DNA of 64,000 nt, from positions 3,260,001 through 3,324,000 of the forward strand of contig JALDRJ010000002.1 of assembly GCA_031315865.1 (NCBI GenBank), given 5' to 3'. Shown here piece after piece: positions 1-64,000 of the stretch (the stretch's first letter is position 1; every line of letters begins with the position of its first letter). This DNA is from Nitrospirales bacterium (GTDB taxonomy: Bacteria; Nitrospirota; Nitrospiria; Nitrospirales; UBA8639). Position numbers and translations under genes: made by a program. The notes beneath the pieces are model-generated. The model did not search any database, was not told where the DNA came from, and saw nothing but the letters and a program-made list of their open reading frames with translations.

Positions 1-513
1 GTCTGGCGTGGCCTCTATCCGTATCTCTCCACGTTCCCCCCTCACCACATAAAAATCACCATCGACCATCAAGAGGTCAGCCACAATCATTCTGGTCGTC
101 GGACCGAGAATCGGTGGAGGAGCGGGGGGGTCAGATTGAGTCGAAGATGTATTGGGAGTGGGGTCGGACGAGGCGGTTGGAGGTGCTGACGGCGAGGCAT
201 CGACCGCGATCCCAGTTGGCTCGTCTTTGGCCGCGCGCTCAACCGAAATCGCCGTGTCATTCGGGCGAATGACCGCTTTGATGCGATCACCGAATGTAAA
301 CGCCTCTGAGATTTTTGTATCATCCCTGACTTCAATGCGTATTTCACCCAACTCTCCTCGAACGATGATAAATTCACCTTCCACGACGAGTACGTCTGCA
401 ACAACGGTGCGTGTGGCAGGTGGTGGAAATTCGGGTTCTTGAGCTGAAAGAGGCACAACGGCGCAATGGACGAACAAGAAGACACCTAGGAAGCAGCCAA
501 GGTATTTTTCCAT
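1..513 (-). CDS. Exported protein with two internal repeats (partial at left edge)
   Basis: Reading from the ATG at 511-513, 171 codons stay open to the window edge, so the C-terminus is missing. Residues 1-24 form a signal peptide (charged start, hydrophobic core, ending L-S-A-Q). Residues 38-62 and 144-168 are two copies of one small unit sharing V-A-D, an acidic-glycine turn and the core V-R-G-E-x-G-E-I-R-I-E. They are joined by a Pro/Ser/Thr-rich linker at about 95-140. The repeat looks like a small beta-strand domain facing the periplasm or surface. I do not recognise the family. Shorter ORFs overlapping it in other frames lack this internal repetition. Confidence 0.75.
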   Translation of the reverse strand, partial: MEKYLGCFLGVFLFVHCAVVPLSAQEPEFPPPATRTVVADVLVVEGEFIIVRGELGEIRIEVRDDTKISEAFTFGDRIKAVIRPNDTAISVERAAKDEPTGIAVDASPSAPPTASSDPTPNTSSTQSDPPAPPPILGPTTRMIVADLLMVDGDFYVVRGERGEIRIEATPD

Positions 514-642
514 GTAAGACTCCGTGATGAGAGAGTATGATCAATGAGGATTATGCACACTCCAGGGATTCATGAAGCGCTGGGTTATGTTACCTGGGTG
601 GACCTGACAGGTAAATACCGGAATGAGCCGGATTAATGGACA

Positions 643-1311
643 CTAGGCGACTTCCGCCATGCATTCCTCACAATCCTGTCGCGGATTATTGACGAGGGTA
701 CTGACTGGATACGCTTTCATTTCGTCAGATGAACAAGAGCTGAGGAGGGGAGAGAGGGAAGCGGGCTCATGGACGGCTGGATCGAGCCACGTATTAAAGT
801 CCCTCGGGTTGAGGATGACCGGCATCCGTGGATGAATTGCCTCCATGAGCGTGTTCGAACCCGTCGTGATGATCGCGCAGGAATCGATCCTATCCTCAAA
901 TTGCTGCCATCGTTCCCACAGTCCGGCAAACGCAAATGGACGATGATCCTTAAAGCAAATGTAGTAAGGCTGTTTAGCCTTGCCTTCGCGCTTCCATTCA
1001 TAAAATCCATCAGCCAGTACCAGACAACGTCGCGTCCGGAAGGCGTTTCTGAATGAAGGTTTTTCGGTGATGGTTTCACATCGTGCGTTGATCATCTTGC
1101 TGCCGGTGCGGACATCTTTAGCCCATGAGGGGACCAGCCCCCATCTCAGCATCACACATTCTCGAGAACCATTCTCTGATGAATGGCGCGCACAGGCAAC
1201 CATTTGATTCGGGGCAATGTTGTACCGTGGCTTCAACGTCGGCATGTGAGCCACCTGAAGCATCTTCAGCAGCGTGTCAACATTTTCTTTTTGGGTATAG
1301 CGGCCACACAT
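643..1311 (-). CDS. yedK: SRAP-domain protein, YedK/HMCES-like DNA-protein crosslink enzyme
   Basis: The 222-aa product is a single SRAP domain. The family's active-site residues are all present at the same numbers as in E. coli YedK: C2 (after removal of Met1 the cysteine links to abasic sites), N75, E105 in G-F-Y-E-W-K, and H160 in I-H-P-R-M-P. Known family role: it forms a covalent crosslink with abasic sites in single-stranded DNA and protects them from error-prone bypass or breakage. Length is typical. It lies 15 bp from a nuclease-like gene on the same strand, so the two may be co-transcribed, with the nuclease-like gene upstream. Confidence 0.93.
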   Translation of the reverse strand: MCGRYTQKENVDTLLKMLQVAHMPTLKPRYNIAPNQMVACARHSSENGSRECVMLRWGLVPSWAKDVRTGSKMINARCETITEKPSFRNAFRTRRCLVLADGFYEWKREGKAKQPYYICFKDHRPFAFAGLWERWQQFEDRIDSCAIITTGSNTLMEAIHPRMPVILNPRDFNTWLDPAVHEPASLSPLLSSCSSDEMKAYPVSTLVNNPRQDCEECMAEVA

Positions 1312-1326
1312 GAAACAAGAACTGGT

Positions 1327-1689
1327 TTATGGCGACATGCCCTGAGGGCACCACACGAGGGGATCATGGTTTTCGGTCGAGGAAACCGCAAATTCATAGT
1401 CAACCAGGAGTTGGTTCACACTTTTCCCATCGGCATAGACGATAGCCAATGAATCCTGGTGACGATCGGTCCCTTGAATGTCGAGCTCAATACGTTCTGC
1501 CCGTGCCAGAGCATCGGAGACAAACGCCAGCGCAGATCGAGCCAAATGATGTTCGCGGTCACAATGAGCCTGCATCTCAGGCGCATGAATGTTCGCAAGG
1601 TGGACGGTGATCGGTTTGTCCCCGACTTGAAACATACACGTATCTCCATCGAGACATGAAAGGAAGATGGCGAGGATTAACGAAGACAT
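1327..1689 (-). CDS. Staphylococcal-nuclease-like protein lacking catalytic residues
   Basis: The 120-aa product follows the SNase fold pattern: D-G-D-T at 14-17, the strand ending H-L-A-N-I-H-A-P-E at 30-38, and a later V-Y-A-D-G-K-S-V-N segment that matches the nuclease closely. The residues that do chemistry in staphylococcal nuclease are changed: H30 replaces Arg35, H35 replaces Asp40, and Asp stands where Arg87 is expected (T-D-R-H-Q-D). Only the calcium-site Asp (D16) and the Glu43 equivalent (E38) remain. The N-terminus is hydrophobic but short, so export is uncertain. It is probably a binding protein or a decaying gene rather than an active nuclease. It sits directly upstream of the SRAP gene on the same strand. 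Confidence 0.7.
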   Translation of the reverse strand: MSSLILAIFLSCLDGDTCMFQVGDKPITVHLANIHAPEMQAHCDREHHLARSALAFVSDALARAERIELDIQGTDRHQDSLAIVYADGKSVNQLLVDYEFAVSSTENHDPLVWCPQGMSP

Positions 1690-2414
1690 GCTTGAAAATA
1701 CTAGAATTCGTTCGCTGGTTCAAGAAGTGAGAACAGATCTATTTGGGGCAGGATCATGAGGAACGCCTCAGAGATCGCTAGTCACAATGCCATGGAAAAC
1801 TATAGGAACAATACTGATAAAAAAATAAGCTTATTCGCTATTGAGTTCTCAGTTCTACATGGTAACTTTTGAGCATGGCAGCGTGGAAAAAATTTCCAAA
1901 AATTTCAAGCCTTATGATTCTTCGAACGCGAAGAAGTCCAGACTTGCATCTTCATAATTGTCTTCATCCTTGCATGATTCTATGGTGGCATTAATTGTGC
2001 TTTACACGTAACTCCTATAAGTTTTACGAACGTTGATCAGTGTGGCAGCGATATGTGCATCTACTCAGAAGCCTGGTTGTGAATTGTCGCGACGATGACC
2101 ACGCGGCACGACCCGGTGAATGCGAGGATGACGCATTCTGGGTTCTTCATCACAGTTCCTAAAACTGTCAGAAATCTTTAACGGTCTGACACAAACTTCT
2201 AATCCGTTAACCAATGTTAGGTCTGTTCGGTAACTCATATGACCTCAACGAGGTTTCAGCAGACCAGAGCATCACTCACATGATCAACCCACTGACACTG
2301 AAGAGAGCCGCCGCCGACCAACAGACACGGATCGTCGAATGCGTGGCTGAACCAGGGTATGGTGGTCATCTCATTGTTTAGCGGATTAGTCGTATCCCCA
2401 CTTAGGAGGCTTAA
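1690..2414. other. Intergenic, 725 bp, no gene seen
   Basis: This AT-richer stretch separates the nuclease-like gene from the sensor kinase. ORFs here are short, lack a ribosome binding site and show no recognisable motif. A small hairpin (7-bp arms, loop AACG) lies at 1918-1935. I see no repeat or RNA gene. Confidence 0.5.
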
Positions 2415-4439
2415 TTGATTCTCCATACGTCGCATTTGCCAAGAGTTCGCAGACAATCGGCATCCTACCGCCAAATCATCGTGTTGCTGATTTCCACAAT
2501 CACGCTCGCAACAATTGCGCGGATTCTATTCAATCCGTTCCTTGGCGGTCATTTACCCTATGTGACCTACTTTATCGCTGTAGCAGTAAGCGCCAGAATG
2601 GAAGGTTGGCGTTCTGCCACCCTCGTGACTGTTGTGGGGTTTCCATTAGCGTGGTATCTCTTTGTGCCATACCAGAACTCGTTTATGATTGAACACAACG
2701 TGTTCATTTCCGGCTTTGCGATGTATTTTATGGTGTGCTTCGCTTTTGGGTTTTTGGGTAATGCCTTACTGAGGGAACGGCGGCGGGCTAGTGAGCAGGC
2801 TGAGTATCTGGCGACGATACTTGAAAGTATCGGGAATGGGGTGATTGTCGTCGACACAGACCTACGGATTACGAATGTGAACCCCGCTGCACAGAGCATG
2901 ATCGGGGTCTCAGCGGATGAAGTACTTGGAGAGTCGCTCGTCCAGGCCATAGATTGGAAAGACGAACAGGCCAGGCGTTCATTTGAGTCACTGGCACACA
3001 CTGCGCTCAACTCTCAAAAAGTCATGACGTCAGCACAGGTCACGTCACTTGTGACCCAAAGCGGCGAAACAATCGTGATTAAACAAAATGCCGCTCCCAT
3101 CCGATCCCACTCAGGGAACATCACCGGCTGCGTGTTGGTTCTGCATGACATGACTGAGGAACATCGGCTGCAAATTGAAAATACGCAAAAAACCCTCGCC
3201 GCCGAACGCCTCGCGAATGACCTCGAAAAAGCTGATCACCGCAAAGATGAATTTTTGGCCATGTTAGCTCACGAGCTTCGAAACCCACTGGCATCTGTGC
3301 GTACGGCTGCCGACATTCTGCGCTTGTCTGGACATACTGACGAAACCGTCGCCGCCACTTCATCCACGGTAGAACGGCAGATTCGGCATCTTTCCCTGCT
3401 TATAGACGACCTGCTTGATGTGAGTCGCATCACACAAGGGAAGATCCAACTTCGTAAGGCGCCGGTTGAAATTGCTGAAATGATTGAAATCGGCCTCGAT
3501 ATTGCCAGACCTTTGCTTGAGAAGTGCCAGCATACGCTACAAGTTGATGCGCCTTGCAAAAGCATCTATCTGAATGCTGATCGGTTGCGTGTTGCGCAAA
3601 TTATCGGAAACCTGCTTCACAATGCATGCAAATTTACCAGTGACCATGGAGATATACATCTGACCATTCAATACGATGAAGCGATTTTGACGATAATCGT
3701 TCGTGACAATGGTATCGGGCTCGCGCCTGAAAATCTCAATGATATCTTTGAGATGTTTGTCCAGATCGATACGTCAATCAGTCGGACGAGTAACGGTTCT
3801 GGCATAGGCCTTACGGTGGTCCGTAATCTTGCGAACCTGCATGGTGGATCAGTGCACGCTCATAGTAAGGGGCTCGGATACGGGAGTACCTTTACAGTGT
3901 CCTTACCCCTAGAGAGAGTCGATCCTCCGGCTGAGCCTGCTATGCCATTGCCAAGTGTTAAAAGTTGCCGTGTGCTGGTGGTTGATGACAACGAGAACAA
4001 TGCAACCATGATGAAAGCGCTGTTGGAAATGGAAAATATTGTTGTTGACCTTGCATTTGATGGATTAAGCGCATTTCATAAAGCTCTTGAATTCGTACCG
4101 GATGTCATCCTGCTTGATCTTGGCTTACCGAAGTTGAATGGGTATCAAGTCTGTGAACGTTTGCGCGCGGAGCCTTGTGGGGCCAATATCTTTATTATAG
4201 CTCTGACAGGATGGGGGCAAGAATCCAGCCGTCAACGAACTCAGCAAATAGGGTTCGACGACCACCTGGTAAAGCCAGTCGGTCATCGTGAGATCATGGA
4301 GGCCATAGCCAAAGGGGTCGCGTTAGTTCACGAGAGGCGTGTAGGCTCAGGTGCAGAAGGTGAATTTCCCATTTCGTGCGACACTGTTCAAATCCATATG
4401 CATGCCTCTATGCAGTCGAAGGCCGAGTATCACGCGTAA
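2415..4439 (+). CDS. Membrane-bound hybrid sensor histidine kinase with PAS and receiver domains
   Basis: The 674-aa product begins with four hydrophobic segments (about 20-125) of the DUF4118/KdpD-like sensor type. A PAS domain follows (about 135-255), then HisKA with H286 in H-E-L-R-N-P, a HATPase domain (N box, D-N-G-I-G-L, G-S-G-I-G-L) and a C-terminal receiver with phospho-acceptor D568 in L-L-D-L-G-L-P. The TTG start at 2415 is chosen because AGGAGG lies five bases upstream; the next ATG would remove membrane sequence. No partner regulator or output gene adjoins it, so its stimulus is unknown. The receiver is terminal, so phosphotransfer to another protein is likely. Confidence 0.9.
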   Translation: MILHTSHLPRVRRQSASYRQIIVLLISTITLATIARILFNPFLGGHLPYVTYFIAVAVSARMEGWRSATLVTVVGFPLAWYLFVPYQNSFMIEHNVFISGFAMYFMVCFAFGFLGNALLRERRRASEQAEYLATILESIGNGVIVVDTDLRITNVNPAAQSMIGVSADEVLGESLVQAIDWKDEQARRSFESLAHTALNSQKVMTSAQVTSLVTQSGETIVIKQNAAPIRSHSGNITGCVLVLHDMTEEHRLQIENTQKTLAAERLANDLEKADHRKDEFLAMLAHELRNPLASVRTAADILRLSGHTDETVAATSSTVERQIRHLSLLIDDLLDVSRITQGKIQLRKAPVEIAEMIEIGLDIARPLLEKCQHTLQVDAPCKSIYLNADRLRVAQIIGNLLHNACKFTSDHGDIHLTIQYDEAILTIIVRDNGIGLAPENLNDIFEMFVQIDTSISRTSNGSGIGLTVVRNLANLHGGSVHAHSKGLGYGSTFTVSLPLERVDPPAEPAMPLPSVKSCRVLVVDDNENNATMMKALLEMENIVVDLAFDGLSAFHKALEFVPDVILLDLGLPKLNGYQVCERLRAEPCGANIFIIALTGWGQESSRQRTQQIGFDDHLVKPVGHREIMEAIAKGVALVHERRVGSGAEGEFPISCDTVQIHMHASMQSKAEYHA

Positions 4440-4940
4440 ACCCATGGGCCGAAATTCTCATTCGGGAAGCCATTGCATTGCACTTAGAAGGTCTTCAGAC
4501 CGACGGTCAACAAATCCCCTTCTCCAAACAGTCAGGTAGAACATAGGTAGGTGTCAGTCTAATCCCAGATACTTCGCTAGAGCCTCTCAAAAAAATGGTG
4601 TCCCCCCTTTTTTCACGTCCGCTGGCAATTTCTATCCGTCTCACGTTTTCCCATAAGTTCTGATCATAGAATTAAGTAATTAGAGAAAATCATCCCATCT
4701 GCCGTCTCTGTTACGCCTTTGCCCCGTACAATCATGCGTAAGGAAGGCAAAAGAGCCGTAACATTATTTTTCGTTTTTCGCCCCACCAAACACTGAATAT
4801 CCTTCGGGATACACACCCTGGAATAGTACGAGGATTTCCGAAAAATCATAGACATTTCAGGCAGAAAATCGTAGCAATGCCCCAAAATGCCAACTGCCTG
4901 GAGAGGGATGTGCTGGAAAATCAAAGAGATAAACAAGAAA
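4440..4940. other. Intergenic downstream of tRNA-Phe, 500 bp
   Basis: This lies between the hybrid kinase and the 3' end of the minus-strand tRNA-Phe gene. A 90-codon minus-strand ORF (4664-4936) exists, but I see no domain, signal peptide or good ribosome binding site, so it is not called. I looked for a repeat of the tRNA 3' end that would mark an integrated element and saw none. Confidence 0.4.
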
Positions 4941-5016
4941 TGGTGCCGAGGGACAGAATCGAACTGTCGACACCAGCCTTTTCAGGGCTGTGCTCTGCCA
5001 ACTGAGCTACCTCGGC
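4941..5016 (-). tRNA. tRNA-Phe (anticodon GAA)
   Basis: The minus strand folds into a full 76-nt cloverleaf. The acceptor stem GCCGAGG pairs with CCTCGGC, the D arm is GCTC/GAGC, the anticodon stem is CAGCC/GGCTG around loop CTGAAAA, and the T arm is GACAG/CTGTC around TTCGATT. The discriminator is A and the CCA end is encoded. Anticodon GAA reads phenylalanine codons. Confidence 0.97.
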
Positions 5017-5264
5017 ACGAGGAATTTCGAAGAGATAAGGAAAATGAGGATTTCTTCTGGCCGTTAAGCAAAGCATAATATGCAGGAATACGAACGTAAA
5101 ATCAAGCAGAGAAGATGAAATTAGATCTTGAAATTCGTGCCCCACTGAATAGTTTCTGGAAGGTTGCCTTCGCTTGACGGTCCTCCATACCTCGCGGTAT
5201 TCTCGATTTCCGCACTATATTTATTCTCGTCATCTGCATCAATTCAGGGAACAGAACTGCGACC

Positions 5265-6605
5265 ATGGAAATTAAGGAAGAACTTGAACTGCCAGACGAA
5301 GAATCAGAAGTCATTGAAGCGGGGGCTCCAGAAACCGAAGAAGAGCCCTTAAGCAACGAGGACTATCTTAAGGCTTTGCTTACGACAGCTCGTTCGGCTG
5401 CGCGACCGTTGAGCGTCTTGACCGCCGCAGCCAAAAATCAGGCCCTCCTCTCGATGGCTGAAGGACTCGAGGAAGCCACCGATGCGATACTCGAAGCCAA
5501 TGAAGAAGATCTGACGAATTTTGGCGATGATCCCTCGCGTACCGCGATGGCCGACCGGCTCAAACTCACCCCCGAACGTGTAGCGGGCATGGCCACACAA
5601 ATCAGGGAAATCGCGGCATTGCGTGATCCAGTTGGGGAGTCGCTTGGGATTTGGCAACGCCCCAACGGTATGAAAGTCGGAAAAGTCCGCGTCCCGATCG
5701 GCGTCATCGGGATCATTTATGAATCCCGTCCCAATGTCACGGCCGATGCGGCGGCCTTGTGCTTGAAGTCTGGTAACGTGTGCGTGCTTCGTGGCGGTTC
5801 TGAAGCGATTCACTCCAACACAGCCATCGCGAAAATCTTAGGAGAGGCTGCCAGCAAGTCGGGGATTCCGGAAGGCGCGATTACCTTTATAGACCGGCCA
5901 GATCGCGAAGTCGTGATCGGCCTGCTCAAAAGCGACCAATATGTCGACCTGATTATTCCTCGCGGAGGGGAATCGCTGATGGCCACGGTCACGTCCAATT
6001 CCACGATTCCCGTGGTCAAGCATGATAAAGGCGTATGTCATATTTATGTAGATGCGGATGCCGATCTCGAACAGGCGCAAAAGATCGCCTTCAACGCCAA
6101 AGTGCAGCGTCCGTCTACGTGTAACACTATGGAGTGCCTGTTGGTGAACGAGAAGGTCGCCAAAACATTCCTCGTTCCACTTGGGAAACAACTGCGTGAA
6201 GCCGGAGTTGAAATTCGCGGATGCCCCAAAACCTGCGGAATCGTGCCAGAGGCCAAGCCTGCACAGGATGATGACTACGGGAAAGAATTTCTTTCTCTGA
6301 TCCTGGCGGTCAAAGTCGTCAAGGACATGGAGCAGGCGATGGAGCATATTGAAACATATGGCTCCCGCCATACCGAGTCTATCTTGACGAACAATTACAA
6401 TCGCGCGCTTCGTTTCCTGCGTCAGGTGGATGCCAGTGCGGTCATGATCAATGCTTCCACCAGACTGAACGATGGATATGAATTTGGCCTTGGGGCGGAA
6501 ATGGGTATTAGTACAACACGCCTCCATGCCCGTGGCCCGATGGGCCTGGAAGATCTCACGTGCTCAAAGTATGTAGTGTACGGCTCAGGACAAATCCGAG
6601 AATGA
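5265..6605 (+). CDS. proA: Glutamate-5-semialdehyde dehydrogenase (gamma-glutamyl phosphate reductase)
   Basis: Catalyses the NADPH-dependent reduction of gamma-glutamyl phosphate in proline synthesis, in the cytoplasm. The 446-aa product carries the ProA signatures: I-I-Y-E-S-R-P-N-V-T in the cofactor domain, V-L-R-G-G-S-E-A, and the catalytic cysteine in R-P-S-T-C-N-T-M-E. It is about 30 residues longer than usual because of a very acidic N-terminal extension (about residues 1-28). Translation might instead start nearer S-N-E-D-Y, but the ATG at 5265 is the natural start seen. proB is not adjacent. It stands alone downstream of tRNA-Phe, which faces the other way. Confidence 0.95.
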   Translation: MEIKEELELPDEESEVIEAGAPETEEEPLSNEDYLKALLTTARSAARPLSVLTAAAKNQALLSMAEGLEEATDAILEANEEDLTNFGDDPSRTAMADRLKLTPERVAGMATQIREIAALRDPVGESLGIWQRPNGMKVGKVRVPIGVIGIIYESRPNVTADAAALCLKSGNVCVLRGGSEAIHSNTAIAKILGEAASKSGIPEGAITFIDRPDREVVIGLLKSDQYVDLIIPRGGESLMATVTSNSTIPVVKHDKGVCHIYVDADADLEQAQKIAFNAKVQRPSTCNTMECLLVNEKVAKTFLVPLGKQLREAGVEIRGCPKTCGIVPEAKPAQDDDYGKEFLSLILAVKVVKDMEQAMEHIETYGSRHTESILTNNYNRALRFLRQVDASAVMINASTRLNDGYEFGLGAEMGISTTRLHARGPMGLEDLTCSKYVVYGSGQIRE

Positions 6606-6727
6606 TCGGACAATGTGTGCCGTTCGTTGTTTGTCCATCGTAGAAGAGCCATCACCGTTTTCGCCTGTGGCTTAACGCCTTCCTGGGTTCTCTTCAACAT
6701 TTTCACCAAGCACTTGCATTGACCGCG

Positions 6728-8506
6728 ATGGCATTTGATTCGACGATTCACTCCATCCTTCGTCAACCGGACCTCTTCGTCCTCCCTGGCAATCACGCCT
6801 ATGCCAAAGACTTTCAGGCCGCCGGAGGCAGCGTGAAAGCTCAACACAGCGGACATTTCGTCTTCTACGGATCATCGGGAAGACGAATACTCATGACCGA
6901 TCCGAAGGGGCATGCCCTTCACGAATGCGCATGGGAGCAAGGCCCAACGGACGAGGAACGGCTTCATTCATCCAGATTGCAGCTCGACTGGGGGAGATGG
7001 GTAGGAATCAAGCCTGGGCACATCACCTACGAGACAAAAATCAACCTGGCGGCTCGACCTGGATGGGAAAACGTGACCAAGGACGATCTTCGTACCATGG
7101 CGGCCCGGGCGATGAATGTGTCCATCGAGACGATCCGGTTTTTTTACCGCGACGAAGATATCAGGATCGATGCCAGGGGAGAGGCCACCATACGGCAACG
7201 GAAGGATGCGTTTTATATCTTGCCGACCGGCGGTTTTGAGCAGACGATCTTTATGTCCTGCATGACGGCCATGCATTGGGAACGGATCGATTACCTGCCG
7301 GTCGTGGAGTTGTTCCTCTCTCTTTTGCCCGGTACGGGAAGCGCGACATTTGAACTCATCCGAAATCTCTACGATGATCAGAATCTCCACAACCCAGTAC
7401 CGTTGCGGTATCGTGGGATTCCTCCCTATCCGTCAGATGGAGCGTTTCACCTGTTTAGCCAATTCTTTACCCCTTCGTCTCACGAAGGAGTGGATCCTCG
7501 TACCGTATTTTTAGACCCTGCTCATTCGGAACGAGTGACCTGGCTGCCATCAGAGCAGTACCCATTGAGATATTTTGCGCCGGCAGATCACCTCGGGTTG
7601 ACGGTCTTGAAAGGTCGCGTGGTGAAAGCGACATTATCGAACGACTCAGCGGGCCTTTCGTATTTTGGCGCGAAACCAAAGGGGTTTCCCCCTTGTGGAC
7701 GAAGTGTGGGTGCCACAAACACTAGTCTTCTGCTTCAGGATGAAACACACCAGATAGAAATCCAACCCGATGAAAGCTGGGGAATCACGGATCAAGTTTC
7801 CAGTCAAAATGTTCCTGCGTCAATTCCTTCCTGGCGATCAGTGTTTCCTCGCGACCTTCCGCATGTGTCACCAGTTGATGCCTATTCCGCAGTCTTACTC
7901 TACCCCGAGGATGAGCGCATTATCGGAGAAGCGGAAAGCCAACCATTTATCTTTGATTATATCGATGACTACATGGAAGAAAATCTGGGCCTCGCCCAGG
8001 CAGTCAAGGCCGCACACCATATCCTTATCGGAGGTTGCGACGCCGCGCTTGGAACGTGCCTCCGACTCAGCATGGGAAAAGACTACACGGTGTTATACCG
8101 GTGGGGAAATCTGGCTCAAAAGCAGGCGCAAGTCCTGTGGAATCAATGTAACTCCATCCAGCGATGGGAGCTGCTCGATACGGTTCGCTTTGTTTCATAT
8201 GAAGAGAATTTTCAAGTTTCACTCCAGAAATCGTATGACCTTATTTATTTCTCCTGGCTTTTTGAACATTTCGCTCATCCGCAATCGCTGAGGGACATGC
8301 TCAACGCCCTCGCCAAGACCTTAACGCCCGGCGGTCTGATCGTGACGTCGGGAGTGCCGCTGCTACAAGAACTCGCCATGCAGCTGGGCCTCACAGTCCT
8401 CCAGGCTGAATCTGTTCGTGAGCTGCCGACTTTTCGTCTTCATCAGGCCATTTTACAAAAAGCCCAACTTTTTCCGGATCTCATGGTGTATGTTCTTGCA
8501 AAGTAG
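6728..8506 (+). CDS. Large orphan protein with a methyltransferase-like C-terminus
   Basis: A 592-aa product, soluble, with no signal peptide. Residues 1 to about 420 match no family I recognise. They include a stretch like L-P-T-G-G-F-E and a G-I-P-P-Y-P-S-D segment that may form a catalytic or binding core. From about 430 the sequence resembles a degenerate class I SAM-dependent methyltransferase: I-L-I-G-G-C-D-A-A-L-G in place of the usual nucleotide loop, then Y-D-L-I-Y-F-S-W-L-F-E-H, and a late L-T-P-G-G-L-I-V-T-S-G typical of motif post-I/III. I chose the ATG at 6728 over TTG 6719; neither has a clear Shine-Dalgarno sequence. It sits between proA and the pyr promoter, transcribed alone or read through from proA. 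Function unknown. Confidence 0.75.
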   Translation: MAFDSTIHSILRQPDLFVLPGNHAYAKDFQAAGGSVKAQHSGHFVFYGSSGRRILMTDPKGHALHECAWEQGPTDEERLHSSRLQLDWGRWVGIKPGHITYETKINLAARPGWENVTKDDLRTMAARAMNVSIETIRFFYRDEDIRIDARGEATIRQRKDAFYILPTGGFEQTIFMSCMTAMHWERIDYLPVVELFLSLLPGTGSATFELIRNLYDDQNLHNPVPLRYRGIPPYPSDGAFHLFSQFFTPSSHEGVDPRTVFLDPAHSERVTWLPSEQYPLRYFAPADHLGLTVLKGRVVKATLSNDSAGLSYFGAKPKGFPPCGRSVGATNTSLLLQDETHQIEIQPDESWGITDQVSSQNVPASIPSWRSVFPRDLPHVSPVDAYSAVLLYPEDERIIGEAESQPFIFDYIDDYMEENLGLAQAVKAAHHILIGGCDAALGTCLRLSMGKDYTVLYRWGNLAQKQAQVLWNQCNSIQRWELLDTVRFVSYEENFQVSLQKSYDLIYFSWLFEHFAHPQSLRDMLNALAKTLTPGGLIVTSGVPLLQELAMQLGLTVLQAESVRELPTFRLHQAILQKAQLFPDLMVYVLAK

Positions 8507-8571
8507 CAGACTGACGTTTCGTCACTTCATAATAGGGTGTTTTCGGGCTGAATATTCACCCGACCGTTACC

Positions 8572-8600
8572 TTGACATGACACGTCACGACGAATAGGAT
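8572..8600 (+). promoter_or_regulatory. Sigma-70-type promoter of the pyr operon
   Basis: A perfect -35 box TTGACA (8572-8577) is followed after 17 bp by TAGGAT (8595-8600), four of six matches to the -10 consensus. Transcription would start near 8607, just before the PyrR-binding hairpin, as expected for an attenuated leader. Confidence 0.7.
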
Positions 8601-8615
8601 AGGGTAACCTTTAAC

Positions 8616-8716
8616 ACTCATCCTGTGAGGTGAGTAAGGAGATAAGAGACCAGTGGGGCCAGTGCCCAGATTATGAGAGCAGCCTTCTCGCGAAGTTCGT
8701 GGGGAGGTTTTTTTTT
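8616..8716 (+). promoter_or_regulatory. PyrR-dependent transcription attenuator in the pyr leader
   Basis: Three pieces fit the Bacillus-type PyrR switch. First, a binding hairpin: ACTCA (8616-8620) pairs with TGAGT (8631-8635) around TCCTGTGAGG, which matches the known PyrR consensus UCCNGNGAGGY. Second, an antiterminator: GAG-t-AAGG (8632-8639) can pair with CCTTCTC (8683-8689), and it shares bases with the 3' arm of the binding hairpin, so the two exclude each other. Third, a terminator at 8683-8716. The expected logic is that UMP-bound PyrR holds the binding hairpin, blocks the antiterminator and stops transcription before pyrR. Confidence 0.85.
8683..8716 (+). terminator. Intrinsic terminator in the pyr leader
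   Basis: CCTTCTCGC (8683-8691) pairs, with some G-U pairs, with GTGGGGAGG (8699-8707) over a short loop, and nine T residues follow directly (8708-8716). It lies 130 bp before the pyrR start and is the regulated stop of the attenuator. Confidence 0.88.
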
Positions 8717-8748
8717 GTCATTACGCCATACTCGCGCCTGGGCGCTAG

Positions 8749-9390
<642 letters not shown>

Positions 9391-9406
9391 AAGGCCAGAA
9401 GATTCT

Positions 9407-10333
9407 ATGGGAATCAAAAGCAAGGATTTGCTTGGCTTGTCGGCGCTCACACCGGACGACATTCGCCTCATTCTCCGCACCTCAGAGTCTTTTAAAGAGG
9501 TCAGTGGCAGGGAGATCAAAAAAGTCCCGGCCTTACGAGGAAAAACAGTCGTAAATTTATTCTTTGAGCCAAGCACCCGCACGCGAACCTCGTTTGAATT
9601 AGCCGCCAAACGGTTGAGTGCTGATGTGATCAACTTTTCACCATCAACTAGCAGTATCGTCAAAGGGGAAACCCTGCTGGATACCGCCCGCAATATTGAA
9701 TCCATGCAGGCTGATATTATCGTGCTGCGTCACTCATCACCGGGTGCTGCGGAAACGTTAGCCAAAGGCGTCCGATCCTCAGTGATTAACGCTGGGGACG
9801 GTTGGCACGAGCATCCGACTCAAGCGTTGCTTGACCTGTTCACGATCTTGGAACGGAAGAAAGAGATTCAGGGGCTAACAGTCACGATTGTCGGTGATAT
9901 CGCCCACAGTCGTGTGGCGCGATCCAATATCTATGCGTTAACCAAGTTGGGAGCGCATGTACGGGTCGTCGCTCCTCCGACGATGATTCCCCTGCATATT
10001 CACTCATTGGGCGTGACCGTGTATTCTAACCTGGATGACGCCCTGGAAGGTGTGGACGTGATCATCATGTTGCGCCTCCAATTGGAACGCCTTGGTCGCG
10101 CGTTTTTCCCCAGTATTCGTGAATATGCGCGTCTCTACTGTTTGAATCGAACACGCCTCAGCCGGGCGAAGGCCGACGTGATGGTGATGCACCCTGGTCC
10201 GTTGAATCGAGGAGTTGAGATCACGCCCGATGTCGCCGATAGTCCAGCAGCCGTGATTCTGGACCAGGTCTCCAATGGGGTGGCGGTACGGATGGGGATC
10301 ATGTATCTTCTTTCAGGATCAGGCGCCGCGTAG
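9407..10333 (+). CDS. pyrB: Aspartate carbamoyltransferase, catalytic subunit
   Basis: Joins carbamoyl phosphate and aspartate, the first committed step of UMP synthesis. The 308-aa length is standard. The carbamoyl-phosphate motif [12 protein letters not shown] is complete. Further signatures are [19 protein letters not shown] and the aspartate-binding M-H-P-G-P-L-N-R-G. No regulatory pyrI follows, which fits control at the leader by PyrR. A 99-bp gap to pyrC holds no gene. Confidence 0.97.
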
Positions 10334-10432
10334 GAAGAGCGCTGGGACACGCAAAATGGCAGTCTTTGGGAACATGGCTTACGCATTCCGTATTTTACAT
10401 TTAGAACATTTAGATTGTTCACGAGAAATCAG

Positions 10433-11719
10433 ATGACGATATTGATTCAAGGCGGTACAGTGATCGACCCCGGGAGATACCATGGTCGAGGCTCGGTATT
10501 GATTCGCGATGGCAAGATCCAGGCGATCGGAGAGGATCATTCGGATTCCACTCAAGATTCGGAACCGTTAACCGTCATTGATGCCACGGGACTTGTTGTC
10601 GCTCCGGGGTTTGTGGATCTTCACGCACATTTGCGGGAACCCGGGTTCGAGTACAAAGAGACGATTGCCACAGGAACCGCTTCGGCGGTTGCCGGGGGAT
10701 TTACATCAGTCTGTTGTATGCCCAACACCAGCCCGGTGAATGACAATCAAGCGGTAACAGAGTTTATCTTGAGCCGAGCCAAGCAAGCCGGAAAAGCGCA
10801 TGTGTTTCCGATTGGCGCTATTACCAAGGGTTCGGAGGGGCTTGAATTGGCAGAAATTGGCGATCTTTTCGCGGCGGGCTGCGTGGCGATTTCTGATGAC
10901 GGCCGTCCCGTGATGAACAGTCAGGTGATGCGTCGAGCGATGGAATATGCAAAAGCCTTTGACCTGCCTGTCGTCGATCATTGCGAATGCCTGCATCTTT
11001 CGGATAGCGGTTGTATGAATGAAGGGCTGGTGTCCACGGAGCTGGGCATGCCAGGCATACCCAATGCCGCGGAAGATGTTATGGTGGCACGAAACCTCGC
11101 CCTGGCTGAATTGACAGGGGCCAGACTGCATATTGCCCATCTCAGCACGGCAGGCTCTGTCCGGCTCACCCGCCAAGCCAAGGCGCAAGGGATAGCTGTG
11201 ACCGCTGAAGTCTGCCCGCATCACTTTACATTGACGGATGATGCCACCCGTGGATTTGATGCCAATGCGAAAATGAATCCTCCACTCAGAACGGCCGCTG
11301 ATGTTGAAGCGGTGAAAGAAGGCATTTCGGATGGGACGATCGATACGATCGCGACCGATCATGCGCCGCATGCCCCTCAAGAAAAACAATTGGAGTTCGA
11401 TAAGGCGCCCTTTGGAATCGTGGGATTCGAAACGGCTTTTCCCTTAACCATCGCACTCGTGGAAGAGGGTGTCCTATCGCTCGAACAAGCCATCGAAAAG
11501 CTCACGTCCGCCCCGGCAAAGGCCTTCGGCCTGAAAAAAGGAACATTAGCGGTTGGACAGGATGCCGATATTGTCCTCTTAGATCCTTCTTGCCAATGGG
11601 AAGTCGACCCCGATCGGTTTTATTCCAAGAGCCGCAATACTCCCTTTGCCGGTTGGCGAGTCAAGGGAAAAGTCATGAAGACAATCGTGGGTGGCGCGGT
11701 TGTGTATGAATGTACATAG
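10433..11719 (+). CDS. pyrC: Dihydroorotase (class I, zinc-dependent)
   Basis: Closes carbamoyl aspartate to dihydroorotate. The 428-aa product has the metal-binding D-L-H-A-H-L-R-E-P-G near residue 65, V-V-D-H-C-E, L-H-I-A-H-L-S-T and A-T-D-H-A-P-H-A, all typical of the long class I enzymes that pair with PyrB. I use ATG 10433 (M-T-I-L-I-Q-G-G) rather than the TTG at 10415, because class I enzymes begin close to that strand. The next gene starts three bases after its stop, so translation is probably coupled. Confidence 0.96.
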   Translation: MTILIQGGTVIDPGRYHGRGSVLIRDGKIQAIGEDHSDSTQDSEPLTVIDATGLVVAPGFVDLHAHLREPGFEYKETIATGTASAVAGGFTSVCCMPNTSPVNDNQAVTEFILSRAKQAGKAHVFPIGAITKGSEGLELAEIGDLFAAGCVAISDDGRPVMNSQVMRRAMEYAKAFDLPVVDHCECLHLSDSGCMNEGLVSTELGMPGIPNAAEDVMVARNLALAELTGARLHIAHLSTAGSVRLTRQAKAQGIAVTAEVCPHHFTLTDDATRGFDANAKMNPPLRTAADVEAVKEGISDGTIDTIATDHAPHAPQEKQLEFDKAPFGIVGFETAFPLTIALVEEGVLSLEQAIEKLTSAPAKAFGLKKGTLAVGQDADIVLLDPSCQWEVDPDRFYSKSRNTPFAGWRVKGKVMKTIVGGAVVYECT

Positions 11720-11722
11720 CAC

Positions 11723-12274
11723 GTGAAACCGGGAACAATTCGATGGCAAGTGGTGGGCTATTTTCTCGAAATTTTGGGGCTCTGCATATGGGTTGGCGGG
11801 CTCATCATGATTGTGGCTGTCGTGATTCCAGCCGTCTTTAACTCGTTTGGGATGGAGCCGGCTGGCCGGTTCCTGCGTCGCGTCTTTGATGGATATAGCC
11901 TTCTCACGTCAGGCATTCTCGGTCTTCTCGTCTGTTTGACCGGGCTTCGCTATTGGCAAGGGACCTTCTCGGAAAATATGGTGCTTCCCGTTCAACGACT
12001 GGAGATTTTCTTACTCGCAGGCATGATCATGACGACCGTTCTCATCATGGGCGTATTAGGCCCGAAGGCGATTGCCCTCCAAGAGCAGGCATTCGAAGCC
12101 ACGGCTGAAGCCGAAAAAAAAGCCGCGTACGATCATTTTTTCCGGATGCATATGATCGTTCGTGCTCTCCATTTTATCAATGTGGGATTGGCTACCGGGT
12201 TGCTGATCTCCAAACTTCGTCGTGGACTTGCCACGGCCAATCCTTTCGTGACGTCAGTTCAAGGTAGATCATGA
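11723..12274 (+). CDS. Four-helix inner-membrane protein, DUF4149-like
   Basis: The 183-aa product starts with GTG and has four hydrophobic spans (about 10-35, 52-75, 88-112 and 145-165). The first contains the G-G-L-I-M-I-V and P-A-V-F pattern I associate with DUF4149/CopD-like small membrane proteins. The segment between spans three and four is Glu/Ala-rich. It starts 3 bp after pyrC and overlaps carA by four bases (ATGA), so it is locked into the pyr operon. It has no known link to pyrimidine synthesis; perhaps it shares growth-rate control. The family name is from memory and is uncertain. Confidence 0.75.
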   Translation: MKPGTIRWQVVGYFLEILGLCIWVGGLIMIVAVVIPAVFNSFGMEPAGRFLRRVFDGYSLLTSGILGLLVCLTGLRYWQGTFSENMVLPVQRLEIFLLAGMIMTTVLIMGVLGPKAIALQEQAFEATAEAEKKAAYDHFFRMHMIVRALHFINVGLATGLLISKLRRGLATANPFVTSVQGRS

Positions 12275-13461
12275 AGAACGCGTTGTTAGTCCTCGCCGAT
12301 GGAACCGTGTTTAAGGGAATGCCTCTCGGGTATTCCGGGGAAACGTCTGGCGAAGTGGTGTTTAACACCGCGATGACAGGATACCAGGAGATTTTAACGG
12401 ACCCCTCGTACAAGGGGCAGATGGTCGCCATGACCTGCTCCCAAATCGGCAATTATGGCGTGACGCAAGAAGATTCAGAATCAAGACGACTGTGGATTGA
12501 AGGCTTTATCGTTCGAGAACCGTCTGCCAAACCGAGCAACTGGCGAAACTCCGGCACATTGTCCGACTATTTGGCGACACATCAGGTCGTGGGAATCGCT
12601 GGGATTGACACGCGCGCATTGACGAGACACTTGCGTGATCACGGATCACAGCAAGGTATCATCTCGCACGCCAATTCTGATCTGGCATCGCTTCGGGAAA
12701 AGGCTCGCAACCTGCCGTCGATCGTCGGAAGAGATTTAGTGGCGGAAGTTACCTGCGCGACGCCTTATCGCTGGGAAGAAGGCACAGGGGATTGGCCAAC
12801 CGAACCTCCGAATATGCCAGACTCAACGGACCATCAACGCTTCAAGAGCTGTAAAGTCGTCGTGCTCGACTTTGGTGTGAAGTGGAACATCCTCCGGCGT
12901 TTGGTTGACGTCGGCTGCGAGGTTCATGTGGTACCGGCTTCAACGACGGCAGACGAAATCAAAGCCTTCGACCCAGAAGGTATTCTGCTCTCGAATGGTC
13001 CAGGCGATCCTGAAGCCGTTCCCTATGCCGTAAAGACGGTGCGGGAATTGATCGGGTGGCGTCCCATTTTTGGCATCTGTCTCGGCCATCAAATTCTCGG
13101 ATTGGCCTTAGGCATGAACGCGCATAAGTTGCAATTTGGTCATCATGGAGGCAATCACCCTGTGATCGACTTACGGTCGCGAAAGGTTGAGATTACTTCG
13201 CAAAACCACAACTTTGCCGTGGGACCGTCTCAGATCGACCATGCCCATGCCGATGGGCTTCCTGAATTTCACACCCAATGGGGTCGCGTCCAAGTCACGC
13301 ATCGGAGTTTGAATGACGGATGCTGCGAGGGTATGCTTGGATTAGATATGCCGTTCATGTCCACCCAATATCATCCGGAAGCCTCACCTGGTCCGCACGA
13401 TTCAGCGTATATCTTTCGACAGTTCATGAAAAACTTACCACAGCATTCGACGTCATCATGA
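12271..13461 (+). CDS. carA: Carbamoyl-phosphate synthase small (glutaminase) subunit
   Basis: Releases ammonia from glutamine and channels it to CarB for carbamoyl phosphate. The 396-aa product has the N-terminal CPSase_sm domain (G-E-V-V-F-N-T-A-M-T-G-Y-Q-E) and a class I glutamine amidotransferase domain. The nucleophile is C270 in F-G-I-C-L-G-H-Q, and the His/Glu pair is in Q-Y-H-P-E. It overlaps the membrane gene upstream by four bases. carB is not next: two protease-type genes are inserted between them. Confidence 0.97.
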   Translation: MKNALLVLADGTVFKGMPLGYSGETSGEVVFNTAMTGYQEILTDPSYKGQMVAMTCSQIGNYGVTQEDSESRRLWIEGFIVREPSAKPSNWRNSGTLSDYLATHQVVGIAGIDTRALTRHLRDHGSQQGIISHANSDLASLREKARNLPSIVGRDLVAEVTCATPYRWEEGTGDWPTEPPNMPDSTDHQRFKSCKVVVLDFGVKWNILRRLVDVGCEVHVVPASTTADEIKAFDPEGILLSNGPGDPEAVPYAVKTVRELIGWRPIFGICLGHQILGLALGMNAHKLQFGHHGGNHPVIDLRSRKVEITSQNHNFAVGPSQIDHAHADGLPEFHTQWGRVQVTHRSLNDGCCEGMLGLDMPFMSTQYHPEASPGPHDSAYIFRQFMKNLPQHSTSS

Positions 13462-13517
13462 TTGTACGATCGTTCTCTATTCACACACTCGTCAAGAAAT
13501 GCATTTCAGGGAATCAC

Positions 13518-14492
13518 ATGTATAAACTCACTTCCGTCATGCTCATATTCTTGGGGCTGCCCGGGTGTATCAGTCAACCATCGCTGTTCTCTTCCGTCGG
13601 ACCATTGCAAGAATCCACGGTCTCAGGCGAAGGCGAACAAAAAATTCTGATGATTGATATCGCCGGAATGCTCACATCAAGCAAACCTTCCGGGTTTATC
13701 GATCAAATCGTCGATCGCCCAAGCTTGCCCGCGCGGCTCAAAGAGGAGCTTCTTCAGGCAAGTGAAGATCAACACATCAAGGCGGTAATCCTTCGCATCA
13801 ACAGTCCCGGTGGAACCGTTACCGCCTCGGATATTCTTCATCATGAAATTCAAGAATTCAAAGAAAAATACAATATTCCCGTCATTGCCTCAATCCTTGA
13901 CCTCGGCACCTCTGGAGGCTATTACCTGGCGACAGCCGCCGATAGGATTATCGCGCATCCTTCAACGATCACGGGAAGTATTGGTGTGATCATGGTGTCG
14001 ATCAATGCTGAAGGATTATTGCAAAAAATAGGCGTGACGCCTCGTACCATCACGTCTGGCCCGAATAAAGCCATGGGCTCCCCGTTTCATACGATGACTG
14101 ACGAAGAACGCGCGATTTTTCAGGGTGTGATTGATTCCATGTACGAGCAATTCGTCGCCGTCGTTAAAGCGGGACGTCCAAACTTGAACGAACAAGAGAT
14201 TCGCCGCCTTGCAGATGGTCGAATCTATACCGCCTCGCAAGCTCTCGATGCGGGATTGATCGATACGATCGGCTACATGGAAGATGCCGTCGCATTGGCT
14301 AAAAAACAGGCCAATCTCGACGAGGCGACCGTCATCACCTATCACCGAGCCGGAGGCTATAAACACAATATCTACTCGAGTACTCTGACGGAAAATATCG
14401 AGAGCCGGAAGTATCCAAGCCTTGATGCGTCATCTCTTTTGACACTCTTAAGTGGAGGGGCTCCGCAATTTCTGTACATGTGGATGCCATGA
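13518..14492 (+). CDS. sppA: Signal peptide peptidase SppA-type S49 protease, lipoprotein
   Basis: The 324-aa product begins with a lipoprotein signal ending L-P-G-C (Cys17), preceded by AGGGA at good spacing; an ATG at 13458 overlapping the carA stop is an alternative start. S49 hallmarks are visible: I-N-S-P-G-G-T-V, nucleophile S132 in G-T-S-G-G-Y-Y, G-S-I-G-V-I, and a candidate catalytic lysine in S-G-P-N-K-A-M-G-S-P. SppA-type enzymes cut leftover signal peptides and other membrane segments at the envelope. The single S49 domain places it with the short Bacillus or archaeal form rather than the duplicated E. coli form. It overlaps the following M48 gene by four bases. Confidence 0.92.
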   Translation: MYKLTSVMLIFLGLPGCISQPSLFSSVGPLQESTVSGEGEQKILMIDIAGMLTSSKPSGFIDQIVDRPSLPARLKEELLQASEDQHIKAVILRINSPGGTVTASDILHHEIQEFKEKYNIPVIASILDLGTSGGYYLATAADRIIAHPSTITGSIGVIMVSINAEGLLQKIGVTPRTITSGPNKAMGSPFHTMTDEERAIFQGVIDSMYEQFVAVVKAGRPNLNEQEIRRLADGRIYTASQALDAGLIDTIGYMEDAVALAKKQANLDEATVITYHRAGGYKHNIYSSTLTENIESRKYPSLDASSLLTLLSGGAPQFLYMWMP

Positions 14493-15373
14493 TTTTTCGG
14501 GAGAGGGGTTCCGGTTTGACGATTCACATGCCTGCAATCTCACACATGTCGCTTCCCAAACCCCTGGTCTGCCTAATAGTCATTCTCGCCCTCAACGCCT
14601 GTCAAAAAGCTCCAGGTACGGCCAGAGATCAATTTATTTATATCTCGGAAGAAAAAGAAATTGCGCTCGGGTTATCGGCCTTTCGCGAAGTGTTAGCAAG
14701 CGCTCCCCTCAGTACCAACCCTGAGATTACGCTGATGGTGAATCGGGTGGGACGTCGAATTGCTGCCGCGGCCAATAAGCCCACATACCATTGGGAGTTC
14801 GCGGTGATTCAAGATGATGAACAGATTAATGCGTTTGCGTTGCCTGGCGGAAAAGTCGCGATCTTTACAGGAATATTGAAGTACACGAAAAATGAAGCCG
14901 GGCTCGCTACCGTCATGGCCCACGAAGTAGCCCATGCGTTACAGCGGCACGGAGCCGAACGCTACAGTGCCGGTATTCTTGAGCAAATCGCGCAAATTGG
15001 CACCCTCGCCGGAGCAGCGGCTGGTGGCGTTGACCCGGGGGTCGCAATCGGAGCGATGTCCGCATACGGGGTGGGAGTGGCCTTACCCAATTCACGGAAA
15101 CAGGAATCGGAAGCTGATTATGTCGGCCTCCAGCTCATGGCCAAAGCCGGATACGATCCACGAGAGGCCGTCAAGTTCTGGGAACGGATGAGTGGGTGTC
15201 CTCGAAAAATGATCGGACGATTTTGCTTCCGTTCAAACGCAGCCGTCCCGGAATTTCTGTCGACCCATCCATCTGACGTGACTCGGATCAATCAGATCGA
15301 GGCCTGGCTCCCCAAAGCTCTCGAATTTTATCATCCTCAGGCCGACTCCCCTGATTTGAAGAAAGCAAGCTGA
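14489..15373 (+). CDS. M48-family metalloprotease, lipoprotein
   Basis: A 294-aa zinc protease of the HtpX/BepA/LoiP kind. The zinc motif is H145-E-V-A-H149 in M-A-H-E-V-A-H-A-L, and the third ligand is in E-S-E-A-D-Y-V-G. A lipobox ends the hydrophobic stretch L-V-I-L-A-L-N-A-C, so it probably sits on the inner face of the outer membrane or in the periplasm. Such proteases degrade misassembled outer-membrane proteins. The ATG at 14489 overlaps the sppA stop, but a TTG at 14516 behind a purine-rich AGAGGGG is also possible and gives a more usual signal length. It lies 32 bp before carB. Confidence 0.9.
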
Positions 15374-15405
15374 GACGGCACTCTCGCGTACGAGTACTTA
15401 CGACT

Positions 15406-18663
<3,258 letters not shown>

Positions 18664-18685
18664 TGTTGTTCTATAGGTGTACGTG

Positions 18686-19162
18686 ATGAAAATTCCGATG
18701 ACTCAGAAAGGCTATCAGGGACTGAAAGAAGAACTGGACCGTCTGCGCAAAGTCGAGCGCCCCAAAGTCATTCAAGCCATCGCAGAAGCCCGGGAACACG
18801 GAGATCTTCGGGAGAACGCAGAATACAAGGCTGCGAAGGAACAACAACAGTTCATCGAGAATCGCTTGGCCGAGATTGAATATAAGTTAACGGAAGCGCA
18901 AGTGATTGAAGTGACCCCAGGGCCAAGTGAGACCGTGGTCTTCGGTGCGACGGTCAAACTGGCTGACCTGGAATCCGGTGAAGAAAAACAGTATCGGTTG
19001 GTGGGACAGGAAGAAGCGGATATTAAAACAGGAAGCATATCCGTACAGTCCCCAATCGGCCGAGGGCTTATCGGACACCACGTCGGGGATATCGTCCAAA
19101 TTCAACGACCGGCCGGAACGATCGAATACGAAGTTCAAGATATTTGGTTTGAGGAGATGTAA
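18686..19162 (+). CDS. greA: Transcription elongation factor GreA
   Basis: Rescues backtracked RNA polymerase by stimulating RNA cleavage. Started at ATG 18686, the protein is 158 aa, exactly the family length, so the GTG nine bases earlier is rejected. The coiled-coil finger carries the acidic tip D-L-R-E-N-A-E-Y with its flanking R-E-H-G, and the C-terminal FKBP-like domain has S-P-I-G-R-G-L-I-G. It lies 22 bp after carB and one base before the next gene. Confidence 0.97.
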   Translation: MKIPMTQKGYQGLKEELDRLRKVERPKVIQAIAEAREHGDLRENAEYKAAKEQQQFIENRLAEIEYKLTEAQVIEVTPGPSETVVFGATVKLADLESGEEKQYRLVGQEEADIKTGSISVQSPIGRGLIGHHVGDIVQIQRPAGTIEYEVQDIWFEEM

Positions 19163-19163
19163 G

Positions 19164-19964
19164 ATGGCATCTGCGACATCGCTTATCACGTTATTGACGG
19201 ATTTTGGGCAACGCGATTACTTCGTGCCCAGCATGAAAGGTGTTATCCTCGGCATTAATTCCCAGGCGCGCATCACCGATTTATCACACGACATTGCCCC
19301 GCAGAATATCGAGCAGGCCGCCTTCTATCTGAAATCCTGCTATCACTACTTCCCCGACGGGACTATTCATGTCGTAGTCGTCGATCCAGGCGTCGGGAGC
19401 GACCGTCGCGCATTACTCGTATCGACTTCCCGCTATTTTTTCTTAGCCCCCGATAATGGAGTCCTCAGTTATATTTTTGAACAGGAGCTGTCAGTCGAAG
19501 TTCGCGTCATCGAGAATAAGCAATACCGTTTGGATTCCGAAGGGGCGACCTTTGACGGACGGGACCTCTTCTCGCCAGCCGCCGCCTGGCTCACCAAAGG
19601 CCAAGTGCCGGGATCGTATGGTCCGCTCGTTCATAATTACGTGACCCTTCCCAAAACAGAACCCAGAATGGAAAATGGAAAACTTGTTGGCAAGATTCTG
19701 TACATCGACCGTTTTGGCAACCTCATCTCCAACATCACGCCCAATGACCTCGAGACATTCCGCTCGGTGGCGAAACAGGAACCCGCGACGCTGCGATTAG
19801 GCGATCTTACGATTACAGGCATCAAAACCCATTATGCCGAGGGCGCGTTAGGATTGCCGGAATCCTTGATCAACAGTAACGGACAGTTAGAAGTCTTCAT
19901 TCGACAGGGCAACGCCGCCGAACGGTGTGAATGTCGAGTCGGACAACGCATTGAAGTCGCATAA
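19164..19964 (+). CDS. SAM hydroxide adenosyltransferase (DUF62 / SAM hydrolase)
   Basis: The 266-aa product splits S-adenosylmethionine to adenosine and methionine using water/hydroxide. Family motifs are L-L-T-D-F-G at the N-terminus, D-L-S-H-D-I, V-V-V-D-P-G-V-G-S-D-R-R, A-P-D-N-G-V-L, and the C-terminal I-D-R-F-G-N-L-I-S-N. It resembles chlorinase/fluorinase relatives but lacks a halogenase-type insertion as far as I can see. A GGAG precedes the ATG. It starts one base after greA and probably ends the pyr transcription unit. The role of this reaction in bacteria is not well defined. Confidence 0.92.
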   Translation: MASATSLITLLTDFGQRDYFVPSMKGVILGINSQARITDLSHDIAPQNIEQAAFYLKSCYHYFPDGTIHVVVVDPGVGSDRRALLVSTSRYFFLAPDNGVLSYIFEQELSVEVRVIENKQYRLDSEGATFDGRDLFSPAAAWLTKGQVPGSYGPLVHNYVTLPKTEPRMENGKLVGKILYIDRFGNLISNITPNDLETFRSVAKQEPATLRLGDLTITGIKTHYAEGALGLPESLINSNGQLEVFIRQGNAAERCECRVGQRIEVA

Positions 19965-20277
19965 CCGGTAATCGAAGCCAGCCCCATTATGAAGTCGGAA
20001 GAACGCAACAGCCATTCCCCTCTACATTAACTGCTTGTGGGGCGGTTCAAAAAGTCCGTCCAGCAAGGCCACAGGCATTTTGACGGGTCCATACCCGAAA
20101 ACGGATAAAAGGGCTCATTCCCTGGGGATAACTTCATTTTCGGTTCCTGCCTAGTCAATCTTCTGGGCTTTTCTTCCATTCATTTCATCATCTCGCTGCT
20201 ACGATTCATGACTTTGAGCCTCGAACTTTGAAAACTCGAGCATCACAATACCTCCTTTTTTACCCAAGGAGGTTGCG
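19965..20277. other. Boundary between pyr unit and Tn3 element
   Basis: The first 120 bp (19965-20084) lie outside the transposon and contain no gene. From 20085 the left terminal inverted repeat begins, and 144 bp separate its inner end from the transposase start. That stretch is too short for a resolvase gene, and I see no obvious res-site repeats. Confidence 0.6.
20085..20133 (+). repeat. Left terminal inverted repeat of Tn3 element
   Basis: 49 bp beginning GGGTCCATACCCGAAAACGG. It matches the reverse complement of 23411-23459 at 48 of 49 positions; the difference is C here against T in the right copy. Confidence 0.95.
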
Positions 20278-23200
20278 ATGCCTAGAATGGAAGTCCTCAG
20301 TGCCGTCGAACGAGAAGAATTCGACTCACCGCCCACGTTCACGTTCGCTCAGCAGCAACATTATTTTGATCCGTCTTTAGACGTCATCCGTACGCTCAAA
20401 CGACAACGAACACCGACCCATCAGGTCTACTTTCTCGTCAGCTATGGCTATTTTCTGGCTACGCATCGCTTTTACCCGAGCGCCCTCTTCCGAGAATCTG
20501 ATATCCAATACGTGACACGAATCATCGGATTGGACGTCCAGCAGCTCCAGCTGTGGTCTTATGTGAAGCCCACACAAACACGTCACCGCCATCTCATTCG
20601 CACCCTCTGTCAGTTTCGCCGTTGCGACCACGTGGCACGTCAATATCTCACGGCCGAAGTCCAGCGTCTGGTGAAACAGCATTGGGCCCCGCGCCACTTG
20701 TTTGTTCGGCTCGTCGAACAACTCTCTGCGAAGCGCATTGAAATTCCGGGCTCCGGGTATCTGAGCCGTCTCATTGCCACGACGATGACTCAGTATCGAC
20801 TGATGCTCGCTCGACGCTTGCGTGCGCAGTTGACCCCAGCCATGCGTGAGGGGTTGGCCGCATTGCTCAATCCCTCCGTGGAGCCCATGGGATCGGCACG
20901 TTATCGCCTGGGGCAATTGAAACGGTTGTCGCAATCCACCAAACCCACCAAAGTCCAAATACGCTTGAAGGATCTTGAGGAGATGCAGACCCTCTACCAG
21001 CTGCTTACTCCCGTGCTGCCAGTCCTCAATCTTCCGCAAGCCGGGATCATCGAGTATGCCACGATCACGTTAAAACTCGATCTCTTTGATCTCGTGCGCC
21101 GAACAGAACCTGATCGTCTCTTACATCTCTTCACATTTGCCATTCACCATTATTTCCGGTTGCACGATAATCTTGTTGATGTATTTTTGAGCGTCTTGCC
21201 ATCTCTGTTGTCGAGTGTGCAGCGAGAACACATGGAACACTGTTACGAGAAGCGAGAGGCCCAGTCGAGAAGTCTCACCACGCTGCTCACGATCCTGGAG
21301 ACGGATGTCCTGACCGCCTTTAAGACGATCAAACGGATTGCGGAATCCTCGACCCTCTCAGATCGTGACAAAATCCAACGGATTCAAACGGTCTTTGCGG
21401 CGCGCCAGACACCGCAGCAACAACTGGTTGAGACCATGACTCCCCTGAAGGCCAGTGTGGAGGAGATGCGACACCAAGATGCCTATTACACTGTGCTCGA
21501 AAGGCGCTCCCTTCGACTGCAGGCTCGCTTGATGCCGATCTTGAAACATCTCCCATGGCAGGGCACGGATCAAGCCTTACTGGCGGCGATTCGGTATGTG
21601 AAAACCCCGAAAGGCGATTGGGGTCGCGAGGCACCCAAGCGCTTTCTCACCGCCACCGAACGGAAGGCTGTCAGCCCGCCTGCTCAGGCCTTTCGCGTCT
21701 CCCTGTATAAAGCCCTCCTGTTTATTCATGTGCAACAGGGGATTAAAGCGGGGACACTCTATCTTAACCAATCCTATAAATATCGCGCCCTCGAAGACTA
21801 TCTCCTCAGTCGTGAACAATGGCAACAGCATCGTCAGGAATACCTCAAGCAAGCGGGCCTTCAAGCCTTCACGAATCCTCATACGGTCTTACACACATTG
21901 GAAACGCACCTGCAGCGACAGTATGTCACCACCAATGAGCATATTCTGGCCCAACAGAATGCGCATGTGAGCCAGAAGGCCGATGCCAGTTTTGTCGTAC
22001 GAACCCCGGCTCAACCAATGGTGAACACTGAGGCGCTCTCCACCTTTTTTCCGGGTCGACAGTATATCGCCTTAACGGAAATTTTAGCGACCGTTGATCG
22101 GCTCACGCACTTTCTCAGCGAATTCAAACATGGACATTACCAGCCTCGAGAGTCTCGTCCTCCCACACGTGCGTTTCTCGCGGGCGTACTGGGGCTGGGG
22201 TGTGGGATTGGGGTTCGGAAGCTTGCCCGCATTTCTTGGCATGTGCAGGAAGGGCAAGTCGAGCATACCGTTCATTGGTATTTCACTCCCACGACGGTGC
22301 GGGCCGCTAATGATCGTATTCTCCAAATGGTGGAGCAACTGCCATTGCCGGACATTTATCGTCGGTCCGAGGACGTGCTGCAGACTTCGAGTGATGGGCA
22401 GAAATTCGAAGTCCCCGCCGAGTCCCTGAATGCCAATTTTTCGTATAAATATTTTGGCAAAGGCCAAGGCGTCAGTGTCTATAGTTTTATTGATGAACGC
22501 CATCTCCTCTTTTACTCCACCGTGCTTAGCGCGGCGGAACGAGAGAGCGCCTATGTCCTCGATGGCCTGCTTTATCAGGACGGGTTGCCCAGTACCATTC
22601 ATTCAACGAATACGCATGGGTATAGTGAATTAGTCTTCGGGGCCATGCATTTATTAGGATTTGCCTATGCGCCGCGGATCAAAAATTTTCAGCGGCAACG
22701 GCTCTATGCCTTCAAAGAGCTTCGCCGTCATGCACGCTATGCTGCGTTCGCCCTGAAACCTCATGGCACGATCAACACGGACCTGATTTGTGAGCACTGG
22801 GACGACATCTTGCGCTTTGTGGCGACACTCAAGTTGAGAATCACGACGCCCTCCGCACTGTTCCGACGGCTCAATTCCTATTCCGCCCAACACCTATTGT
22901 ATCGCGCGTTGAAAGCCTTTGGACAAATTCTCAAGTCCATGTTCTTGCTTCGGTATTTCGATGAAGTAGAACTGCGGCAACAGATCACCCAACAACTCAA
23001 CAAAGTGGAGCAGTCGCATCGCTTTGCCCGGGCCCTCTCAGTGGGAACGCCTCGAGAATTTCTGAGTGTGGAGAAGGACGAACAAGAAATCGAAGAAGGG
23101 TGTAAGCGTCTCATCAAAAATGCCGTGACCTGTTGGAATTATGTGTATCTCTCAAAGCGACTGATGCAAACAGCCGACCCCACCCACCAACACCTGTTCC

Positions 23201-23361
23201 TTGAGGCCATTCGGCATGGATCCCCGATCTCTTGGCAGCATGTAAATCTCTTAGGCGAGTACGATTTTTCCGATGCGCGGTTGGAAGACTCGGTGGGGAT
23301 TTTCCCTGCCACTTGGCTCACTGAAAACCAATCCTGGTTGAGGGAGGCGTTAGAACGATAA
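20278..23361 (+). CDS. tnpA: Tn3-family transposase (second catalytic Asp replaced by Asn)
   Basis: A 1027-aa DDE transposase of normal Tn3 length, behind AAGGAGG. The N-terminal part is the DUF4158-type DNA-binding region that recognises the long inverted repeats. The C-terminal Tn3 domain has D706 in S-S-D-G-Q and E911 in L-N-K-V-E. By spacing (72 and 133 residues; Tn4430 has 72 and 130) the middle Asp should be residue 778, in the family's T-D-T-x-G-Y motif. Here the codon is AAT, giving T-N-T-H-G-Y. One G-to-A change would explain this and would be expected to abolish strand transfer. It is otherwise intact. Confidence 0.95.
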   Translation: MPRMEVLSAVEREEFDSPPTFTFAQQQHYFDPSLDVIRTLKRQRTPTHQVYFLVSYGYFLATHRFYPSALFRESDIQYVTRIIGLDVQQLQLWSYVKPTQTRHRHLIRTLCQFRRCDHVARQYLTAEVQRLVKQHWAPRHLFVRLVEQLSAKRIEIPGSGYLSRLIATTMTQYRLMLARRLRAQLTPAMREGLAALLNPSVEPMGSARYRLGQLKRLSQSTKPTKVQIRLKDLEEMQTLYQLLTPVLPVLNLPQAGIIEYATITLKLDLFDLVRRTEPDRLLHLFTFAIHHYFRLHDNLVDVFLSVLPSLLSSVQREHMEHCYEKREAQSRSLTTLLTILETDVLTAFKTIKRIAESSTLSDRDKIQRIQTVFAARQTPQQQLVETMTPLKASVEEMRHQDAYYTVLERRSLRLQARLMPILKHLPWQGTDQALLAAIRYVKTPKGDWGREAPKRFLTATERKAVSPPAQAFRVSLYKALLFIHVQQGIKAGTLYLNQSYKYRALEDYLLSREQWQQHRQEYLKQAGLQAFTNPHTVLHTLETHLQRQYVTTNEHILAQQNAHVSQKADASFVVRTPAQPMVNTEALSTFFPGRQYIALTEILATVDRLTHFLSEFKHGHYQPRESRPPTRAFLAGVLGLGCGIGVRKLARISWHVQEGQVEHTVHWYFTPTTVRAANDRILQMVEQLPLPDIYRRSEDVLQTSSDGQKFEVPAESLNANFSYKYFGKGQGVSVYSFIDERHLLFYSTVLSAAERESAYVLDGLLYQDGLPSTIHSTNTHGYSELVFGAMHLLGFAYAPRIKNFQRQRLYAFKELRRHARYAAFALKPHGTINTDLICEHWDDILRFVATLKLRITTPSALFRRLNSYSAQHLLYRALKAFGQILKSMFLLRYFDEVELRQQITQQLNKVEQSHRFARALSVGTPREFLSVEKDEQEIEEGCKRLIKNAVTCWNYVYLSKRLMQTADPTHQHLFLEAIRHGSPISWQHVNLLGEYDFSDARLEDSVGIFPATWLTENQSWLREALER

Positions 23362-23382
23362 CTCGTTGATTGACTGGGAGAG

Positions 23383-23416
23383 ATAACTCGCGGTTGCCTC
23401 GCGAACTGCGAGTTAT
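23383..23416 (+). repeat. Hairpin between tnpA stop and right transposon end
   Basis: ATAACTCGCGGTT (23383-23395) pairs with AACTGCGAGTTAT (23404-23416) with one G-T pair. It has no T run. Its 3' arm overlaps the inner end of the right inverted repeat. It could end tnpA transcription or be part of the transposase-binding end. Confidence 0.5.
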
Positions 23417-23459
23417 CCCCAGGAAATGAGCCCTTTTATCCGTTTTCGGGTATGGACCC
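23411..23459 (-). repeat. Right terminal inverted repeat of Tn3 element
   Basis: Reverse complement of the left repeat apart from one base. Read on the minus strand, its first bases encode G-S-I-P-E-N-G then TAA, which closes the adjoining truncated ORF. Confidence 0.95.
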
Positions 23460-23651
23460 CTCAATCGCGGACTCGATCTGTTCGAAGGTAAAGGAATGTC
23501 CGGTTTTCCATTGATCGGACTTATCCTTGTACGACCGAGATAACGTGACAGTGAGAAAAGGTTTTCCCTTCTCCGGTGTTTGTTCCCAAATCGCAACCTG
23601 GGCACTGCCGACTTTGAGTTTATGAAGTGGTGTTTTGTGTTCTGTCGCCAT
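23436..23651 (-). pseudogene. Small conserved protein truncated by the Tn3 end
   Basis: 71 codons from ATG on the minus strand. Residues 1-64 resemble a widespread small all-beta protein: K-V-G-S-A-Q-V-A-I-W-E near residue 15, then F-L-T-V-T-L-S-R-S-Y-K-D and D-Q-W-K-T-G-H-S-F. I know this pattern from short hypothetical proteins in many Gram-negatives and cannot name a function. The last seven codons and the stop come from the transposon's inverted repeat, so the native C-terminus is lost. No continuation is visible on the far side of the transposon. Confidence 0.65.
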
Positions 23652-23924
23652 GATGTTTTCTCCTTCTGTTAGCTATTGAACATTGGCTTCTCAGCAAAAC
23701 CGGAAGCCAAATTCATCAGCGCAGAGAACGCATCATAGACAGATGGCCATACGGACCAAATGCCGCAGGAGTGATTAGCTTTGCTGGCGCGAGTGGGGCA
23801 GGGGAGTGTGGCCTAGAAAAACACACGAACAACACATATCATGCTGCCAAACGTGCGAGGGAATAACTGACCATAAAAACCACAAAAGTACGGCTTTGGC
23901 TGCGAGTCGAAAACAGTAACAAAT

Positions 23925-24164
23925 TTGTCCGAGGGAAAAACCGCTCAAGAGCGGTACATCGAAGACATGTGTCTTGCCCGTTATGACGCGAAAAAGCTTG
24001 AGAAAGATGGCTGGGAATACGAGCTGACCTTTCACTACCAGGATGACGAAGATTTGGAGCGACAGGTGTATGATCTCGCCAATGAAATGGAAGGGATTAC
24101 TGACCTCAGAAATGGGCTCACGGAATCGGACTTTTCAGAGGTGGGCACGGAGAGAAGTTGGTAA
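23925..24164 (+). CDS. Small hypothetical protein
   Basis: The 79-aa product has a TTG start and no good ribosome binding site. It is acidic and rich in aromatic residues, with L-E-K-D-G-W-E-Y-E-L-T-F-H-Y-Q in the middle and a C-terminus ending R-S-W. It recalls short conserved proteins of unknown function found beside mobile elements; I cannot name a family. It may be truncated at the N-terminus. It lies 60 bp before higBA on the same strand. Confidence 0.45.
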   Translation: MSEGKTAQERYIEDMCLARYDAKKLEKDGWEYELTFHYQDDEDLERQVYDLANEMEGITDLRNGLTESDFSEVGTERSW

Positions 24165-24189
24165 AGGGAGTAATGGCTAAATAATGTAT

Positions 24190-24216
24190 TTGACAACATA
24201 TGTATTATAATACATA
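24190..24216 (+). promoter_or_regulatory. higBA promoter with 18-bp perfect palindrome
   Basis: TTGACA (24190-24195) is a consensus -35 box. It is followed at once by the perfect palindrome TATGTATTATAATACATA (24199-24216), and TACTAT at 24215-24220 is the best-spaced -10 box. The palindrome therefore fills the spacer, an ideal place for a repressor such as HigA. The start codons at 24219 and 24225 follow immediately, so the transcript may have almost no leader. Confidence 0.7.
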
Positions 24217-24224
24217 CTATGGAC

Positions 24225-24578
24225 ATGTGGCAGGTCATATTTCACGAGACGTTTGATGAAGAATTTATGGAATTGCCTGCCGATGTTCAAGACGCCATTT
24301 TAAGCCATAAAGGGCTCTTGGAAATGTTTGGGCCTCAACTGAGCAGACCGCATGCGGATACGTTGGAAGGGTCCAAGTATTCGAATATGAAAGAGCTACG
24401 TTTTGATGCGGATAACGGTGTTTGGCGAGTGGCCTTCGCGTTTGATCACCAACGCCAAGCGGTTTTGTTGGTGGCAGGTGATAAATCCGGGACTGGTCAG
24501 AAACGCTTTTACAAGCAATTGATTAAAAAAGCGGATGAGCGGTTTAAGGATTGGCTCAAAAGTCAGAAAGGAGAGTAA
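24225..24578 (+). CDS. higB: HigB-type toxin (RelE/ParE superfamily, Gp49-like)
   Basis: The 117-aa product has the phage-derived Gp49/HigB pattern: an N-terminal F-x-E-x-F-D-E-E-F-M-E-L-P, G-P-Q-L-S-R-P-H-A-D-T-L near residue 40, M-K-E-L-R-F, W-R-V-A-F-A-F-D, and G-D-K-S-G-T-G-Q-K-R-F-Y near the end. HigB toxins are ribosome-dependent mRNA endonucleases that stall growth. ATG 24219 would add two residues; homologues begin M-W-x-V, so 24225 is preferred. The toxin comes first and the antitoxin starts four bases after its stop, the usual order for hig loci. Confidence 0.85.
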   Translation: MWQVIFHETFDEEFMELPADVQDAILSHKGLLEMFGPQLSRPHADTLEGSKYSNMKELRFDADNGVWRVAFAFDHQRQAVLLVAGDKSGTGQKRFYKQLIKKADERFKDWLKSQKGE

Positions 24579-24581
24579 ATC

Positions 24582-24908
24582 ATGGCCAGAACAATAAATG
24601 AAGTTATTTCCAGCCTTCCTAAGGTGCGGCAAAAACGGATAACAAAACGTTCAAAGGAAATGGTCGAGGAATACATGGCGTTACAGGAAATCCGTAAAGC
24701 ACGGGAACTGACTCAAAAAGATGTAGCGAAGAAGCTTAAGATTTCGCAAGACGGTGTCTCGCGCCTTGAACAACGCACGGACGTGATGCTCTCTACCTTA
24801 CGAAAATACGTGGAAGCAATGGGTGGCAGCCTTAATCTAGTCGCGCAGTTTCCAGACCGTCCTCCTGTGGAGATTGCTGGATTTTCTGATACCCCCAAAC
24901 AAAAATAA
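24582..24908 (+). CDS. higA: HigA-type antitoxin with XRE helix-turn-helix
   Basis: The 108-aa product has an N-terminal toxin-binding region (about 1-45) and an XRE helix-turn-helix (about 45-90) with E-L-T-Q-K-D-V-A-K-K-L-K-I-S-Q-D-G-V-S-R-L-E-Q. The segment G-G-S-L-N-L-V-A-Q-F-P after it is typical of HigA partners of Gp49-like toxins. It neutralises HigB and should repress the promoter at the 24199-24216 palindrome. GGAG lies just before the ATG. Confidence 0.88.
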   Translation: MARTINEVISSLPKVRQKRITKRSKEMVEEYMALQEIRKARELTQKDVAKKLKISQDGVSRLEQRTDVMLSTLRKYVEAMGGSLNLVAQFPDRPPVEIAGFSDTPKQK

Positions 24909-25151
24909 CTACTATTTTCTGTGCGTGTCTGCCCAATCGTTTATATTCCAAGCAGGTTTTTCTTCCAGGAAATTTCGGCACTGTGAACAGGAAAGTCTTA
25001 GTAGTGATTTTTTAATGCCTTTTGCCTTCCTTTACGCCAATGTCTTACGTATTGTTGTGTTTATGGTAAGACGAGACAGTGATTGCCGAAACGAATAAAT
25101 AAGACAGCACCAGACACGAAGAAGTTAGGATCATACGTTAGGGAGTTATTG

Positions 25152-26507
25152 TCAAAAGTGGTGTCTGCGTTGTTGTTCACGCGGCGACTGGGTTATTCCT
25201 CGTTTCCTCAACTCCATCAATAAACTGTCTGCCCTTGATCACGTGAGCTAACTGCTGAAAACCACGAAGGCGTCGCCAGGTCTTCTCGGCACACTGGCCT
25301 AGTTTGAACATCATGTGGCGCATGCCGTCTCGCGTGAGGCAGCCGTTGGCCTGTTTCGTCCGATGGCGAATGGTGCCGAACGTCGATTCAATCGGATTCG
25401 TCGTTCGTAGGCTCTGCCAATGGGTGGCTGGAAACGCATAGAACGTGAGGAGCTCCTCCCGATCTTTTTGCAAACACGTTGTCGCCTTCGGATACTTCGG
25501 TTCATAGGTCTTCCCAAACACGTCGAAGGCCCGTTCCGCCGTGGCTCTGGTGTCCGCTTGCCAGATGTCATGTAGCACTCGCTTCGCTTTCGCCTGTCCA
25601 CTCTTGGGGAGCGCATTCAGAGCATTCCGCGTCTTGTGGCACCAACAGCGTTGCTGTCGGGTACTCAGATAGAGTTCTTCTCACGCGGCCCAGAAGCCCA
25701 TCGCGCCATCGCCAATGGCGAGCTCTGGCGCATGCAGCCCCCGCGCTTGGAGATGCACGAGCACCTCCCGCCAACTCTGTGTCGACTCGCGGAGGCCATC
25801 ATCAATCGCCAAGAAGTGCTTCTCGCCTCGAGCGTTCACGCCGATAACGACCAATGCACACAATCGGTGCTGCTCCGCCCGCAGGCCGCTATAGATGCCA
25901 TCGACCCAGATGTACACCCAGTGGTCCGCATCGAGGCGTCGCTGACGCCAGCCTTCATACTCCTCCCGCCAGGTCTGCTTCAACCGGGAGACCGTACTGG
26001 CCGAGAGGCCTTTGGCCTCAGGGCCAACTAACGTTTCCAGGGCGGCCTGCATTTCCCCCGACGAGATGCCTTTCAAATACAACCACGGAATCGCCGCCTC
26101 CAAGTTCGCGGTCTTGCGGACATAGGGCGGCACCAAAGCCGACCGGAAGGTCACCGGCTTACCCTGACGACTCCGCACTTTGGGCACTTGGACCGTGACC
26201 GGGCCAATCCCCGTTTGTACTGCGCGTGCTGAATGATGGCCGTTACGCACAACGACCGCACGCCCGTGCTCATCGCGTTGTGTCCTGTACGTATCCACGA
26301 GTGCCGCCACTTCGGCTTCCAGGGCTTGCGCCATGAGTTTCTGGGCGCCAATCCGCATGAGGGCTGTCAGGGTGTCGCTCGCTCCTCGATCTTCCTGCTC
26401 CGTTTTGCTACGCTGATTCATCTACTGGTTGAGTTGTGGATGTGTCGCAACACCCATTTCAACCCGAGACGCCGCGTCTTTTCAACTCATCCAAACACTA
26501 CTTTCGA
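25152..26507. mobile_element. IS256-family insertion sequence, inactivated (1356 bp)
   Basis: The ends are imperfect inverted repeats: TCAAAAGTGGTGTCTGC at 25152-25168 against the reverse complement of 26491-26507, 13 of 17 matching. The element holds one minus-strand transposase gene broken by a stop codon. No 8-9 bp direct repeat flanks it, which suggests later rearrangement. It ends inside the ATP-binding protein gene at 26482-27255. Confidence 0.8.
25177..26421 (-). pseudogene. IS256-family (mutator-type) transposase with premature TGA
   Basis: One frame runs 415 codons from ATG at 26421 and is interrupted only by TGA at 25681-25683, after D-G-A-M-G-F-W-A-A, where homologues have a sense codon. 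Both sides match the family: N-terminal E-A-E-V-A-A-L-V, catalytic D in W-V-D-G-I-Y-S-G and in I-G-D-G-A-M-G-F-W, then past the stop R-C-W-C-H-K-T and T-N-P-I-E-S-T-F with the catalytic Glu. A single point mutation is enough to explain the break. Confidence 0.9.
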
Positions 26508-27255
26508 ATATAGCTCCACTGTCAGAAATAACCGCCTGAATGTGTTCTCTGCTGCCGCCATATTTTTGAAGACCTGCAAAACCATGTAGTGGTGTATCAC
26601 TATGTTCTAGAACATTACCAATAAGCTCACCAAATACCGTAAAAGCCGCGACCCGATATTCTTCGGAGGATTGTTGAATAAATTTATTTGTTAATTCTTC
26701 AATTAGGTCTTCATTTGTTGCACTGGTATCAATAGTTCCAAATTCAACAAGTGTATCACTTTGCCCCTGATATTTTTGTGCCGCAGATATCAAAGGACGA
26801 TCTGGAAGAACAACGACATGTTCATCCAAATGATCAAAGAACCCTGAGCGGTTAAGATATGCTCTTGTCTCTCCAGCATTAGAAAAATCCATAGTTACGT
26901 TTTTACCGAAGCGGGCTAGCTGATTTCCTAATGCAAGCAATCTCTCGATACAATCAATCATCGTCTTACAACCAGAAGAAAAATTAATTTTGATGTTTTG
27001 ATTGTCTTCGGTGATAAGATCACCAGCCTGTTTGAGAATTATTTCAAAGTTATCTCCGGTTACCCATTCAGGTGGTAAAACTAATTCTTTGCCCTTTATT
27101 AAAGACCACCTGTATTCAGAATCTTGTTGGTATCTTTCCGGATGATCATACAGGAAGGAATTAACTTCCTTGCGACTGATCCCCAATTCTGAGGCTATTT
27201 TTTTAGCCTTTATGGGGGAATATTTGAGTAAAATACTGTCTATATCCTGCTTCAT
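26482..27255 (-). pseudogene. Winged-helix plus GHKL ATPase-like protein, C-terminus lost to IS256
   Basis: 257 codons, minus strand. Residues 1-55 look like a winged helix (I-A-S-E-L-G-I-S-R-K-E-V-N-S-F-L). About 75-150 form an alpha/beta module resembling a STAS-like fold (I-N-F-S-S-G and V-T-M-D-F-S-N-A-G-E-T-R). From 200 a GHKL ATPase begins: G-E-L-I-G-N-V-L-E-H-S is the N box and I-S-D-S-G the start of the G1 box. Here the IS inverted repeat supplies the last eight or so codons and the stop, so the ATP lid is missing. The intact protein was probably an ATP-binding sensor or regulator. Function unknown. Confidence 0.7.
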
Positions 27256-27293
27256 AGATTATGATCTCGGTCGTAATAGTCTTTTCAGATTTC

Positions 27294-28502
27294 TTAAAGC
27301 ACCACGCTGCTCATATGTCCATCAATAACTTCCTCTATTTCAGAGGGCAGAGCATAGTGGGCCTTGTTTTTCTTCCAGGCCTCCCTAGTTTTTTCTGCTG
27401 TTTCCCCCGCTGCGTCTAACACCAGTTTTTTTGGCAACCCGGCCTTTTCCGCCAGCTTTTCAAATAGCTGTAAATCACACAGCATCATATCCTTTGTATT
27501 CAAAAATTTTAGAGCCAGCTTGTCGCCCGGAATATAAGGGATTGTGGAAACCAAATCGTAAGCCGGGGACAGTTCCGGCGTCCGCCCGTCCCTGTAAATG
27601 AAAGACCAGTTTTTTAGATGCATGTCGCCATTGCCGGTCAGAATCGTAAAGGCCAGATGCCGGATGAAATCCCGCAAACCCTCTTCGCCCGTCAACGTCC
27701 AGACCATCCCGGCGATATTGGTAAAACTGACGCCTTCATATTTTTTCTCCGGAAAAACGCTGTAGACTTGCGCAAAATCTTCGATATGGATGCGCTTGCC
27801 ATCCTCCGTACGATCAAAACGCTTGACTGCAAGCGCCTGCTTACCTCTTAACTTCCCAAAATCCGGCAGGCCGACAATGTCGGATAGAGGAACCAGTTTT
27901 GTTTCCGGGACGGGGATCCCAATCTCCGCCGCCATATGCATCATGGCGTATTCGTTTTCCGGGATGTTGTCATAGGCCGGTGACGGCAGTTTGACAATCC
28001 AGTTGCCGCCCATGCCGCTTGCCGGGATGGTCAGACCGCCATTACGCGCCATCAGCGCGGAGAATTTCAGCTGAACACCCGCCAAAGAAAAGCGCAAAGG
28101 CTGCTCCGCTTCCTTGCTTTCAGATCGTTCCTGTTCTTCTTTTTTCCGTGGGAGCGAAAACCCTTTTGCCGGTTTGGCAATCACCGCGCCGGGCAAATCT
28201 TCTCCCAACAGATAGAGAAGATAAAATTCATGGGTCGGCTTTATGCCGCCACGTTCGGCCAGATACGCGCGTAAATGTCCTTCCGGCAAGAGGTTCGAAA
28301 AAAACGGCGGCACTTTTCCGCTATAGGCCTTGGGAGGGGTGAGTAAATCTCCCTCTGCGGAAAAATAGGACTGGCTTAATACAGGGCGCTTGGGATCATC
28401 TGCATAGGATTCATCAAAGGAAAATAGGTTCCGGCCGCCGGGGAGCAGGGTTAACACGCCGACGCGCCGCTCATTCAGAAAAATGTCTAGTACGCTTGTC
28501 AT
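27294..28502 (-). CDS. hipA: HipA-family Ser/Thr kinase toxin
   Basis: The 402-aa product has the HipA_N couple domain (V-G-V-L-T-L-L-P-G-G) and the kinase body: S-L-A-G-V-Q-L-K-F-S-A near residue 140 as the P-loop-like segment, W-I-V-K-L-P-S near 168 with the ATP lysine, the catalytic loop G-N-G-D-M-H-L-K-N-W and the metal-binding A-Y-D-L-V-S. E. coli HipA phosphorylates GltX and causes growth arrest. All visible key residues are present, so it looks active. It overlaps hipB by four bases (ATGA). Confidence 0.93.
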   Translation of the reverse strand: MTSVLDIFLNERRVGVLTLLPGGRNLFSFDESYADDPKRPVLSQSYFSAEGDLLTPPKAYSGKVPPFFSNLLPEGHLRAYLAERGGIKPTHEFYLLYLLGEDLPGAVIAKPAKGFSLPRKKEEQERSESKEAEQPLRFSLAGVQLKFSALMARNGGLTIPASGMGGNWIVKLPSPAYDNIPENEYAMMHMAAEIGIPVPETKLVPLSDIVGLPDFGKLRGKQALAVKRFDRTEDGKRIHIEDFAQVYSVFPEKKYEGVSFTNIAGMVWTLTGEEGLRDFIRHLAFTILTGNGDMHLKNWSFIYRDGRTPELSPAYDLVSTIPYIPGDKLALKFLNTKDMMLCDLQLFEKLAEKAGLPKKLVLDAAGETAEKTREAWKKNKAHYALPSEIEEVIDGHMSSVVL

Positions 28503-28798
28503 GCCAGTTCCTCTTCATCACTTTCAGATAAACTGTCAGGCTGCCAGGCTGGTTTCCGCTCCTTCGCACGGCCGGATATGACGGACCGGACAGCCGGGGT
28601 CAAGGCACGCGGGATCAGCATCGGCTCCAGATCAAGGAGGCGGGCCATTTCCTGCAGGCTGGAGAGGCGCAAATCCACCTCGCTCGCTTCAATCTTAGAA
28701 ATATGGCTTTGCGGCAGCCCCATCTTTTTACCCAGCTCCGCTTGCGTCAGCCCTTTTTCCTTGCGGGCCTTCTTCAATTTTTCAGCAATTTCTTTCAT
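28499..28798 (-). CDS. hipB: HipB-family XRE antitoxin / repressor
   Basis: The 99-aa product has an XRE helix-turn-helix at about 5-60 (G-L-T-Q-A-E-L-G-K-K-M-G-L-P-Q-S-H-I-S-K-I-E) and a tail of about 35 residues ending acidic (S-E-S-D-E-E-E-L-A), likely the degradable or HipA-contacting part. It binds HipA and represses the operon. Two palindromes lie just upstream of its start. Confidence 0.92.
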   Translation of the reverse strand: MKEIAEKLKKARKEKGLTQAELGKKMGLPQSHISKIEASEVDLRLSSLQEMARLLDLEPMLIPRALTPAVRSVISGRAKERKPAWQPDSLSESDEEELA

Positions 28799-28818
28799 CT
28801 CTTCCTTATAGTCTATAC

Positions 28819-28873
28819 TAGCATAGTATATGCTATAACATATAATATAAAATTAAAATATGCTACTGCATAT
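28819..28873 (-). promoter_or_regulatory. Paired palindromes upstream of hipBA
   Basis: TAGCAT-N5-ATGCTA at 28819-28835 and ATATGC-N4-GCATAT at 28858-28873 are perfect dyads sharing the ATGC core, 39 bp apart, in a very AT-rich segment. The first lies 21 bp before the hipB start. E. coli hipBA has several such operators, so these are good candidates for HipB binding. Confidence 0.65.
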
Positions 28874-28999
28874 ATAACGGCAAGTCCCCTCTTATACATT
28901 ATGGATAGTTTCAATTTTTGCTTTAGACAAAAGCCAAAATTGATATTTATTGAAAAACAACGACTTACATCTCTTTTAACCTGTGCTATTTTTGCTTTT

Positions 29000-29635
29000 A
29001 TGAATAAAAATAGAAAAGCAAAAATTGAGAATGACCCATGGAACAAGGATAAAGCCGTTGGTCAGATGGCACCCTTTACCCCTGATCAGGCCGGCCTGAT
29101 CCGATCCTTGCTGGTTGCCGAGAAAAAAATCCGGGATCTGGCTCTGTTCAACATGGGTATCGATACGATGCTGCGTGCGTCTGATCTTTTACCCTTACGT
29201 GTGATCGATGTCACCGATCACAATGGTGATGTCGTTCATGAGTTTACGGTCCGTCAGAAAAAAACCAGCAAAGGTCATGTGGTTGCCCTGACACCGGATA
29301 CCCGCGACTCGGTCGCTGACTGGATGATTGCCTCCGGCAAGGGCCCGGAAGATTATCTCTGGACCAGCATCGGCAACAAACCTTCCGTCAAGCACCTCAG
29401 CCGCGAACAATATGCCAATCTGGTAAAAAACTGGTGTTATCTCGCCCGCATGAATCCCAAAACCCATAGCACCCATTCCGTGCGGCGCTCAAAATCAGCC
29501 GCCATTTATGACGCCACACATAATCTGGCAGCCTGCAAGGAACTACTGGGACACAAGAACATCGGGAGCACGGCTCATTATCTGGGGGTCGATCAAAGAG
29601 CGGCGCTTGAATTAGCCAAGCGCGTCAAAATATGA
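29000..29635 (+). CDS. Stand-alone tyrosine recombinase (catalytic domain only)
   Basis: The 211-aa product is a phage-integrase catalytic domain with almost no N-terminal arm- or core-binding domain. Visible active-site residues are R in T-M-L-R-A-S-D-L, a lysine in K-K-T-S-K-G-H, H and R in H-S-V-R-R-S-K, and L-G-H-K-N-I-G-S-T-A-H-Y with the second His and the nucleophile Tyr. This short form is common on plasmids and islands. It is divergent from hipBA and may move or resolve this island; no att site was found. The frame opens upstream of 29000, but that part is AT-rich and looks non-coding. Confidence 0.85.
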   Translation: MNKNRKAKIENDPWNKDKAVGQMAPFTPDQAGLIRSLLVAEKKIRDLALFNMGIDTMLRASDLLPLRVIDVTDHNGDVVHEFTVRQKKTSKGHVVALTPDTRDSVADWMIASGKGPEDYLWTSIGNKPSVKHLSREQYANLVKNWCYLARMNPKTHSTHSVRRSKSAAIYDATHNLAACKELLGHKNIGSTAHYLGVDQRAALELAKRVKI

Positions 29636-29649
29636 AGGAGGACAATAAG

Positions 29650-29766
29650 ATGGAAGGGAGATTTCACATCAAACTTGAAGCGAAAAATCCGGAGAAAGGG
29701 AATTTCCGGTCTTACGCTATCGATGCCGAGCAGGGTCTGTTCGGCTACTGGAAAGTTGCCGACTGA
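29650..29766 (+). pseudogene. WGR-domain fragment
   Basis: GGAGG and ATG start a 38-codon frame: L-E-A-K-N-P-E-K-G-N-F-R-S-Y, then G-L-F-G-Y-W-K-V. This is the first half of a WGR domain, a nucleic-acid-associated module. It stops with TGA right where W-G-R-I-G should follow, and the next base belongs to an unrelated minus-strand fragment. So the gene was cut by a recombination junction at about 29766. Confidence 0.55.
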
Positions 29767-29880
29767 TCCGCCTTCCGGGTTTTGACTGATGACCTGACCT
29801 TTCGGAACGGTCGCACTGGGTTCTGGAGTTACATTTCTGATTTCAATACCAGAGTCCTCAAGAGCTTTGGGTGTAACCCA
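29767..29880 (-). pseudogene. PASTA-domain fragment
   Basis: Read on the minus strand, about 38 codons give K-A-L-E-D-S-G-I-E-I-R then S-A-T-V-P-K-G-Q-V-I-S-Q-N-P-E-G-G-S. This matches the core of a PASTA domain, usually a peptidoglycan- or ligand-binding unit of Ser/Thr kinases and penicillin-binding proteins. Neither start nor partner domain is present, so this is a gene scrap. Confidence 0.5.
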
Positions 29881-29971
29881 ACAAAAGGAGGAAAAGTTGC
29901 ATAGGATTTTTGCTAACGCGTTGATATCGTGAGCGAATTGTCCAAGTGCGTCCTCCGTTTTTGAGGCTCGT

Positions 29972-30276
29972 TTAGGCCGTGAGTTTCGGGGGCTTGATGC
30001 CCACGGAGTCTTGCAGTCGTTCTTCCGAGAAATCGTATTCCCCGAGCAGATTGATATGTTGCCAGCAGACCACCGACCCATGGCGGATCGCGTGCCGTAA
30101 CGTCTCATGATAAGAGCTCTCGCTGGCTTCCTCAAGCTTCTGGGAGAGATAGAGATAATTCCAACAAATGATGGCATTTTTGATGAGACGTTTACAGCCT
30201 TCCGCAATTTCCTGTTCCTGCTTATCCACTTCGAGGAATTCTCGAGGATTGCCGACCGAGATGGCGCGGGTAAAGC
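29972..30276 (-). pseudogene. C-terminal fragment of a second Tn3-family transposase
   Basis: About 100 codons equal to the end of TnpA: R-A-I-S-V-G-N-P-R-E-F-L-E-V, then E-I-A-E-G-C-K-R-L-I-K-N-A, W-N-Y-L-Y-L-S and L-L-G-E-Y-D-F-S. It matches the same region of the intact transposase at 20278-23361 closely but not identically, so it comes from a different, older element. It is cut at about 30276; no inverted repeat is visible nearby. Confidence 0.85.
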
Positions 30277-30416
30277 GATGCGTACCTTCACTGTTTACGG
30301 TGAACGATCCAGTAAACTCACAGTCAATGGCTCAGACACCTGATTTGCCAATAGCTTGCCGCGAGTACTCTTCCGTACTGAATCTGCATGTTGAGGCTTT
30401 CCCTTTCATGAGAGCA

Positions 30417-30577
30417 TCAGAGCAAGAGGGCAATATTTGGATCATCATCGATGACGTGGCGAACTTTTCCATGACGATATACAATTCTTGTTGATGCAGC
30501 CACCGGTGTTAGCTTTCCCTCATATCCGGCCTCAATCTTATAACTCGGTAAAAAATCAAAGAATTTCAAATGCTGTG
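30417..30577 (-). pseudogene. Unidentified C-terminal ORF fragment
   Basis: A minus-strand frame of about 53 codons without a start ends at the TGA at 30417-30419. It reads F-F-D-F-L-P-S-Y-K-I-E-A-G-Y-E-G-K, then T-R-I-V-Y-R-H-G-K-V-R-H-V-I-D-D-D-P. The composition is protein-like and a stop lies just upstream, so it may be the tail of a lost gene. I do not recognise it. Confidence 0.3.
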
Positions 30578-30945
30578 TGACTGAAATTCCAACCTAGCGG
30601 ACGGACCATTTTTTCAGTCATGAAAGGATTGCCACACTTTCAGTAAATTACCTATATGATTGCCATGTTTTCTATGGTAACTAAGAAGAAGGATCGATCG
30701 CGCGCCACAGGCGCCTCCATGCTTTCGCCCCTATGAGGCTGGACATCGAGTAAAGAATACGGTAATGATTTTTCACAAAGTGTACCATCTGGATTTGCCC
30801 CATCGCTCTGCAACACGGATATCCCGATAAAAGGGGTTTCATCTCAAGCGCGTGTCTCGAAACCTGCCGTAGGCATTTCGTATGGTAAAAAGAGCATACG
30901 GGAATGAACGTTTTGAAGTGCGACGCGAAGCGTTCGTGTTGATGA
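30578..30945. other. Intergenic upstream of sigma-54 activator, 368 bp
   Basis: Separates the fragment mosaic from the regulator gene. I saw no convincing gene, and no -24/-12 (TGGC/TGC) pair at the right spacing on the plus strand. Confidence 0.4.
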
Positions 30946-33354
30946 ATGAACGAGTCGGAAAGCAGCAAGGTACGCGCAAACAATCTTCGTCAAATGGATC
31001 AACACGATTCAACAGCTCATGAGGCGATTGATCGACTCAGCATTATAGCCCATCGTGCTCCGGTCTTGATTCGAGTGTCAGACGATGACGGGAAATGCAC
31101 ATTCGTCAATCAGCAGTGGTTAGACTTTACGGGACGCCCCCCAGAGCAGGAGTTAGGAAATGGGTGGATGGACGGCGTGCATCCTGACGATATTCCGGCC
31201 TATCGTGAGACTTTCCAGGCTGCGGTCAACAGACAACATCCGTATACCATGGAATATCGACTCAGGCACGCCGGCACCGATTATCGATGGGTGTTGGAAA
31301 CTGGAGTTCCATGGCAGAAAACTGATCATACGATTGACGGGTATGTCAGCTCGACCATAGATATTTCCCTACGCAAGGAAGAAGAGTGCCGAATGCAACA
31401 GGCCTACACAGAACTCAAACGCCTGTGCGACGAGCAAACGGACAAGCTCACAAAAATCAGTGAATCTCAACAGCAATGGATCATTCAACGAGAGCGTGCG
31501 GAACAGATTCTTCAGCAAGTATCAGGAGGAACGACCTCAACGATTGGCCCAGCTTTTTTCCGTTCTCTTGTTGAACACGTGGCCGCCGCCTTTGAATCGC
31601 GCTACGCATTTGTGGCGGAGCTGAGGGAACGTGGTTCCCGTGTACGTACCCTCGCGTTTTGGACACCGGACGGAATTATCCCAAACACTGAATACGATAT
31701 CGCACATACGCCTTGCGAACGAATCTTAAATGGGAAAGTTTGCCATTTCCCTGAAAACGTATCCTCCCATTTCCCCCACGACCGCCACCTGGACGAATTG
31801 CAGGTAGAAAGCTATTTGGCCATTCCCATAACCGATCCATCGGAAAAAGTCATAGGGCATCTGGCGATACTCGACCACAACCCCATTTCGATTCAACCTC
31901 ACTCGTTACCGGTCCTGAAAATTTTCGCGGCGCGCGCCGCTGCGGAGCTCCAAAGGCAGTCCGCGGAGACGGCCATACGCGCGGTCAAGGAACAACTTGA
32001 GCATATCATGGCGTCTGCCATGGATGGGATCATTACCGTGGATGAACATCAGATGGTCACCGTGTTTAACCAAGCCGCCGAAAGTATGTTTCAGTGTTCC
32101 GAGAAGGACGCCATCGGGTACTCGCTTGCTCGCTTTATTCCCGAACGCTTTCGTCTGGTCCTCCAAGAATACATTCAGCGCACTGATGCCTCGCATGAGC
32201 CTCAGACTCCGGTCCCACAGCTGCCGATTCTCTACGGTCTTCGTGGCGATGGGAAGGAAATACCCCTAGAGGCGTCCCTCTCCCAAGTCAATGTGGGAGG
32301 GAAACGGTTGTTTACGATCATCCTTCGTGACCTAACCGAACGATATCGTGCAAAGGCCACGATCAATAAACTGCAACAGACGAGAAAATATCTTCAGGAG
32401 GAAATCAACACCGAGCTGAAGTTCCAGAACATGGTCGGGCAGTCTCTGGCCATGAAAAAAATCTTTAAACTCGTACAGTCCGTTGCTCCCACCGATACCC
32501 TGACCTTAGTGACCGGTGAAACAGGAACTGGCAAGGAATTACTGACTCGCGCCATCCATAACCTGAGTCACCGAAAAAAAGAGATGTTCATCAAGGTCAA
32601 TTGTGCGGCCATTCCAGCCGGGCTCATCGAAAGCGAATTGTTTGGTCATGAAAAAGGCGCCTTTACCGGCGCTATATCCCGGCATATCGGCCGGTTTGAA
32701 CTTGCTCACAAGGGTACGCTGTTTCTGGATGAGATCGGTGAGTTGCCCCTGACGCTCCAGGGGAAACTCCTCCATGTACTTGAAGCCGGGGCATTCGAAC
32801 GCGTTGGCGGAACACGGACAATCAAAGCCAATGTTCGCGTGATTGCGGCGACTAATCGGGTGTTGGCACATGCTGTGCAGCAAGGGCAGTTCCGACAAGA
32901 CCTGTTCTATCGCTTAAATGTCTTTACCCTCCATATCCCGCCGTTGCGAGATCGAAAAGAAGACATTCCCTTGCTGGCAGAATTTTTCCTGCAAATCTAT
33001 AACACAAAACTTGGCAAATCGATTACGAAAATTCCCGAATCGGTCATGGCGAGTCTCAGTGCGTATCACTGGCCCGGGAACGTGCGAGAACTTGAGCATG
33101 TGATCGAACGGGCCGTGCTCATCAGTGAAGGGACAGATCTGGCGAACGTGGAAGGATTGCACTCGTCAGTTGAGACAGCCAATCCGGGTCTTTTCCCCAC
33201 ACTCGAAGACATCGAACGAGAACATATTCTCAAGGCATTACACGTCACCAATTGGCGTATCAGCGGCCCCAAAGGGGCGGCCAAACTCTTGGGTCTTAAA
33301 CGCACAACGCTCGACTCAAAGATAGACAAACTTGGCATACAAAAAGACTCATAG
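30946..33354 (+). CDS. Sigma-54-dependent activator with PAS, GAF and PAS sensor domains
   Basis: An 802-aa cytoplasmic regulator. Order: PAS with PAC (about 25-150), coiled coil (150-190), GAF (about 200-345), second PAS (about 350-465), coiled coil, AAA+ core with Walker A G-E-T-G-T-G-K-E near 523, the sigma-54-contacting G-A-F-T-G-A near 571, Walker B L-F-L-D-E-I-G-E and the R-x-D-L-F-Y-R-L-N finger, then a Fis-type HTH (about 755-800, L-G-L-K-R-T-T-L). The layout is that of FhlA-like activators. The ATG at 30946 is close to another ATG at 30942 out of frame. It lies upstream of the extracytoplasmic gene cluster on the same strand, which it may control. Confidence 0.93.
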   Translation: MNESESSKVRANNLRQMDQHDSTAHEAIDRLSIIAHRAPVLIRVSDDDGKCTFVNQQWLDFTGRPPEQELGNGWMDGVHPDDIPAYRETFQAAVNRQHPYTMEYRLRHAGTDYRWVLETGVPWQKTDHTIDGYVSSTIDISLRKEEECRMQQAYTELKRLCDEQTDKLTKISESQQQWIIQRERAEQILQQVSGGTTSTIGPAFFRSLVEHVAAAFESRYAFVAELRERGSRVRTLAFWTPDGIIPNTEYDIAHTPCERILNGKVCHFPENVSSHFPHDRHLDELQVESYLAIPITDPSEKVIGHLAILDHNPISIQPHSLPVLKIFAARAAAELQRQSAETAIRAVKEQLEHIMASAMDGIITVDEHQMVTVFNQAAESMFQCSEKDAIGYSLARFIPERFRLVLQEYIQRTDASHEPQTPVPQLPILYGLRGDGKEIPLEASLSQVNVGGKRLFTIILRDLTERYRAKATINKLQQTRKYLQEEINTELKFQNMVGQSLAMKKIFKLVQSVAPTDTLTLVTGETGTGKELLTRAIHNLSHRKKEMFIKVNCAAIPAGLIESELFGHEKGAFTGAISRHIGRFELAHKGTLFLDEIGELPLTLQGKLLHVLEAGAFERVGGTRTIKANVRVIAATNRVLAHAVQQGQFRQDLFYRLNVFTLHIPPLRDRKEDIPLLAEFFLQIYNTKLGKSITKIPESVMASLSAYHWPGNVRELEHVIERAVLISEGTDLANVEGLHSSVETANPGLFPTLEDIEREHILKALHVTNWRISGPKGAAKLLGLKRTTLDSKIDKLGIQKDS

Positions 33355-33356
33355 TT

Positions 33357-33395
33357 TTTGCCGTTATTTCGGAAATATGCCGAAATAATGGCAAA
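33357..33395 (+). repeat. 16-bp-arm hairpin just after the sigma-54 activator gene
   Basis: TTTGCCGTTATTTCGG (33357-33372) and CCGAAATAATGGCAAA (33380-33395) pair fully in RNA with one G-U pair, over a 7-base loop. It starts two bases after the stop codon. No T run follows on either strand, so it may stabilise the mRNA end, end transcription inefficiently, or act as a dyad operator. Confidence 0.7.
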
Positions 33396-33877
33396 CATTC
33401 CTCGACTCTCCATTTTCTCCACACGTTCAAATTCGTCATAAGCTCCAATATTCATAGGCCTTTGAGGGCCATCTCAAGTGTCTTGATTCGTGGGCATTCG
33501 TATTGCTTATCCCATCTCTGCTGTGCCGCACTTCGATTCATAAAGGCCTTCAGCGCTGCGACCCCAAAATTGAGAAAAGAATTGATCCAGGCGAACGACT
33601 CTGCGTCAACAAAAAGCTCGAAAGTATTTGTATCCGCAACAGGCCATCAACACTGATGACGAATCAGCTCTCTCACGATTGTCATCATCGATGAAATTTC
33701 AACATCCTGGGCTCAAGAGCAAGAAAAGGAGGTACTCATGCCCGAGACACTAGTCGCATAAGACGGTTACCCCAAACTGGAACCGCCTTCAGATTGGATT
33801 GCCCTCACGGGTCTGAAGGATGACGAGAATGAACATGGAGAGGGTCTAATATCCAGCTTGAATACAGGAGACATATC
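33396..33877. other. Intergenic upstream of cytochrome P460 gene, 482 bp
   Basis: No intact gene. A good ribosome binding site (AAAGGAGG) precedes ATG at 33738, but that frame stops after seven codons; read through the TAA it continues for about 60 codons with no recognised motif. I saw no clear sigma-54 promoter. Possibly a decayed small gene or a leader peptide. Confidence 0.35.
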
Positions 33878-34510
33878 ATGCTTTCACGATCGTACGCTCA
33901 ATCCCTACGCACAATATTTGGAGTGGTCGGATGCCTCATGATCATTTTTGGGGTTCTATCGACTCCATCAGTCGCCAAAAGCAAAGGCGACCGCGTCTAT
34001 ACTTTCAATGACAAAGACGAACTGCTTCAACCGATGGATTGGGCCGTCCCTTCGAATTGGCGAGAAGAATGGATTTATGTCGGAACGCCAGTCACGCCAA
34101 ACGATATGAATAATGGCAAAGCCTCCTTTCCGGAGTTTCACAGCGTGTATATCCATCCGGATCATTACAACGTCTACAAAAAAACCGGAGCATTTCCCGA
34201 CGGGACGATCCTCATTAAGGAAATGACGAGCGTGGGATCGAAGCAGGCTGTCAGTGGGAGCGGCTATTTCATGGGTGAATACCTCGGCCTCGAAGCGACG
34301 ATAAAAGACTCGAAACGCTTCAAGGATGAGCCTGGAAATTGGGCCTATTTCAGTTGGACCAATCATGAGGGTGGGCCGCGGAAGAAGACAGCCAAAGCCG
34401 AACCAGCCGGAAAGTGTAACATCTGTCATCAAGCGTTTGCCAAAGATGATTGGGTCTTTACTCAGTATTATCCCGTGCTTCGAGCGGCAAAGCCTGCACG
34501 AGGAAAATAA
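33878..34510 (+). CDS. Cytochrome P460-family protein, exported, one haem
   Basis: The 210-aa product has a signal peptide (about 1-33, ending V-A-K) and a mature P460-type domain. The haem motif is C180-N-I-C183-H184 close to the C-terminus, as in known P460s. H-S-V-Y-I-H-P-D-H-Y and F-P-D-G-T-I-L-I-K-E near the middle are family landmarks, as is W-A-Y-F-S-W-T. In ammonia oxidisers cytochrome P460 uses a haem-lysine crosslink to oxidise hydroxylamine; related proteins handle other small nitrogen species. I cannot tell which substrate this one has. GGAG precedes the start. It leads a run of exported proteins. Confidence 0.88.
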   Translation: MLSRSYAQSLRTIFGVVGCLMIIFGVLSTPSVAKSKGDRVYTFNDKDELLQPMDWAVPSNWREEWIYVGTPVTPNDMNNGKASFPEFHSVYIHPDHYNVYKKTGAFPDGTILIKEMTSVGSKQAVSGSGYFMGEYLGLEATIKDSKRFKDEPGNWAYFSWTNHEGGPRKKTAKAEPAGKCNICHQAFAKDDWVFTQYYPVLRAAKPARGK

Positions 34511-34593
34511 TTCGGTTGTCATCATGAAATCTTGCAACGTTCACACAGCAATCGCATGGTCATTGCGGTAACAACTTTAGAGAGGGGGTAGTG

Positions 34594-34986
34594 ATGAAAT
34601 ATTCTGCATTCAACCTGAGTCTTCTATTCTGCCTGTTGGCAAGTGTGGCATGGGCGGAGCATCCGGGAATTGCCACGACTCATCGAGATGCAATCCAAAA
34701 CGCCATGGGAAAGCATATTGAGGAGCAAATCCGATTAAACGGCAATGGGAAATACCCGATGTTCGATCCCGAAACACGGACGCTCAAACAACTACAATTT
34801 AAAGCCTTTCACGACAGTGTGGAGGTCAAGGGAAGAAAAAACCCGTATTTCGTGAGCTGCGCAGACTTTGTCGCTGAGGATGGCACGCTCTACGATCTTG
34901 ATTTTTTCGTCTCAAAAAACTATGGCGTCGTTTCTGCCATCGTACATTCGAAGAACGGTGTCCATACGGACTATGACATCCATTAA
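34594..34986 (+). CDS. Small secreted protein of unknown function
   Basis: The 130-aa product starts at ATG after AGAGGGGGT. It has a clear signal peptide (about 1-20, cleavage after W-A-E or A-W-A) and a mature part of about 110 residues with one Cys, K-A-F-H-D-S-V-E-V-K-G and a Y-D-L-D-F-F-V strand. No haem motif. It lies 83 bp after cytochrome P460 and is followed by a strong terminator, so the two genes probably form one transcript. Function unknown; perhaps a periplasmic partner of P460. Confidence 0.75.
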   Translation: MKYSAFNLSLLFCLLASVAWAEHPGIATTHRDAIQNAMGKHIEEQIRLNGNGKYPMFDPETRTLKQLQFKAFHDSVEVKGRKNPYFVSCADFVAEDGTLYDLDFFVSKNYGVVSAIVHSKNGVHTDYDIH

Positions 34987-35099
34987 GGATGTCGTAGAGC
35001 CCGGTTACTTTCTGAGTGAGCCTACATCGATGACTGTCGCATCACATCATCGAAAGTGTCGGCACTCACCACCGTCAAATATGTAATTGTTGTATGGAT

Positions 35100-35126
35100 G
35101 AAGCTCCCCAAGCTCAGGGGAGCTTC
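35100..35126 (+). terminator. Strong hairpin after the P460 pair
   Basis: GAAGCTCCCC (35100-35109) and GGGGAGCTTC (35117-35126) pair perfectly over seven bases. AATTCCATTTTT follows, with the T run slightly delayed. Confidence 0.8.
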
Positions 35127-35288
35127 AATTCCATTTTTCAACCCATTGGCTTAGGGACGAGAACGTCAATTGAACTTGAGACTTTGAGCTAGAGCAGAGA
35201 TCGTGGGAAACATTATTAATAATAGCGGACATACGTTTTTGAGAGAACGAGGACGACATATTGAGCGACATATTAAAGGAGTACATTC

Positions 35289-36776
35289 ATGAAAATACCT
35301 GCATTCAGGCTGGGAGAGCGGACTGAGAATCATCAATGGCCATCCCATGCCTCAAGAGTCATGCCGTTGCGTGACGACAGATCCGTACGATTCAATCGTT
35401 TGATTGTCTTGGGGTTCGTTTTGCTATGGATTGGATTTCTGAGCCAATCATTGTCTGCGCATGCGGCGGAAGGGCGATTCCTGTACATCGAGAGCAATCA
35501 TGTAGATGAGGGACAAAATTCTATCGTCGCTTATTCTAGACATGCAGACGGAAAGCTTACACCATTGCCCGAGGGCCCGTTTCTGACGGGTGGAACAGGA
35601 ATCAACAATGACACCCATGGAAAGCTCGGGCCGGACGATAATGATACGCCCCTCGCCTTAAGCGAAGATGGAAAGTATTTATTCGCGGTCAACACGCATA
35701 GCAACACGATTGCCGTGTTCAAGGTATTGGAAAACGGTTCGCTGCGTCACGTGAAAGGATCTCCCTTTCCTTCGAGAGGCATCGGTCCGAATAGTCTTTC
35801 GGTCTCTGGGAATATCCTGCTTGTATCGAATCGCAATGGAGATTATCATCAATTAGAGCAGCTGCGAGGCGCGGCAAAAGCCAATTACGTTTCCTTCCGC
35901 GTGAATGACGATGGAACGCTCACGTTTCTCTCGTCCATAGACGTCGAAGGTGCCCACAAGCCGACGCAGGTGTTGTTTTCAACTCTTCATAACCGGATCG
36001 CCTTCGGGAACGATTTCCAGGTTGACGCGGATTTTGACGGAGACGGGGCACGCTCATGGCTCGCTGGCCGTGAACAGAAAGTCCAGGGGCAATTGCACGC
36101 CTTCACGCTCGATGCATCCGGGCATCTCATAGAGACCGACCGTGTGACGTTGCCTGAAACAGATCCTGGGCATCTCTACGAAGGTGCACCTGGCGTCCCT
36201 TCCCTTCCTTTGGGACTATGGGACCATCCAACCAAAAATCTCCTCTATGTAGGATTCGTCACCCGCAATGAATTAGGTGTCTTCCGTTACTCCCGCGAAG
36301 GCAAGCTGACGTTTGTCACCTCGGTCCCAAACGGCGGGCAAGACATTTGTTGGCTTCTTACCAATCGAGCCGGGACCCGTCTGTATGCGGTGAATAACCT
36401 CAACAGGCAGGAAACCAAGGACAAATCGGGATCAATTTCGATCTATGACATTTCAGGCGAGAAAGCCGAGCGGCCGGTGGAGATAGGGCGTGTTCAGACG
36501 CCCTTGCCTGGTGAGTCGTTTATCAACAATCGGATGTTTTTGCAGCCAGGGAGCACGCCCTTTCAAATGGCTCTCGATCCGACCGAAAAGTTTTTCTACG
36601 TCATCAACCAACGTATTAATCAGACGCCAGAGAACAAGAGTTCCGAAGGTAATTTTTTGCATATGTTCAAAGTCGAAGAGTCAGGTCTGTTAACGCTCGT
36701 AGATTCACGCGACTTAAGGAAGGATGGGCTTCCTAGCCACTCACGACCTCAGGGAATCGTCATCCTCGATCGGTAG
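35289..36776 (+). CDS. Exported beta-propeller protein (lactonase / YVTN type)
   Basis: A 495-aa product. A basic region of about 35 residues precedes a hydrophobic signal (about 38-60, ending A-H-A-A), so the true start may lie further in. The rest is a seven-bladed-propeller-like series with repeated units such as L-A-L-S-E-D-G-K-Y-L-F-A-V-N and M-A-L-D-P-T-E-K-F-F-Y-V-I-N, each followed by G-x-L-x-x-V-x-x-S-P-like strands. It resembles the 6-phosphogluconolactonase / YVTN superfamily, but periplasmic location argues against a pentose-phosphate role. It has its own 300-bp upstream region, so it may be a separate transcript. Confidence 0.85.
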   Translation: MKIPAFRLGERTENHQWPSHASRVMPLRDDRSVRFNRLIVLGFVLLWIGFLSQSLSAHAAEGRFLYIESNHVDEGQNSIVAYSRHADGKLTPLPEGPFLTGGTGINNDTHGKLGPDDNDTPLALSEDGKYLFAVNTHSNTIAVFKVLENGSLRHVKGSPFPSRGIGPNSLSVSGNILLVSNRNGDYHQLEQLRGAAKANYVSFRVNDDGTLTFLSSIDVEGAHKPTQVLFSTLHNRIAFGNDFQVDADFDGDGARSWLAGREQKVQGQLHAFTLDASGHLIETDRVTLPETDPGHLYEGAPGVPSLPLGLWDHPTKNLLYVGFVTRNELGVFRYSREGKLTFVTSVPNGGQDICWLLTNRAGTRLYAVNNLNRQETKDKSGSISIYDISGEKAERPVEIGRVQTPLPGESFINNRMFLQPGSTPFQMALDPTEKFFYVINQRINQTPENKSSEGNFLHMFKVEESGLLTLVDSRDLRKDGLPSHSRPQGIVILDR

Positions 36777-36904
36777 GCGCATTGTCGCGTTCTCAAAGCC
36801 AGCGAGTACGCAAAGCAATGGTGATGAATAGCGTCGTATAGACCTCGGAATTCAACGGGTGTACGAAAAATGTACGGTTAACTTATTCATGGAGGACAGT
36901 AAGC

Positions 36905-37693
36905 ATGAGAATCAAACAGATGATCGTCATAGTTGTTGCGGTACTTGCTCCAAGTTTGGGGTATGCCAATGAATCGTCCATATCGGACGTGAAGCGTGGA
37001 ATCACCCCGCATGGCTATGTCTACCAACAAGACTTTATGCCCAAAGAAACACTCGAGATTGACTTAGCAAGGACCGCGATCTTCATCACCGATCCACAGA
37101 ACGATTTCCTGTCAGAGGGAGGCGGGGCCTGGGCTTTGGTCGGAGGACAGGTCGTCTCGAGCAAAGTTGTGGAGCATGAAATACAGCTGCGGGATACGGC
37201 GAAGACCGTAGGCATTCCGGTCTTTTACTCGCCCCATATGTATACCAAAATGGATTACGCGCATTGGAAAAGCCTGAATGCGATCGACAAACTCATGTTT
37301 CAGCAGAAGATGTTCATCCAAGGCACATGGGGACATGATTTTCATCCCAAACTCAAGCCAGACGACAACACAGTGGTCATGAATTCCCATAAGGGATTGA
37401 GCAATTTTTGGACCGGCGACGCCGTAATTCAACTACGGGAATACGGTATCGAGACGATCATCATGGCGGGCATGTCCGCTAATTTGTGCGTGGAGTCACA
37501 TACCAGAGATGCCATTGAAAATGGATTTGAAGTCATTATCGTGGCGGATGCCACGGCTGGAGCTGGGCCTTACTCCAAGAAGGCAGCGCTCATCAATTAT
37601 GAATATATCGCCCATGAAGTCGTCACGACGGATCAAATCATCAAGCGGCTGCTTGCAGCGAAGAAAATGAAAGATGCCAGCGCGACGAAATAA
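36905..37693 (+). CDS. Exported isochorismatase-family cysteine hydrolase
   Basis: The 262-aa product has a signal peptide (about 1-22, ending Y-A-N) and a complete isochorismatase-like hydrolase domain. The catalytic triad is visible: D63 in I-T-D-P-Q-N-D-F, K163 in S-H-K-G-L-S and C195 in S-A-N-L-C-V-E-S. Relatives cleave isochorismate, nicotinamide, N-carbamoyl amines, biuret or other C-N bonds, and almost all are cytoplasmic. Export is unusual and suggests a small amide-type substrate in the periplasm. It sits between the propeller and the haem lipoprotein on the same strand with a GGAGG-type site upstream. Confidence 0.9.
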   Translation: MRIKQMIVIVVAVLAPSLGYANESSISDVKRGITPHGYVYQQDFMPKETLEIDLARTAIFITDPQNDFLSEGGGAWALVGGQVVSSKVVEHEIQLRDTAKTVGIPVFYSPHMYTKMDYAHWKSLNAIDKLMFQQKMFIQGTWGHDFHPKLKPDDNTVVMNSHKGLSNFWTGDAVIQLREYGIETIIMAGMSANLCVESHTRDAIENGFEVIIVADATAGAGPYSKKAALINYEYIAHEVVTTDQIIKRLLAAKKMKDASATK

Positions 37694-37803
37694 TAAGAGA
37701 GTTGATCGCTGACACGCGGTGACGACATGGTGTGTCTGGCGCCGGGCCACCATGTCGCCTCGTAGATCAATCGGGAAGAGCTGACCATACAGGAAGGCTG
37801 CTT

Positions 37804-38964
37804 ATGCGCTATGCAATTTTGATTCTTGGACTCCTTGTCGTGGCATGTACGCCCACAACAGAAACGGTTGGCGTACGTGACGCCCAAAATCAATTTTCTG
37901 AGGGCTGGGATAAGGACAAAGCGGCAGAATGGCTGGATGCTCGCGCGGATTGGTGGCTCCACGCGGAACGGACTCAACGAGTCACAGACGAGCAGGGGAG
38001 CGTTGCCTGCTTTGGATGCCACACGGTTCATACGTACACGTTCGTGCGTGCAGATTTGGCGCCGGGAACCGGTTCAGTGCCGCACATCATGAATACTATC
38101 GCGCGGCGTCTCGCCGCAGGCGTCAATGTCCCCCCCTGGAACGTAAAGCCTGAAGGCCGAGAACAGCAGTCTCGCGGATCCGAAGCGATTAATGCCGCAT
38201 TGTTATTGGCGTATCAAGAGGCCCGTTCCGGAGCCGCACAGCCTTCAGACAGACTGTTGACCGCATTCGACCGGCTTTGGCACTGGCAACGACTGGATGG
38301 TGGATGGGATTGGTTTAATTTTTCTTTTGAACCTTTGGCGACTATCGAAGCCCAACACTTCGCGGCCTGTCAAGCCGCTATTGCCGTTGGAATCGCCCCA
38401 GGCTATTACTCGGATGATTCCGCGAGTCCCGAACTCAGGCGCCATGTCGAGATGCTTCGAACGTGGGTACACAACTCTCGCAACAAAGAGAATCTTTTCG
38501 GCGAAGCCTGGCTGCTCAGAGCATCGACGAAACTCAGCGGGCTTCTCGAACCAGGAGAGCGGACAGAAATCGTTGAGAGGCTGTTAGAGAAACAGGTGAC
38601 CGAAGGTGAGGACTCCGGCGCATGGATGCTCTATAACCTCAACCGCTGGAAATATAGTCAAAGCGCGCCTCCTGCCATCCCACGAGATCTGCTCCCAGAG
38701 GCACGAAAGCCTGATCCATACTCGACTGGAATGATAAGCGCGATTCTTATGGACTACGGTGTTCCGGTCGATCATCCCTCAATTATCACAGCTATCGCAT
38801 GGTTAAAGGCCCATCAACAGGACGACGGTTCATGGAGAGCTTATTCAATCAATAAGATTCGCGATAAGGATGATATCGCCTATCTCTTCATGAGCGACGA
38901 GGCAACAGCATGGGCGGCCCTGGCCCTCCTGGAGTTCGAGCGAAGAGGTGGTAAAGGAGTATAG
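37804..38964 (+). CDS. Lipoprotein with a haem c motif and alpha/alpha-toroid-like body
   Basis: Started at ATG 37804 behind AGGAAGG, the 386-aa product has a lipoprotein signal ending V-V-A-C. One haem c motif C69-F-G-C72-H73 stands in a short N-terminal segment. The remainder (about 110-386) is rich in helices with repeated W/G motifs such as L-D-G-G-W-D-W-F and Q-Q-D-D-G-S-W-R-A-Y. This Q-x-x-D-G-S-W pattern is that of terpene cyclase / prenyltransferase toroids. The cyclase acid motif D-x-D-D is not evident, so this is probably the fold and not the activity. I know no named family with this combination. Confidence 0.75.
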   Translation: MRYAILILGLLVVACTPTTETVGVRDAQNQFSEGWDKDKAAEWLDARADWWLHAERTQRVTDEQGSVACFGCHTVHTYTFVRADLAPGTGSVPHIMNTIARRLAAGVNVPPWNVKPEGREQQSRGSEAINAALLLAYQEARSGAAQPSDRLLTAFDRLWHWQRLDGGWDWFNFSFEPLATIEAQHFAACQAAIAVGIAPGYYSDDSASPELRRHVEMLRTWVHNSRNKENLFGEAWLLRASTKLSGLLEPGERTEIVERLLEKQVTEGEDSGAWMLYNLNRWKYSQSAPPAIPRDLLPEARKPDPYSTGMISAILMDYGVPVDHPSIITAIAWLKAHQQDDGSWRAYSINKIRDKDDIAYLFMSDEATAWAALALLEFERRGGKGV

Positions 38965-39075
38965 GCCGCATTTTCTTCTCCTCACGGTGTCGCGAGTCCC
39001 AGGGGTAGTTTCTCCCGCAATCGTCAATCATTGGGCCACTGAAAGAACTATAAAGATTATGAAAGGAACGTTCTT

Positions 39076-40074
39076 GTGAAATCACGGCTGCTTCTAGGAA
39101 TACCATTCGCGCTGCTCGCCTTCCTCATGCTCAAGCAGCCTGCTTTAGCTGAATGGCGGTTTGATGGCAAGCTCAACGTATTTTACACCGATGATACCTC
39201 GCTTTTCTCTGCGTCACAGCGACTGTCTTTGCGGGAAGATCCGACACAGCCCGTGATTGATGTGACCAATCAGGGAGAGGATATGGTGTTCGAACCCGCG
39301 ATCTCATTCGGTAGATTATTTCGGCCATCCTGGGGCGATGTCGAGCTCACCCTCAAAGCTCAAGGCTATGTGTTCGCAGACCATTCCGAGTTCGACCATG
39401 GCACGTATGGAGGACAGGTCACTCAAACGCTTTCACCCGAGACGCGGGCTCGGTTGCGGTATCACTATGGCCCGAATTTATTCTTAGGCAGAAACGAAGA
39501 AAAGGGAACGGAGAGTGAGCGCCTGGTTGAAGAGCGTGTCTCGACTCACTTTGGTACGCTTGAGTTGGAACACGATGTCCGGGAAAACCTCATGGTTCGT
39601 TTGCTCGGCCGGTATGGGCACCGATCGTATAACGAAGCGTTCAAACAACGCGATACGGACTTTTGGACAGTGGGGACTCATGCCGCATGGGAAATGATTC
39701 CTGGGGTTGAACTTGTGGTAGGTTATCACTACGAACGAACGCTGGCCGACGGACGAAAGAAGCCTGAACTCGAGGATGATATTTCTTCATTCATTCACTT
39801 CATCGTCGCGGAACTCGCGGTCGAAGTGACAGAAAAAACGGCGCTTACATTTGGGTTTGATTTCGAACGAACAGACTTTACGACGGGGATTCGGGGGGAT
39901 GAGCGGCGGAATGGGAGTGAAAATGTCTATCAGGGCGAGATTGAAGTGAGGCATGCCATTCACAAAAACATTGACGTATCATTGTCATATCAACGAAGTC
40001 AGAGAAAGTTCAGTATTGAAGATCGTCAGGCGATCATCAATACGGTATGGATCGGCAGCGCCTACCGATTTTAA
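39076..40074 (+). CDS. Outer-membrane beta-barrel protein
   Basis: The 332-aa product starts with GTG. It has a signal peptide (about 1-25, ending A-L-A) and a mature chain of alternating hydrophobic and polar residues typical of beta-barrel strands, ending in Y-R-F, the C-terminal aromatic signature for outer-membrane insertion. Many strands are paired with D/E/R-rich turns. It resembles outer-membrane beta-barrel proteins often annotated as porin-like. It is the last gene of the extracytoplasmic cluster and may bring a substrate to the periplasmic enzymes. Confidence 0.85.
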   Translation: MKSRLLLGIPFALLAFLMLKQPALAEWRFDGKLNVFYTDDTSLFSASQRLSLREDPTQPVIDVTNQGEDMVFEPAISFGRLFRPSWGDVELTLKAQGYVFADHSEFDHGTYGGQVTQTLSPETRARLRYHYGPNLFLGRNEEKGTESERLVEERVSTHFGTLELEHDVRENLMVRLLGRYGHRSYNEAFKQRDTDFWTVGTHAAWEMIPGVELVVGYHYERTLADGRKKPELEDDISSFIHFIVAELAVEVTEKTALTFGFDFERTDFTTGIRGDERRNGSENVYQGEIEVRHAIHKNIDVSLSYQRSQRKFSIEDRQAIINTVWIGSAYRF

Positions 40075-40112
40075 ATTCCATCCAGCTTCAATACATAAGA
40101 GCCAGCAAACAT

Positions 40113-40126
40113 GTTACGATCGTAAC
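40113..40126. promoter_or_regulatory. 14-bp perfect palindrome upstream of pqiABC
   Basis: GTTACGATCGTAAC lies 137 bp before the pqiA start. It is a candidate operator; I did not see a second copy. Confidence 0.35.
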
Positions 40127-40262
40127 CATGTTGTCCCTGGATTCCGGCATCGGCTGGGTCGCAGAATTCTCTGTCGTATGACCGGCTTACCACACGCGTT
40201 CATTCCTGAAAGCCGTTACAGACCATTGATATGATACGACACCTACCAGGAGCGTCCCCGCC

Positions 40263-41606
40263 ATGAACGCCTGCCGCAAGGATCTTATCGGGTGTCAGGA
40301 TTGTGGGCATATTTTTGATAAACCGGCTTGCCCGCATGGGGAAGAATTGAGTTGTCAGCACTGCGGAGCCGTATTATTGGTGAACCGTAAGGATTGGCTT
40401 ACCAAGGCGGTTGCCTTTACGTTGACGGGAATCATCTTGTTCGGGGTCACGCTTTCCGTTCCCTTTTTGGGGCTGGAAGCTGCCGGTCAGACTCAGTCCA
40501 GCCATTTAGTAAGCAGTGTGGAGGCCTTGCTTGAACGCAAGCAGTTTCTGTTGGCCACGCTGGTATTCGTGACGGTTGTCTTGTTCCCCTTAGCGGAACT
40601 CATAGGACTTTCGTATGTGCTGGGCGCTCGAATGTTAGAACGCCGCGCGCCAGGGTTCAAATGGGTGCTGCATATGCTATTTTTAGCCCGCCCCTGGAAT
40701 ATGATGGAAATTTTTTTCCTGGGCATGCTCGTGACGGCCGTAAAGCTCGGGGATCTGGCAGAATTGCAACCGGGCATCGGTGTGTTTACGTTCGCAGGCT
40801 TAGTGGTTGTCCTGATCTTGAGTCATATGCATCTCAGCCGCGAAGAACTTTGGGATTGGATTAAGGAAGAAAATTACCATACTATGGGCAATAGGGAAGG
40901 GGCTACAGGGAGTCCTGTCGATGAGGAATTCGTCACGTGCCGCACTTGTCGCGCCATGGTGTCGATGGCGCTCATCGAAGACAATGCCCGATGTCCACGT
41001 TGTCAGAGTCCGTTATCGACACACCATGCACAGAGCTATCAGCGCAGCCTGGGGCTACTCGTGGCCGCCGCAGTGTTATTCATCCCAGCCAATACATTAC
41101 CCATCATGACGACTGCCACGTTTGGCACGACCACGTCCAACACCATCTTCTCGGGTGTGGTACATTTAATCGAAGAAGGTGCCCTGGGGATTGCTGCGGT
41201 GGTGTTCGTGGCAAGCATTATGGTCCCCATTGCCAAATTTCTGATCATGGGATATTTGTTATGGGCGGTGAAGCATCCCGGCACAGGAACCCCTGAACAG
41301 CAGATCACGCTCTATCGAATGATAGAGTTTGTCGGTCGCTGGTCGATGATTGATGTATTCGTCGTAGCCCTGCTCGTGTCTTTGGTACAATTCGGGTCGC
41401 TCACGTCCATTGAACCCGGAGTGGCCATCCTGTGTTTTGCCGCGGTCGTTGTCTTGACCATGATGGCGGCGGAGACATTCGAGCCTCGATTAATTTGGGA
41501 TGCATACAACGAGCACGAGAAGGAACCGCACGAAAAAAACCGTGACGATGCCTCTGAAGTCAAATCCCGGCATATAATGGCGATCACGTCTCGATCACAA
41601 AACTAG
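40263..41606 (+). CDS. pqiA: PqiA-type membrane protein
   Basis: The 447-aa product is a tandem duplication. Each half begins with a zinc-ribbon-like pair of CxxC motifs (C-Q-D-C and C-Q-H-C in the first; C-R-T-C and C-P-R-C in the second), followed by four membrane helices. The second half carries F-G-T-T-T and E-F-V-G-R-W-S-M-I-D-V-F, hallmarks of paraquat-inducible protein A. PqiA is the inner-membrane part of a lipid-transfer system that works with an MCE protein. pqiB begins six bases later. Confidence 0.93.
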   Translation: MNACRKDLIGCQDCGHIFDKPACPHGEELSCQHCGAVLLVNRKDWLTKAVAFTLTGIILFGVTLSVPFLGLEAAGQTQSSHLVSSVEALLERKQFLLATLVFVTVVLFPLAELIGLSYVLGARMLERRAPGFKWVLHMLFLARPWNMMEIFFLGMLVTAVKLGDLAELQPGIGVFTFAGLVVVLILSHMHLSREELWDWIKEENYHTMGNREGATGSPVDEEFVTCRTCRAMVSMALIEDNARCPRCQSPLSTHHAQSYQRSLGLLVAAAVLFIPANTLPIMTTATFGTTTSNTIFSGVVHLIEEGALGIAAVVFVASIMVPIAKFLIMGYLLWAVKHPGTGTPEQQITLYRMIEFVGRWSMIDVFVVALLVSLVQFGSLTSIEPGVAILCFAAVVVLTMMAAETFEPRLIWDAYNEHEKEPHEKNRDDASEVKSRHIMAITSRSQN

Positions 41607-41612
41607 AACCAG

Positions 41613-43238
41613 ATGGCCACGAACACGCCCGTTGTTTCGAAAATTTCATCTTTTTCACCCGTCTGGATTGTGCCAGTGATTGCGCTCCTGATCGCAGGGT
41701 GGCTAGCCCTGAAAGCCTGGCAAGAGATGGGGCCGACGATTGAAATCGTGTTTGATAGCGCAACGGGAATTGCAGTTGGCAAGACGCAGGTCCGTTACCG
41801 TGATGTCACCGTCGGGCAGGTACAAAACATTCAGCTCAGCGAGGGATTTGAAAAGGTCTCCGTCTTTGTCGAACTCGACCCTCATATTTCTTCGCTGATT
41901 TCAGAGAATACCCGGTTTTGGGTGGTCTCACCGAAAATTTCCGGCAGGGGAGTCAGTGGATTAGATACAATATTATCCGGCGTCTATATTGAGATGGCTC
42001 CAGGCAGTCCCGGCGCGGAAAAGTTTCGATTTGAGGGGCTCAGTGAACCGCCGGTCGTGCGTTCCTATGAAAAGGGCAATCATTACGTGTTGAAGGCGGA
42101 GAGTTTGGGGTCACTCGACACGGGTTCACCAGTTTACCATCATCAGATTCCGGTTGGCGAAGTCACCGGCTACACCTTTTTCCCTGAGGAAGACCAGCAG
42201 GTGCATATTCAAGTGTTTGTCAAAGCTCCTTATGACAAATTGGTCACCACACGCAGTCAATTTTGGAATATCAGCGGCATCGATGTCGTCATAGGACCAG
42301 ACGGGATCGAGGCGAACGTCGCACCACTCACCTCTGTGCTCGCCGGCGGTGTCGCGTTCTACTCACCGTCTTCTCACGGGACAGACGTCGAACTTGCCGA
42401 ACAAGGGCACCAGTTTGAACTGTTTGAGAATAAGGAGGCGATCAGAGAGGCCGCGATTATGACTTCATACGAATACTTGTTGCGGTTTACCGGCTCCGTG
42501 AGGGGACTGCGAGTCGGTGCTCCGGTCGAATTGCGAGGACTGCAAGTCGGTCAAGTGACGCATGTCGGACTCGGGTTTATGTTAGATGATGAACCTGCCA
42601 CCAATGTTGTGATCGGCATACAACCGGAAAGATGGACTTCTGACGATCTCCCAACTCAAGAACATTTGAACATTATTTTTTCACGGCTGGTTGCCGAGGG
42701 TCTTCAAGCGCAAATCCGAAGCAGCAACCTTATTACCGGGGCGACGTTTATTGATCTTGTTCCGAATGCGACGACACATATGAGTCTATCACGCGTTAAA
42801 AAGCTGATAGGGGAGCAAGGCTACATAGAGTTACCCACAGGAGACAGTGAATTCACGCAATTGACCAATCAACTTTCAGCCACAGTAGAAAAAATTCAAT
42901 CCATCCCGTTCGACTCCATCGGACAGAATGTTGACGCAAGTCTCACCAGCCTTCGAAATATTGTGACGACCCTCGAAGATTCTAATGTCGCCGGGAATTT
43001 CGGAGATATAGCCATGAGCCTCAAAACAGCGACAGACGGCCTGGATGCGACGGTTCGGCAATTAGATCACATGCTGCAGTCCGTCGACCAAACGATCGCT
43101 CCGGACTCGGAACTGAATCATAATATGAATAAAATGATCCGAAACATCGCCAAGGCAGCGAAATCCATGGAGAAGCTAACGGATGAACTCAATCGATATC
43201 CGAACGCGGTCCTTCGTGGCAGGGAGGACGATGACTGA
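41613..43238 (+). CDS. pqiB: PqiB-type MCE protein
   Basis: A 541-aa product with one N-terminal membrane helix (about 15-32) and three MCE domains, each starting like G-I-A-V-G-K-T-Q-V-R-Y-R-D-V-x-V-G-Q-V (about 45-130, 155-235 and 285-385). A long coiled-coil-forming C-terminus follows (about 410-520). MCE rings with such tails build a tunnel across the periplasm that moves phospholipids between membranes. Its length is near that of E. coli PqiB. It overlaps pqiC by one base. Confidence 0.93.
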   Translation: MATNTPVVSKISSFSPVWIVPVIALLIAGWLALKAWQEMGPTIEIVFDSATGIAVGKTQVRYRDVTVGQVQNIQLSEGFEKVSVFVELDPHISSLISENTRFWVVSPKISGRGVSGLDTILSGVYIEMAPGSPGAEKFRFEGLSEPPVVRSYEKGNHYVLKAESLGSLDTGSPVYHHQIPVGEVTGYTFFPEEDQQVHIQVFVKAPYDKLVTTRSQFWNISGIDVVIGPDGIEANVAPLTSVLAGGVAFYSPSSHGTDVELAEQGHQFELFENKEAIREAAIMTSYEYLLRFTGSVRGLRVGAPVELRGLQVGQVTHVGLGFMLDDEPATNVVIGIQPERWTSDDLPTQEHLNIIFSRLVAEGLQAQIRSSNLITGATFIDLVPNATTHMSLSRVKKLIGEQGYIELPTGDSEFTQLTNQLSATVEKIQSIPFDSIGQNVDASLTSLRNIVTTLEDSNVAGNFGDIAMSLKTATDGLDATVRQLDHMLQSVDQTIAPDSELNHNMNKMIRNIAKAAKSMEKLTDELNRYPNAVLRGREDDD

Positions 43239-43849
43239 TGACAAGGGAGCATCCGATTCTTACCTGGGTCGCCGCTGGAGCTTTCCTTATCATGCTGAGC
43301 TGTACCGCCCAACCCAAGACGCACTATTATGATTTGGCAGCACAACAGACCTCTGTTCCAGGAAAGTTGGGCCGTGACCTGCACTTAGGGGTCGGCCCTT
43401 TCTCCTTTCCGGACGTTCTCGATCGGGAGGGAATCGTCACCCGGAGCTCCTCTGTCAACCTCAACGTCTCCACGTACCACGTGTGGGCCGGTTCTCTAGA
43501 ACAATCGTTCACCCGGGTACTTGGAGAATCACTGGCCTCTCATCTGAATCAAAACGATGTGTGGACATTTCCATGGGAAACTCGTTTTCGTCCGGAATAT
43601 CAAGTTAGGGGGGCAGTGAGTCAATTTTCTGGAGAAGCTGGCGGCACAGTGAAGTTAACGCTACAGTGGACATTACTCGGAGATCATGGGAAAAAGATCG
43701 TCAAGAGTTCCAGGTTTCAACATACCACGACCGCAGACGATACGAGTTACGATGCCTATGTGACTGCGCTGAATCGATTGGTGAATATGTTCGCCAATGA
43801 GTTATCCACAGAAATTATGGCCCACCTCCCTCAAGACTCCCGACCTTAA
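43238..43849 (+). CDS. pqiC: PqiC-type lipoprotein
   Basis: The 203-aa product has a lipobox I-M-L-S-C and a mature part starting H-Y-Y-D-L, as in the ABC-type transport auxiliary lipoprotein (DUF330) family. PqiC is the outer-membrane-anchored partner that docks PqiB. The start overlaps the pqiB stop as TGATG, so translation is coupled. Confidence 0.9.
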   Translation: MTREHPILTWVAAGAFLIMLSCTAQPKTHYYDLAAQQTSVPGKLGRDLHLGVGPFSFPDVLDREGIVTRSSSVNLNVSTYHVWAGSLEQSFTRVLGESLASHLNQNDVWTFPWETRFRPEYQVRGAVSQFSGEAGGTVKLTLQWTLLGDHGKKIVKSSRFQHTTTADDTSYDAYVTALNRLVNMFANELSTEIMAHLPQDSRP

Positions 43850-44188
43850 AGCATGAGATGAATTTTATTCGAGTGACTGCTTGCGGCATGTGTCAATCGT
43901 ACGGCTGATTGACGCGGTCATCACCACCGGATCGTTAGTCATTCTAAAGGCCTGGACGTGATGGGGCTTTGCTCGCCTTCGCTCGATTTAGAAATATAGA
44001 CACCCAGAAATAAAAGAACGTTTCCAGTTTATTGCTGATATGAAAGTCAGGTAATATCTTGTTGAAAATTTCGACGATGAATGGCAGGCTCATCACATGT
44101 CAGGTTCCACAATCTCTGGAACACACCGTAGAGTCGAATTGAGACGCGGCATATCGCGATACCACTTCACTGAGACTTCCTAAGACAT
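43850..44188. other. Intergenic between pqiC and corA, 339 bp
   Basis: No gene seen on either strand and no clear terminator; probably the corA promoter region. Confidence 0.4.
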
Positions 44189-45253
44189 ATGAAAACATCC
44201 TCAAAATTGAGATCGAGCAAGAGTGGGCTCCCACCCGGCACCCCGATGCACATTGGTGACACACACTCGGTCAAAACGGCTATCACATGCTATCGGTATA
44301 CGCCCGAATCTCTGCATCGGGAAACGTTCGTCGATCAATGGCCAACCGGTCATATCCAGAACTCTGACGACCTGATATGGATTCATATGCAGGGAGTTCA
44401 CGACTGCAGTATCCTCAAGGATCTGGGGCACGATTTCGCTATTCATCCACTCGCCATCGAAGATATCGCGAATACCCATGAACGCCCAAAACTTGAAAAC
44501 TATGGAGAGTACCTCTTTCTTGTCTTACAGCGGGTGATTCTTCGTGATGGGTCCGATGAGTTATCGACTGAGCAATTCAGTTTGGTGCTGGGACCACGAT
44601 TTGTGCTGTCGTTTCAAGAATACGACGACAAGTTCCTTGAACCTTTTCATACCCGGCTCAACACCCCCAAAACCCCTGTCCGGACAAGAGGGAGCGATTA
44701 TCTCGCCTACGAACTGCTCGACTTTATCATCGATCAGTATTTCGTGATCGTCGAGCATTTCGATGAAATCCTTGACGATATTGATGACGACTTAGAGACA
44801 AACGCGTCACCGTCCATCCTGCAAAAGCTCCACAGCCTCAAACGACAACTCATGCTGTGTCGGCAATCGATCTGGCCTTTGCGCGAAATGCTCAATCACC
44901 TTGAACGAAGCCCGACCACCTTGCTTCAAGAGACGACTCGCCCTTTTCTCCGTGACATTCATGACCATACGGTGACGATGTTTGAAGAGATGGAAATTTT
45001 TCGCGACCGTATGGGCAACATGCTCGAACTGTACCATACCACCATGAGCACGAAGATGAACGAGACCATGAAACGGCTTACGATCACGGCGACGATATTT
45101 TTACCCTTGACACTCCTGACCGGAGTGTTCGGCATGAACTTTCAACACATCCCGGGCATCGAATGGTATTGGGCCTTTCCCATGCTCCTTATCAGCATGG
45201 GGGGCATGGCTGCTGGAATGTTCTTTTTCTTTAAACTGAAGAAGTGGATCTGA
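44189..45253 (+). CDS. corA: CorA-type magnesium/cobalt transporter
   Basis: A 354-aa product with the large N-terminal cytoplasmic funnel (L-H-P-L-A-I-E-D-I style segment H-P-L-A-I-E-D-I-A-N) and two C-terminal membrane helices. The pore signature G-M-N is in F-G-M-N-F-Q-H-I-P. The C-terminal K-L-K-K-W basic end is typical. It makes a pentameric Mg2+ channel in the inner membrane. It stands alone. Confidence 0.95.
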   Translation: MKTSSKLRSSKSGLPPGTPMHIGDTHSVKTAITCYRYTPESLHRETFVDQWPTGHIQNSDDLIWIHMQGVHDCSILKDLGHDFAIHPLAIEDIANTHERPKLENYGEYLFLVLQRVILRDGSDELSTEQFSLVLGPRFVLSFQEYDDKFLEPFHTRLNTPKTPVRTRGSDYLAYELLDFIIDQYFVIVEHFDEILDDIDDDLETNASPSILQKLHSLKRQLMLCRQSIWPLREMLNHLERSPTTLLQETTRPFLRDIHDHTVTMFEEMEIFRDRMGNMLELYHTTMSTKMNETMKRLTITATIFLPLTLLTGVFGMNFQHIPGIEWYWAFPMLLISMGGMAAGMFFFFKLKKWI

Positions 45254-45351
45254 GACAGTACACGTACATGTTCGTTCCTGTACGACTGAGAACGCTTATT
45301 ATGGTGTTGCGGTAAGACAGATTCAACTCACAAATTATTGAAAGACAGGTT

Positions 45352-46083
45352 ATGGGTGCAGCCCTCTCCATCGTTGTCCTCCTCACAATCTCAATCTTCT
45401 TGATACGAATTGCTTCGGTGGCGCTCCGGTTGACGGGACTGGAAGAGCAAAGCGCAAAGTTTCAGGCGCTGTCGGCATTTTCCGGAACTGGATTCACTAC
45501 GCGAGAGTCGGAAAGTATCGTCAATTACCCCATTCGACGCAAGATCATCACCATTATGATCGTCGTTGGTAATCTGGGCCTGGTGAGTGTCTTTGCCACA
45601 CTGGTCGTTTCTCTGGTGCATACGGAAGGCAAAGTTCATGCGATTGCTCAGCAGATCGCCTGGCTCGGAGGAGGGCTCGCCTTGCTGTGGTTCTTCATAT
45701 TGAACAAGCGAGTCGAAGATCTCATGTGTCTGGTTATCGGAAAAGTTTTGCGATCAGCGACTATTCTTGGGAAGCGAAGATCTCACCGGCTTGCGCAGAT
45801 CGGTGAGAACGACAGCGTGTGCGAGCATCCCGTAGCGGCAACCTGGCTGGAGCCGACAGGCTCTCTCCGGACATCAGATCTCGACCGACTGGGGCTCACT
45901 GTTCTTGCGGTACGTGGGTTGAGTGGGGAGATAACCAACAATTTCTCGTCGACTGACCAGCTCGAAGCAGGTGATTCGCTGGTGCTCTATGGCAGTGATT
46001 CGGGGCATGAACGGCTGGAACAGATGGCTCAGCACTGCGAAACGAATACAGAGTCTGATGAGGCTGCACGATCGACGCCGTAA
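45352..46083 (+). CDS. Membrane protein with TrkA-C-like domain
   Basis: A 243-aa product with membrane spans at about 1-22, 65-85 and 95-115. Between the first two lies A-F-S-G-T-G-F-T-T-R-E-S-E, similar to a K+ transporter filter loop. Residues 165-225 look like a TrkA-C (RCK-C) ligand-binding domain (L-G-L-T-V-L-A-V-R-G, then L-E-A-G-D-S-L-V-L-Y-G). It may sense or gate cation flux, but the pore part is too short for a full transporter. It follows corA by 98 bp, so an ion-homeostasis pairing is possible. Confidence 0.75.
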   Translation: MGAALSIVVLLTISIFLIRIASVALRLTGLEEQSAKFQALSAFSGTGFTTRESESIVNYPIRRKIITIMIVVGNLGLVSVFATLVVSLVHTEGKVHAIAQQIAWLGGGLALLWFFILNKRVEDLMCLVIGKVLRSATILGKRRSHRLAQIGENDSVCEHPVAATWLEPTGSLRTSDLDRLGLTVLAVRGLSGEITNNFSSTDQLEAGDSLVLYGSDSGHERLEQMAQHCETNTESDEAARSTP

Positions 46084-46548
46084 CTGATGAGCCGGGCTGT
46101 TGCCTGAGAATGAGAGACCGATTACCGTCAAGCTTAGATGTCAAGACGTGTACGTTGCCAAGTTTCGTCCATCCAACAATCGTCTAAATTCTACCTGTCT
46201 GGACTGAGCCCATTGCTTAAGTGAAGTGTCGCCGCAATCACTTATAGGCTTCCCCAACTAACGGCCCGACCTGTTTGCCAACTCCCCACACTCAACCGCA
46301 CTCAGAATATCCATCCCCGGTATCATATCCTCCTTTGGAGAAGAAAAGGAGGCATTGAGATACCCGTGAAGCAACATGGGGTCCATCACCGAGGCAGGGC
46401 AGGTAGTCGGTTGTCTTTTCATGATGAAAACAAAGCCACAAAAGTTTGATCATTAACCCGCGTAACTTACCTTTTGGCAGGTTATATCTTTTTAAGGGAG
46501 GTTGCATTATCCTTCCCTGCATCAAGGACCTCAAAGGAAGACCACACA
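46084..46548. other. Intergenic, 465 bp, with one 8-bp-arm inverted repeat
   Basis: CCTCCTTT (46329-46336) and AAAGGAGG (46345-46352) form a perfect hairpin with an 8-base loop. No gene is visible. A ribosome-binding-site-like AAGGAAG lies before the GTG of the next pseudogene. Confidence 0.45.
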
Positions 46549-47331
46549 GTGATTGAGATTACTTCGGCCAAAGAGCGCCACGTTAATGATTTTGGATGCT
46601 TGAAAACTTATTGGTTATTTTCATTCGCTGATTATTTGAATCCCGAAAATATTCAATTTGGCGCGTTACGAGTGTTTCATGACGACATCGTTGAGCCAAG
46701 GCAGGGGGTTGGATCGCACCCGCATAAAGAAATGGAAATTGTGACGGTCGTCCTTCGTGGAGAGATGCCTTTACGCATCGGATTTCACGTATTCGCCCCA
46801 AAAGCCGGGACCGGTGCGACTCGCGTGGCCAGCTTTAATTCTTGGGTTTCGTTGTATTGGCTTGTCAGTGGCAAAACCGTTGGAGGCACACCGCTGTACC
46901 CGGATTCCAATCGTCTCGATCGGGGGACAGCTTTACAGCTTCACACCGTAGGCAGTAGTTAGTTCTCCAATGAACAAGGACAAAAGGGGACGATTGCGAA
47001 TGGACAATTTGCCGACTTCGCCGTTTTGTCCAATAATTATTTTCCTATTCCTGAAGAAGAGATTAAGCGTCTCGAATCTGTGCTCACCGTGGTGAACGGT
47101 CGTATTGAGTATGCGGCACAAGAATTCTCTCAATTCGCACCTCCAGCTTTACCCGTGAGCCTGTCATGGTCCCCTGTTGGCACCTATGGAGGATTTGCGG
47201 CCTCCAACCGCACCATTGTAAAAAATGGCCAGTATCATGCCCAAACCCGTTTGAATACGTCGCAGCGTATTTTGAGCGATAACCTGTCGAATCATTCAAG
47301 ACTGCTGGAATGTGATTGTTTCGCCTTTTAA
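46549..47331 (+). pseudogene. Chimera of pirin N-terminus and amidohydrolase C-terminus, with TAG stop
   Basis: One frame of 261 codons from GTG 46549. Codons 1 to about 72 match YhhW-type pirin: I-E-I-T-S-A-K-E-R-H, L-K-T-Y-W-L-F-S-F, F-G-A-L-R-V-F-H-D-D and H-P-H-K-E-M-E-I-V-T. From about 80 it switches to the C-terminal part of a YtcJ-type amidohydrolase: A-T-R-V-A-S-F-N-S-W-V-S-L-Y-W-L-V, K-T-V-G-G-T, L-Y-P-D-S-N-R-L-D-R, A-D-F-A-V-L-S and I-E-Y-A-A-Q-E-F. TAG at 46960-46962 replaces the Trp expected in G-S-S-W-F-S. A deletion probably fused two neighbouring genes, followed by nonsense decay. Confidence 0.8.
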
Positions 47332-47369
47332 CACAGTAAGCAATCTGCAAAAGTGAAAGGAGCCTGCCA

Positions 47370-48623
47370 TTGCTCACACAACAACGGCTTCATAAACACA
47401 AGTTTCCTTTATCTCTTTCCAGTAAATGGCCTCCTTCTTGTACCTTTATCATTGGGGTATGTTGCGTGTTGCCGCTCGCAGGATGTCTATCGCCCATTGC
47501 TATGGAACGAGCCGTGATGCAATATGACGCAAAGTTCAGTCTCACTGAAGCCAATCTTTTGCTCCTCAACATTGCCCGGTCTAAATATCATTTTCCGATC
47601 CATTTTACTACGGTTCCCAACATTGCCGCCTCCTTTGAATTTCGAGCGGACACCGGTTTTAGAGGGTCCTTTTTTGCAAACCCGACCGCTGGCTCAGATC
47701 AGGCCAATATCTATGGCTTCGATATAGGGGCCAGTGTCTCGGAACGGCCCACGATCTTTATTACGCCCGTTCAGGGAGAAGATTTCACCAAACGGCTCTT
47801 GACGCCAATGGATGAAACAAAATTTGAATTTTTGGTACATCAGGGAGTCCCACTTGCCATGCTTCTACGCATCATGGCATTGGGCATTGTCATTGATAAT
47901 CATGGCATTCAAGAGTGGTTTCCGAATACCCCGTCACAGCCTGAACACTATCTGGAATTTCGGAAGCGAGTCCTACATTTGGCATCGTTGGAAACACGAA
48001 ACCAAATAGACCTCGGTCCTATCGAGTACGATCGCGTTTGGCCAAAATCCACATCCGATAACATCGACCCACAAGAAATTGAGGTGGCCTACACACAGGG
48101 TTATCGGTGGGCAGACACGGAACAACAAGACGCTGTTCTGAAAAAACGGGTCGTCGGCAGAATGTTACTGGCCAATTATCGTCCCTCTCAGTTGTCGAAC
48201 AAAGCGCGACGTGCCCTGGAGGATCGTGCCATGCAATTTCCCCGAAATTTTATTTTGATAGATATTCATCCCGAATTCCCAGGTGGCGCCTATCCACTGC
48301 AGGGATGGATTAAATTGCGCAGCTTTCGGGGCGTTTTGGGATTTATTGCTGAAGGCATCGATGAATATCCAGAATTTCATGTAAATTCCGATTCTCGCAC
48401 AGAAAAAGTGAATGACAATCCTGTTAGAACCTTGGCCATCGAAGAAACCCCAGATGAACGTGAAGAGCCAGCCTTTTCCGTTCGCTTTCAAGATAAATAC
48501 TATTCGATCTCTTCGAGTTCAAAATGGGATTTAAAAGCTTTTGAGGTCTTGCATCAGCTTTTTCAGATGACGGTCAGTGACGTGACCAAAGTCCCAGCTC
48601 CACCGATCACGATCGCAAAATAA
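47370..48623 (+). CDS. Conserved lipoprotein of unknown function
   Basis: A 417-aa product with a TTG start behind AAGGAG. The signal (about 15-40) ends in a lipobox L-P-L-A-G-C. The mature part begins S-P-I-A-M-E-R-A-V, then L-L-L-L-N-I-A-R-S-K-Y-H-F-P-I-H-F-T, a pattern I recall from large hypothetical lipoproteins of Proteobacteria and Nitrospira. P-I-x-G-E-D-F-T-K-R-L-L-T-P (as V-Q-G-E-D-F-T-K-R-L) is also typical. No catalytic motif is visible. It is intact while both neighbours are decayed. Confidence 0.75.
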   Translation: MLTQQRLHKHKFPLSLSSKWPPSCTFIIGVCCVLPLAGCLSPIAMERAVMQYDAKFSLTEANLLLLNIARSKYHFPIHFTTVPNIAASFEFRADTGFRGSFFANPTAGSDQANIYGFDIGASVSERPTIFITPVQGEDFTKRLLTPMDETKFEFLVHQGVPLAMLLRIMALGIVIDNHGIQEWFPNTPSQPEHYLEFRKRVLHLASLETRNQIDLGPIEYDRVWPKSTSDNIDPQEIEVAYTQGYRWADTEQQDAVLKKRVVGRMLLANYRPSQLSNKARRALEDRAMQFPRNFILIDIHPEFPGGAYPLQGWIKLRSFRGVLGFIAEGIDEYPEFHVNSDSRTEKVNDNPVRTLAIEETPDEREEPAFSVRFQDKYYSISSSSKWDLKAFEVLHQLFQMTVSDVTKVPAPPITIAK

Positions 48624-48632
48624 TTTCTACGA

Positions 48633-49172
48633 ATGCCTGACTCACCTTTGTCTAGCCAGCCTAGTGCAGGGGAATCCACATCAGCATGGAGTCCATCATC
48701 TCAACCTATTTTCCGGTCATTATGAATAACAACCGTCGTTTCTCATATCCGAACTTGGAAATTTCATCTGGCTGGGATTGAGCGGTTCGATCTTACACCG
48801 TCAATGCATTGGCCTATCCCTCTCGTAAAGCACATGGATGAAGAAAAAGGGCCAGTGCTGGTGACGATTCGATATCGAATTCATTCTCAAAAAACCCAAA
48901 AACTCCTGAAAGCTATGATAGAGATGTGACGGATTCGACGAAGAGACGGTGCCTTTTTCTGGGAAGTGTTTGGTGACATGAGGGATCCTTCACATTTCAG
49001 TGAGCACTTCATGATTGAATTTTGGGATGAACATTTACGACAACACGAACGAATTACAAAAGCCAATTTGAAAATTGAACAAAACGTTCACGATTTTCAC
49101 GTAATGAGTGACCCTCCTGTTGTTACGCACTTTCAAGCAGAACGGTCGACCAAGCATTCAATAAAGTCGTAA
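48633..49172 (+). pseudogene. MFS_3-family exporter with the membrane region deleted and two TGA stops
   Basis: A single frame of 180 codons. The start (M-P-D-S-P-L-S-S-Q, then A-W-S-P-S-S-Q-P-I-F-R-S-L) matches the N-terminus of an MFS_3/DUF894 (EntS-like) transporter up to T-V-V-S-H-I-R-T-W. It then jumps straight to the soluble C-terminal part: D-L-T-P-S-M-H-W-P, G-P-V-L-V-T-I-R-Y-R-I, R-R-R-D-G-A-F-F-W, W-D-E-H-L-R-Q-H-E-R-I-T. About 350 codons of membrane helices are missing, in frame. TGA occurs after F-R-S-L, where Trp is expected, and after A-M-I-E-M. Confidence 0.8.
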
Positions 49173-49564
49173 AGCCGACAGAACACTCACGATAGTTCAC
49201 GAAGAAAACATTGATCATGTGGCAAGAACGCACCACATGACTTATCATGGACTTTAGAGAATGAAATCTTTCCTGCCTCTCAGCTCGTATGCAAAATTAC
49301 AACATCCAGGAGCATTGGGCGGAAACCTAGATTAACAGGTATTACCGATCGAGCCCTACTAAGGAGACCGGGATTCGCCCCAGGGAGTTGACTGACAGAA
49401 ATCTTTCCTTTTTGGTGAGAGGGGGGGAAGAAGTATCTGACACACCGTCCTTCCGAAGATGAATAAATCTTCACGCTTCCTTCACGACCTCCTCATGTTG
49501 GCAGTGTAAGCTTATCGTATAAAGTCATTCATTGTCTTCGTTCACTTACCAAGGAGGTAGTTTC
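49173..49564. other. Upstream region of the PepSY gene, 392 bp
   Basis: No gene seen in the first 290 bp. The last 100 bp hold the direct repeat and promoter described separately and the ribosome binding site AAGGAGG (49551-49557). Confidence 0.5.
49470..49523 (+). promoter_or_regulatory. TTCACG direct repeat and promoter of the PepSY gene
   Basis: TTCACG occurs at 49470-49475 and 49481-49486, 11 bp apart centre to centre, which is the spacing used by OmpR/PhoB-type regulators. TTGGCA (49498-49503) and TATAAA (49518-49523) could be -35 and -10 boxes, though their spacer is only 14 bp, as often seen where an activator is needed. An OmpR-type regulator gene lies 1.3 kb downstream. Confidence 0.5.
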
Positions 49565-49918
49565 ATGAAGCGCTTTTCTTACATGATGTGTGTTGTGATA
49601 GTCGGTGTAGTATTGTTGACGTGCGGATTGGCTATCAGTTCTGAAGGTACCCCTCAACAAGGAACCACTGTTTCAACGGCTGCACTTTCGATGGAGGAAG
49701 CGATCACTGCGGCCAAAGCCAAGTTTCCAGGAAAGGTCCTTGAGGCAGAATTTGAACACGAAGACGGAAAAGCCGTGTTTGAAATTGAAATTGCCAGTAA
49801 CACGGGGGGAGTGACTGAGATCAAGATTGATGCGCAGTCTGGTGAAGTGCTCTCCAGTGAAAAGGAAGAACAAAATGAGCATGAGACTGAACAGTCTGAA
49901 CAGAATGACGATGATTAA
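49565..49918 (+). CDS. Exported PepSY-domain protein
   Basis: A 117-aa product from ATG 49565 with AAGGAGG at 8 bp. The signal peptide is about 1-25 (ending L-A-I-S-S or slightly later). One PepSY domain spans about 40-100: M-E-E-A-I-T-A-A-K-A-K-F-P-G-K-V-L-E-A-E and a closing I-K-I-D-A-Q-S-G-E-V-L. The C-terminus is acidic (E/D/Q-rich, ending D-D-D) and could bind metal or basic protein. PepSY proteins next to two-component systems are often sensor accessories or targets. Confidence 0.85.
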   Translation: MKRFSYMMCVVIVGVVLLTCGLAISSEGTPQQGTTVSTAALSMEEAITAAKAKFPGKVLEAEFEHEDGKAVFEIEIASNTGGVTEIKIDAQSGEVLSSEKEEQNEHETEQSEQNDDD

Positions 49919-49923
49919 GAATT

Positions 49924-49954
49924 CGGCACACCGGCTCAATATCCCGGTGTGCCG
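49924..49954 (+). terminator. Hairpin after the PepSY gene
   Basis: CGGCACACCGG (49924-49934) pairs perfectly with CCGGTGTGCCG (49944-49954). Only a weak T-rich stretch (TCATTGTTTCT) follows. It lies six bases after the stop codon. Confidence 0.75.
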
Positions 49955-50074
49955 TCATTGTTTCTAAGCAGAGAAGAGGTAAATGAAGTGCAGTTTTTTC
50001 AAGGCAAAGTGGCTCAAAATGTTCACCTAAAATGGTGTTGATAGATACACGGGTTTGATATTGGGAGATATAAC

Positions 50075-50593
50075 ATGGACAACATCAAAGAAGAGGTAAA
50101 GCTTGTTAAAGCCGGGCTGGCCCTGGTGTTAGTCGGGCTTTTATTTGGCGTAATGATGGGGATCACTTTTGGAATCAATGAAGATCTCTATAAAGGGTTC
50201 ATAGCCGATGGAATAGCGGCTCATCCAACAATCCACGATGCAAAAAGCCAGGAGAAAATCTGGCGGTATGCCCAACGAGCGCATTTTCATGCCACAGGCA
50301 TAGCAGCATTCGCACTGGGATTGATCTCCCTTGTGATGTTTTCTGACCTGAAACCAAAGATGAAGTCAGCATCTTCCTTTTTTCTTGGTCTCAGCAGTTT
50401 CTATCCGTTTGCTTGGTTCACGATGTTTGCCTTAGCACCATCCATTGGACGGGGAGCCGCCCATTCCCATATCTTGACCGAAACGTTCGCCATGATCGGA
50501 GTCGGAGGGTTGCTTCTGGGGAGTTTTCTCTTAGTGGCCAATCTTTTTGGAGGGATGTTTGGCAACAAAACGACACCAGAGCGACAGGCTTAG
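50075..50593 (+). CDS. Four-helix membrane protein of unknown function
   Basis: A 172-aa product with hydrophobic spans at about 10-32, 68-90, 100-120 and 135-160. Histidines cluster near membrane edges (A-H-P-T-I-H, R-A-H-F-H-A-T, A-A-H-S-H-I-L-T-E), which could bind metal or haem. I recognise no family. It lies between the PepSY gene and the two-component system, all on one strand, and may belong to the same response. Confidence 0.65.
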   Translation: MDNIKEEVKLVKAGLALVLVGLLFGVMMGITFGINEDLYKGFIADGIAAHPTIHDAKSQEKIWRYAQRAHFHATGIAAFALGLISLVMFSDLKPKMKSASSFFLGLSSFYPFAWFTMFALAPSIGRGAAHSHILTETFAMIGVGGLLLGSFLLVANLFGGMFGNKTTPERQA

Positions 50594-50781
50594 ACAGAAA
50601 GATGATAGGTAATTGAAAAAGGGAATATCTTTCATGAGGTTGGACACCATACTTGAACGTTGGCGACAATGTTGATGAATGAGAAGACTCGTGTTGACCA
50701 AGAAGAACGCAGACATAGACGAATTCTTCATTAAGCATTGTCAAAGAGTACCGGGATGATTACATTTGTTACGTAGAGATC

Positions 50782-51462
50782 ATGCGAATTTTGCTCGTTG
50801 AAGACGACTCTGGCGTGGCTGGCTTCATTGTCAAGGGATTAATAGAGGAACGGTATGCCGTCGATCTGGCATCTGATGGAGAAGAAGGGTTTTTAATGGC
50901 ACAGGCCATTGCGTATGACCTCATCATCTTAGATGTGATGCTGCCTACACTTGATGGCATGGCGGTTTGTCGGCGGTTGCGCAGTCAGGGGAAATCGGTT
51001 CCGATCCTTCTTCTCACGGCGAAGGATGCCATTGAGGATAGAGTGATGGGGTTGGACCTAGGGGCAGATGATTACCTCACCAAGCCCTTCGCCTTTCCAG
51101 AACTGCTTGCACGAATCCGCTCTCTTCTTCGGCGAGGAAGTGGACAGACCCCTCTGCGATTAAAGGTTGGGGACCTGGAGATGGATCCCGTCGCTCACCG
51201 TGTGTGGCGTGCAGGTCAAGAGCAAGCACTCACGAATAAAGAATATGCGATTTTGGAATATCTCATGCGGAATGAGAATCGGGTTCTAACCCGGTCTGCC
51301 ATCATTGAACATGTGTGGGATATTCAGTATGACAATTTAACCAACATCGTCGATGTCCACATTCGATCTCTTCGGGCGAAGATCGATCGAGATTTTACCG
51401 TCACTCTCATTCACACCGTTCGCGGCGTCGGTTATGTCCTAAAAATACCCGAGCCGTCGTAA
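50782..51462 (+). CDS. OmpR-family response regulator
   Basis: A 226-aa product with a receiver domain (acidic pair E7-D8-D9, phospho-acceptor D51 in I-I-L-D-V-M-L-P, K in L-T-K-P-F) and an OmpR/PhoB winged-helix DNA-binding domain (about 125-220, with T-N-K-E-Y-A-I-L-E-Y-L and V-R-G-V-G-Y-V-L). It resembles the PmrA/CusR group. The kinase gene starts four bases downstream. Candidate binding site: the TTCACG repeat before the PepSY gene. Confidence 0.94.
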   Translation: MRILLVEDDSGVAGFIVKGLIEERYAVDLASDGEEGFLMAQAIAYDLIILDVMLPTLDGMAVCRRLRSQGKSVPILLLTAKDAIEDRVMGLDLGADDYLTKPFAFPELLARIRSLLRRGSGQTPLRLKVGDLEMDPVAHRVWRAGQEQALTNKEYAILEYLMRNENRVLTRSAIIEHVWDIQYDNLTNIVDVHIRSLRAKIDRDFTVTLIHTVRGVGYVLKIPEPS

Positions 51463-51465
51463 TCC

Positions 51466-52890
51466 ATGCCCTCATTCCACAAACGTATTCGATGGTCGAG
51501 TGTTTCATTGATCATTATTCTTCTTTTGATATTTTGTGTATCGCTATACACCACATTGTCTATTCTTCTGCATCGACAGGTCGATGCCCAGTTACTCGCG
51601 GTGGTTCAACCTCAGGCTGATCGAGTAAAAAAGGAAACGGGTGCAATCCAAGAATTTCTTCATAAGAATTCCCTTCCTGAATTAGACAGTGAGAACGACC
51701 TTGAACATGAAGAGCATGAACTGCGGGAGGCCATTCGGGATAGCGTGGTCCTCAGTTCGGAAGGTCAGGTGCAATGGAAAGGCGAAGGGGTCGAAGTCGT
51801 ACATGGGCTTACCCCTCTTGTCAAAAATGAAGTGTTAAAAGGGAGAGTTATGTATGAGACGATTCAACCTTTACAAGGTCCTCCAATCCGGCGGGTCTCA
51901 TTTCCGATCATGTCTCAGGGAGTGGTTCAGTATATCCTCCAAGCACAAACCTCTCTCGACTTGGTGAATGAAACCTTGCAGTGGCTCATCAACACACTGT
52001 CGGCCGTCGCTATAGGCATTTTAGTGTTTGGATGGATGGGCAGTAATTGGATCGCGCGAATGGCTTTGTCTCCAATCGATACGCTTGGCCAAACTGCGGC
52101 AAAAGTCTCGGCACAATCACTCGATACCCGTTTGCTTCTGGACGCCCCGTATGAGGAATTTCAACAATTGTCAAAAAGCTTCAATAAAATGTTAGAACGA
52201 CTGCAGCGAGTTTTTGAATCACATCGTCGCTTTGTAGGAGATGCCTCTCATGAATTGCGAACCCCTATCGCGGCCATGAAGGGCAATATAGAAGTTGTCC
52301 TGCAACGCCACCGGTCACCTGAAGAATATCAGGACGTGCTGGCTACGACCTTAGAACAAGTGGAACATCTTGCCCGATTGGTCAAATCTCTGCTGACTCT
52401 CACCAAATTCTCAGGAGACCACCCTCCAATTGATTTGCAACCCGTTCTCTTGGAACCGCTTATCAAAAGTCTCGTATCTGAAGTCGCGATACTCACGGAG
52501 GCAAAAGGCTGTCGTTTGATCGCCCACCTTCAAAACGTTCCCCAGATTCTTGGAGATGTTGGACTCCTGAAACAACTGATGATTAATTTACTCGATAATG
52601 CCATTCGTCATACGCCACACGGTGGAGCCGTAACGGTCGACTTAGAATCTTCAGAGAATCAGGTCTTCGTCAGCGTGAAAGATACTGGCCCAGGAATTCC
52701 CGCAGAGCATCTATCTCGCATTTTCGAACGTTTCTACCGTGTTAGTCAGGCAAGAGATCGGGAGAGCGGTGGAACAGGCCTCGGCCTAGCTATCGCCAAA
52801 GAAATCGCGGTCGCTCATCATGGAAGTATTCATGTGAAGAGCGAAGTTGGAGCAGGAGCAGTGTTCACGGTCAATTTCCCTGTCTCTTGA
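51466..52890 (+). CDS. Sensor histidine kinase, partner of the OmpR-type regulator
   Basis: A 474-aa product with two membrane spans (about 12-32 and 175-197) enclosing a periplasmic sensor domain of about 140 residues rich in E/D. HAMP (about 198-250), then HisKA with H262 in D-A-S-H-E-L-R-T-P and HATPase with the N box (L-L-D-N-A-I-R-H-T), D-T-G-P-G-I and G-T-G-L-G-L-A-I. The layout is that of heavy-metal sensor kinases (CusS/QseC type). The periplasmic acidic run H-E-E-H-E could bind metal, but this is a guess. Confidence 0.93.
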   Translation: MPSFHKRIRWSSVSLIIILLLIFCVSLYTTLSILLHRQVDAQLLAVVQPQADRVKKETGAIQEFLHKNSLPELDSENDLEHEEHELREAIRDSVVLSSEGQVQWKGEGVEVVHGLTPLVKNEVLKGRVMYETIQPLQGPPIRRVSFPIMSQGVVQYILQAQTSLDLVNETLQWLINTLSAVAIGILVFGWMGSNWIARMALSPIDTLGQTAAKVSAQSLDTRLLLDAPYEEFQQLSKSFNKMLERLQRVFESHRRFVGDASHELRTPIAAMKGNIEVVLQRHRSPEEYQDVLATTLEQVEHLARLVKSLLTLTKFSGDHPPIDLQPVLLEPLIKSLVSEVAILTEAKGCRLIAHLQNVPQILGDVGLLKQLMINLLDNAIRHTPHGGAVTVDLESSENQVFVSVKDTGPGIPAEHLSRIFERFYRVSQARDRESGGTGLGLAIAKEIAVAHHGSIHVKSEVGAGAVFTVNFPVS

Positions 52891-53361
52891 AGTTCTCTCC
52901 CCCCCCCTTCTTTATTGATCTGCGCATGGTTTCGTCTAGCCATTCTCCTCGTGTTCTGGCCTGCCAGGGGCTGAACACGGGCTCCCTTCTTTCATGTGGA
53001 AATCTTCATGGGACATTCACGCTCTCTTTATGGTACCCCCCTATACTACAAAATGATAGAAGGAAACTCCCTTTGAGAAAACAACAACAGTAACCGTGGG
53101 AAAATTATATAGATGGAAAGTATGAGCAAGCCTTCAAGCATTGTGATGCCTCAGAAGACACTGAATAAACAGCTCATGTGTATTTCAATAAAGAGCTGAC
53201 CAATCCGAACATTGAAATTCGGAAAACATGGGCATTAAAAAATTTGTTAGACGGCGGCTCTGCGGAGAGCAGCCCTTTGGAAGATTACCGCTTCAATTTT
53301 TTAATATGATCGGGGTTTTGAGCCCCATGGAACAGCGTATGAGGACTGGAGACAATATCTG
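52891..53361. other. Intergenic with a possible ORF remnant, 471 bp
   Basis: From about 53112 to 53309 one plus-strand frame reads like protein (D-G-K-Y-E-Q-A-F-K-H-C, then N-K-E-L-T-N-P-N-I-E-I-R-K-T-W-A-L) but contains a TAA and has no good start. I do not recognise it; it may be a decayed gene. Confidence 0.35.
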
Positions 53362-53916
53362 ATGATAAACAGTATCAAAGGTCTATTAACATATACAGCG
53401 ATTGTCTTTGTCGCTTCCGCTCTCTATTTCGTCTATGTCTATACAACATACCCGCCGATACCTGAACGGGAAACATTTCTAAGCGAAATAGGCGAGGGCG
53501 TTGGCGAGGTGGGACTATGGGCTTTACTGTTCATTTATAGCCGCACTATATTGAAGTTGCTGATGGGCAAAGGCGCGATTGCCAAACGCATACTCCCGAA
53601 TCATTCCTCACCCGCCTCTGCATCAATGCTCGAACATGTATTCGGGTTTTTAGATAGAACCCATGTCTATGTCGGAATCGCGACGGTCGCGGTTCTTCTC
53701 CTGCATATCGCATTAATGGGTTTGCCGATGAACATTTTATTCTTTCCCGCCATCTTGGGATTGGTCGTTTGGCAGGGATTATTCGGGATGTTTCTCACAT
53801 GGAGATATTCACCAAAGGAATTAGTAAAATTCTCCTATTTCGTCCATGCTCAGTTTTTCACCGGAATTTTGATCGGCATATTTTCTTTGCTTGGGCATCT
53901 GCTCATTGAGGATTAA
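53362..53916 (+). CDS. Membrane protein with paired histidines, possible b-type cytochrome
   Basis: A 184-aa product with four or five hydrophobic spans (about 7-28, 47-66, 93-115, 118-140 and 155-178). One span has two His 13 residues apart (H-V-Y-V-G-I...L-L-H) and another two His 16 apart (V-H-A-Q-F...L-L-G-H), a spacing used to hold two b haems across a membrane in ferric reductase-like and cytochrome b proteins. Function unknown. It faces the minus-strand bioA gene. Confidence 0.65.
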   Translation: MINSIKGLLTYTAIVFVASALYFVYVYTTYPPIPERETFLSEIGEGVGEVGLWALLFIYSRTILKLLMGKGAIAKRILPNHSSPASASMLEHVFGFLDRTHVYVGIATVAVLLLHIALMGLPMNILFFPAILGLVVWQGLFGMFLTWRYSPKELVKFSYFVHAQFFTGILIGIFSLLGHLLIED

Positions 53917-53969
53917 AAAAGTTCAAAGGGGGTAGTTGAAAAAATCCGCCATCGTCGTTTCGACAGACT

Positions 53970-55340
53970 TCAGATACCGTTTTGAACGAATTGAATGGCC
54001 TGTTCCACGATCTTCACCATTTTCCTGAGGTTCCGGGAATTGACGCTGAGCGGAGGAAGAAGCACTAAGACGTTCCCGATGGGCCGAATGAGCAGACCTC
54101 GCTTTTGACATTCTTTGGCGACTCGATGTCCCATGCGGTCGGTAAGTTGGAAGGGCGTTTTAGTTTTCTTATTCTTGACGAGTTCAATACCCACCATGAG
54201 GCCGATTTGACGAATATCGCCGACAATTGGTTCGTTCTTCAAAGGCCTGAGTAGTTCATCTAACAATCTAATTTTCTTCTTGAGTTTTTTGAGCGTTCGT
54301 TCTTCCTCAAAAATTTCAAGGTTTGCAAGAGCGGCAGCGCACCCGATGGGGTTACCCGTATAACTATGACCATGAAAGAAGGTTTTCCAATCCCCATACT
54401 CTCCGAGAAACGCGCCAAAGATCTTTTCTGTCGAGAATGTCGCCGCTAACGGCACATACCCTCCCGTTAATCCTTTGGAAATGGCCATAAGGTCAGGAGT
54501 AATGGCTTCATGTTCGCAAGCGAACATTGTTCCGGTTCGTCCAAATCCCGTGGCAACTTCATCAGCAATAAGTAATACGTGAAATTTCTCGCACAACTCG
54601 TGAACACGCTTTAAGTATCCAGGAGGGGAGGGGATGACGCCGGCCACGGCTTGCACCATGGGTTCAATAATGACGCCCGCGATTTCTTGATGTTTTTGTT
54701 GAAGTAAACGCTCGAGCAGACGAAGACAGTCAATCTTACAGGATGGGTAGGTAAGGTTAAGCGGACAGCGGTAGCAATGGGGGTGGGGAATTTCATGGCT
54801 CTCGAATAAGACTGGATGAAACGGTTGCTGAAACAGCTCAACCCCACTCACGCTCATCCCGCCCACGGTATCGCCATGATAGGCCTGGCTCAGGTGCACA
54901 AATTTCTTTTTTGATTTCACAGGGACATTGCACTGCCTCCAATATTGAATCGCCATTTTCATGGCCACTTCCATGGCCGTGGAACCATCATCGGAATAAA
55001 ATACTTTTGTCAGGCCGACAGGCGCGAGAGCAATCAGTTTTTGAGCCAGCAAAATGGCCGGTGGGCTAGCAAGCCCTAACATCGTGGAATGCGCGACTTT
55101 CTTGAGCTGACGGCGAATGGCCTGATCGATTTTGGGATGTCGATGGCCGTGGACATTCACCCAGATGGAGGACGTCCCATCCAAATACCGACGGCCGTTC
55201 GTATCATAGAGATAGACATCCTCTGCACGCTCGATAATAATCGGATTCTCCTTCATCCATTCTTGCATTTGCGTAAATGGGTGCCACACATACTGATGGT
55301 CAAACGAGGCCAATGCCTTCGTGGAATGCCGACGTTTCAT
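53970..55340 (-). CDS. bioA: Adenosylmethionine-8-amino-7-oxononanoate aminotransferase
   Basis: The 456-aa product is a class III PLP aminotransferase that makes 7,8-diaminopelargonate in biotin synthesis, using SAM as amino donor. Signatures: V-W-H-P-F-T-Q-M near the start (typical of BioA), Y-S-D-D-G-S-T-A-M-E-V, A-Y-H-G-D-T-V-G, D-E-V-A-T-G-F-G-R-T-G and the PLP lysine in I-S-K-G-L-T-G-G-Y-V-P-L. No other bio gene is near. It is divergent from lepA across 89 bp. Confidence 0.95.
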   Translation of the reverse strand: MKRRHSTKALASFDHQYVWHPFTQMQEWMKENPIIIERAEDVYLYDTNGRRYLDGTSSIWVNVHGHRHPKIDQAIRRQLKKVAHSTMLGLASPPAILLAQKLIALAPVGLTKVFYSDDGSTAMEVAMKMAIQYWRQCNVPVKSKKKFVHLSQAYHGDTVGGMSVSGVELFQQPFHPVLFESHEIPHPHCYRCPLNLTYPSCKIDCLRLLERLLQQKHQEIAGVIIEPMVQAVAGVIPSPPGYLKRVHELCEKFHVLLIADEVATGFGRTGTMFACEHEAITPDLMAISKGLTGGYVPLAATFSTEKIFGAFLGEYGDWKTFFHGHSYTGNPIGCAAALANLEIFEEERTLKKLKKKIRLLDELLRPLKNEPIVGDIRQIGLMVGIELVKNKKTKTPFQLTDRMGHRVAKECQKRGLLIRPIGNVLVLLPPLSVNSRNLRKMVKIVEQAIQFVQNGI

Positions 55341-55429
55341 TGCTCAAAAACCCTCATTTTTGGCGAGTATAGGCAGGCCTTTCTTTTTTGACAACCTGAC
55401 AACGGCTCACTACAATCAAAGCATTAGAA

Positions 55430-57244
55430 ATGATGGACCAACCACAGCTAGCTCGCATCCGAAATTTCTGTATCATCGCTCACATCGATCACGGGAAATC
55501 CACCCTTGCCGATAGATTCCTGGAGATAACCGGGGCTATCACAAAGCGTGAATTTCGGGAGCAGTACCTTGATGCGATGGATCTTGAACGGGAACGAGGC
55601 ATTACGATCAAAGCCCACGCGGTTTCAACCACCTATCGAGCAAATGACGGCACTGAATTCCTGTTGAATCTCATCGATACGCCTGGCCATGTCGATTTCA
55701 CCTACGAAGTTTCTCGTAGTCTCGCCGCCTGTGAAGGAGCGCTCCTGCTCGTTGACGCGACGCAGGGCGTCGAAGCGCAGACGATCGCCAACGTGTACTT
55801 AGCCATCGCCAACGACCTGACCATTATTCCCGTCATCAACAAAATTGACCTGGCCAGCGCGGATGTTGAAGGCGTAAAACAACAAATTCAAGATACCTTG
55901 GGTCTTGATATTCAGGACACCCATTATATTAGCGCAAAAGACGGCAGAGGCGTACAACAGGTTTTGGAGGCTGTCGTCCAAACCATTCCCGCGCCGGCAG
56001 GACAGGCAGACCGGGAGCTGAAAGCGTTGATCTTTGACTCCTGGTTCGATAGCTACCAGGGGGCTATTGTCTTGATACGTGTTTTCGATGGAGAAATTGT
56101 TCCTGGCATGAAAATCCAGATGATGTCGAATCAGCGTATTTTCGAAGTCATTGAAGTCGGAATCTTTGCCCCCAAACGGACCAAGACCAAACGACTCGGA
56201 ACCGGAGAGGTCGGGTATCTCTGTGCGGGCATGAAAGATCTCTCAGACACCAAGATCGGCGACACGATTACCGATGCCGGTCGACCGGCGGCGGCCCCCC
56301 TTCCAGGATACAGGGAAGTAAAGCCCGTCGTGTTTTGCGGGCTCTACACGATCGATAACGCAAAATTTGAAGACTTACGGGATTCGTTAGAAAAGCTCCG
56401 ATTAAACGATTCATCATTTGTCTATGAACCTGAAACTTCCCTCGCGCTAGGATTTGGGTTTCGTTGTGGGTTCTTAGGCCTGCTGCATATGGAAATCATT
56501 CGGGAACGGCTTGAACGTGAATATAATTTGGATTTGATCAGCACGGCTCCGACGGTGATCTATCGTGTCTTTACGACCAGAAACGAAGTCGTTGACATTG
56601 AAAACCCTTCCAAGCTTCCGGATCCCTCGATGATCGACTACATGGAAGAGCCGTTCATTCAGGCGACGATCATCACTCCGGAGCGATACGTGGGGAATAT
56701 TTTTCAACTGTGCCAGGAACGCCGGGGAATACAGCAAGGCATGCAATACTTGGATCCCACTCGAGTCATGCTGACCTATGAGTTGCCATTAAATGAAATG
56801 GTGTTAGATTTCTATGATCGCCTCAAATCTCGCACACAAGGATACGCATCCCTCGACTATGAGTTGAAAGGCTACCGCCGTTCGGATCTCGTCAAACTTG
56901 ATCTGTTACTGAATGGGGAAAATGTGGATGCCCTTTCGGTGATCACCCATAAAGACAAGGCCCAACAACGCGGGCGGCAATTAGCGGAAAAGATGAAAGA
57001 GCTGATTCCGCGACAAATGTTTGAAGTCGCGATTCAGGCGGCTATCGGAAACCGCATCATTGCCAGAGAAACCGTCGGGGCATTGAAAAAGAATGTCACG
57101 GCGAAATGTTATGGTGGCGATATCTCTCGTAAACGGAAACTCTGGGAGAAGCAAAAAGAAGGAAAAAAACGCATGAAACAACTTGGCCGCGTAGAAGTTC
57201 CGCAAGAAGCCTTTTTGGCGATTCTCAAAACTGACAGTGATTAA
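55430..57244 (+). CDS. lepA: Elongation factor 4 (LepA)
   Basis: A 604-aa translational GTPase. GTP-binding motifs: [10 protein letters not shown] (G1), R-G-I-T-I-K (G2), D-T-P-G-H-V-D-F (G3), N-K-I-D-L (G4). The LepA-specific C-terminal domain includes [16 protein letters not shown] and ends with the basic [17 protein letters not shown]. It helps ribosomes recover or mature, mainly under stress. lepB follows after one base. Confidence 0.98.
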
Positions 57245-57245
57245 C

Positions 57246-58001
57246 ATGGCTTCATCCGAAGAAAATTCTCAAACACCAGATTCCGGATCGATCAAGGACT
57301 CAACCACCTCGTCAGACACGAAAGAACATGAAGGGGGTGGCGAGAACAAATCGATCATTCGCGAATATGCCGAAGCGATCGTCATCGCGATTATCCTCGC
57401 TCTCTTCATTCGAGTCTTTGTGGTCCAGGCCTTTAAAATCCCTTCAGGGTCTATGATTCCGACGCTGTTGATCGGTGATCATATCCTCGTCAGCAAGATG
57501 GCGTATGGGCTACAGTGGCCGACGGACTGTAAGATTTACGTCGGCTTTCCCCCCGTGACGTGTTATTCCTCCAACATTTTCTGGAAATTTGGTGACCCGC
57601 AACGTGGCGACATTATCGTGTTTCGATACCCTGAGGATGAAGAAAAGGACTTCATTAAGCGTATTATCGGTCTGCCTGGTGATACCATTCAGGCCCGAAA
57701 CAAAGTGGTGTACATTAACGGGCAACCTTTGCATGACGAAGCCTATACGCAACGGATTGATCAGGGCATCATCGACGGTCATATCAATCAGCGCGATAAT
57801 TTCGGCCCCATTACCGTTCCGGAGAATTCCTACTTCGTGATGGGGGACAATCGAGACCAGAGTCTCGACAGTCGATTCTGGGGATTCGTGAAAATGGATA
57901 AGATTAAAGGCAAAGCCTTTATGAGCTATTGGTCATGGAATGGCCAGGGCTCATGGGTTGACTGGGTTCGATGGGACCGAATTGGCAAATTGATTCACTG
58001 A
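57246..58001 (+). CDS. lepB: Signal peptidase I
   Basis: A 251-aa membrane serine protease of family S26. An acidic/Ser-rich cytoplasmic tail of about 35 residues is followed by a hydrophobic helix, then S69 in P-S-G-S-M-I-P-T and the general-base K138 in D-F-I-K-R-I-I-G-L-P-G-D. G-D-N-R-D-Q-S-L-D-S-R near residue 200 is the box E signature. It cleaves signal peptides at the outer face of the inner membrane. ATG 57246 is chosen over GTG 57237, which overlaps lepA. Confidence 0.96.
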   Translation: MASSEENSQTPDSGSIKDSTTSSDTKEHEGGGENKSIIREYAEAIVIAIILALFIRVFVVQAFKIPSGSMIPTLLIGDHILVSKMAYGLQWPTDCKIYVGFPPVTCYSSNIFWKFGDPQRGDIIVFRYPEDEEKDFIKRIIGLPGDTIQARNKVVYINGQPLHDEAYTQRIDQGIIDGHINQRDNFGPITVPENSYFVMGDNRDQSLDSRFWGFVKMDKIKGKAFMSYWSWNGQGSWVDWVRWDRIGKLIH

Positions 58002-58088
58002 GCTTGACGCAACGGCAAACTCCTGACGGATGGTTTTTCGTATTACGCCAATTTAAAACCCCGTCAGGGCAAGTAAAGGCACATATCT

Positions 58089-59075
58089 TTGAGCACGACA
58101 AAGACACTGGAACGGTATATTCAACGATTTCCGCGTGCCAAGATGCTGGTGCTTGGCGATCTGATCTTAGATCATTTCATTTGGGGAAAGGTTGACCGGG
58201 TCTCACCTGAAGCTCCCGTCCCCGTCGTTCACGTCGAATCTGAATCGCTTTGCCTGGGAGGGGCTGCTAATGTGTACCGCAACATGGTATCTCTCGGAGG
58301 ACAGGCCGATCTCTGTGGAGTCATCGGTTCTGATGAAGGTGGCCATGCGCTCTTGAAAGCGCTGGGAGTTTTTCGCCGTGATCGGGGAGGAATTGTCATT
58401 GATGCGACAAGACCTACCACTCGAAAGACTCGCGTGATCGCGCATAATCAGCAGATCGTCCGGTTTGATGTTGAGCAACGGCAGAGCTTATCAGCCGGCA
58501 TCGAGAAAAAAGTGCTACGATACGTGGTCTCGCGGCTTCCTGAGCTCTCCTGTCTGGTTATTTCAGATTATGCGAAGGGCGTAGTCACAGCGTCACTGAT
58601 GCAGGAACTTTTGAGAACGGCCAAACGTTATCATGTGCCGGTCATCGTGGACCCGAAAGTCGAACATTTCGCGCAGTACTATGGCGTGACGGCCATTACA
58701 CCCAATCACGTTGAAGCCTATCATGCAGCAGGGGCCGTAGGCCTTACCGATCAACCGATCGATGAAATCGGCCGGAAGCTCAGGGAAACGCTCGATTGTC
58801 AGGCGGTGCTAATTACGCGAGGCGAACAGGGGATGAGTTTATATGAAGGGAAGAAAAAGGGGTTACATATTGCTTCTCGTGCCCGTCAGGTCTTTGATGT
58901 CACAGGAGCTGGTGATACAGTGGTGAGTACGATGGCGCTCGCCCTGAGTACCGGAGCTTCCTTTCGCGATGCAGCATTCCTCGCCAATCAAGCGGCAGGT
59001 GTCGTTGTCGGAATGGTCGGAACCGCGAGTCTGACACGAGAGCAACTCAAGAGGGCCTTACGCAATGCCTCATGA
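58089..59075 (+). CDS. rfaE1: D-glycero-beta-D-manno-heptose-7-phosphate kinase (RfaE1/HldE kinase domain)
   Basis: A 328-aa PfkB-family kinase with TTG start. Motifs: V-L-G-D-L-I-L-D-H-F-I-W-G near the N-terminus, S-P-E-A-P-V-P-V-V, G-G-A-A-N-V-Y-R-N, and the catalytic D-V-T-G-A-G-D-T-V near 280. It corresponds to domain 1 of HldE and lacks the nucleotidyltransferase domain, which must be separate. It makes the bisphosphate precursor of ADP-heptose for lipopolysaccharide core. It overlaps kdsB by 11 bases. Confidence 0.92.
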   Translation: MSTTKTLERYIQRFPRAKMLVLGDLILDHFIWGKVDRVSPEAPVPVVHVESESLCLGGAANVYRNMVSLGGQADLCGVIGSDEGGHALLKALGVFRRDRGGIVIDATRPTTRKTRVIAHNQQIVRFDVEQRQSLSAGIEKKVLRYVVSRLPELSCLVISDYAKGVVTASLMQELLRTAKRYHVPVIVDPKVEHFAQYYGVTAITPNHVEAYHAAGAVGLTDQPIDEIGRKLRETLDCQAVLITRGEQGMSLYEGKKKGLHIASRARQVFDVTGAGDTVVSTMALALSTGASFRDAAFLANQAAGVVVGMVGTASLTREQLKRALRNAS

Positions 59076-59862
59076 TGTCTCGTCGATTGCCGTGCTCATT
59101 CCAGCTCGCTACGGGTCTTCTCGCTTTCCCGGGAAGCCGCTCGCGCTTCTGGACGGCCGTCCCCTGATTCAGCATGTCTATGAGGCGGCCGCTCGCACGA
59201 GCGGAGTTTCTGACGTTCGAGTCGTGACAGACGATGAGCGTATCGTCCGAGCAGTCAGGGCATTTGGAGGGCTGGTCATGATCGTCGACGCTCCTTGCCG
59301 GACGGGCACCGATCGAATCGCCAAAGCCGCTGAACAGGTCGACTGTCCGATCATCGTGAACCTTCAAGCCGATGAAATTCCCCTTCACTCTGAGCTTCTC
59401 CGCGATTTAATCGACCCATTCGTCGCGCACGAAGGAGCTGGCATGGGAACGTTAAAACGACGAATCACGGCTCAGCAGGAGTTGGAGGATACGGCGTTGG
59501 TGAAAGTCGTCACCGATGCCAACGATCAGGCCGTGTATTTTTCTCGTTTACCGATTCCCTACGTTCGCGACACCCACACGGAACCTCTTCGGGCTTTCAC
59601 CTACTACAGTCATTTAGGCATCTACATTTTTCGTCGAAGCACGCTCTTTCAATTTGCTCGTTTACCAACCGGATCTCTGGAAGATGCTGAAAAGCTCGAA
59701 CAACTTCGTGCATTGGAACATGGCCTCTCGATACACGTGTGGGAGACAAAGCGGCCTTCGCTTCGGATTGACCGGCCAGAAGAGCTTGAGTCGGCTTCGG
59801 CACACTATGAAAAATATTCGAAGCCCACGGTGCGTTCACTTGCCACTGAATTGACATCTTAA
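59065..59862 (+). CDS. kdsB: 3-deoxy-manno-octulosonate cytidylyltransferase
   Basis: A 265-aa product, close to family length. N-terminal [32 protein letters not shown] and Y-Y-S-H-L-G-I-Y are CMP-Kdo synthetase hallmarks. It activates Kdo as CMP-Kdo for lipid A. Start ATG lies inside the kinase gene's end, indicating coupling. Confidence 0.95.
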
Positions 59863-59882
59863 CCTTCATTGATGATGGATCT

Positions 59883-61484
59883 ATGAGTAAATTTCTCTTT
59901 ATCACTGGCGGAGTCGTTTCCTCTTTGGGCAAGGGCCTGGCTTCTGCTTCAATCGGGCATCTGCTCGAAAGCCGCGGGTTAAAGATCACCTTCTTAAAAC
60001 TTGATCCGTACATTAACGTGGACCCCGGCACGATGAATCCCTATCAACATGGGGAAGTGTACGTCACAGATGACGGCGCAGAGACGGATTTAGACCTTGG
60101 GCACTATGAACGATTCACGTCGGTCGGGTTAAGCAAGGAAAACAACTGTACGACTGGACGCATTTATGACTCGGTCATCAAAAAGGAACGCAAGGGAGAG
60201 TATCTGGGAGGGACCGTGCAAGTCGTTCCTCACATCACCGATGAGATCAAACAGACGATCCAGCATGTCTCCCATGACGTAGATGTCGTGATCGTAGAAA
60301 TTGGCGGAACCGTCGGGGATATCGAAAGCCTGCCGTTTCTTGAGGCCATTCGTCAGATGCCCTTCGATGTCGGACGCGAAAACGTCCTGTATATACACCT
60401 GACGCTCGTTCCTTTCATCAAAACAGCTGGAGAGCTGAAGACCAAACTCACTCAGCACTCCGTGAATAAATTGCGTGAGATCGGGATTCAAGCCAATATT
60501 CTTCTCTGCCGGACCGATCGGTATCTGCCGCCATCCGTCAAACAAAAAATCGCCTTGTTTTGCAATGTCGACAAGGAGTCCGTCATCACCGCGAAAGATG
60601 TCGAGACGGTCTATGAAGTTCCGATCGTATTGCGAAAAGAAGGGCTGGATGAATTAATCGTTCGATCTCTCCGTCTTGAGACCGGCCCACCGAATTTGCG
60701 CGACTGGGATGCCCTAGTCCAAAAAATCAAACGTCCCAAGCATGAGGTCATGATTGCGTTAGTTGGAAAATATGTTGACTCGAAGGAGTCCTACAAAAGT
60801 CTTTCAGAAGCCTTGGTGCATGGGGGGCTTCAGGATGAAGCTGGCGTTCGCATTTCGTGGGTCGAATCAGGAGACGTGGAAAAACTCGGTCCGGACCGTC
60901 TTCTCCAAGATGCCGACGGCATCATGATCCCCGGAGGCTTTGGGATTCGAGGCATTGAGGGAAAGGTCAAAGCCATTCGCTATGCCCGGGAACGAAAGAT
61001 TCCATATCTCGGCCTGTGCCTTGGGATGCAATGCGCCGTTATTGAATTCGCACGCAATGTCGCTGGCTTAACGAAAGCGAATAGTTCCGAATTTGATGAG
61101 CTTACTCCTGATCCAGTCATTCATTTGTTGCCGGATCAACATGACGTTCAAGACTTGGGCGGGACTATGCGGTTAGGAGCGTTTCCTTGCCGGGTTGTGG
61201 AGGGCACATTGGCCCACAACATCTATAAGCAGTCGGATGTGAGTGAACGTCATCGGCATCGTTACGAGTTTAACATGGCCTATCGAGAGGCCTTAACGAC
61301 AAAAGGGCTCGTATTAAGTGGATGCTCTCCTGATAACACATTGGCAGAAATTATTGAATTACCAGATCACCCCTGGTTTATCGGGACTCAATTTCATCCG
61401 GAGTTTCATTCCCGCTTTCACCACCCCCATCCTCTGTTTACGGCCTTTATCGGTGCGGCACTTCAAAGGAAATTGGGTCGGTAA
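59883..61484 (+). CDS. pyrG: CTP synthase
   Basis: A 533-aa enzyme converting UTP to CTP with glutamine. N-terminal synthetase domain: [13 protein letters not shown] and [15 protein letters not shown]. The C-terminal glutaminase has nucleophile C379 in L-G-L-C-L-G-M-Q, the same number as in E. coli, and H/E in Q-F-H-P-E-F. Its placement between kdsB and kdsA fits the CTP need of Kdo activation. Confidence 0.98.
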
Positions 61485-61501
61485 CGTAGAAGTTTTCAAC
61501 C

Positions 61502-62374
61502 ATGACCGTCGCAAAAGAAGTTTCTATCGGCCCCCTCAAGGTAGGAGGCCAACAACCTCACTTTCTGATAGCGGGCCCCTGTGTGATTGAAAATGAACGG
61601 TTAGCCTTGGAAACGGCTGAAGGGATAGCTCAAGTGACGCAAGAGCTTGGTATCCCGTATATCTATAAGTCTTCGTATGATAAAGCGAATCGAACATCCA
61701 TCTCATCATTTCGAGGGCTGGGGCAGGAAAAGGGGTTGGCCATTCTTAAAAAAGTTAAGGACAGCATGAAGATTCCCATACTGACAGATATTCATGCGAT
61801 CCACGAAGTTTCGAAAGCAGCGGAAATCGTGGATGTCCTTCAAATCCCAGCTTTTCTCTGTCGCCAAACGGATCTTTTAGTGGAAGCCGCCAAGACCGGG
61901 TGCGTGGTGAACGTAAAAAAAGGGCAATTTTTGTCGCCTCATGAGATGGGGAATGTGGTCAAGAAGCTTGAGGAAAGTGGGGGAGAAAACATCCTCTTAA
62001 CAGAGCGAGGCACATCTTTTGGTTACAATAATCTAGTCGTTGATATGCGAGCTCTTCCCATCATGAGTGCGTTCGGTTACCCCATCGTGTTTGATGCCAC
62101 TCATAGCGTGCAACTGCCAGGTGGAGGCGGGACTCGATCGTCCGGACAACGTGAGTTCGTCGCGCCATTGGCTCGAGCAGCGGCGGCAGTAGGCTGTCAC
62201 GGATTTTTCATGGAAGTTCACCCAGATCCAGACTCGGCCCCATCAGACGGACCGAATATGGTGCGGCTATCAGAATTGCGCACCTTACTGGTAGAATTAC
62301 TCGACATATGCAAAGCCAGAGCCGGAGCCAAAGTGGATTCAGCCCTGCCATCAGGCTCACGCGTTCGTGAATGA
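61502..62374 (+). CDS. kdsA: 3-deoxy-8-phosphooctulonate synthase
   Basis: A 290-aa product making Kdo-8-phosphate from arabinose-5-phosphate and phosphoenolpyruvate. Motifs: [34 protein letters not shown] and [13 protein letters not shown] at the metal-binding region suggests the metal-dependent class. It overlaps pgsA by four bases. Confidence 0.97.
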
Positions 62375-63000
62375 GTCGTGCCATGTCCACATCAGAAGCC
62401 GTCAAAATCAAACATCCTTCGGAACATGCTCAGAGCAAGGAAACCTACCTAAATCTCCCTAATTCTCTGACCATATCGAGAATCCTTCTGATTCCGGTCT
62501 TTGTCTACCTCTTTTCTAATCCCACAGAAGATCGATCTTTTGCGGCCGCGGTTGTCTTTGCCATCGCCGCGCTTACCGATCTGCTGGATGGGTATGTGGC
62601 TCGCCGTCGTGGGGAAATTACCAACTTAGGCAAGCTGCTGGATCCCGTCGCTGATAAGCTGCTGGTAGCTGCCGGCTTGGTCCTTTTAGTCCAAGTCCAA
62701 CGTGTCGAGGTTTGGCTGGTTATTGCGATCATTGCTCGCGAAATCATCGTAACCGGAGCGCGAGCGGTCGCAGCACGGGAAGGGTTCATCATCGAAGCCG
62801 ATTCGCTGGGAAAAGTTAAAGTGATCGCTCAGATCATCGGCATTATTGCTTTGATCGTACAGGATATTTTCGTCTTGCCATTCGTCACATTACACAACCT
62901 TGGGACCTGGATGCTCTGGGCAGCATTGTTCTTTGCGGTGGTTTCCGGCACAAAATACATCGTTGAAGTTTTGCGGAAAGTTGGCCCGCAGTACCTCTGA
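62371..63000 (+). CDS. pgsA: CDP-diacylglycerol-glycerol-3-phosphate 3-phosphatidyltransferase
   Basis: A 209-aa membrane enzyme that makes phosphatidylglycerophosphate. The CDP-alcohol motif is complete: [19 protein letters not shown] then [16 protein letters not shown] is the usual start of the first helix, so the 30 residues before it are an extension; the ATG at 62371 overlaps the kdsA stop, and a second ATG follows nine bases later. Confidence 0.94.
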
Positions 63001-63041
63001 CAGACTTCAGTATCCAAAACATCACGAGAGAGACTATCGAC

Positions 63042-63647
63042 ATGGAAGGGATGTCAGTTCTGGTCGGTTTTATAGGCGCGTACCTTATTGGCTCCATTCC
63101 CTTTGGGTTGCTTGCCTCGAAATTCTGTCATGCGAAAGATCCTCGAACCGCAGGAAGCGGCAATATCGGGTTTACCAATGTCTTGAGAATTTCCGGGAAA
63201 AAAGTTGGCATCCTGACGCTCATGGGAGATGCAGGAAAAGGCTTTCTCGTCGCATGGCTGGCCAGGCAATATTTCCAACATGAACATGAATATTTACTCA
63301 TTACAGTCGCAGTTGTGTTGGGCCATATCTTTTCAATCTTCCTGAAATTTCAAGGAGGAAAAGGTGTCGCGACGGCCCTGGCAGCCATCGGTGGATTGCA
63401 CCTGACGCTCGGACTGGCAGTCACCGGGATTTGGCTTGCGTTCGTCGCCATCTTTCGTTACTCATCCGGAGGAGCCATCGCTGCGTTTCTCGCGCTTCCA
63501 ATACTTTCGGCTACCGTATTTTCTGGGTCAGTGGCATTTAATCTTTTTGCGACCGGAATCAGTCTTTTGATACTTTTCAGACATCACGAGAATATCTCCA
63601 GATTGTTGTCGGGAACTGAAAGTAAGCTGAGCTCGAACTCTAGTTGA
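63042..63647 (+). CDS. plsY: Acyl-phosphate glycerol-3-phosphate acyltransferase
   Basis: A 201-aa multi-span membrane protein. PlsY motifs: Y-L-I-G-S-I-P-F-G-L near residue 15, G-S-G-N-I-G-F-T-N-V and K-F-Q-G-G-K-G-V-A-T. It adds the first acyl chain to glycerol-3-phosphate, so with pgsA it forms a phospholipid pair. Confidence 0.96.
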   Translation: MEGMSVLVGFIGAYLIGSIPFGLLASKFCHAKDPRTAGSGNIGFTNVLRISGKKVGILTLMGDAGKGFLVAWLARQYFQHEHEYLLITVAVVLGHIFSIFLKFQGGKGVATALAAIGGLHLTLGLAVTGIWLAFVAIFRYSSGGAIAAFLALPILSATVFSGSVAFNLFATGISLLILFRHHENISRLLSGTESKLSSNSS

Positions 63648-63696
63648 CATAATAGTTCTTATCAGACATTAAGGGTTGGTCAATGGAGACCAGGAT

Positions 63697-64000
63697 ATGA
63701 TGAAAATTTTCAGATTGTCCCTCAAAATTTCTTTGATATTGTTGTGCCTCATTTTGTCCTTACAGAGTGTGGAGGCTTCTGCGGGTGACGCGTCTACGAA
63801 AGAATCTGAAGAGCGAGGGCTCCAGTTCCTGGAAGATATTCAAAATTCGATTGCCGCCCTGGCTGAACGCGTAACGCCCACCGTGGTGAATATCGCGCCG
63901 ATAAAAAAAATCGGGAACTCGCGCGGATTGCGACAACGCCCTTCTCGTGTCGCCGGGACCGGCTCCGGAGTCATAATCAGCGAAGACGGACTGATCGTGA
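63697..64000 (+). CDS. HtrA/DegP-type serine protease (partial, N-terminus only)
   Basis: Open to the right edge, 101 codons. A signal peptide (about 1-28) and the beginning of a trypsin-like domain: L-A-E-R-V-T-P-T-V-V-N-I and G-T-G-S-G-V-I-I-S-E-D-G, the typical HtrA start. The catalytic residues and PDZ domains lie beyond the window. ATG at 63697 or 63700, with GGAG upstream. Confidence 0.9.
   Translation, partial: MMKIFRLSLKISLILLCLILSLQSVEASAGDASTKESEERGLQFLEDIQNSIAALAERVTPTVVNIAPIKKIGNSRGLRQRPSRVAGTGSGVIISEDGLIV

Follow-up and report, generated by a model that had tools for sequence, protein, structure and literature searches.

A cytochrome P460 gene neighbourhood in a nitrite-oxidising Nitrospirales bacterium, best read as a hydroxylamine/NO detoxification and envelope-stress island

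Our analysis of a 64-kb window (the whole stretch of DNA studied here) found six ORFs at positions 33878-40074, all on the + strand, that are best read as part of an island for hydroxylamine/NO detoxification and envelope stress in a nitrite-oxidising Nitrospirales bacterium, with a cytochrome P460 and the small secreted protein encoded beside it (SEC) as its dedicated core. We give this reading a probability of roughly 0.55; it draws on gene content, active-site residues, conservation and a predicted terminator, from which we infer the mechanism. A sequence-only reading had proposed that the six genes form one periplasmic pathway for the import, cleavage and oxidation of a small nitrogen compound. 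Compared across genomes, that pathway dissolves into smaller real associations, and the six genes are only partly a unit.

Results

The layout described earlier was borne out. The six genes are consecutive and share a strand; all six products carry predicted export signals, in the form of a hydrophobic N-terminal stretch with a lipobox or a plausible cleavage site (called by hydropathy and inspection, not by a dedicated signal-peptide predictor); two have haem motifs, CNICH in P460 and CFGCH in HLP; and a sigma-54 activator with sensor domains adjoins them upstream (Table 1). The start of HLP probably lies near 37804, that of SEC at 34594 and that of PROP perhaps at 35361. Six exported neighbours would by themselves be weak evidence of a common function, and what counts is their conservation across genomes.

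Table 1. Features of the P460 region and its surroundings (positions in the window)
Feature	Position	Strand	Basis or remark
Candidate regulator: sigma-54-dependent activator, PAS-GAF-PAS-AAA-HTH_8	30946..33354	+	Pfam
Type-A cytochrome P460 (Lys114, Glu139, Phe84, CNICH)	33878..34510	+	Pfam, PDB match, residue mapping, tree
SEC, small secreted protein, no Pfam family	34594..34986	+	Partner of type-A P460
Terminator-like hairpin closing the P460-SEC unit	35099..35137	+	11-bp stem, fold z-score -4.2
PROP, seven-bladed lactonase-type beta-propeller, exported here	35289..36776	+	PF10282, model fold
ISO, exported isochorismatase-like cysteine hydrolase	36905..37693	+	PF00857
HLP, haem lipoprotein, squalene-cyclase-like C-terminal part	37804..38964	+	Lipobox, CFGCH, PF13243
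BARREL, predicted outer-membrane beta-barrel	39076..40074	+	Weak PF10082/PF13505 matches
PqiABC envelope transport genes	40263..43849	+	PF04403
Predicted lipoprotein, family c4, no Pfam family	47370..48623	+	Cluster c4

The P460 (PF16694, E 7.7e-27, 94.6 bits against a cut-off of 27; haem motif at residue 180) matches, in the PDB, the hydroxylamine oxidase P460 of Nitrosomonas europaea (E 1e-51) far better than cytochrome c'-beta (E 5e-9). Activity in this family has been tied to three pocket features, a Lys, a carboxylate and a capping Phe (PMC11928373, Table 2). All three are kept: Lys114 aligns with the cross-linking Lys70 of NeP460 and Lys106 of NsP460, the distal carboxylate Glu139 with NeP460 Glu96, and the capping Phe84 with NsP460 Phe76. 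Judged by these residues, the enzyme is predicted to be competent for hydroxylamine oxidation, and to that extent the proposed oxidation of a small nitrogen compound stands. The likeness to N. europaea P460 (CytL) extends to fold family, CxxCH motif and pocket residues, whereas the window's protein has His in place of Arg44, has recurrent partners in SEC and PROP, and belongs to a nitrite oxidiser without detectable AMO. The host was identified as such from its three NxrB copies (match to 7b04, E 1.4e-177) and the lack of any AMO match in its genome. Type B and C P460s of the same species are encoded elsewhere on the chromosome, outside the window; these types, found also in related islands, form separate clades in the P460 tree, and they have the Lys but lack the carboxylate. 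In this they resemble ‘halfway house’ P460s such as NsP460, from which the window's own P460 differs in carrying the carboxylate.

SEC is the next gene after type-A P460 in all eight copies examined in this Nitrospirales family, and a truncated haemoglobin follows it in three loci. No Pfam family matched SEC, and its AlphaFold model was too weak (pLDDT 52) to be used in a fold search. From this conservation, P460-SEC is best read as a conserved pair and the core of the island. The hairpin that follows SEC (35099-35127) is the strongest in the region and has a counterpart with a 12-bp stem at equal offset after SEC in the congener NPIRA02 (L024:7100-7128); it divides the gene run into two or more predicted transcription units. 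A single six-gene operon, with no internal terminator and its genes kept together, is not what we find, since the hairpin interrupts the run and HLP is missing from the syntenic island.

NPIRA02 keeps P460, SEC, PROP, ISO and BARREL in synteny, within an island that also contains a cytochrome c-NirK fusion, and ISO and BARREL occur in the same island in some Nitrospira; a related island is present in the cultured Nitrospira moscoviensis. The five genes kept in NPIRA02 recur jointly across genomes, and HLP does not. Related islands add a di-haem peroxidase (CCP), catalase, DyP, MsrA, MsrB, SelO, AlkA, Ogt and Crp-type regulators. These stress genes lie mostly in islands of Nitrospira, a member of another family, and in the window itself only P460 and PqiABC fit the theme. 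The PqiA, PqiB and PqiC families are also found near P460 in Nitrospira islands, and the c4 lipoprotein (cluster c4, nine loci) directly follows type-A P460 in Nitrospira. The catalase, DyP, CCP, MsrA/B and SelO genes would also suit a general peroxide or reactive-oxygen stress island in which P460 is a peroxide-related haem protein that does not act on nitrogen compounds. However, NeP460 shows peroxidase-like activity once its cross-link Lys is replaced and none in the wild type (PMC11928373); because this position is intact in the window's P460, and with NirK and globin neighbours pointing to nitrogen oxides, we regard a peroxide island as unlikely.

PROP matches the lactonase family PF10282 (E 5.4e-14, 52.6 bits against a cut-off of 21.7), and its model (pLDDT 74) finds its best fold matches in 6-phosphogluconolactonases (Z 37; 4qrj, 6nau, 1ri6). 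It shares this match and fold with 6-phosphogluconolactonase and PpgL-type lactonase propellers but is about 20% identical to them and has P460 as its genomic partner, and a lactonase role is putative. A P460 lies near PROP in 14 of 15 non-redundant loci from Nitrospirota, Planctomycetota and Acidobacteriota, the one exception being a 3.3-kb contig, and the window's PROP shares 59-62% identity with its orthologues in each of these phyla. This linkage and sequence conservation, the CCP-like di-haem protein of Nitrospira islands, and a match of the PROP fold to hydrazine synthase beta (Z 29) could suggest that P460 and PROP are parts of a single enzyme complex, a loose analogue of hydrazine synthase, which combines a propeller subunit, a di-haem CCP-like subunit and a haem handling NH2OH/NO. 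The analogy does not extend to a family-level match or, in most relatives, to a common compartment: unrelated seven-bladed propellers score no lower than Z 29, and PROP reaches 12.8 bits with the hydrazine synthase beta model NF052340, whose cut-off is 560, for which reasons we reject homology. Moreover, P460 needs the periplasm, whereas PROP has no signal peptide in Nitrospira and Acidobacteria and is predicted to be cytoplasmic in most orthologues; a common periplasmic pathway is therefore not a conserved trait. We consider such a complex distinctly improbable.

The enzyme proposed earlier as a C-N hydrolase matches the isochorismatase-like cysteine hydrolases (PF00857, E 3.9e-33, 115 bits against a cut-off of 27) and not the nitrilase type. 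ISO shares its fold family and the conserved Asp63 and Cys195 with RutB, biuret hydrolase and 3kl2, but it is exported and has 30% identity to the 3kl2 sequence in the alignment; there the Lys presumed to be catalytic in 3kl2 falls on His162, one residue off from the adjacent Lys163. In NPIRA02, G110 and ACE_NIT7, copies 63-90% identical lie no more than a few kb from PROP, and among relatives copies of at least 60% identity occur only in PROP-holding genomes. BARREL (PF10082 BBP2_2, E 1.4e-7, with PF13505 also a weak match) has a 77% identical copy in the same place in NPIRA02. HLP has the lipobox LVVAC and a squalene-hopene-cyclase-like C-terminus (PF13243, E 4.9e-8); its family has one distant relative among 145 other genomes, a scan of genome contigs revealed none, and, being present in 2 of 146 genomes when its own is counted, it was rejected as a marker of the cluster. 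By sequence comparison, HLP is not a conserved island member.

Against this background, the synteny in NPIRA02 and the restriction of close ISO copies to PROP-holding genomes would favour a pathway in which BARREL admits a small nitrogen compound, the exported hydrolase cleaves it, and P460 and HLP oxidise the product. The scarcity of HLP, the export of PROP not being conserved in most orthologues, and the terminator-like hairpin after SEC all speak against one pathway made up of the six genes. Members of the BARREL family are common (56 of 117 relatives) and also found without P460, and the islands of relatives hold stress-defence rather than transport or catabolism genes; uptake and cleavage of a nitrogen substrate have no direct support. 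We judge this pathway distinctly improbable as well, and prefer the detoxification and stress island. Chance assembly, within a mobile region, of genes that were acquired separately, in line with integrase and transposase genes in the 10 kb upstream and with an island holding PROP in only two of five genomes of the genus, is very improbable for the P460-SEC and P460-PROP pairings, which repeat over families and phyla, and plausible only for HLP.

An activator 75% identical to that of the window occupies the same position in NPIRA02 (L024), and in most related loci a type-A P460 has other sigma-54 activators nearby; the whole genome encodes about 25 of this type. A scan of the whole window for -24/-12 promoters gave as many matches as shuffled sequence, and no conserved one was found upstream of P460, a single match near 33491 being absent from NPIRA02 and other relatives. 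Control of the island by the adjacent activator is likely, the link being one of neighbourhood.

Discussion

Nitrite oxidisers are inhibited by the hydroxylamine and NO that come from ammonia oxidisers, and N2O is a product of P460. In a detoxification island, periplasmic P460 would mature through its Lys-haem cross-link and oxidise hydroxylamine to NO or N2O, the substrate either leaking from ammonia oxidisers nearby or being formed internally; the enzyme could also use up NO together with NH2OH, and its electrons would pass to a periplasmic cytochrome c. SEC might, as a guess, help P460 to mature, to transfer electrons or to stay stable. A second unit, with its own transcription, would consist of PROP and ISO and, again as a guess, would clear or mend a by-product of this stress, such as lactone- or amide-type adducts. 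PqiABC and BARREL would serve the outer membrane, HLP would be a lineage-specific insertion, and the sigma-54 activator would probably control the whole. Nitrite oxidation in Nitrospira-dominated sludge was inhibited by 65 nM NO, and the kinetics of P460 with NH2OH are possibly slow in vivo (PMC6478695).

The presence of P460 in Nitrospira was already known. In the literature searched we found no P460-PROP or P460-SEC cluster, and recent comparative genomics of Nitrospirales (PMC10579370, PMC12342949) does not mention P460. According to a 2025 review, nitrite oxidisers are unable to transform NH2OH (PMC11928373). It is a tentative and rather doubtful proposition that P460 and PROP, together with a nearby second P460 that lacks the carboxylate, make up an undescribed nitrogen-oxide enzyme module shared by Nitrospirota, Planctomycetota and Acidobacteriota, the direct target of the propeller being a product of the P460 reaction or a partner in it, and that nitrite oxidisers transform hydroxylamine by means of such P460s. 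Any nitrite oxidiser whose P460 is catalytically complete and has dedicated partners would represent an unrecognised hydroxylamine sink and a possible source of N2O. SEC and PROP would offer two new handles on P460 maturation or use, and the propeller, so far unstudied, accompanies P460 in no fewer than three bacterial phyla.

A candidate hydroxylamine-oxidising P460 in a probable nitrite oxidiser

Against Nitrosomonas P460 structures the P460 of the window scores E 1e-51, against cytochrome c'-beta only about 5e-9, and its Lys114, Glu139 and Phe84 occupy the positions of the cross-linking lysine, distal carboxylate and capping residue that accompany hydroxylamine oxidation (PMC11928373, Table 2). 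In a tree it clusters with other proteins having both lysine and carboxylate (type A), and types B and C form separate, fully supported clades. The host genome encodes three further P460-family proteins: one of type B and one of type C, with the lysine and without the carboxylate, and one lacking the lysine, probably a c'-beta, whose gene and one of the NxrB copies are about 5 kb apart. This genome (3.78 Mb, two contigs, 98% complete) holds three NxrB-type genes, one of them translating to 429 amino acids with nitrite oxidoreductase subunit B as its top PDB match (7b04, E 1.4e-177), and gave no AMO match; since it also shares a genus with Nitrospirales bacterium NPIRA02 (BQIV01000016; genus and family labels of genomes without a species name are tool-assigned), the host is very probably a nitrite oxidiser. 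P460 is already known, with a sporadic distribution, from some Nitrospira (PMC6478695, PMC6311188) and in the nitrite oxidiser Nitrobacter (PMC12213059). According to one review, nitrite oxidisers are unable to transform hydroxylamine (PMC11928373), a statement that the residues of the window P460 make testable.

Partners of P460

All six open reading frames of the sequence-only reading (P460, SEC, PROP, ISO, HLP and the beta-barrel) were confirmed, with signal peptides assigned from hydropathy and inspection; the expectation that they stay together across genomes held for some of them. Among 117 relatives, whose genes were called as longest ORFs, the small secreted protein SEC has nine strong matches (at least 59% identity). 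Eight of them immediately follow a type-A P460 in the same orientation (window, G001, NPIRA02, G030, and two each in G024 and G044); the ninth is a second copy within the NPIRA02 island. Three of these loci have a truncated haemoglobin after SEC, recognised by Pfam scan in one (PF01152, E 6e-12) and by the same N-terminal sequence in the others. The SEC structure model was unusable.

A pattern scan for the lactonase-type propeller PROP across the genomes of 84,980 species led to 15 loci, from Nitrospira, NPIRA02, Gemmataceae, Isosphaera, an acidobacterium, Bryobacter and contigs labelled Nitrosospira. With duplicates removed and the window and one further genome added, 14 of 15 loci contain P460; like the SEC count, this one covers related genomes, not independent events. 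P460 and PROP are separated by gaps of 0.05-3.3 kb, and the sole locus without P460 is a 3.3-kb contig. In two planctomycetes PROP is flanked by type-A and type-B P460s, and in the acidobacterium two adjacent P460s, the type-A one with Asp replacing Glu, lie immediately upstream; two type-B P460s in these loci are fused to a cytochrome c. One contig labelled uncultured Nitrosospira (CAADGK010000068.1) differs from a Nitrospira MAG contig at 38 of 21,350 bases, and given this near-identity its label is probably wrong. By hydropathy and inspection, PROP has a signal peptide in the window, NPIRA02 and the planctomycetes and none in the Nitrospira and acidobacterium orthologues, so its compartment is not conserved. 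The nearest folds to the PROP model (pLDDT 74, pTM 0.78) are 6-phosphogluconolactonases and PpgL (Z 37); hydrazine synthase beta reaches Z 29, the level of unrelated propellers, and PROP does not match the HzsB profile.

The isochorismatase-like hydrolase ISO has copies of at least 63% identity in three genomes (NPIRA02, G110 and Nitrospira ACE_NIT7), in every case no more than about 5 kb from PROP. The beta-barrel gene is found in the NPIRA02 island and several Nitrospira islands, and its family also in many genomes without P460. The haem lipoprotein HLP does not belong: it is missing from the NPIRA02 island, otherwise syntenic with the window from regulator to PqiC, and 145 other genomes yielded one distant relative, beside a transglutaminase gene. 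The two, 28% identical, define a rare lipoprotein family: each has a single CxxCH and carries a squalene-hopene-cyclase-like domain at its C terminus. Frameshifts split three NPIRA02 genes; three within 10 kb suggest sequencing errors rather than decay.

Coordinates of features in the window and in compared loci
Feature	Location	Remark
Mobile-element region	20278-29635	upstream of regulator; Tn3-type transposase, IS256-like transposase, HipA-like protein, phage-type integrase
Sigma-54 activator		precedes six ORFs
Hairpin	35099-35137	3' of SEC
HLP	37804-38964	
PqiABC		after six ORFs
Relative of Nitrospira P460-adjacent lipoprotein	47370-48623	window
HLP relative	L027:966-2018	
PROP, ISO, PqiA (frameshifted)	L024 7274-8757, 11340-12112, 16060-17347	NPIRA02
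Lys-less P460-family protein	L066 ~9789; G000:C2:2259330	host genome; also L073
Nitrospira moscoviensis island copies	L031 NZ_CP011801.1 4415347-4436654; L043 85616-106923	

Transcription and proposed role

The hairpin after SEC, an 11-bp stem followed by a T-rich stretch, is the region's longest terminator-like stem (fold z -4.2), and at the equivalent distance NPIRA02 carries a 12-bp stem that differs in sequence. P460 and SEC therefore probably form their own transcript, which argues against a single six-gene operon. The sigma-54 activator noted beside the genes, one of only about 25 in the host genome, is indeed a neighbour in the window, and most related loci have such an activator close by; a conserved sigma-54 promoter was not found upstream of type-A P460 genes.

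The genes had been read as a periplasmic pathway for uptake, cleavage and oxidation of a small nitrogen compound. Neighbours in relatives point instead to nitrogen-oxide and oxidative damage, and not to import or catabolism: Nitrospira P460/PROP islands also carry a di-haem cytochrome c peroxidase, the P460-adjacent lipoprotein, PqiABC, MsrA, MsrB, SelO, a DyP peroxidase, AlkA, Ogt and Crp-type regulators, and the NPIRA02 island a catalase and a cytochrome c-NirK fusion (PDB NirK, E 1e-142), the latter with PROP on one side and a type-B P460 on the other. Ogt and AlkA would be consistent with alkylation damage of the sort that can arise from nitrosation. We propose that periplasmic P460, perhaps assisted by SEC, would oxidise hydroxylamine to NO or N2O, as the family does (PMC11928373), and that PROP and ISO may handle by-products.

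In the Nitrospira moscoviensis chromosome record the P460/PROP/NirK island appears twice, in opposite orientations, and the two copies agree at every one of the 21,308 bases fetched. The window has a mobile-element region, its transposases and HipA-like protein named from sequence reading.
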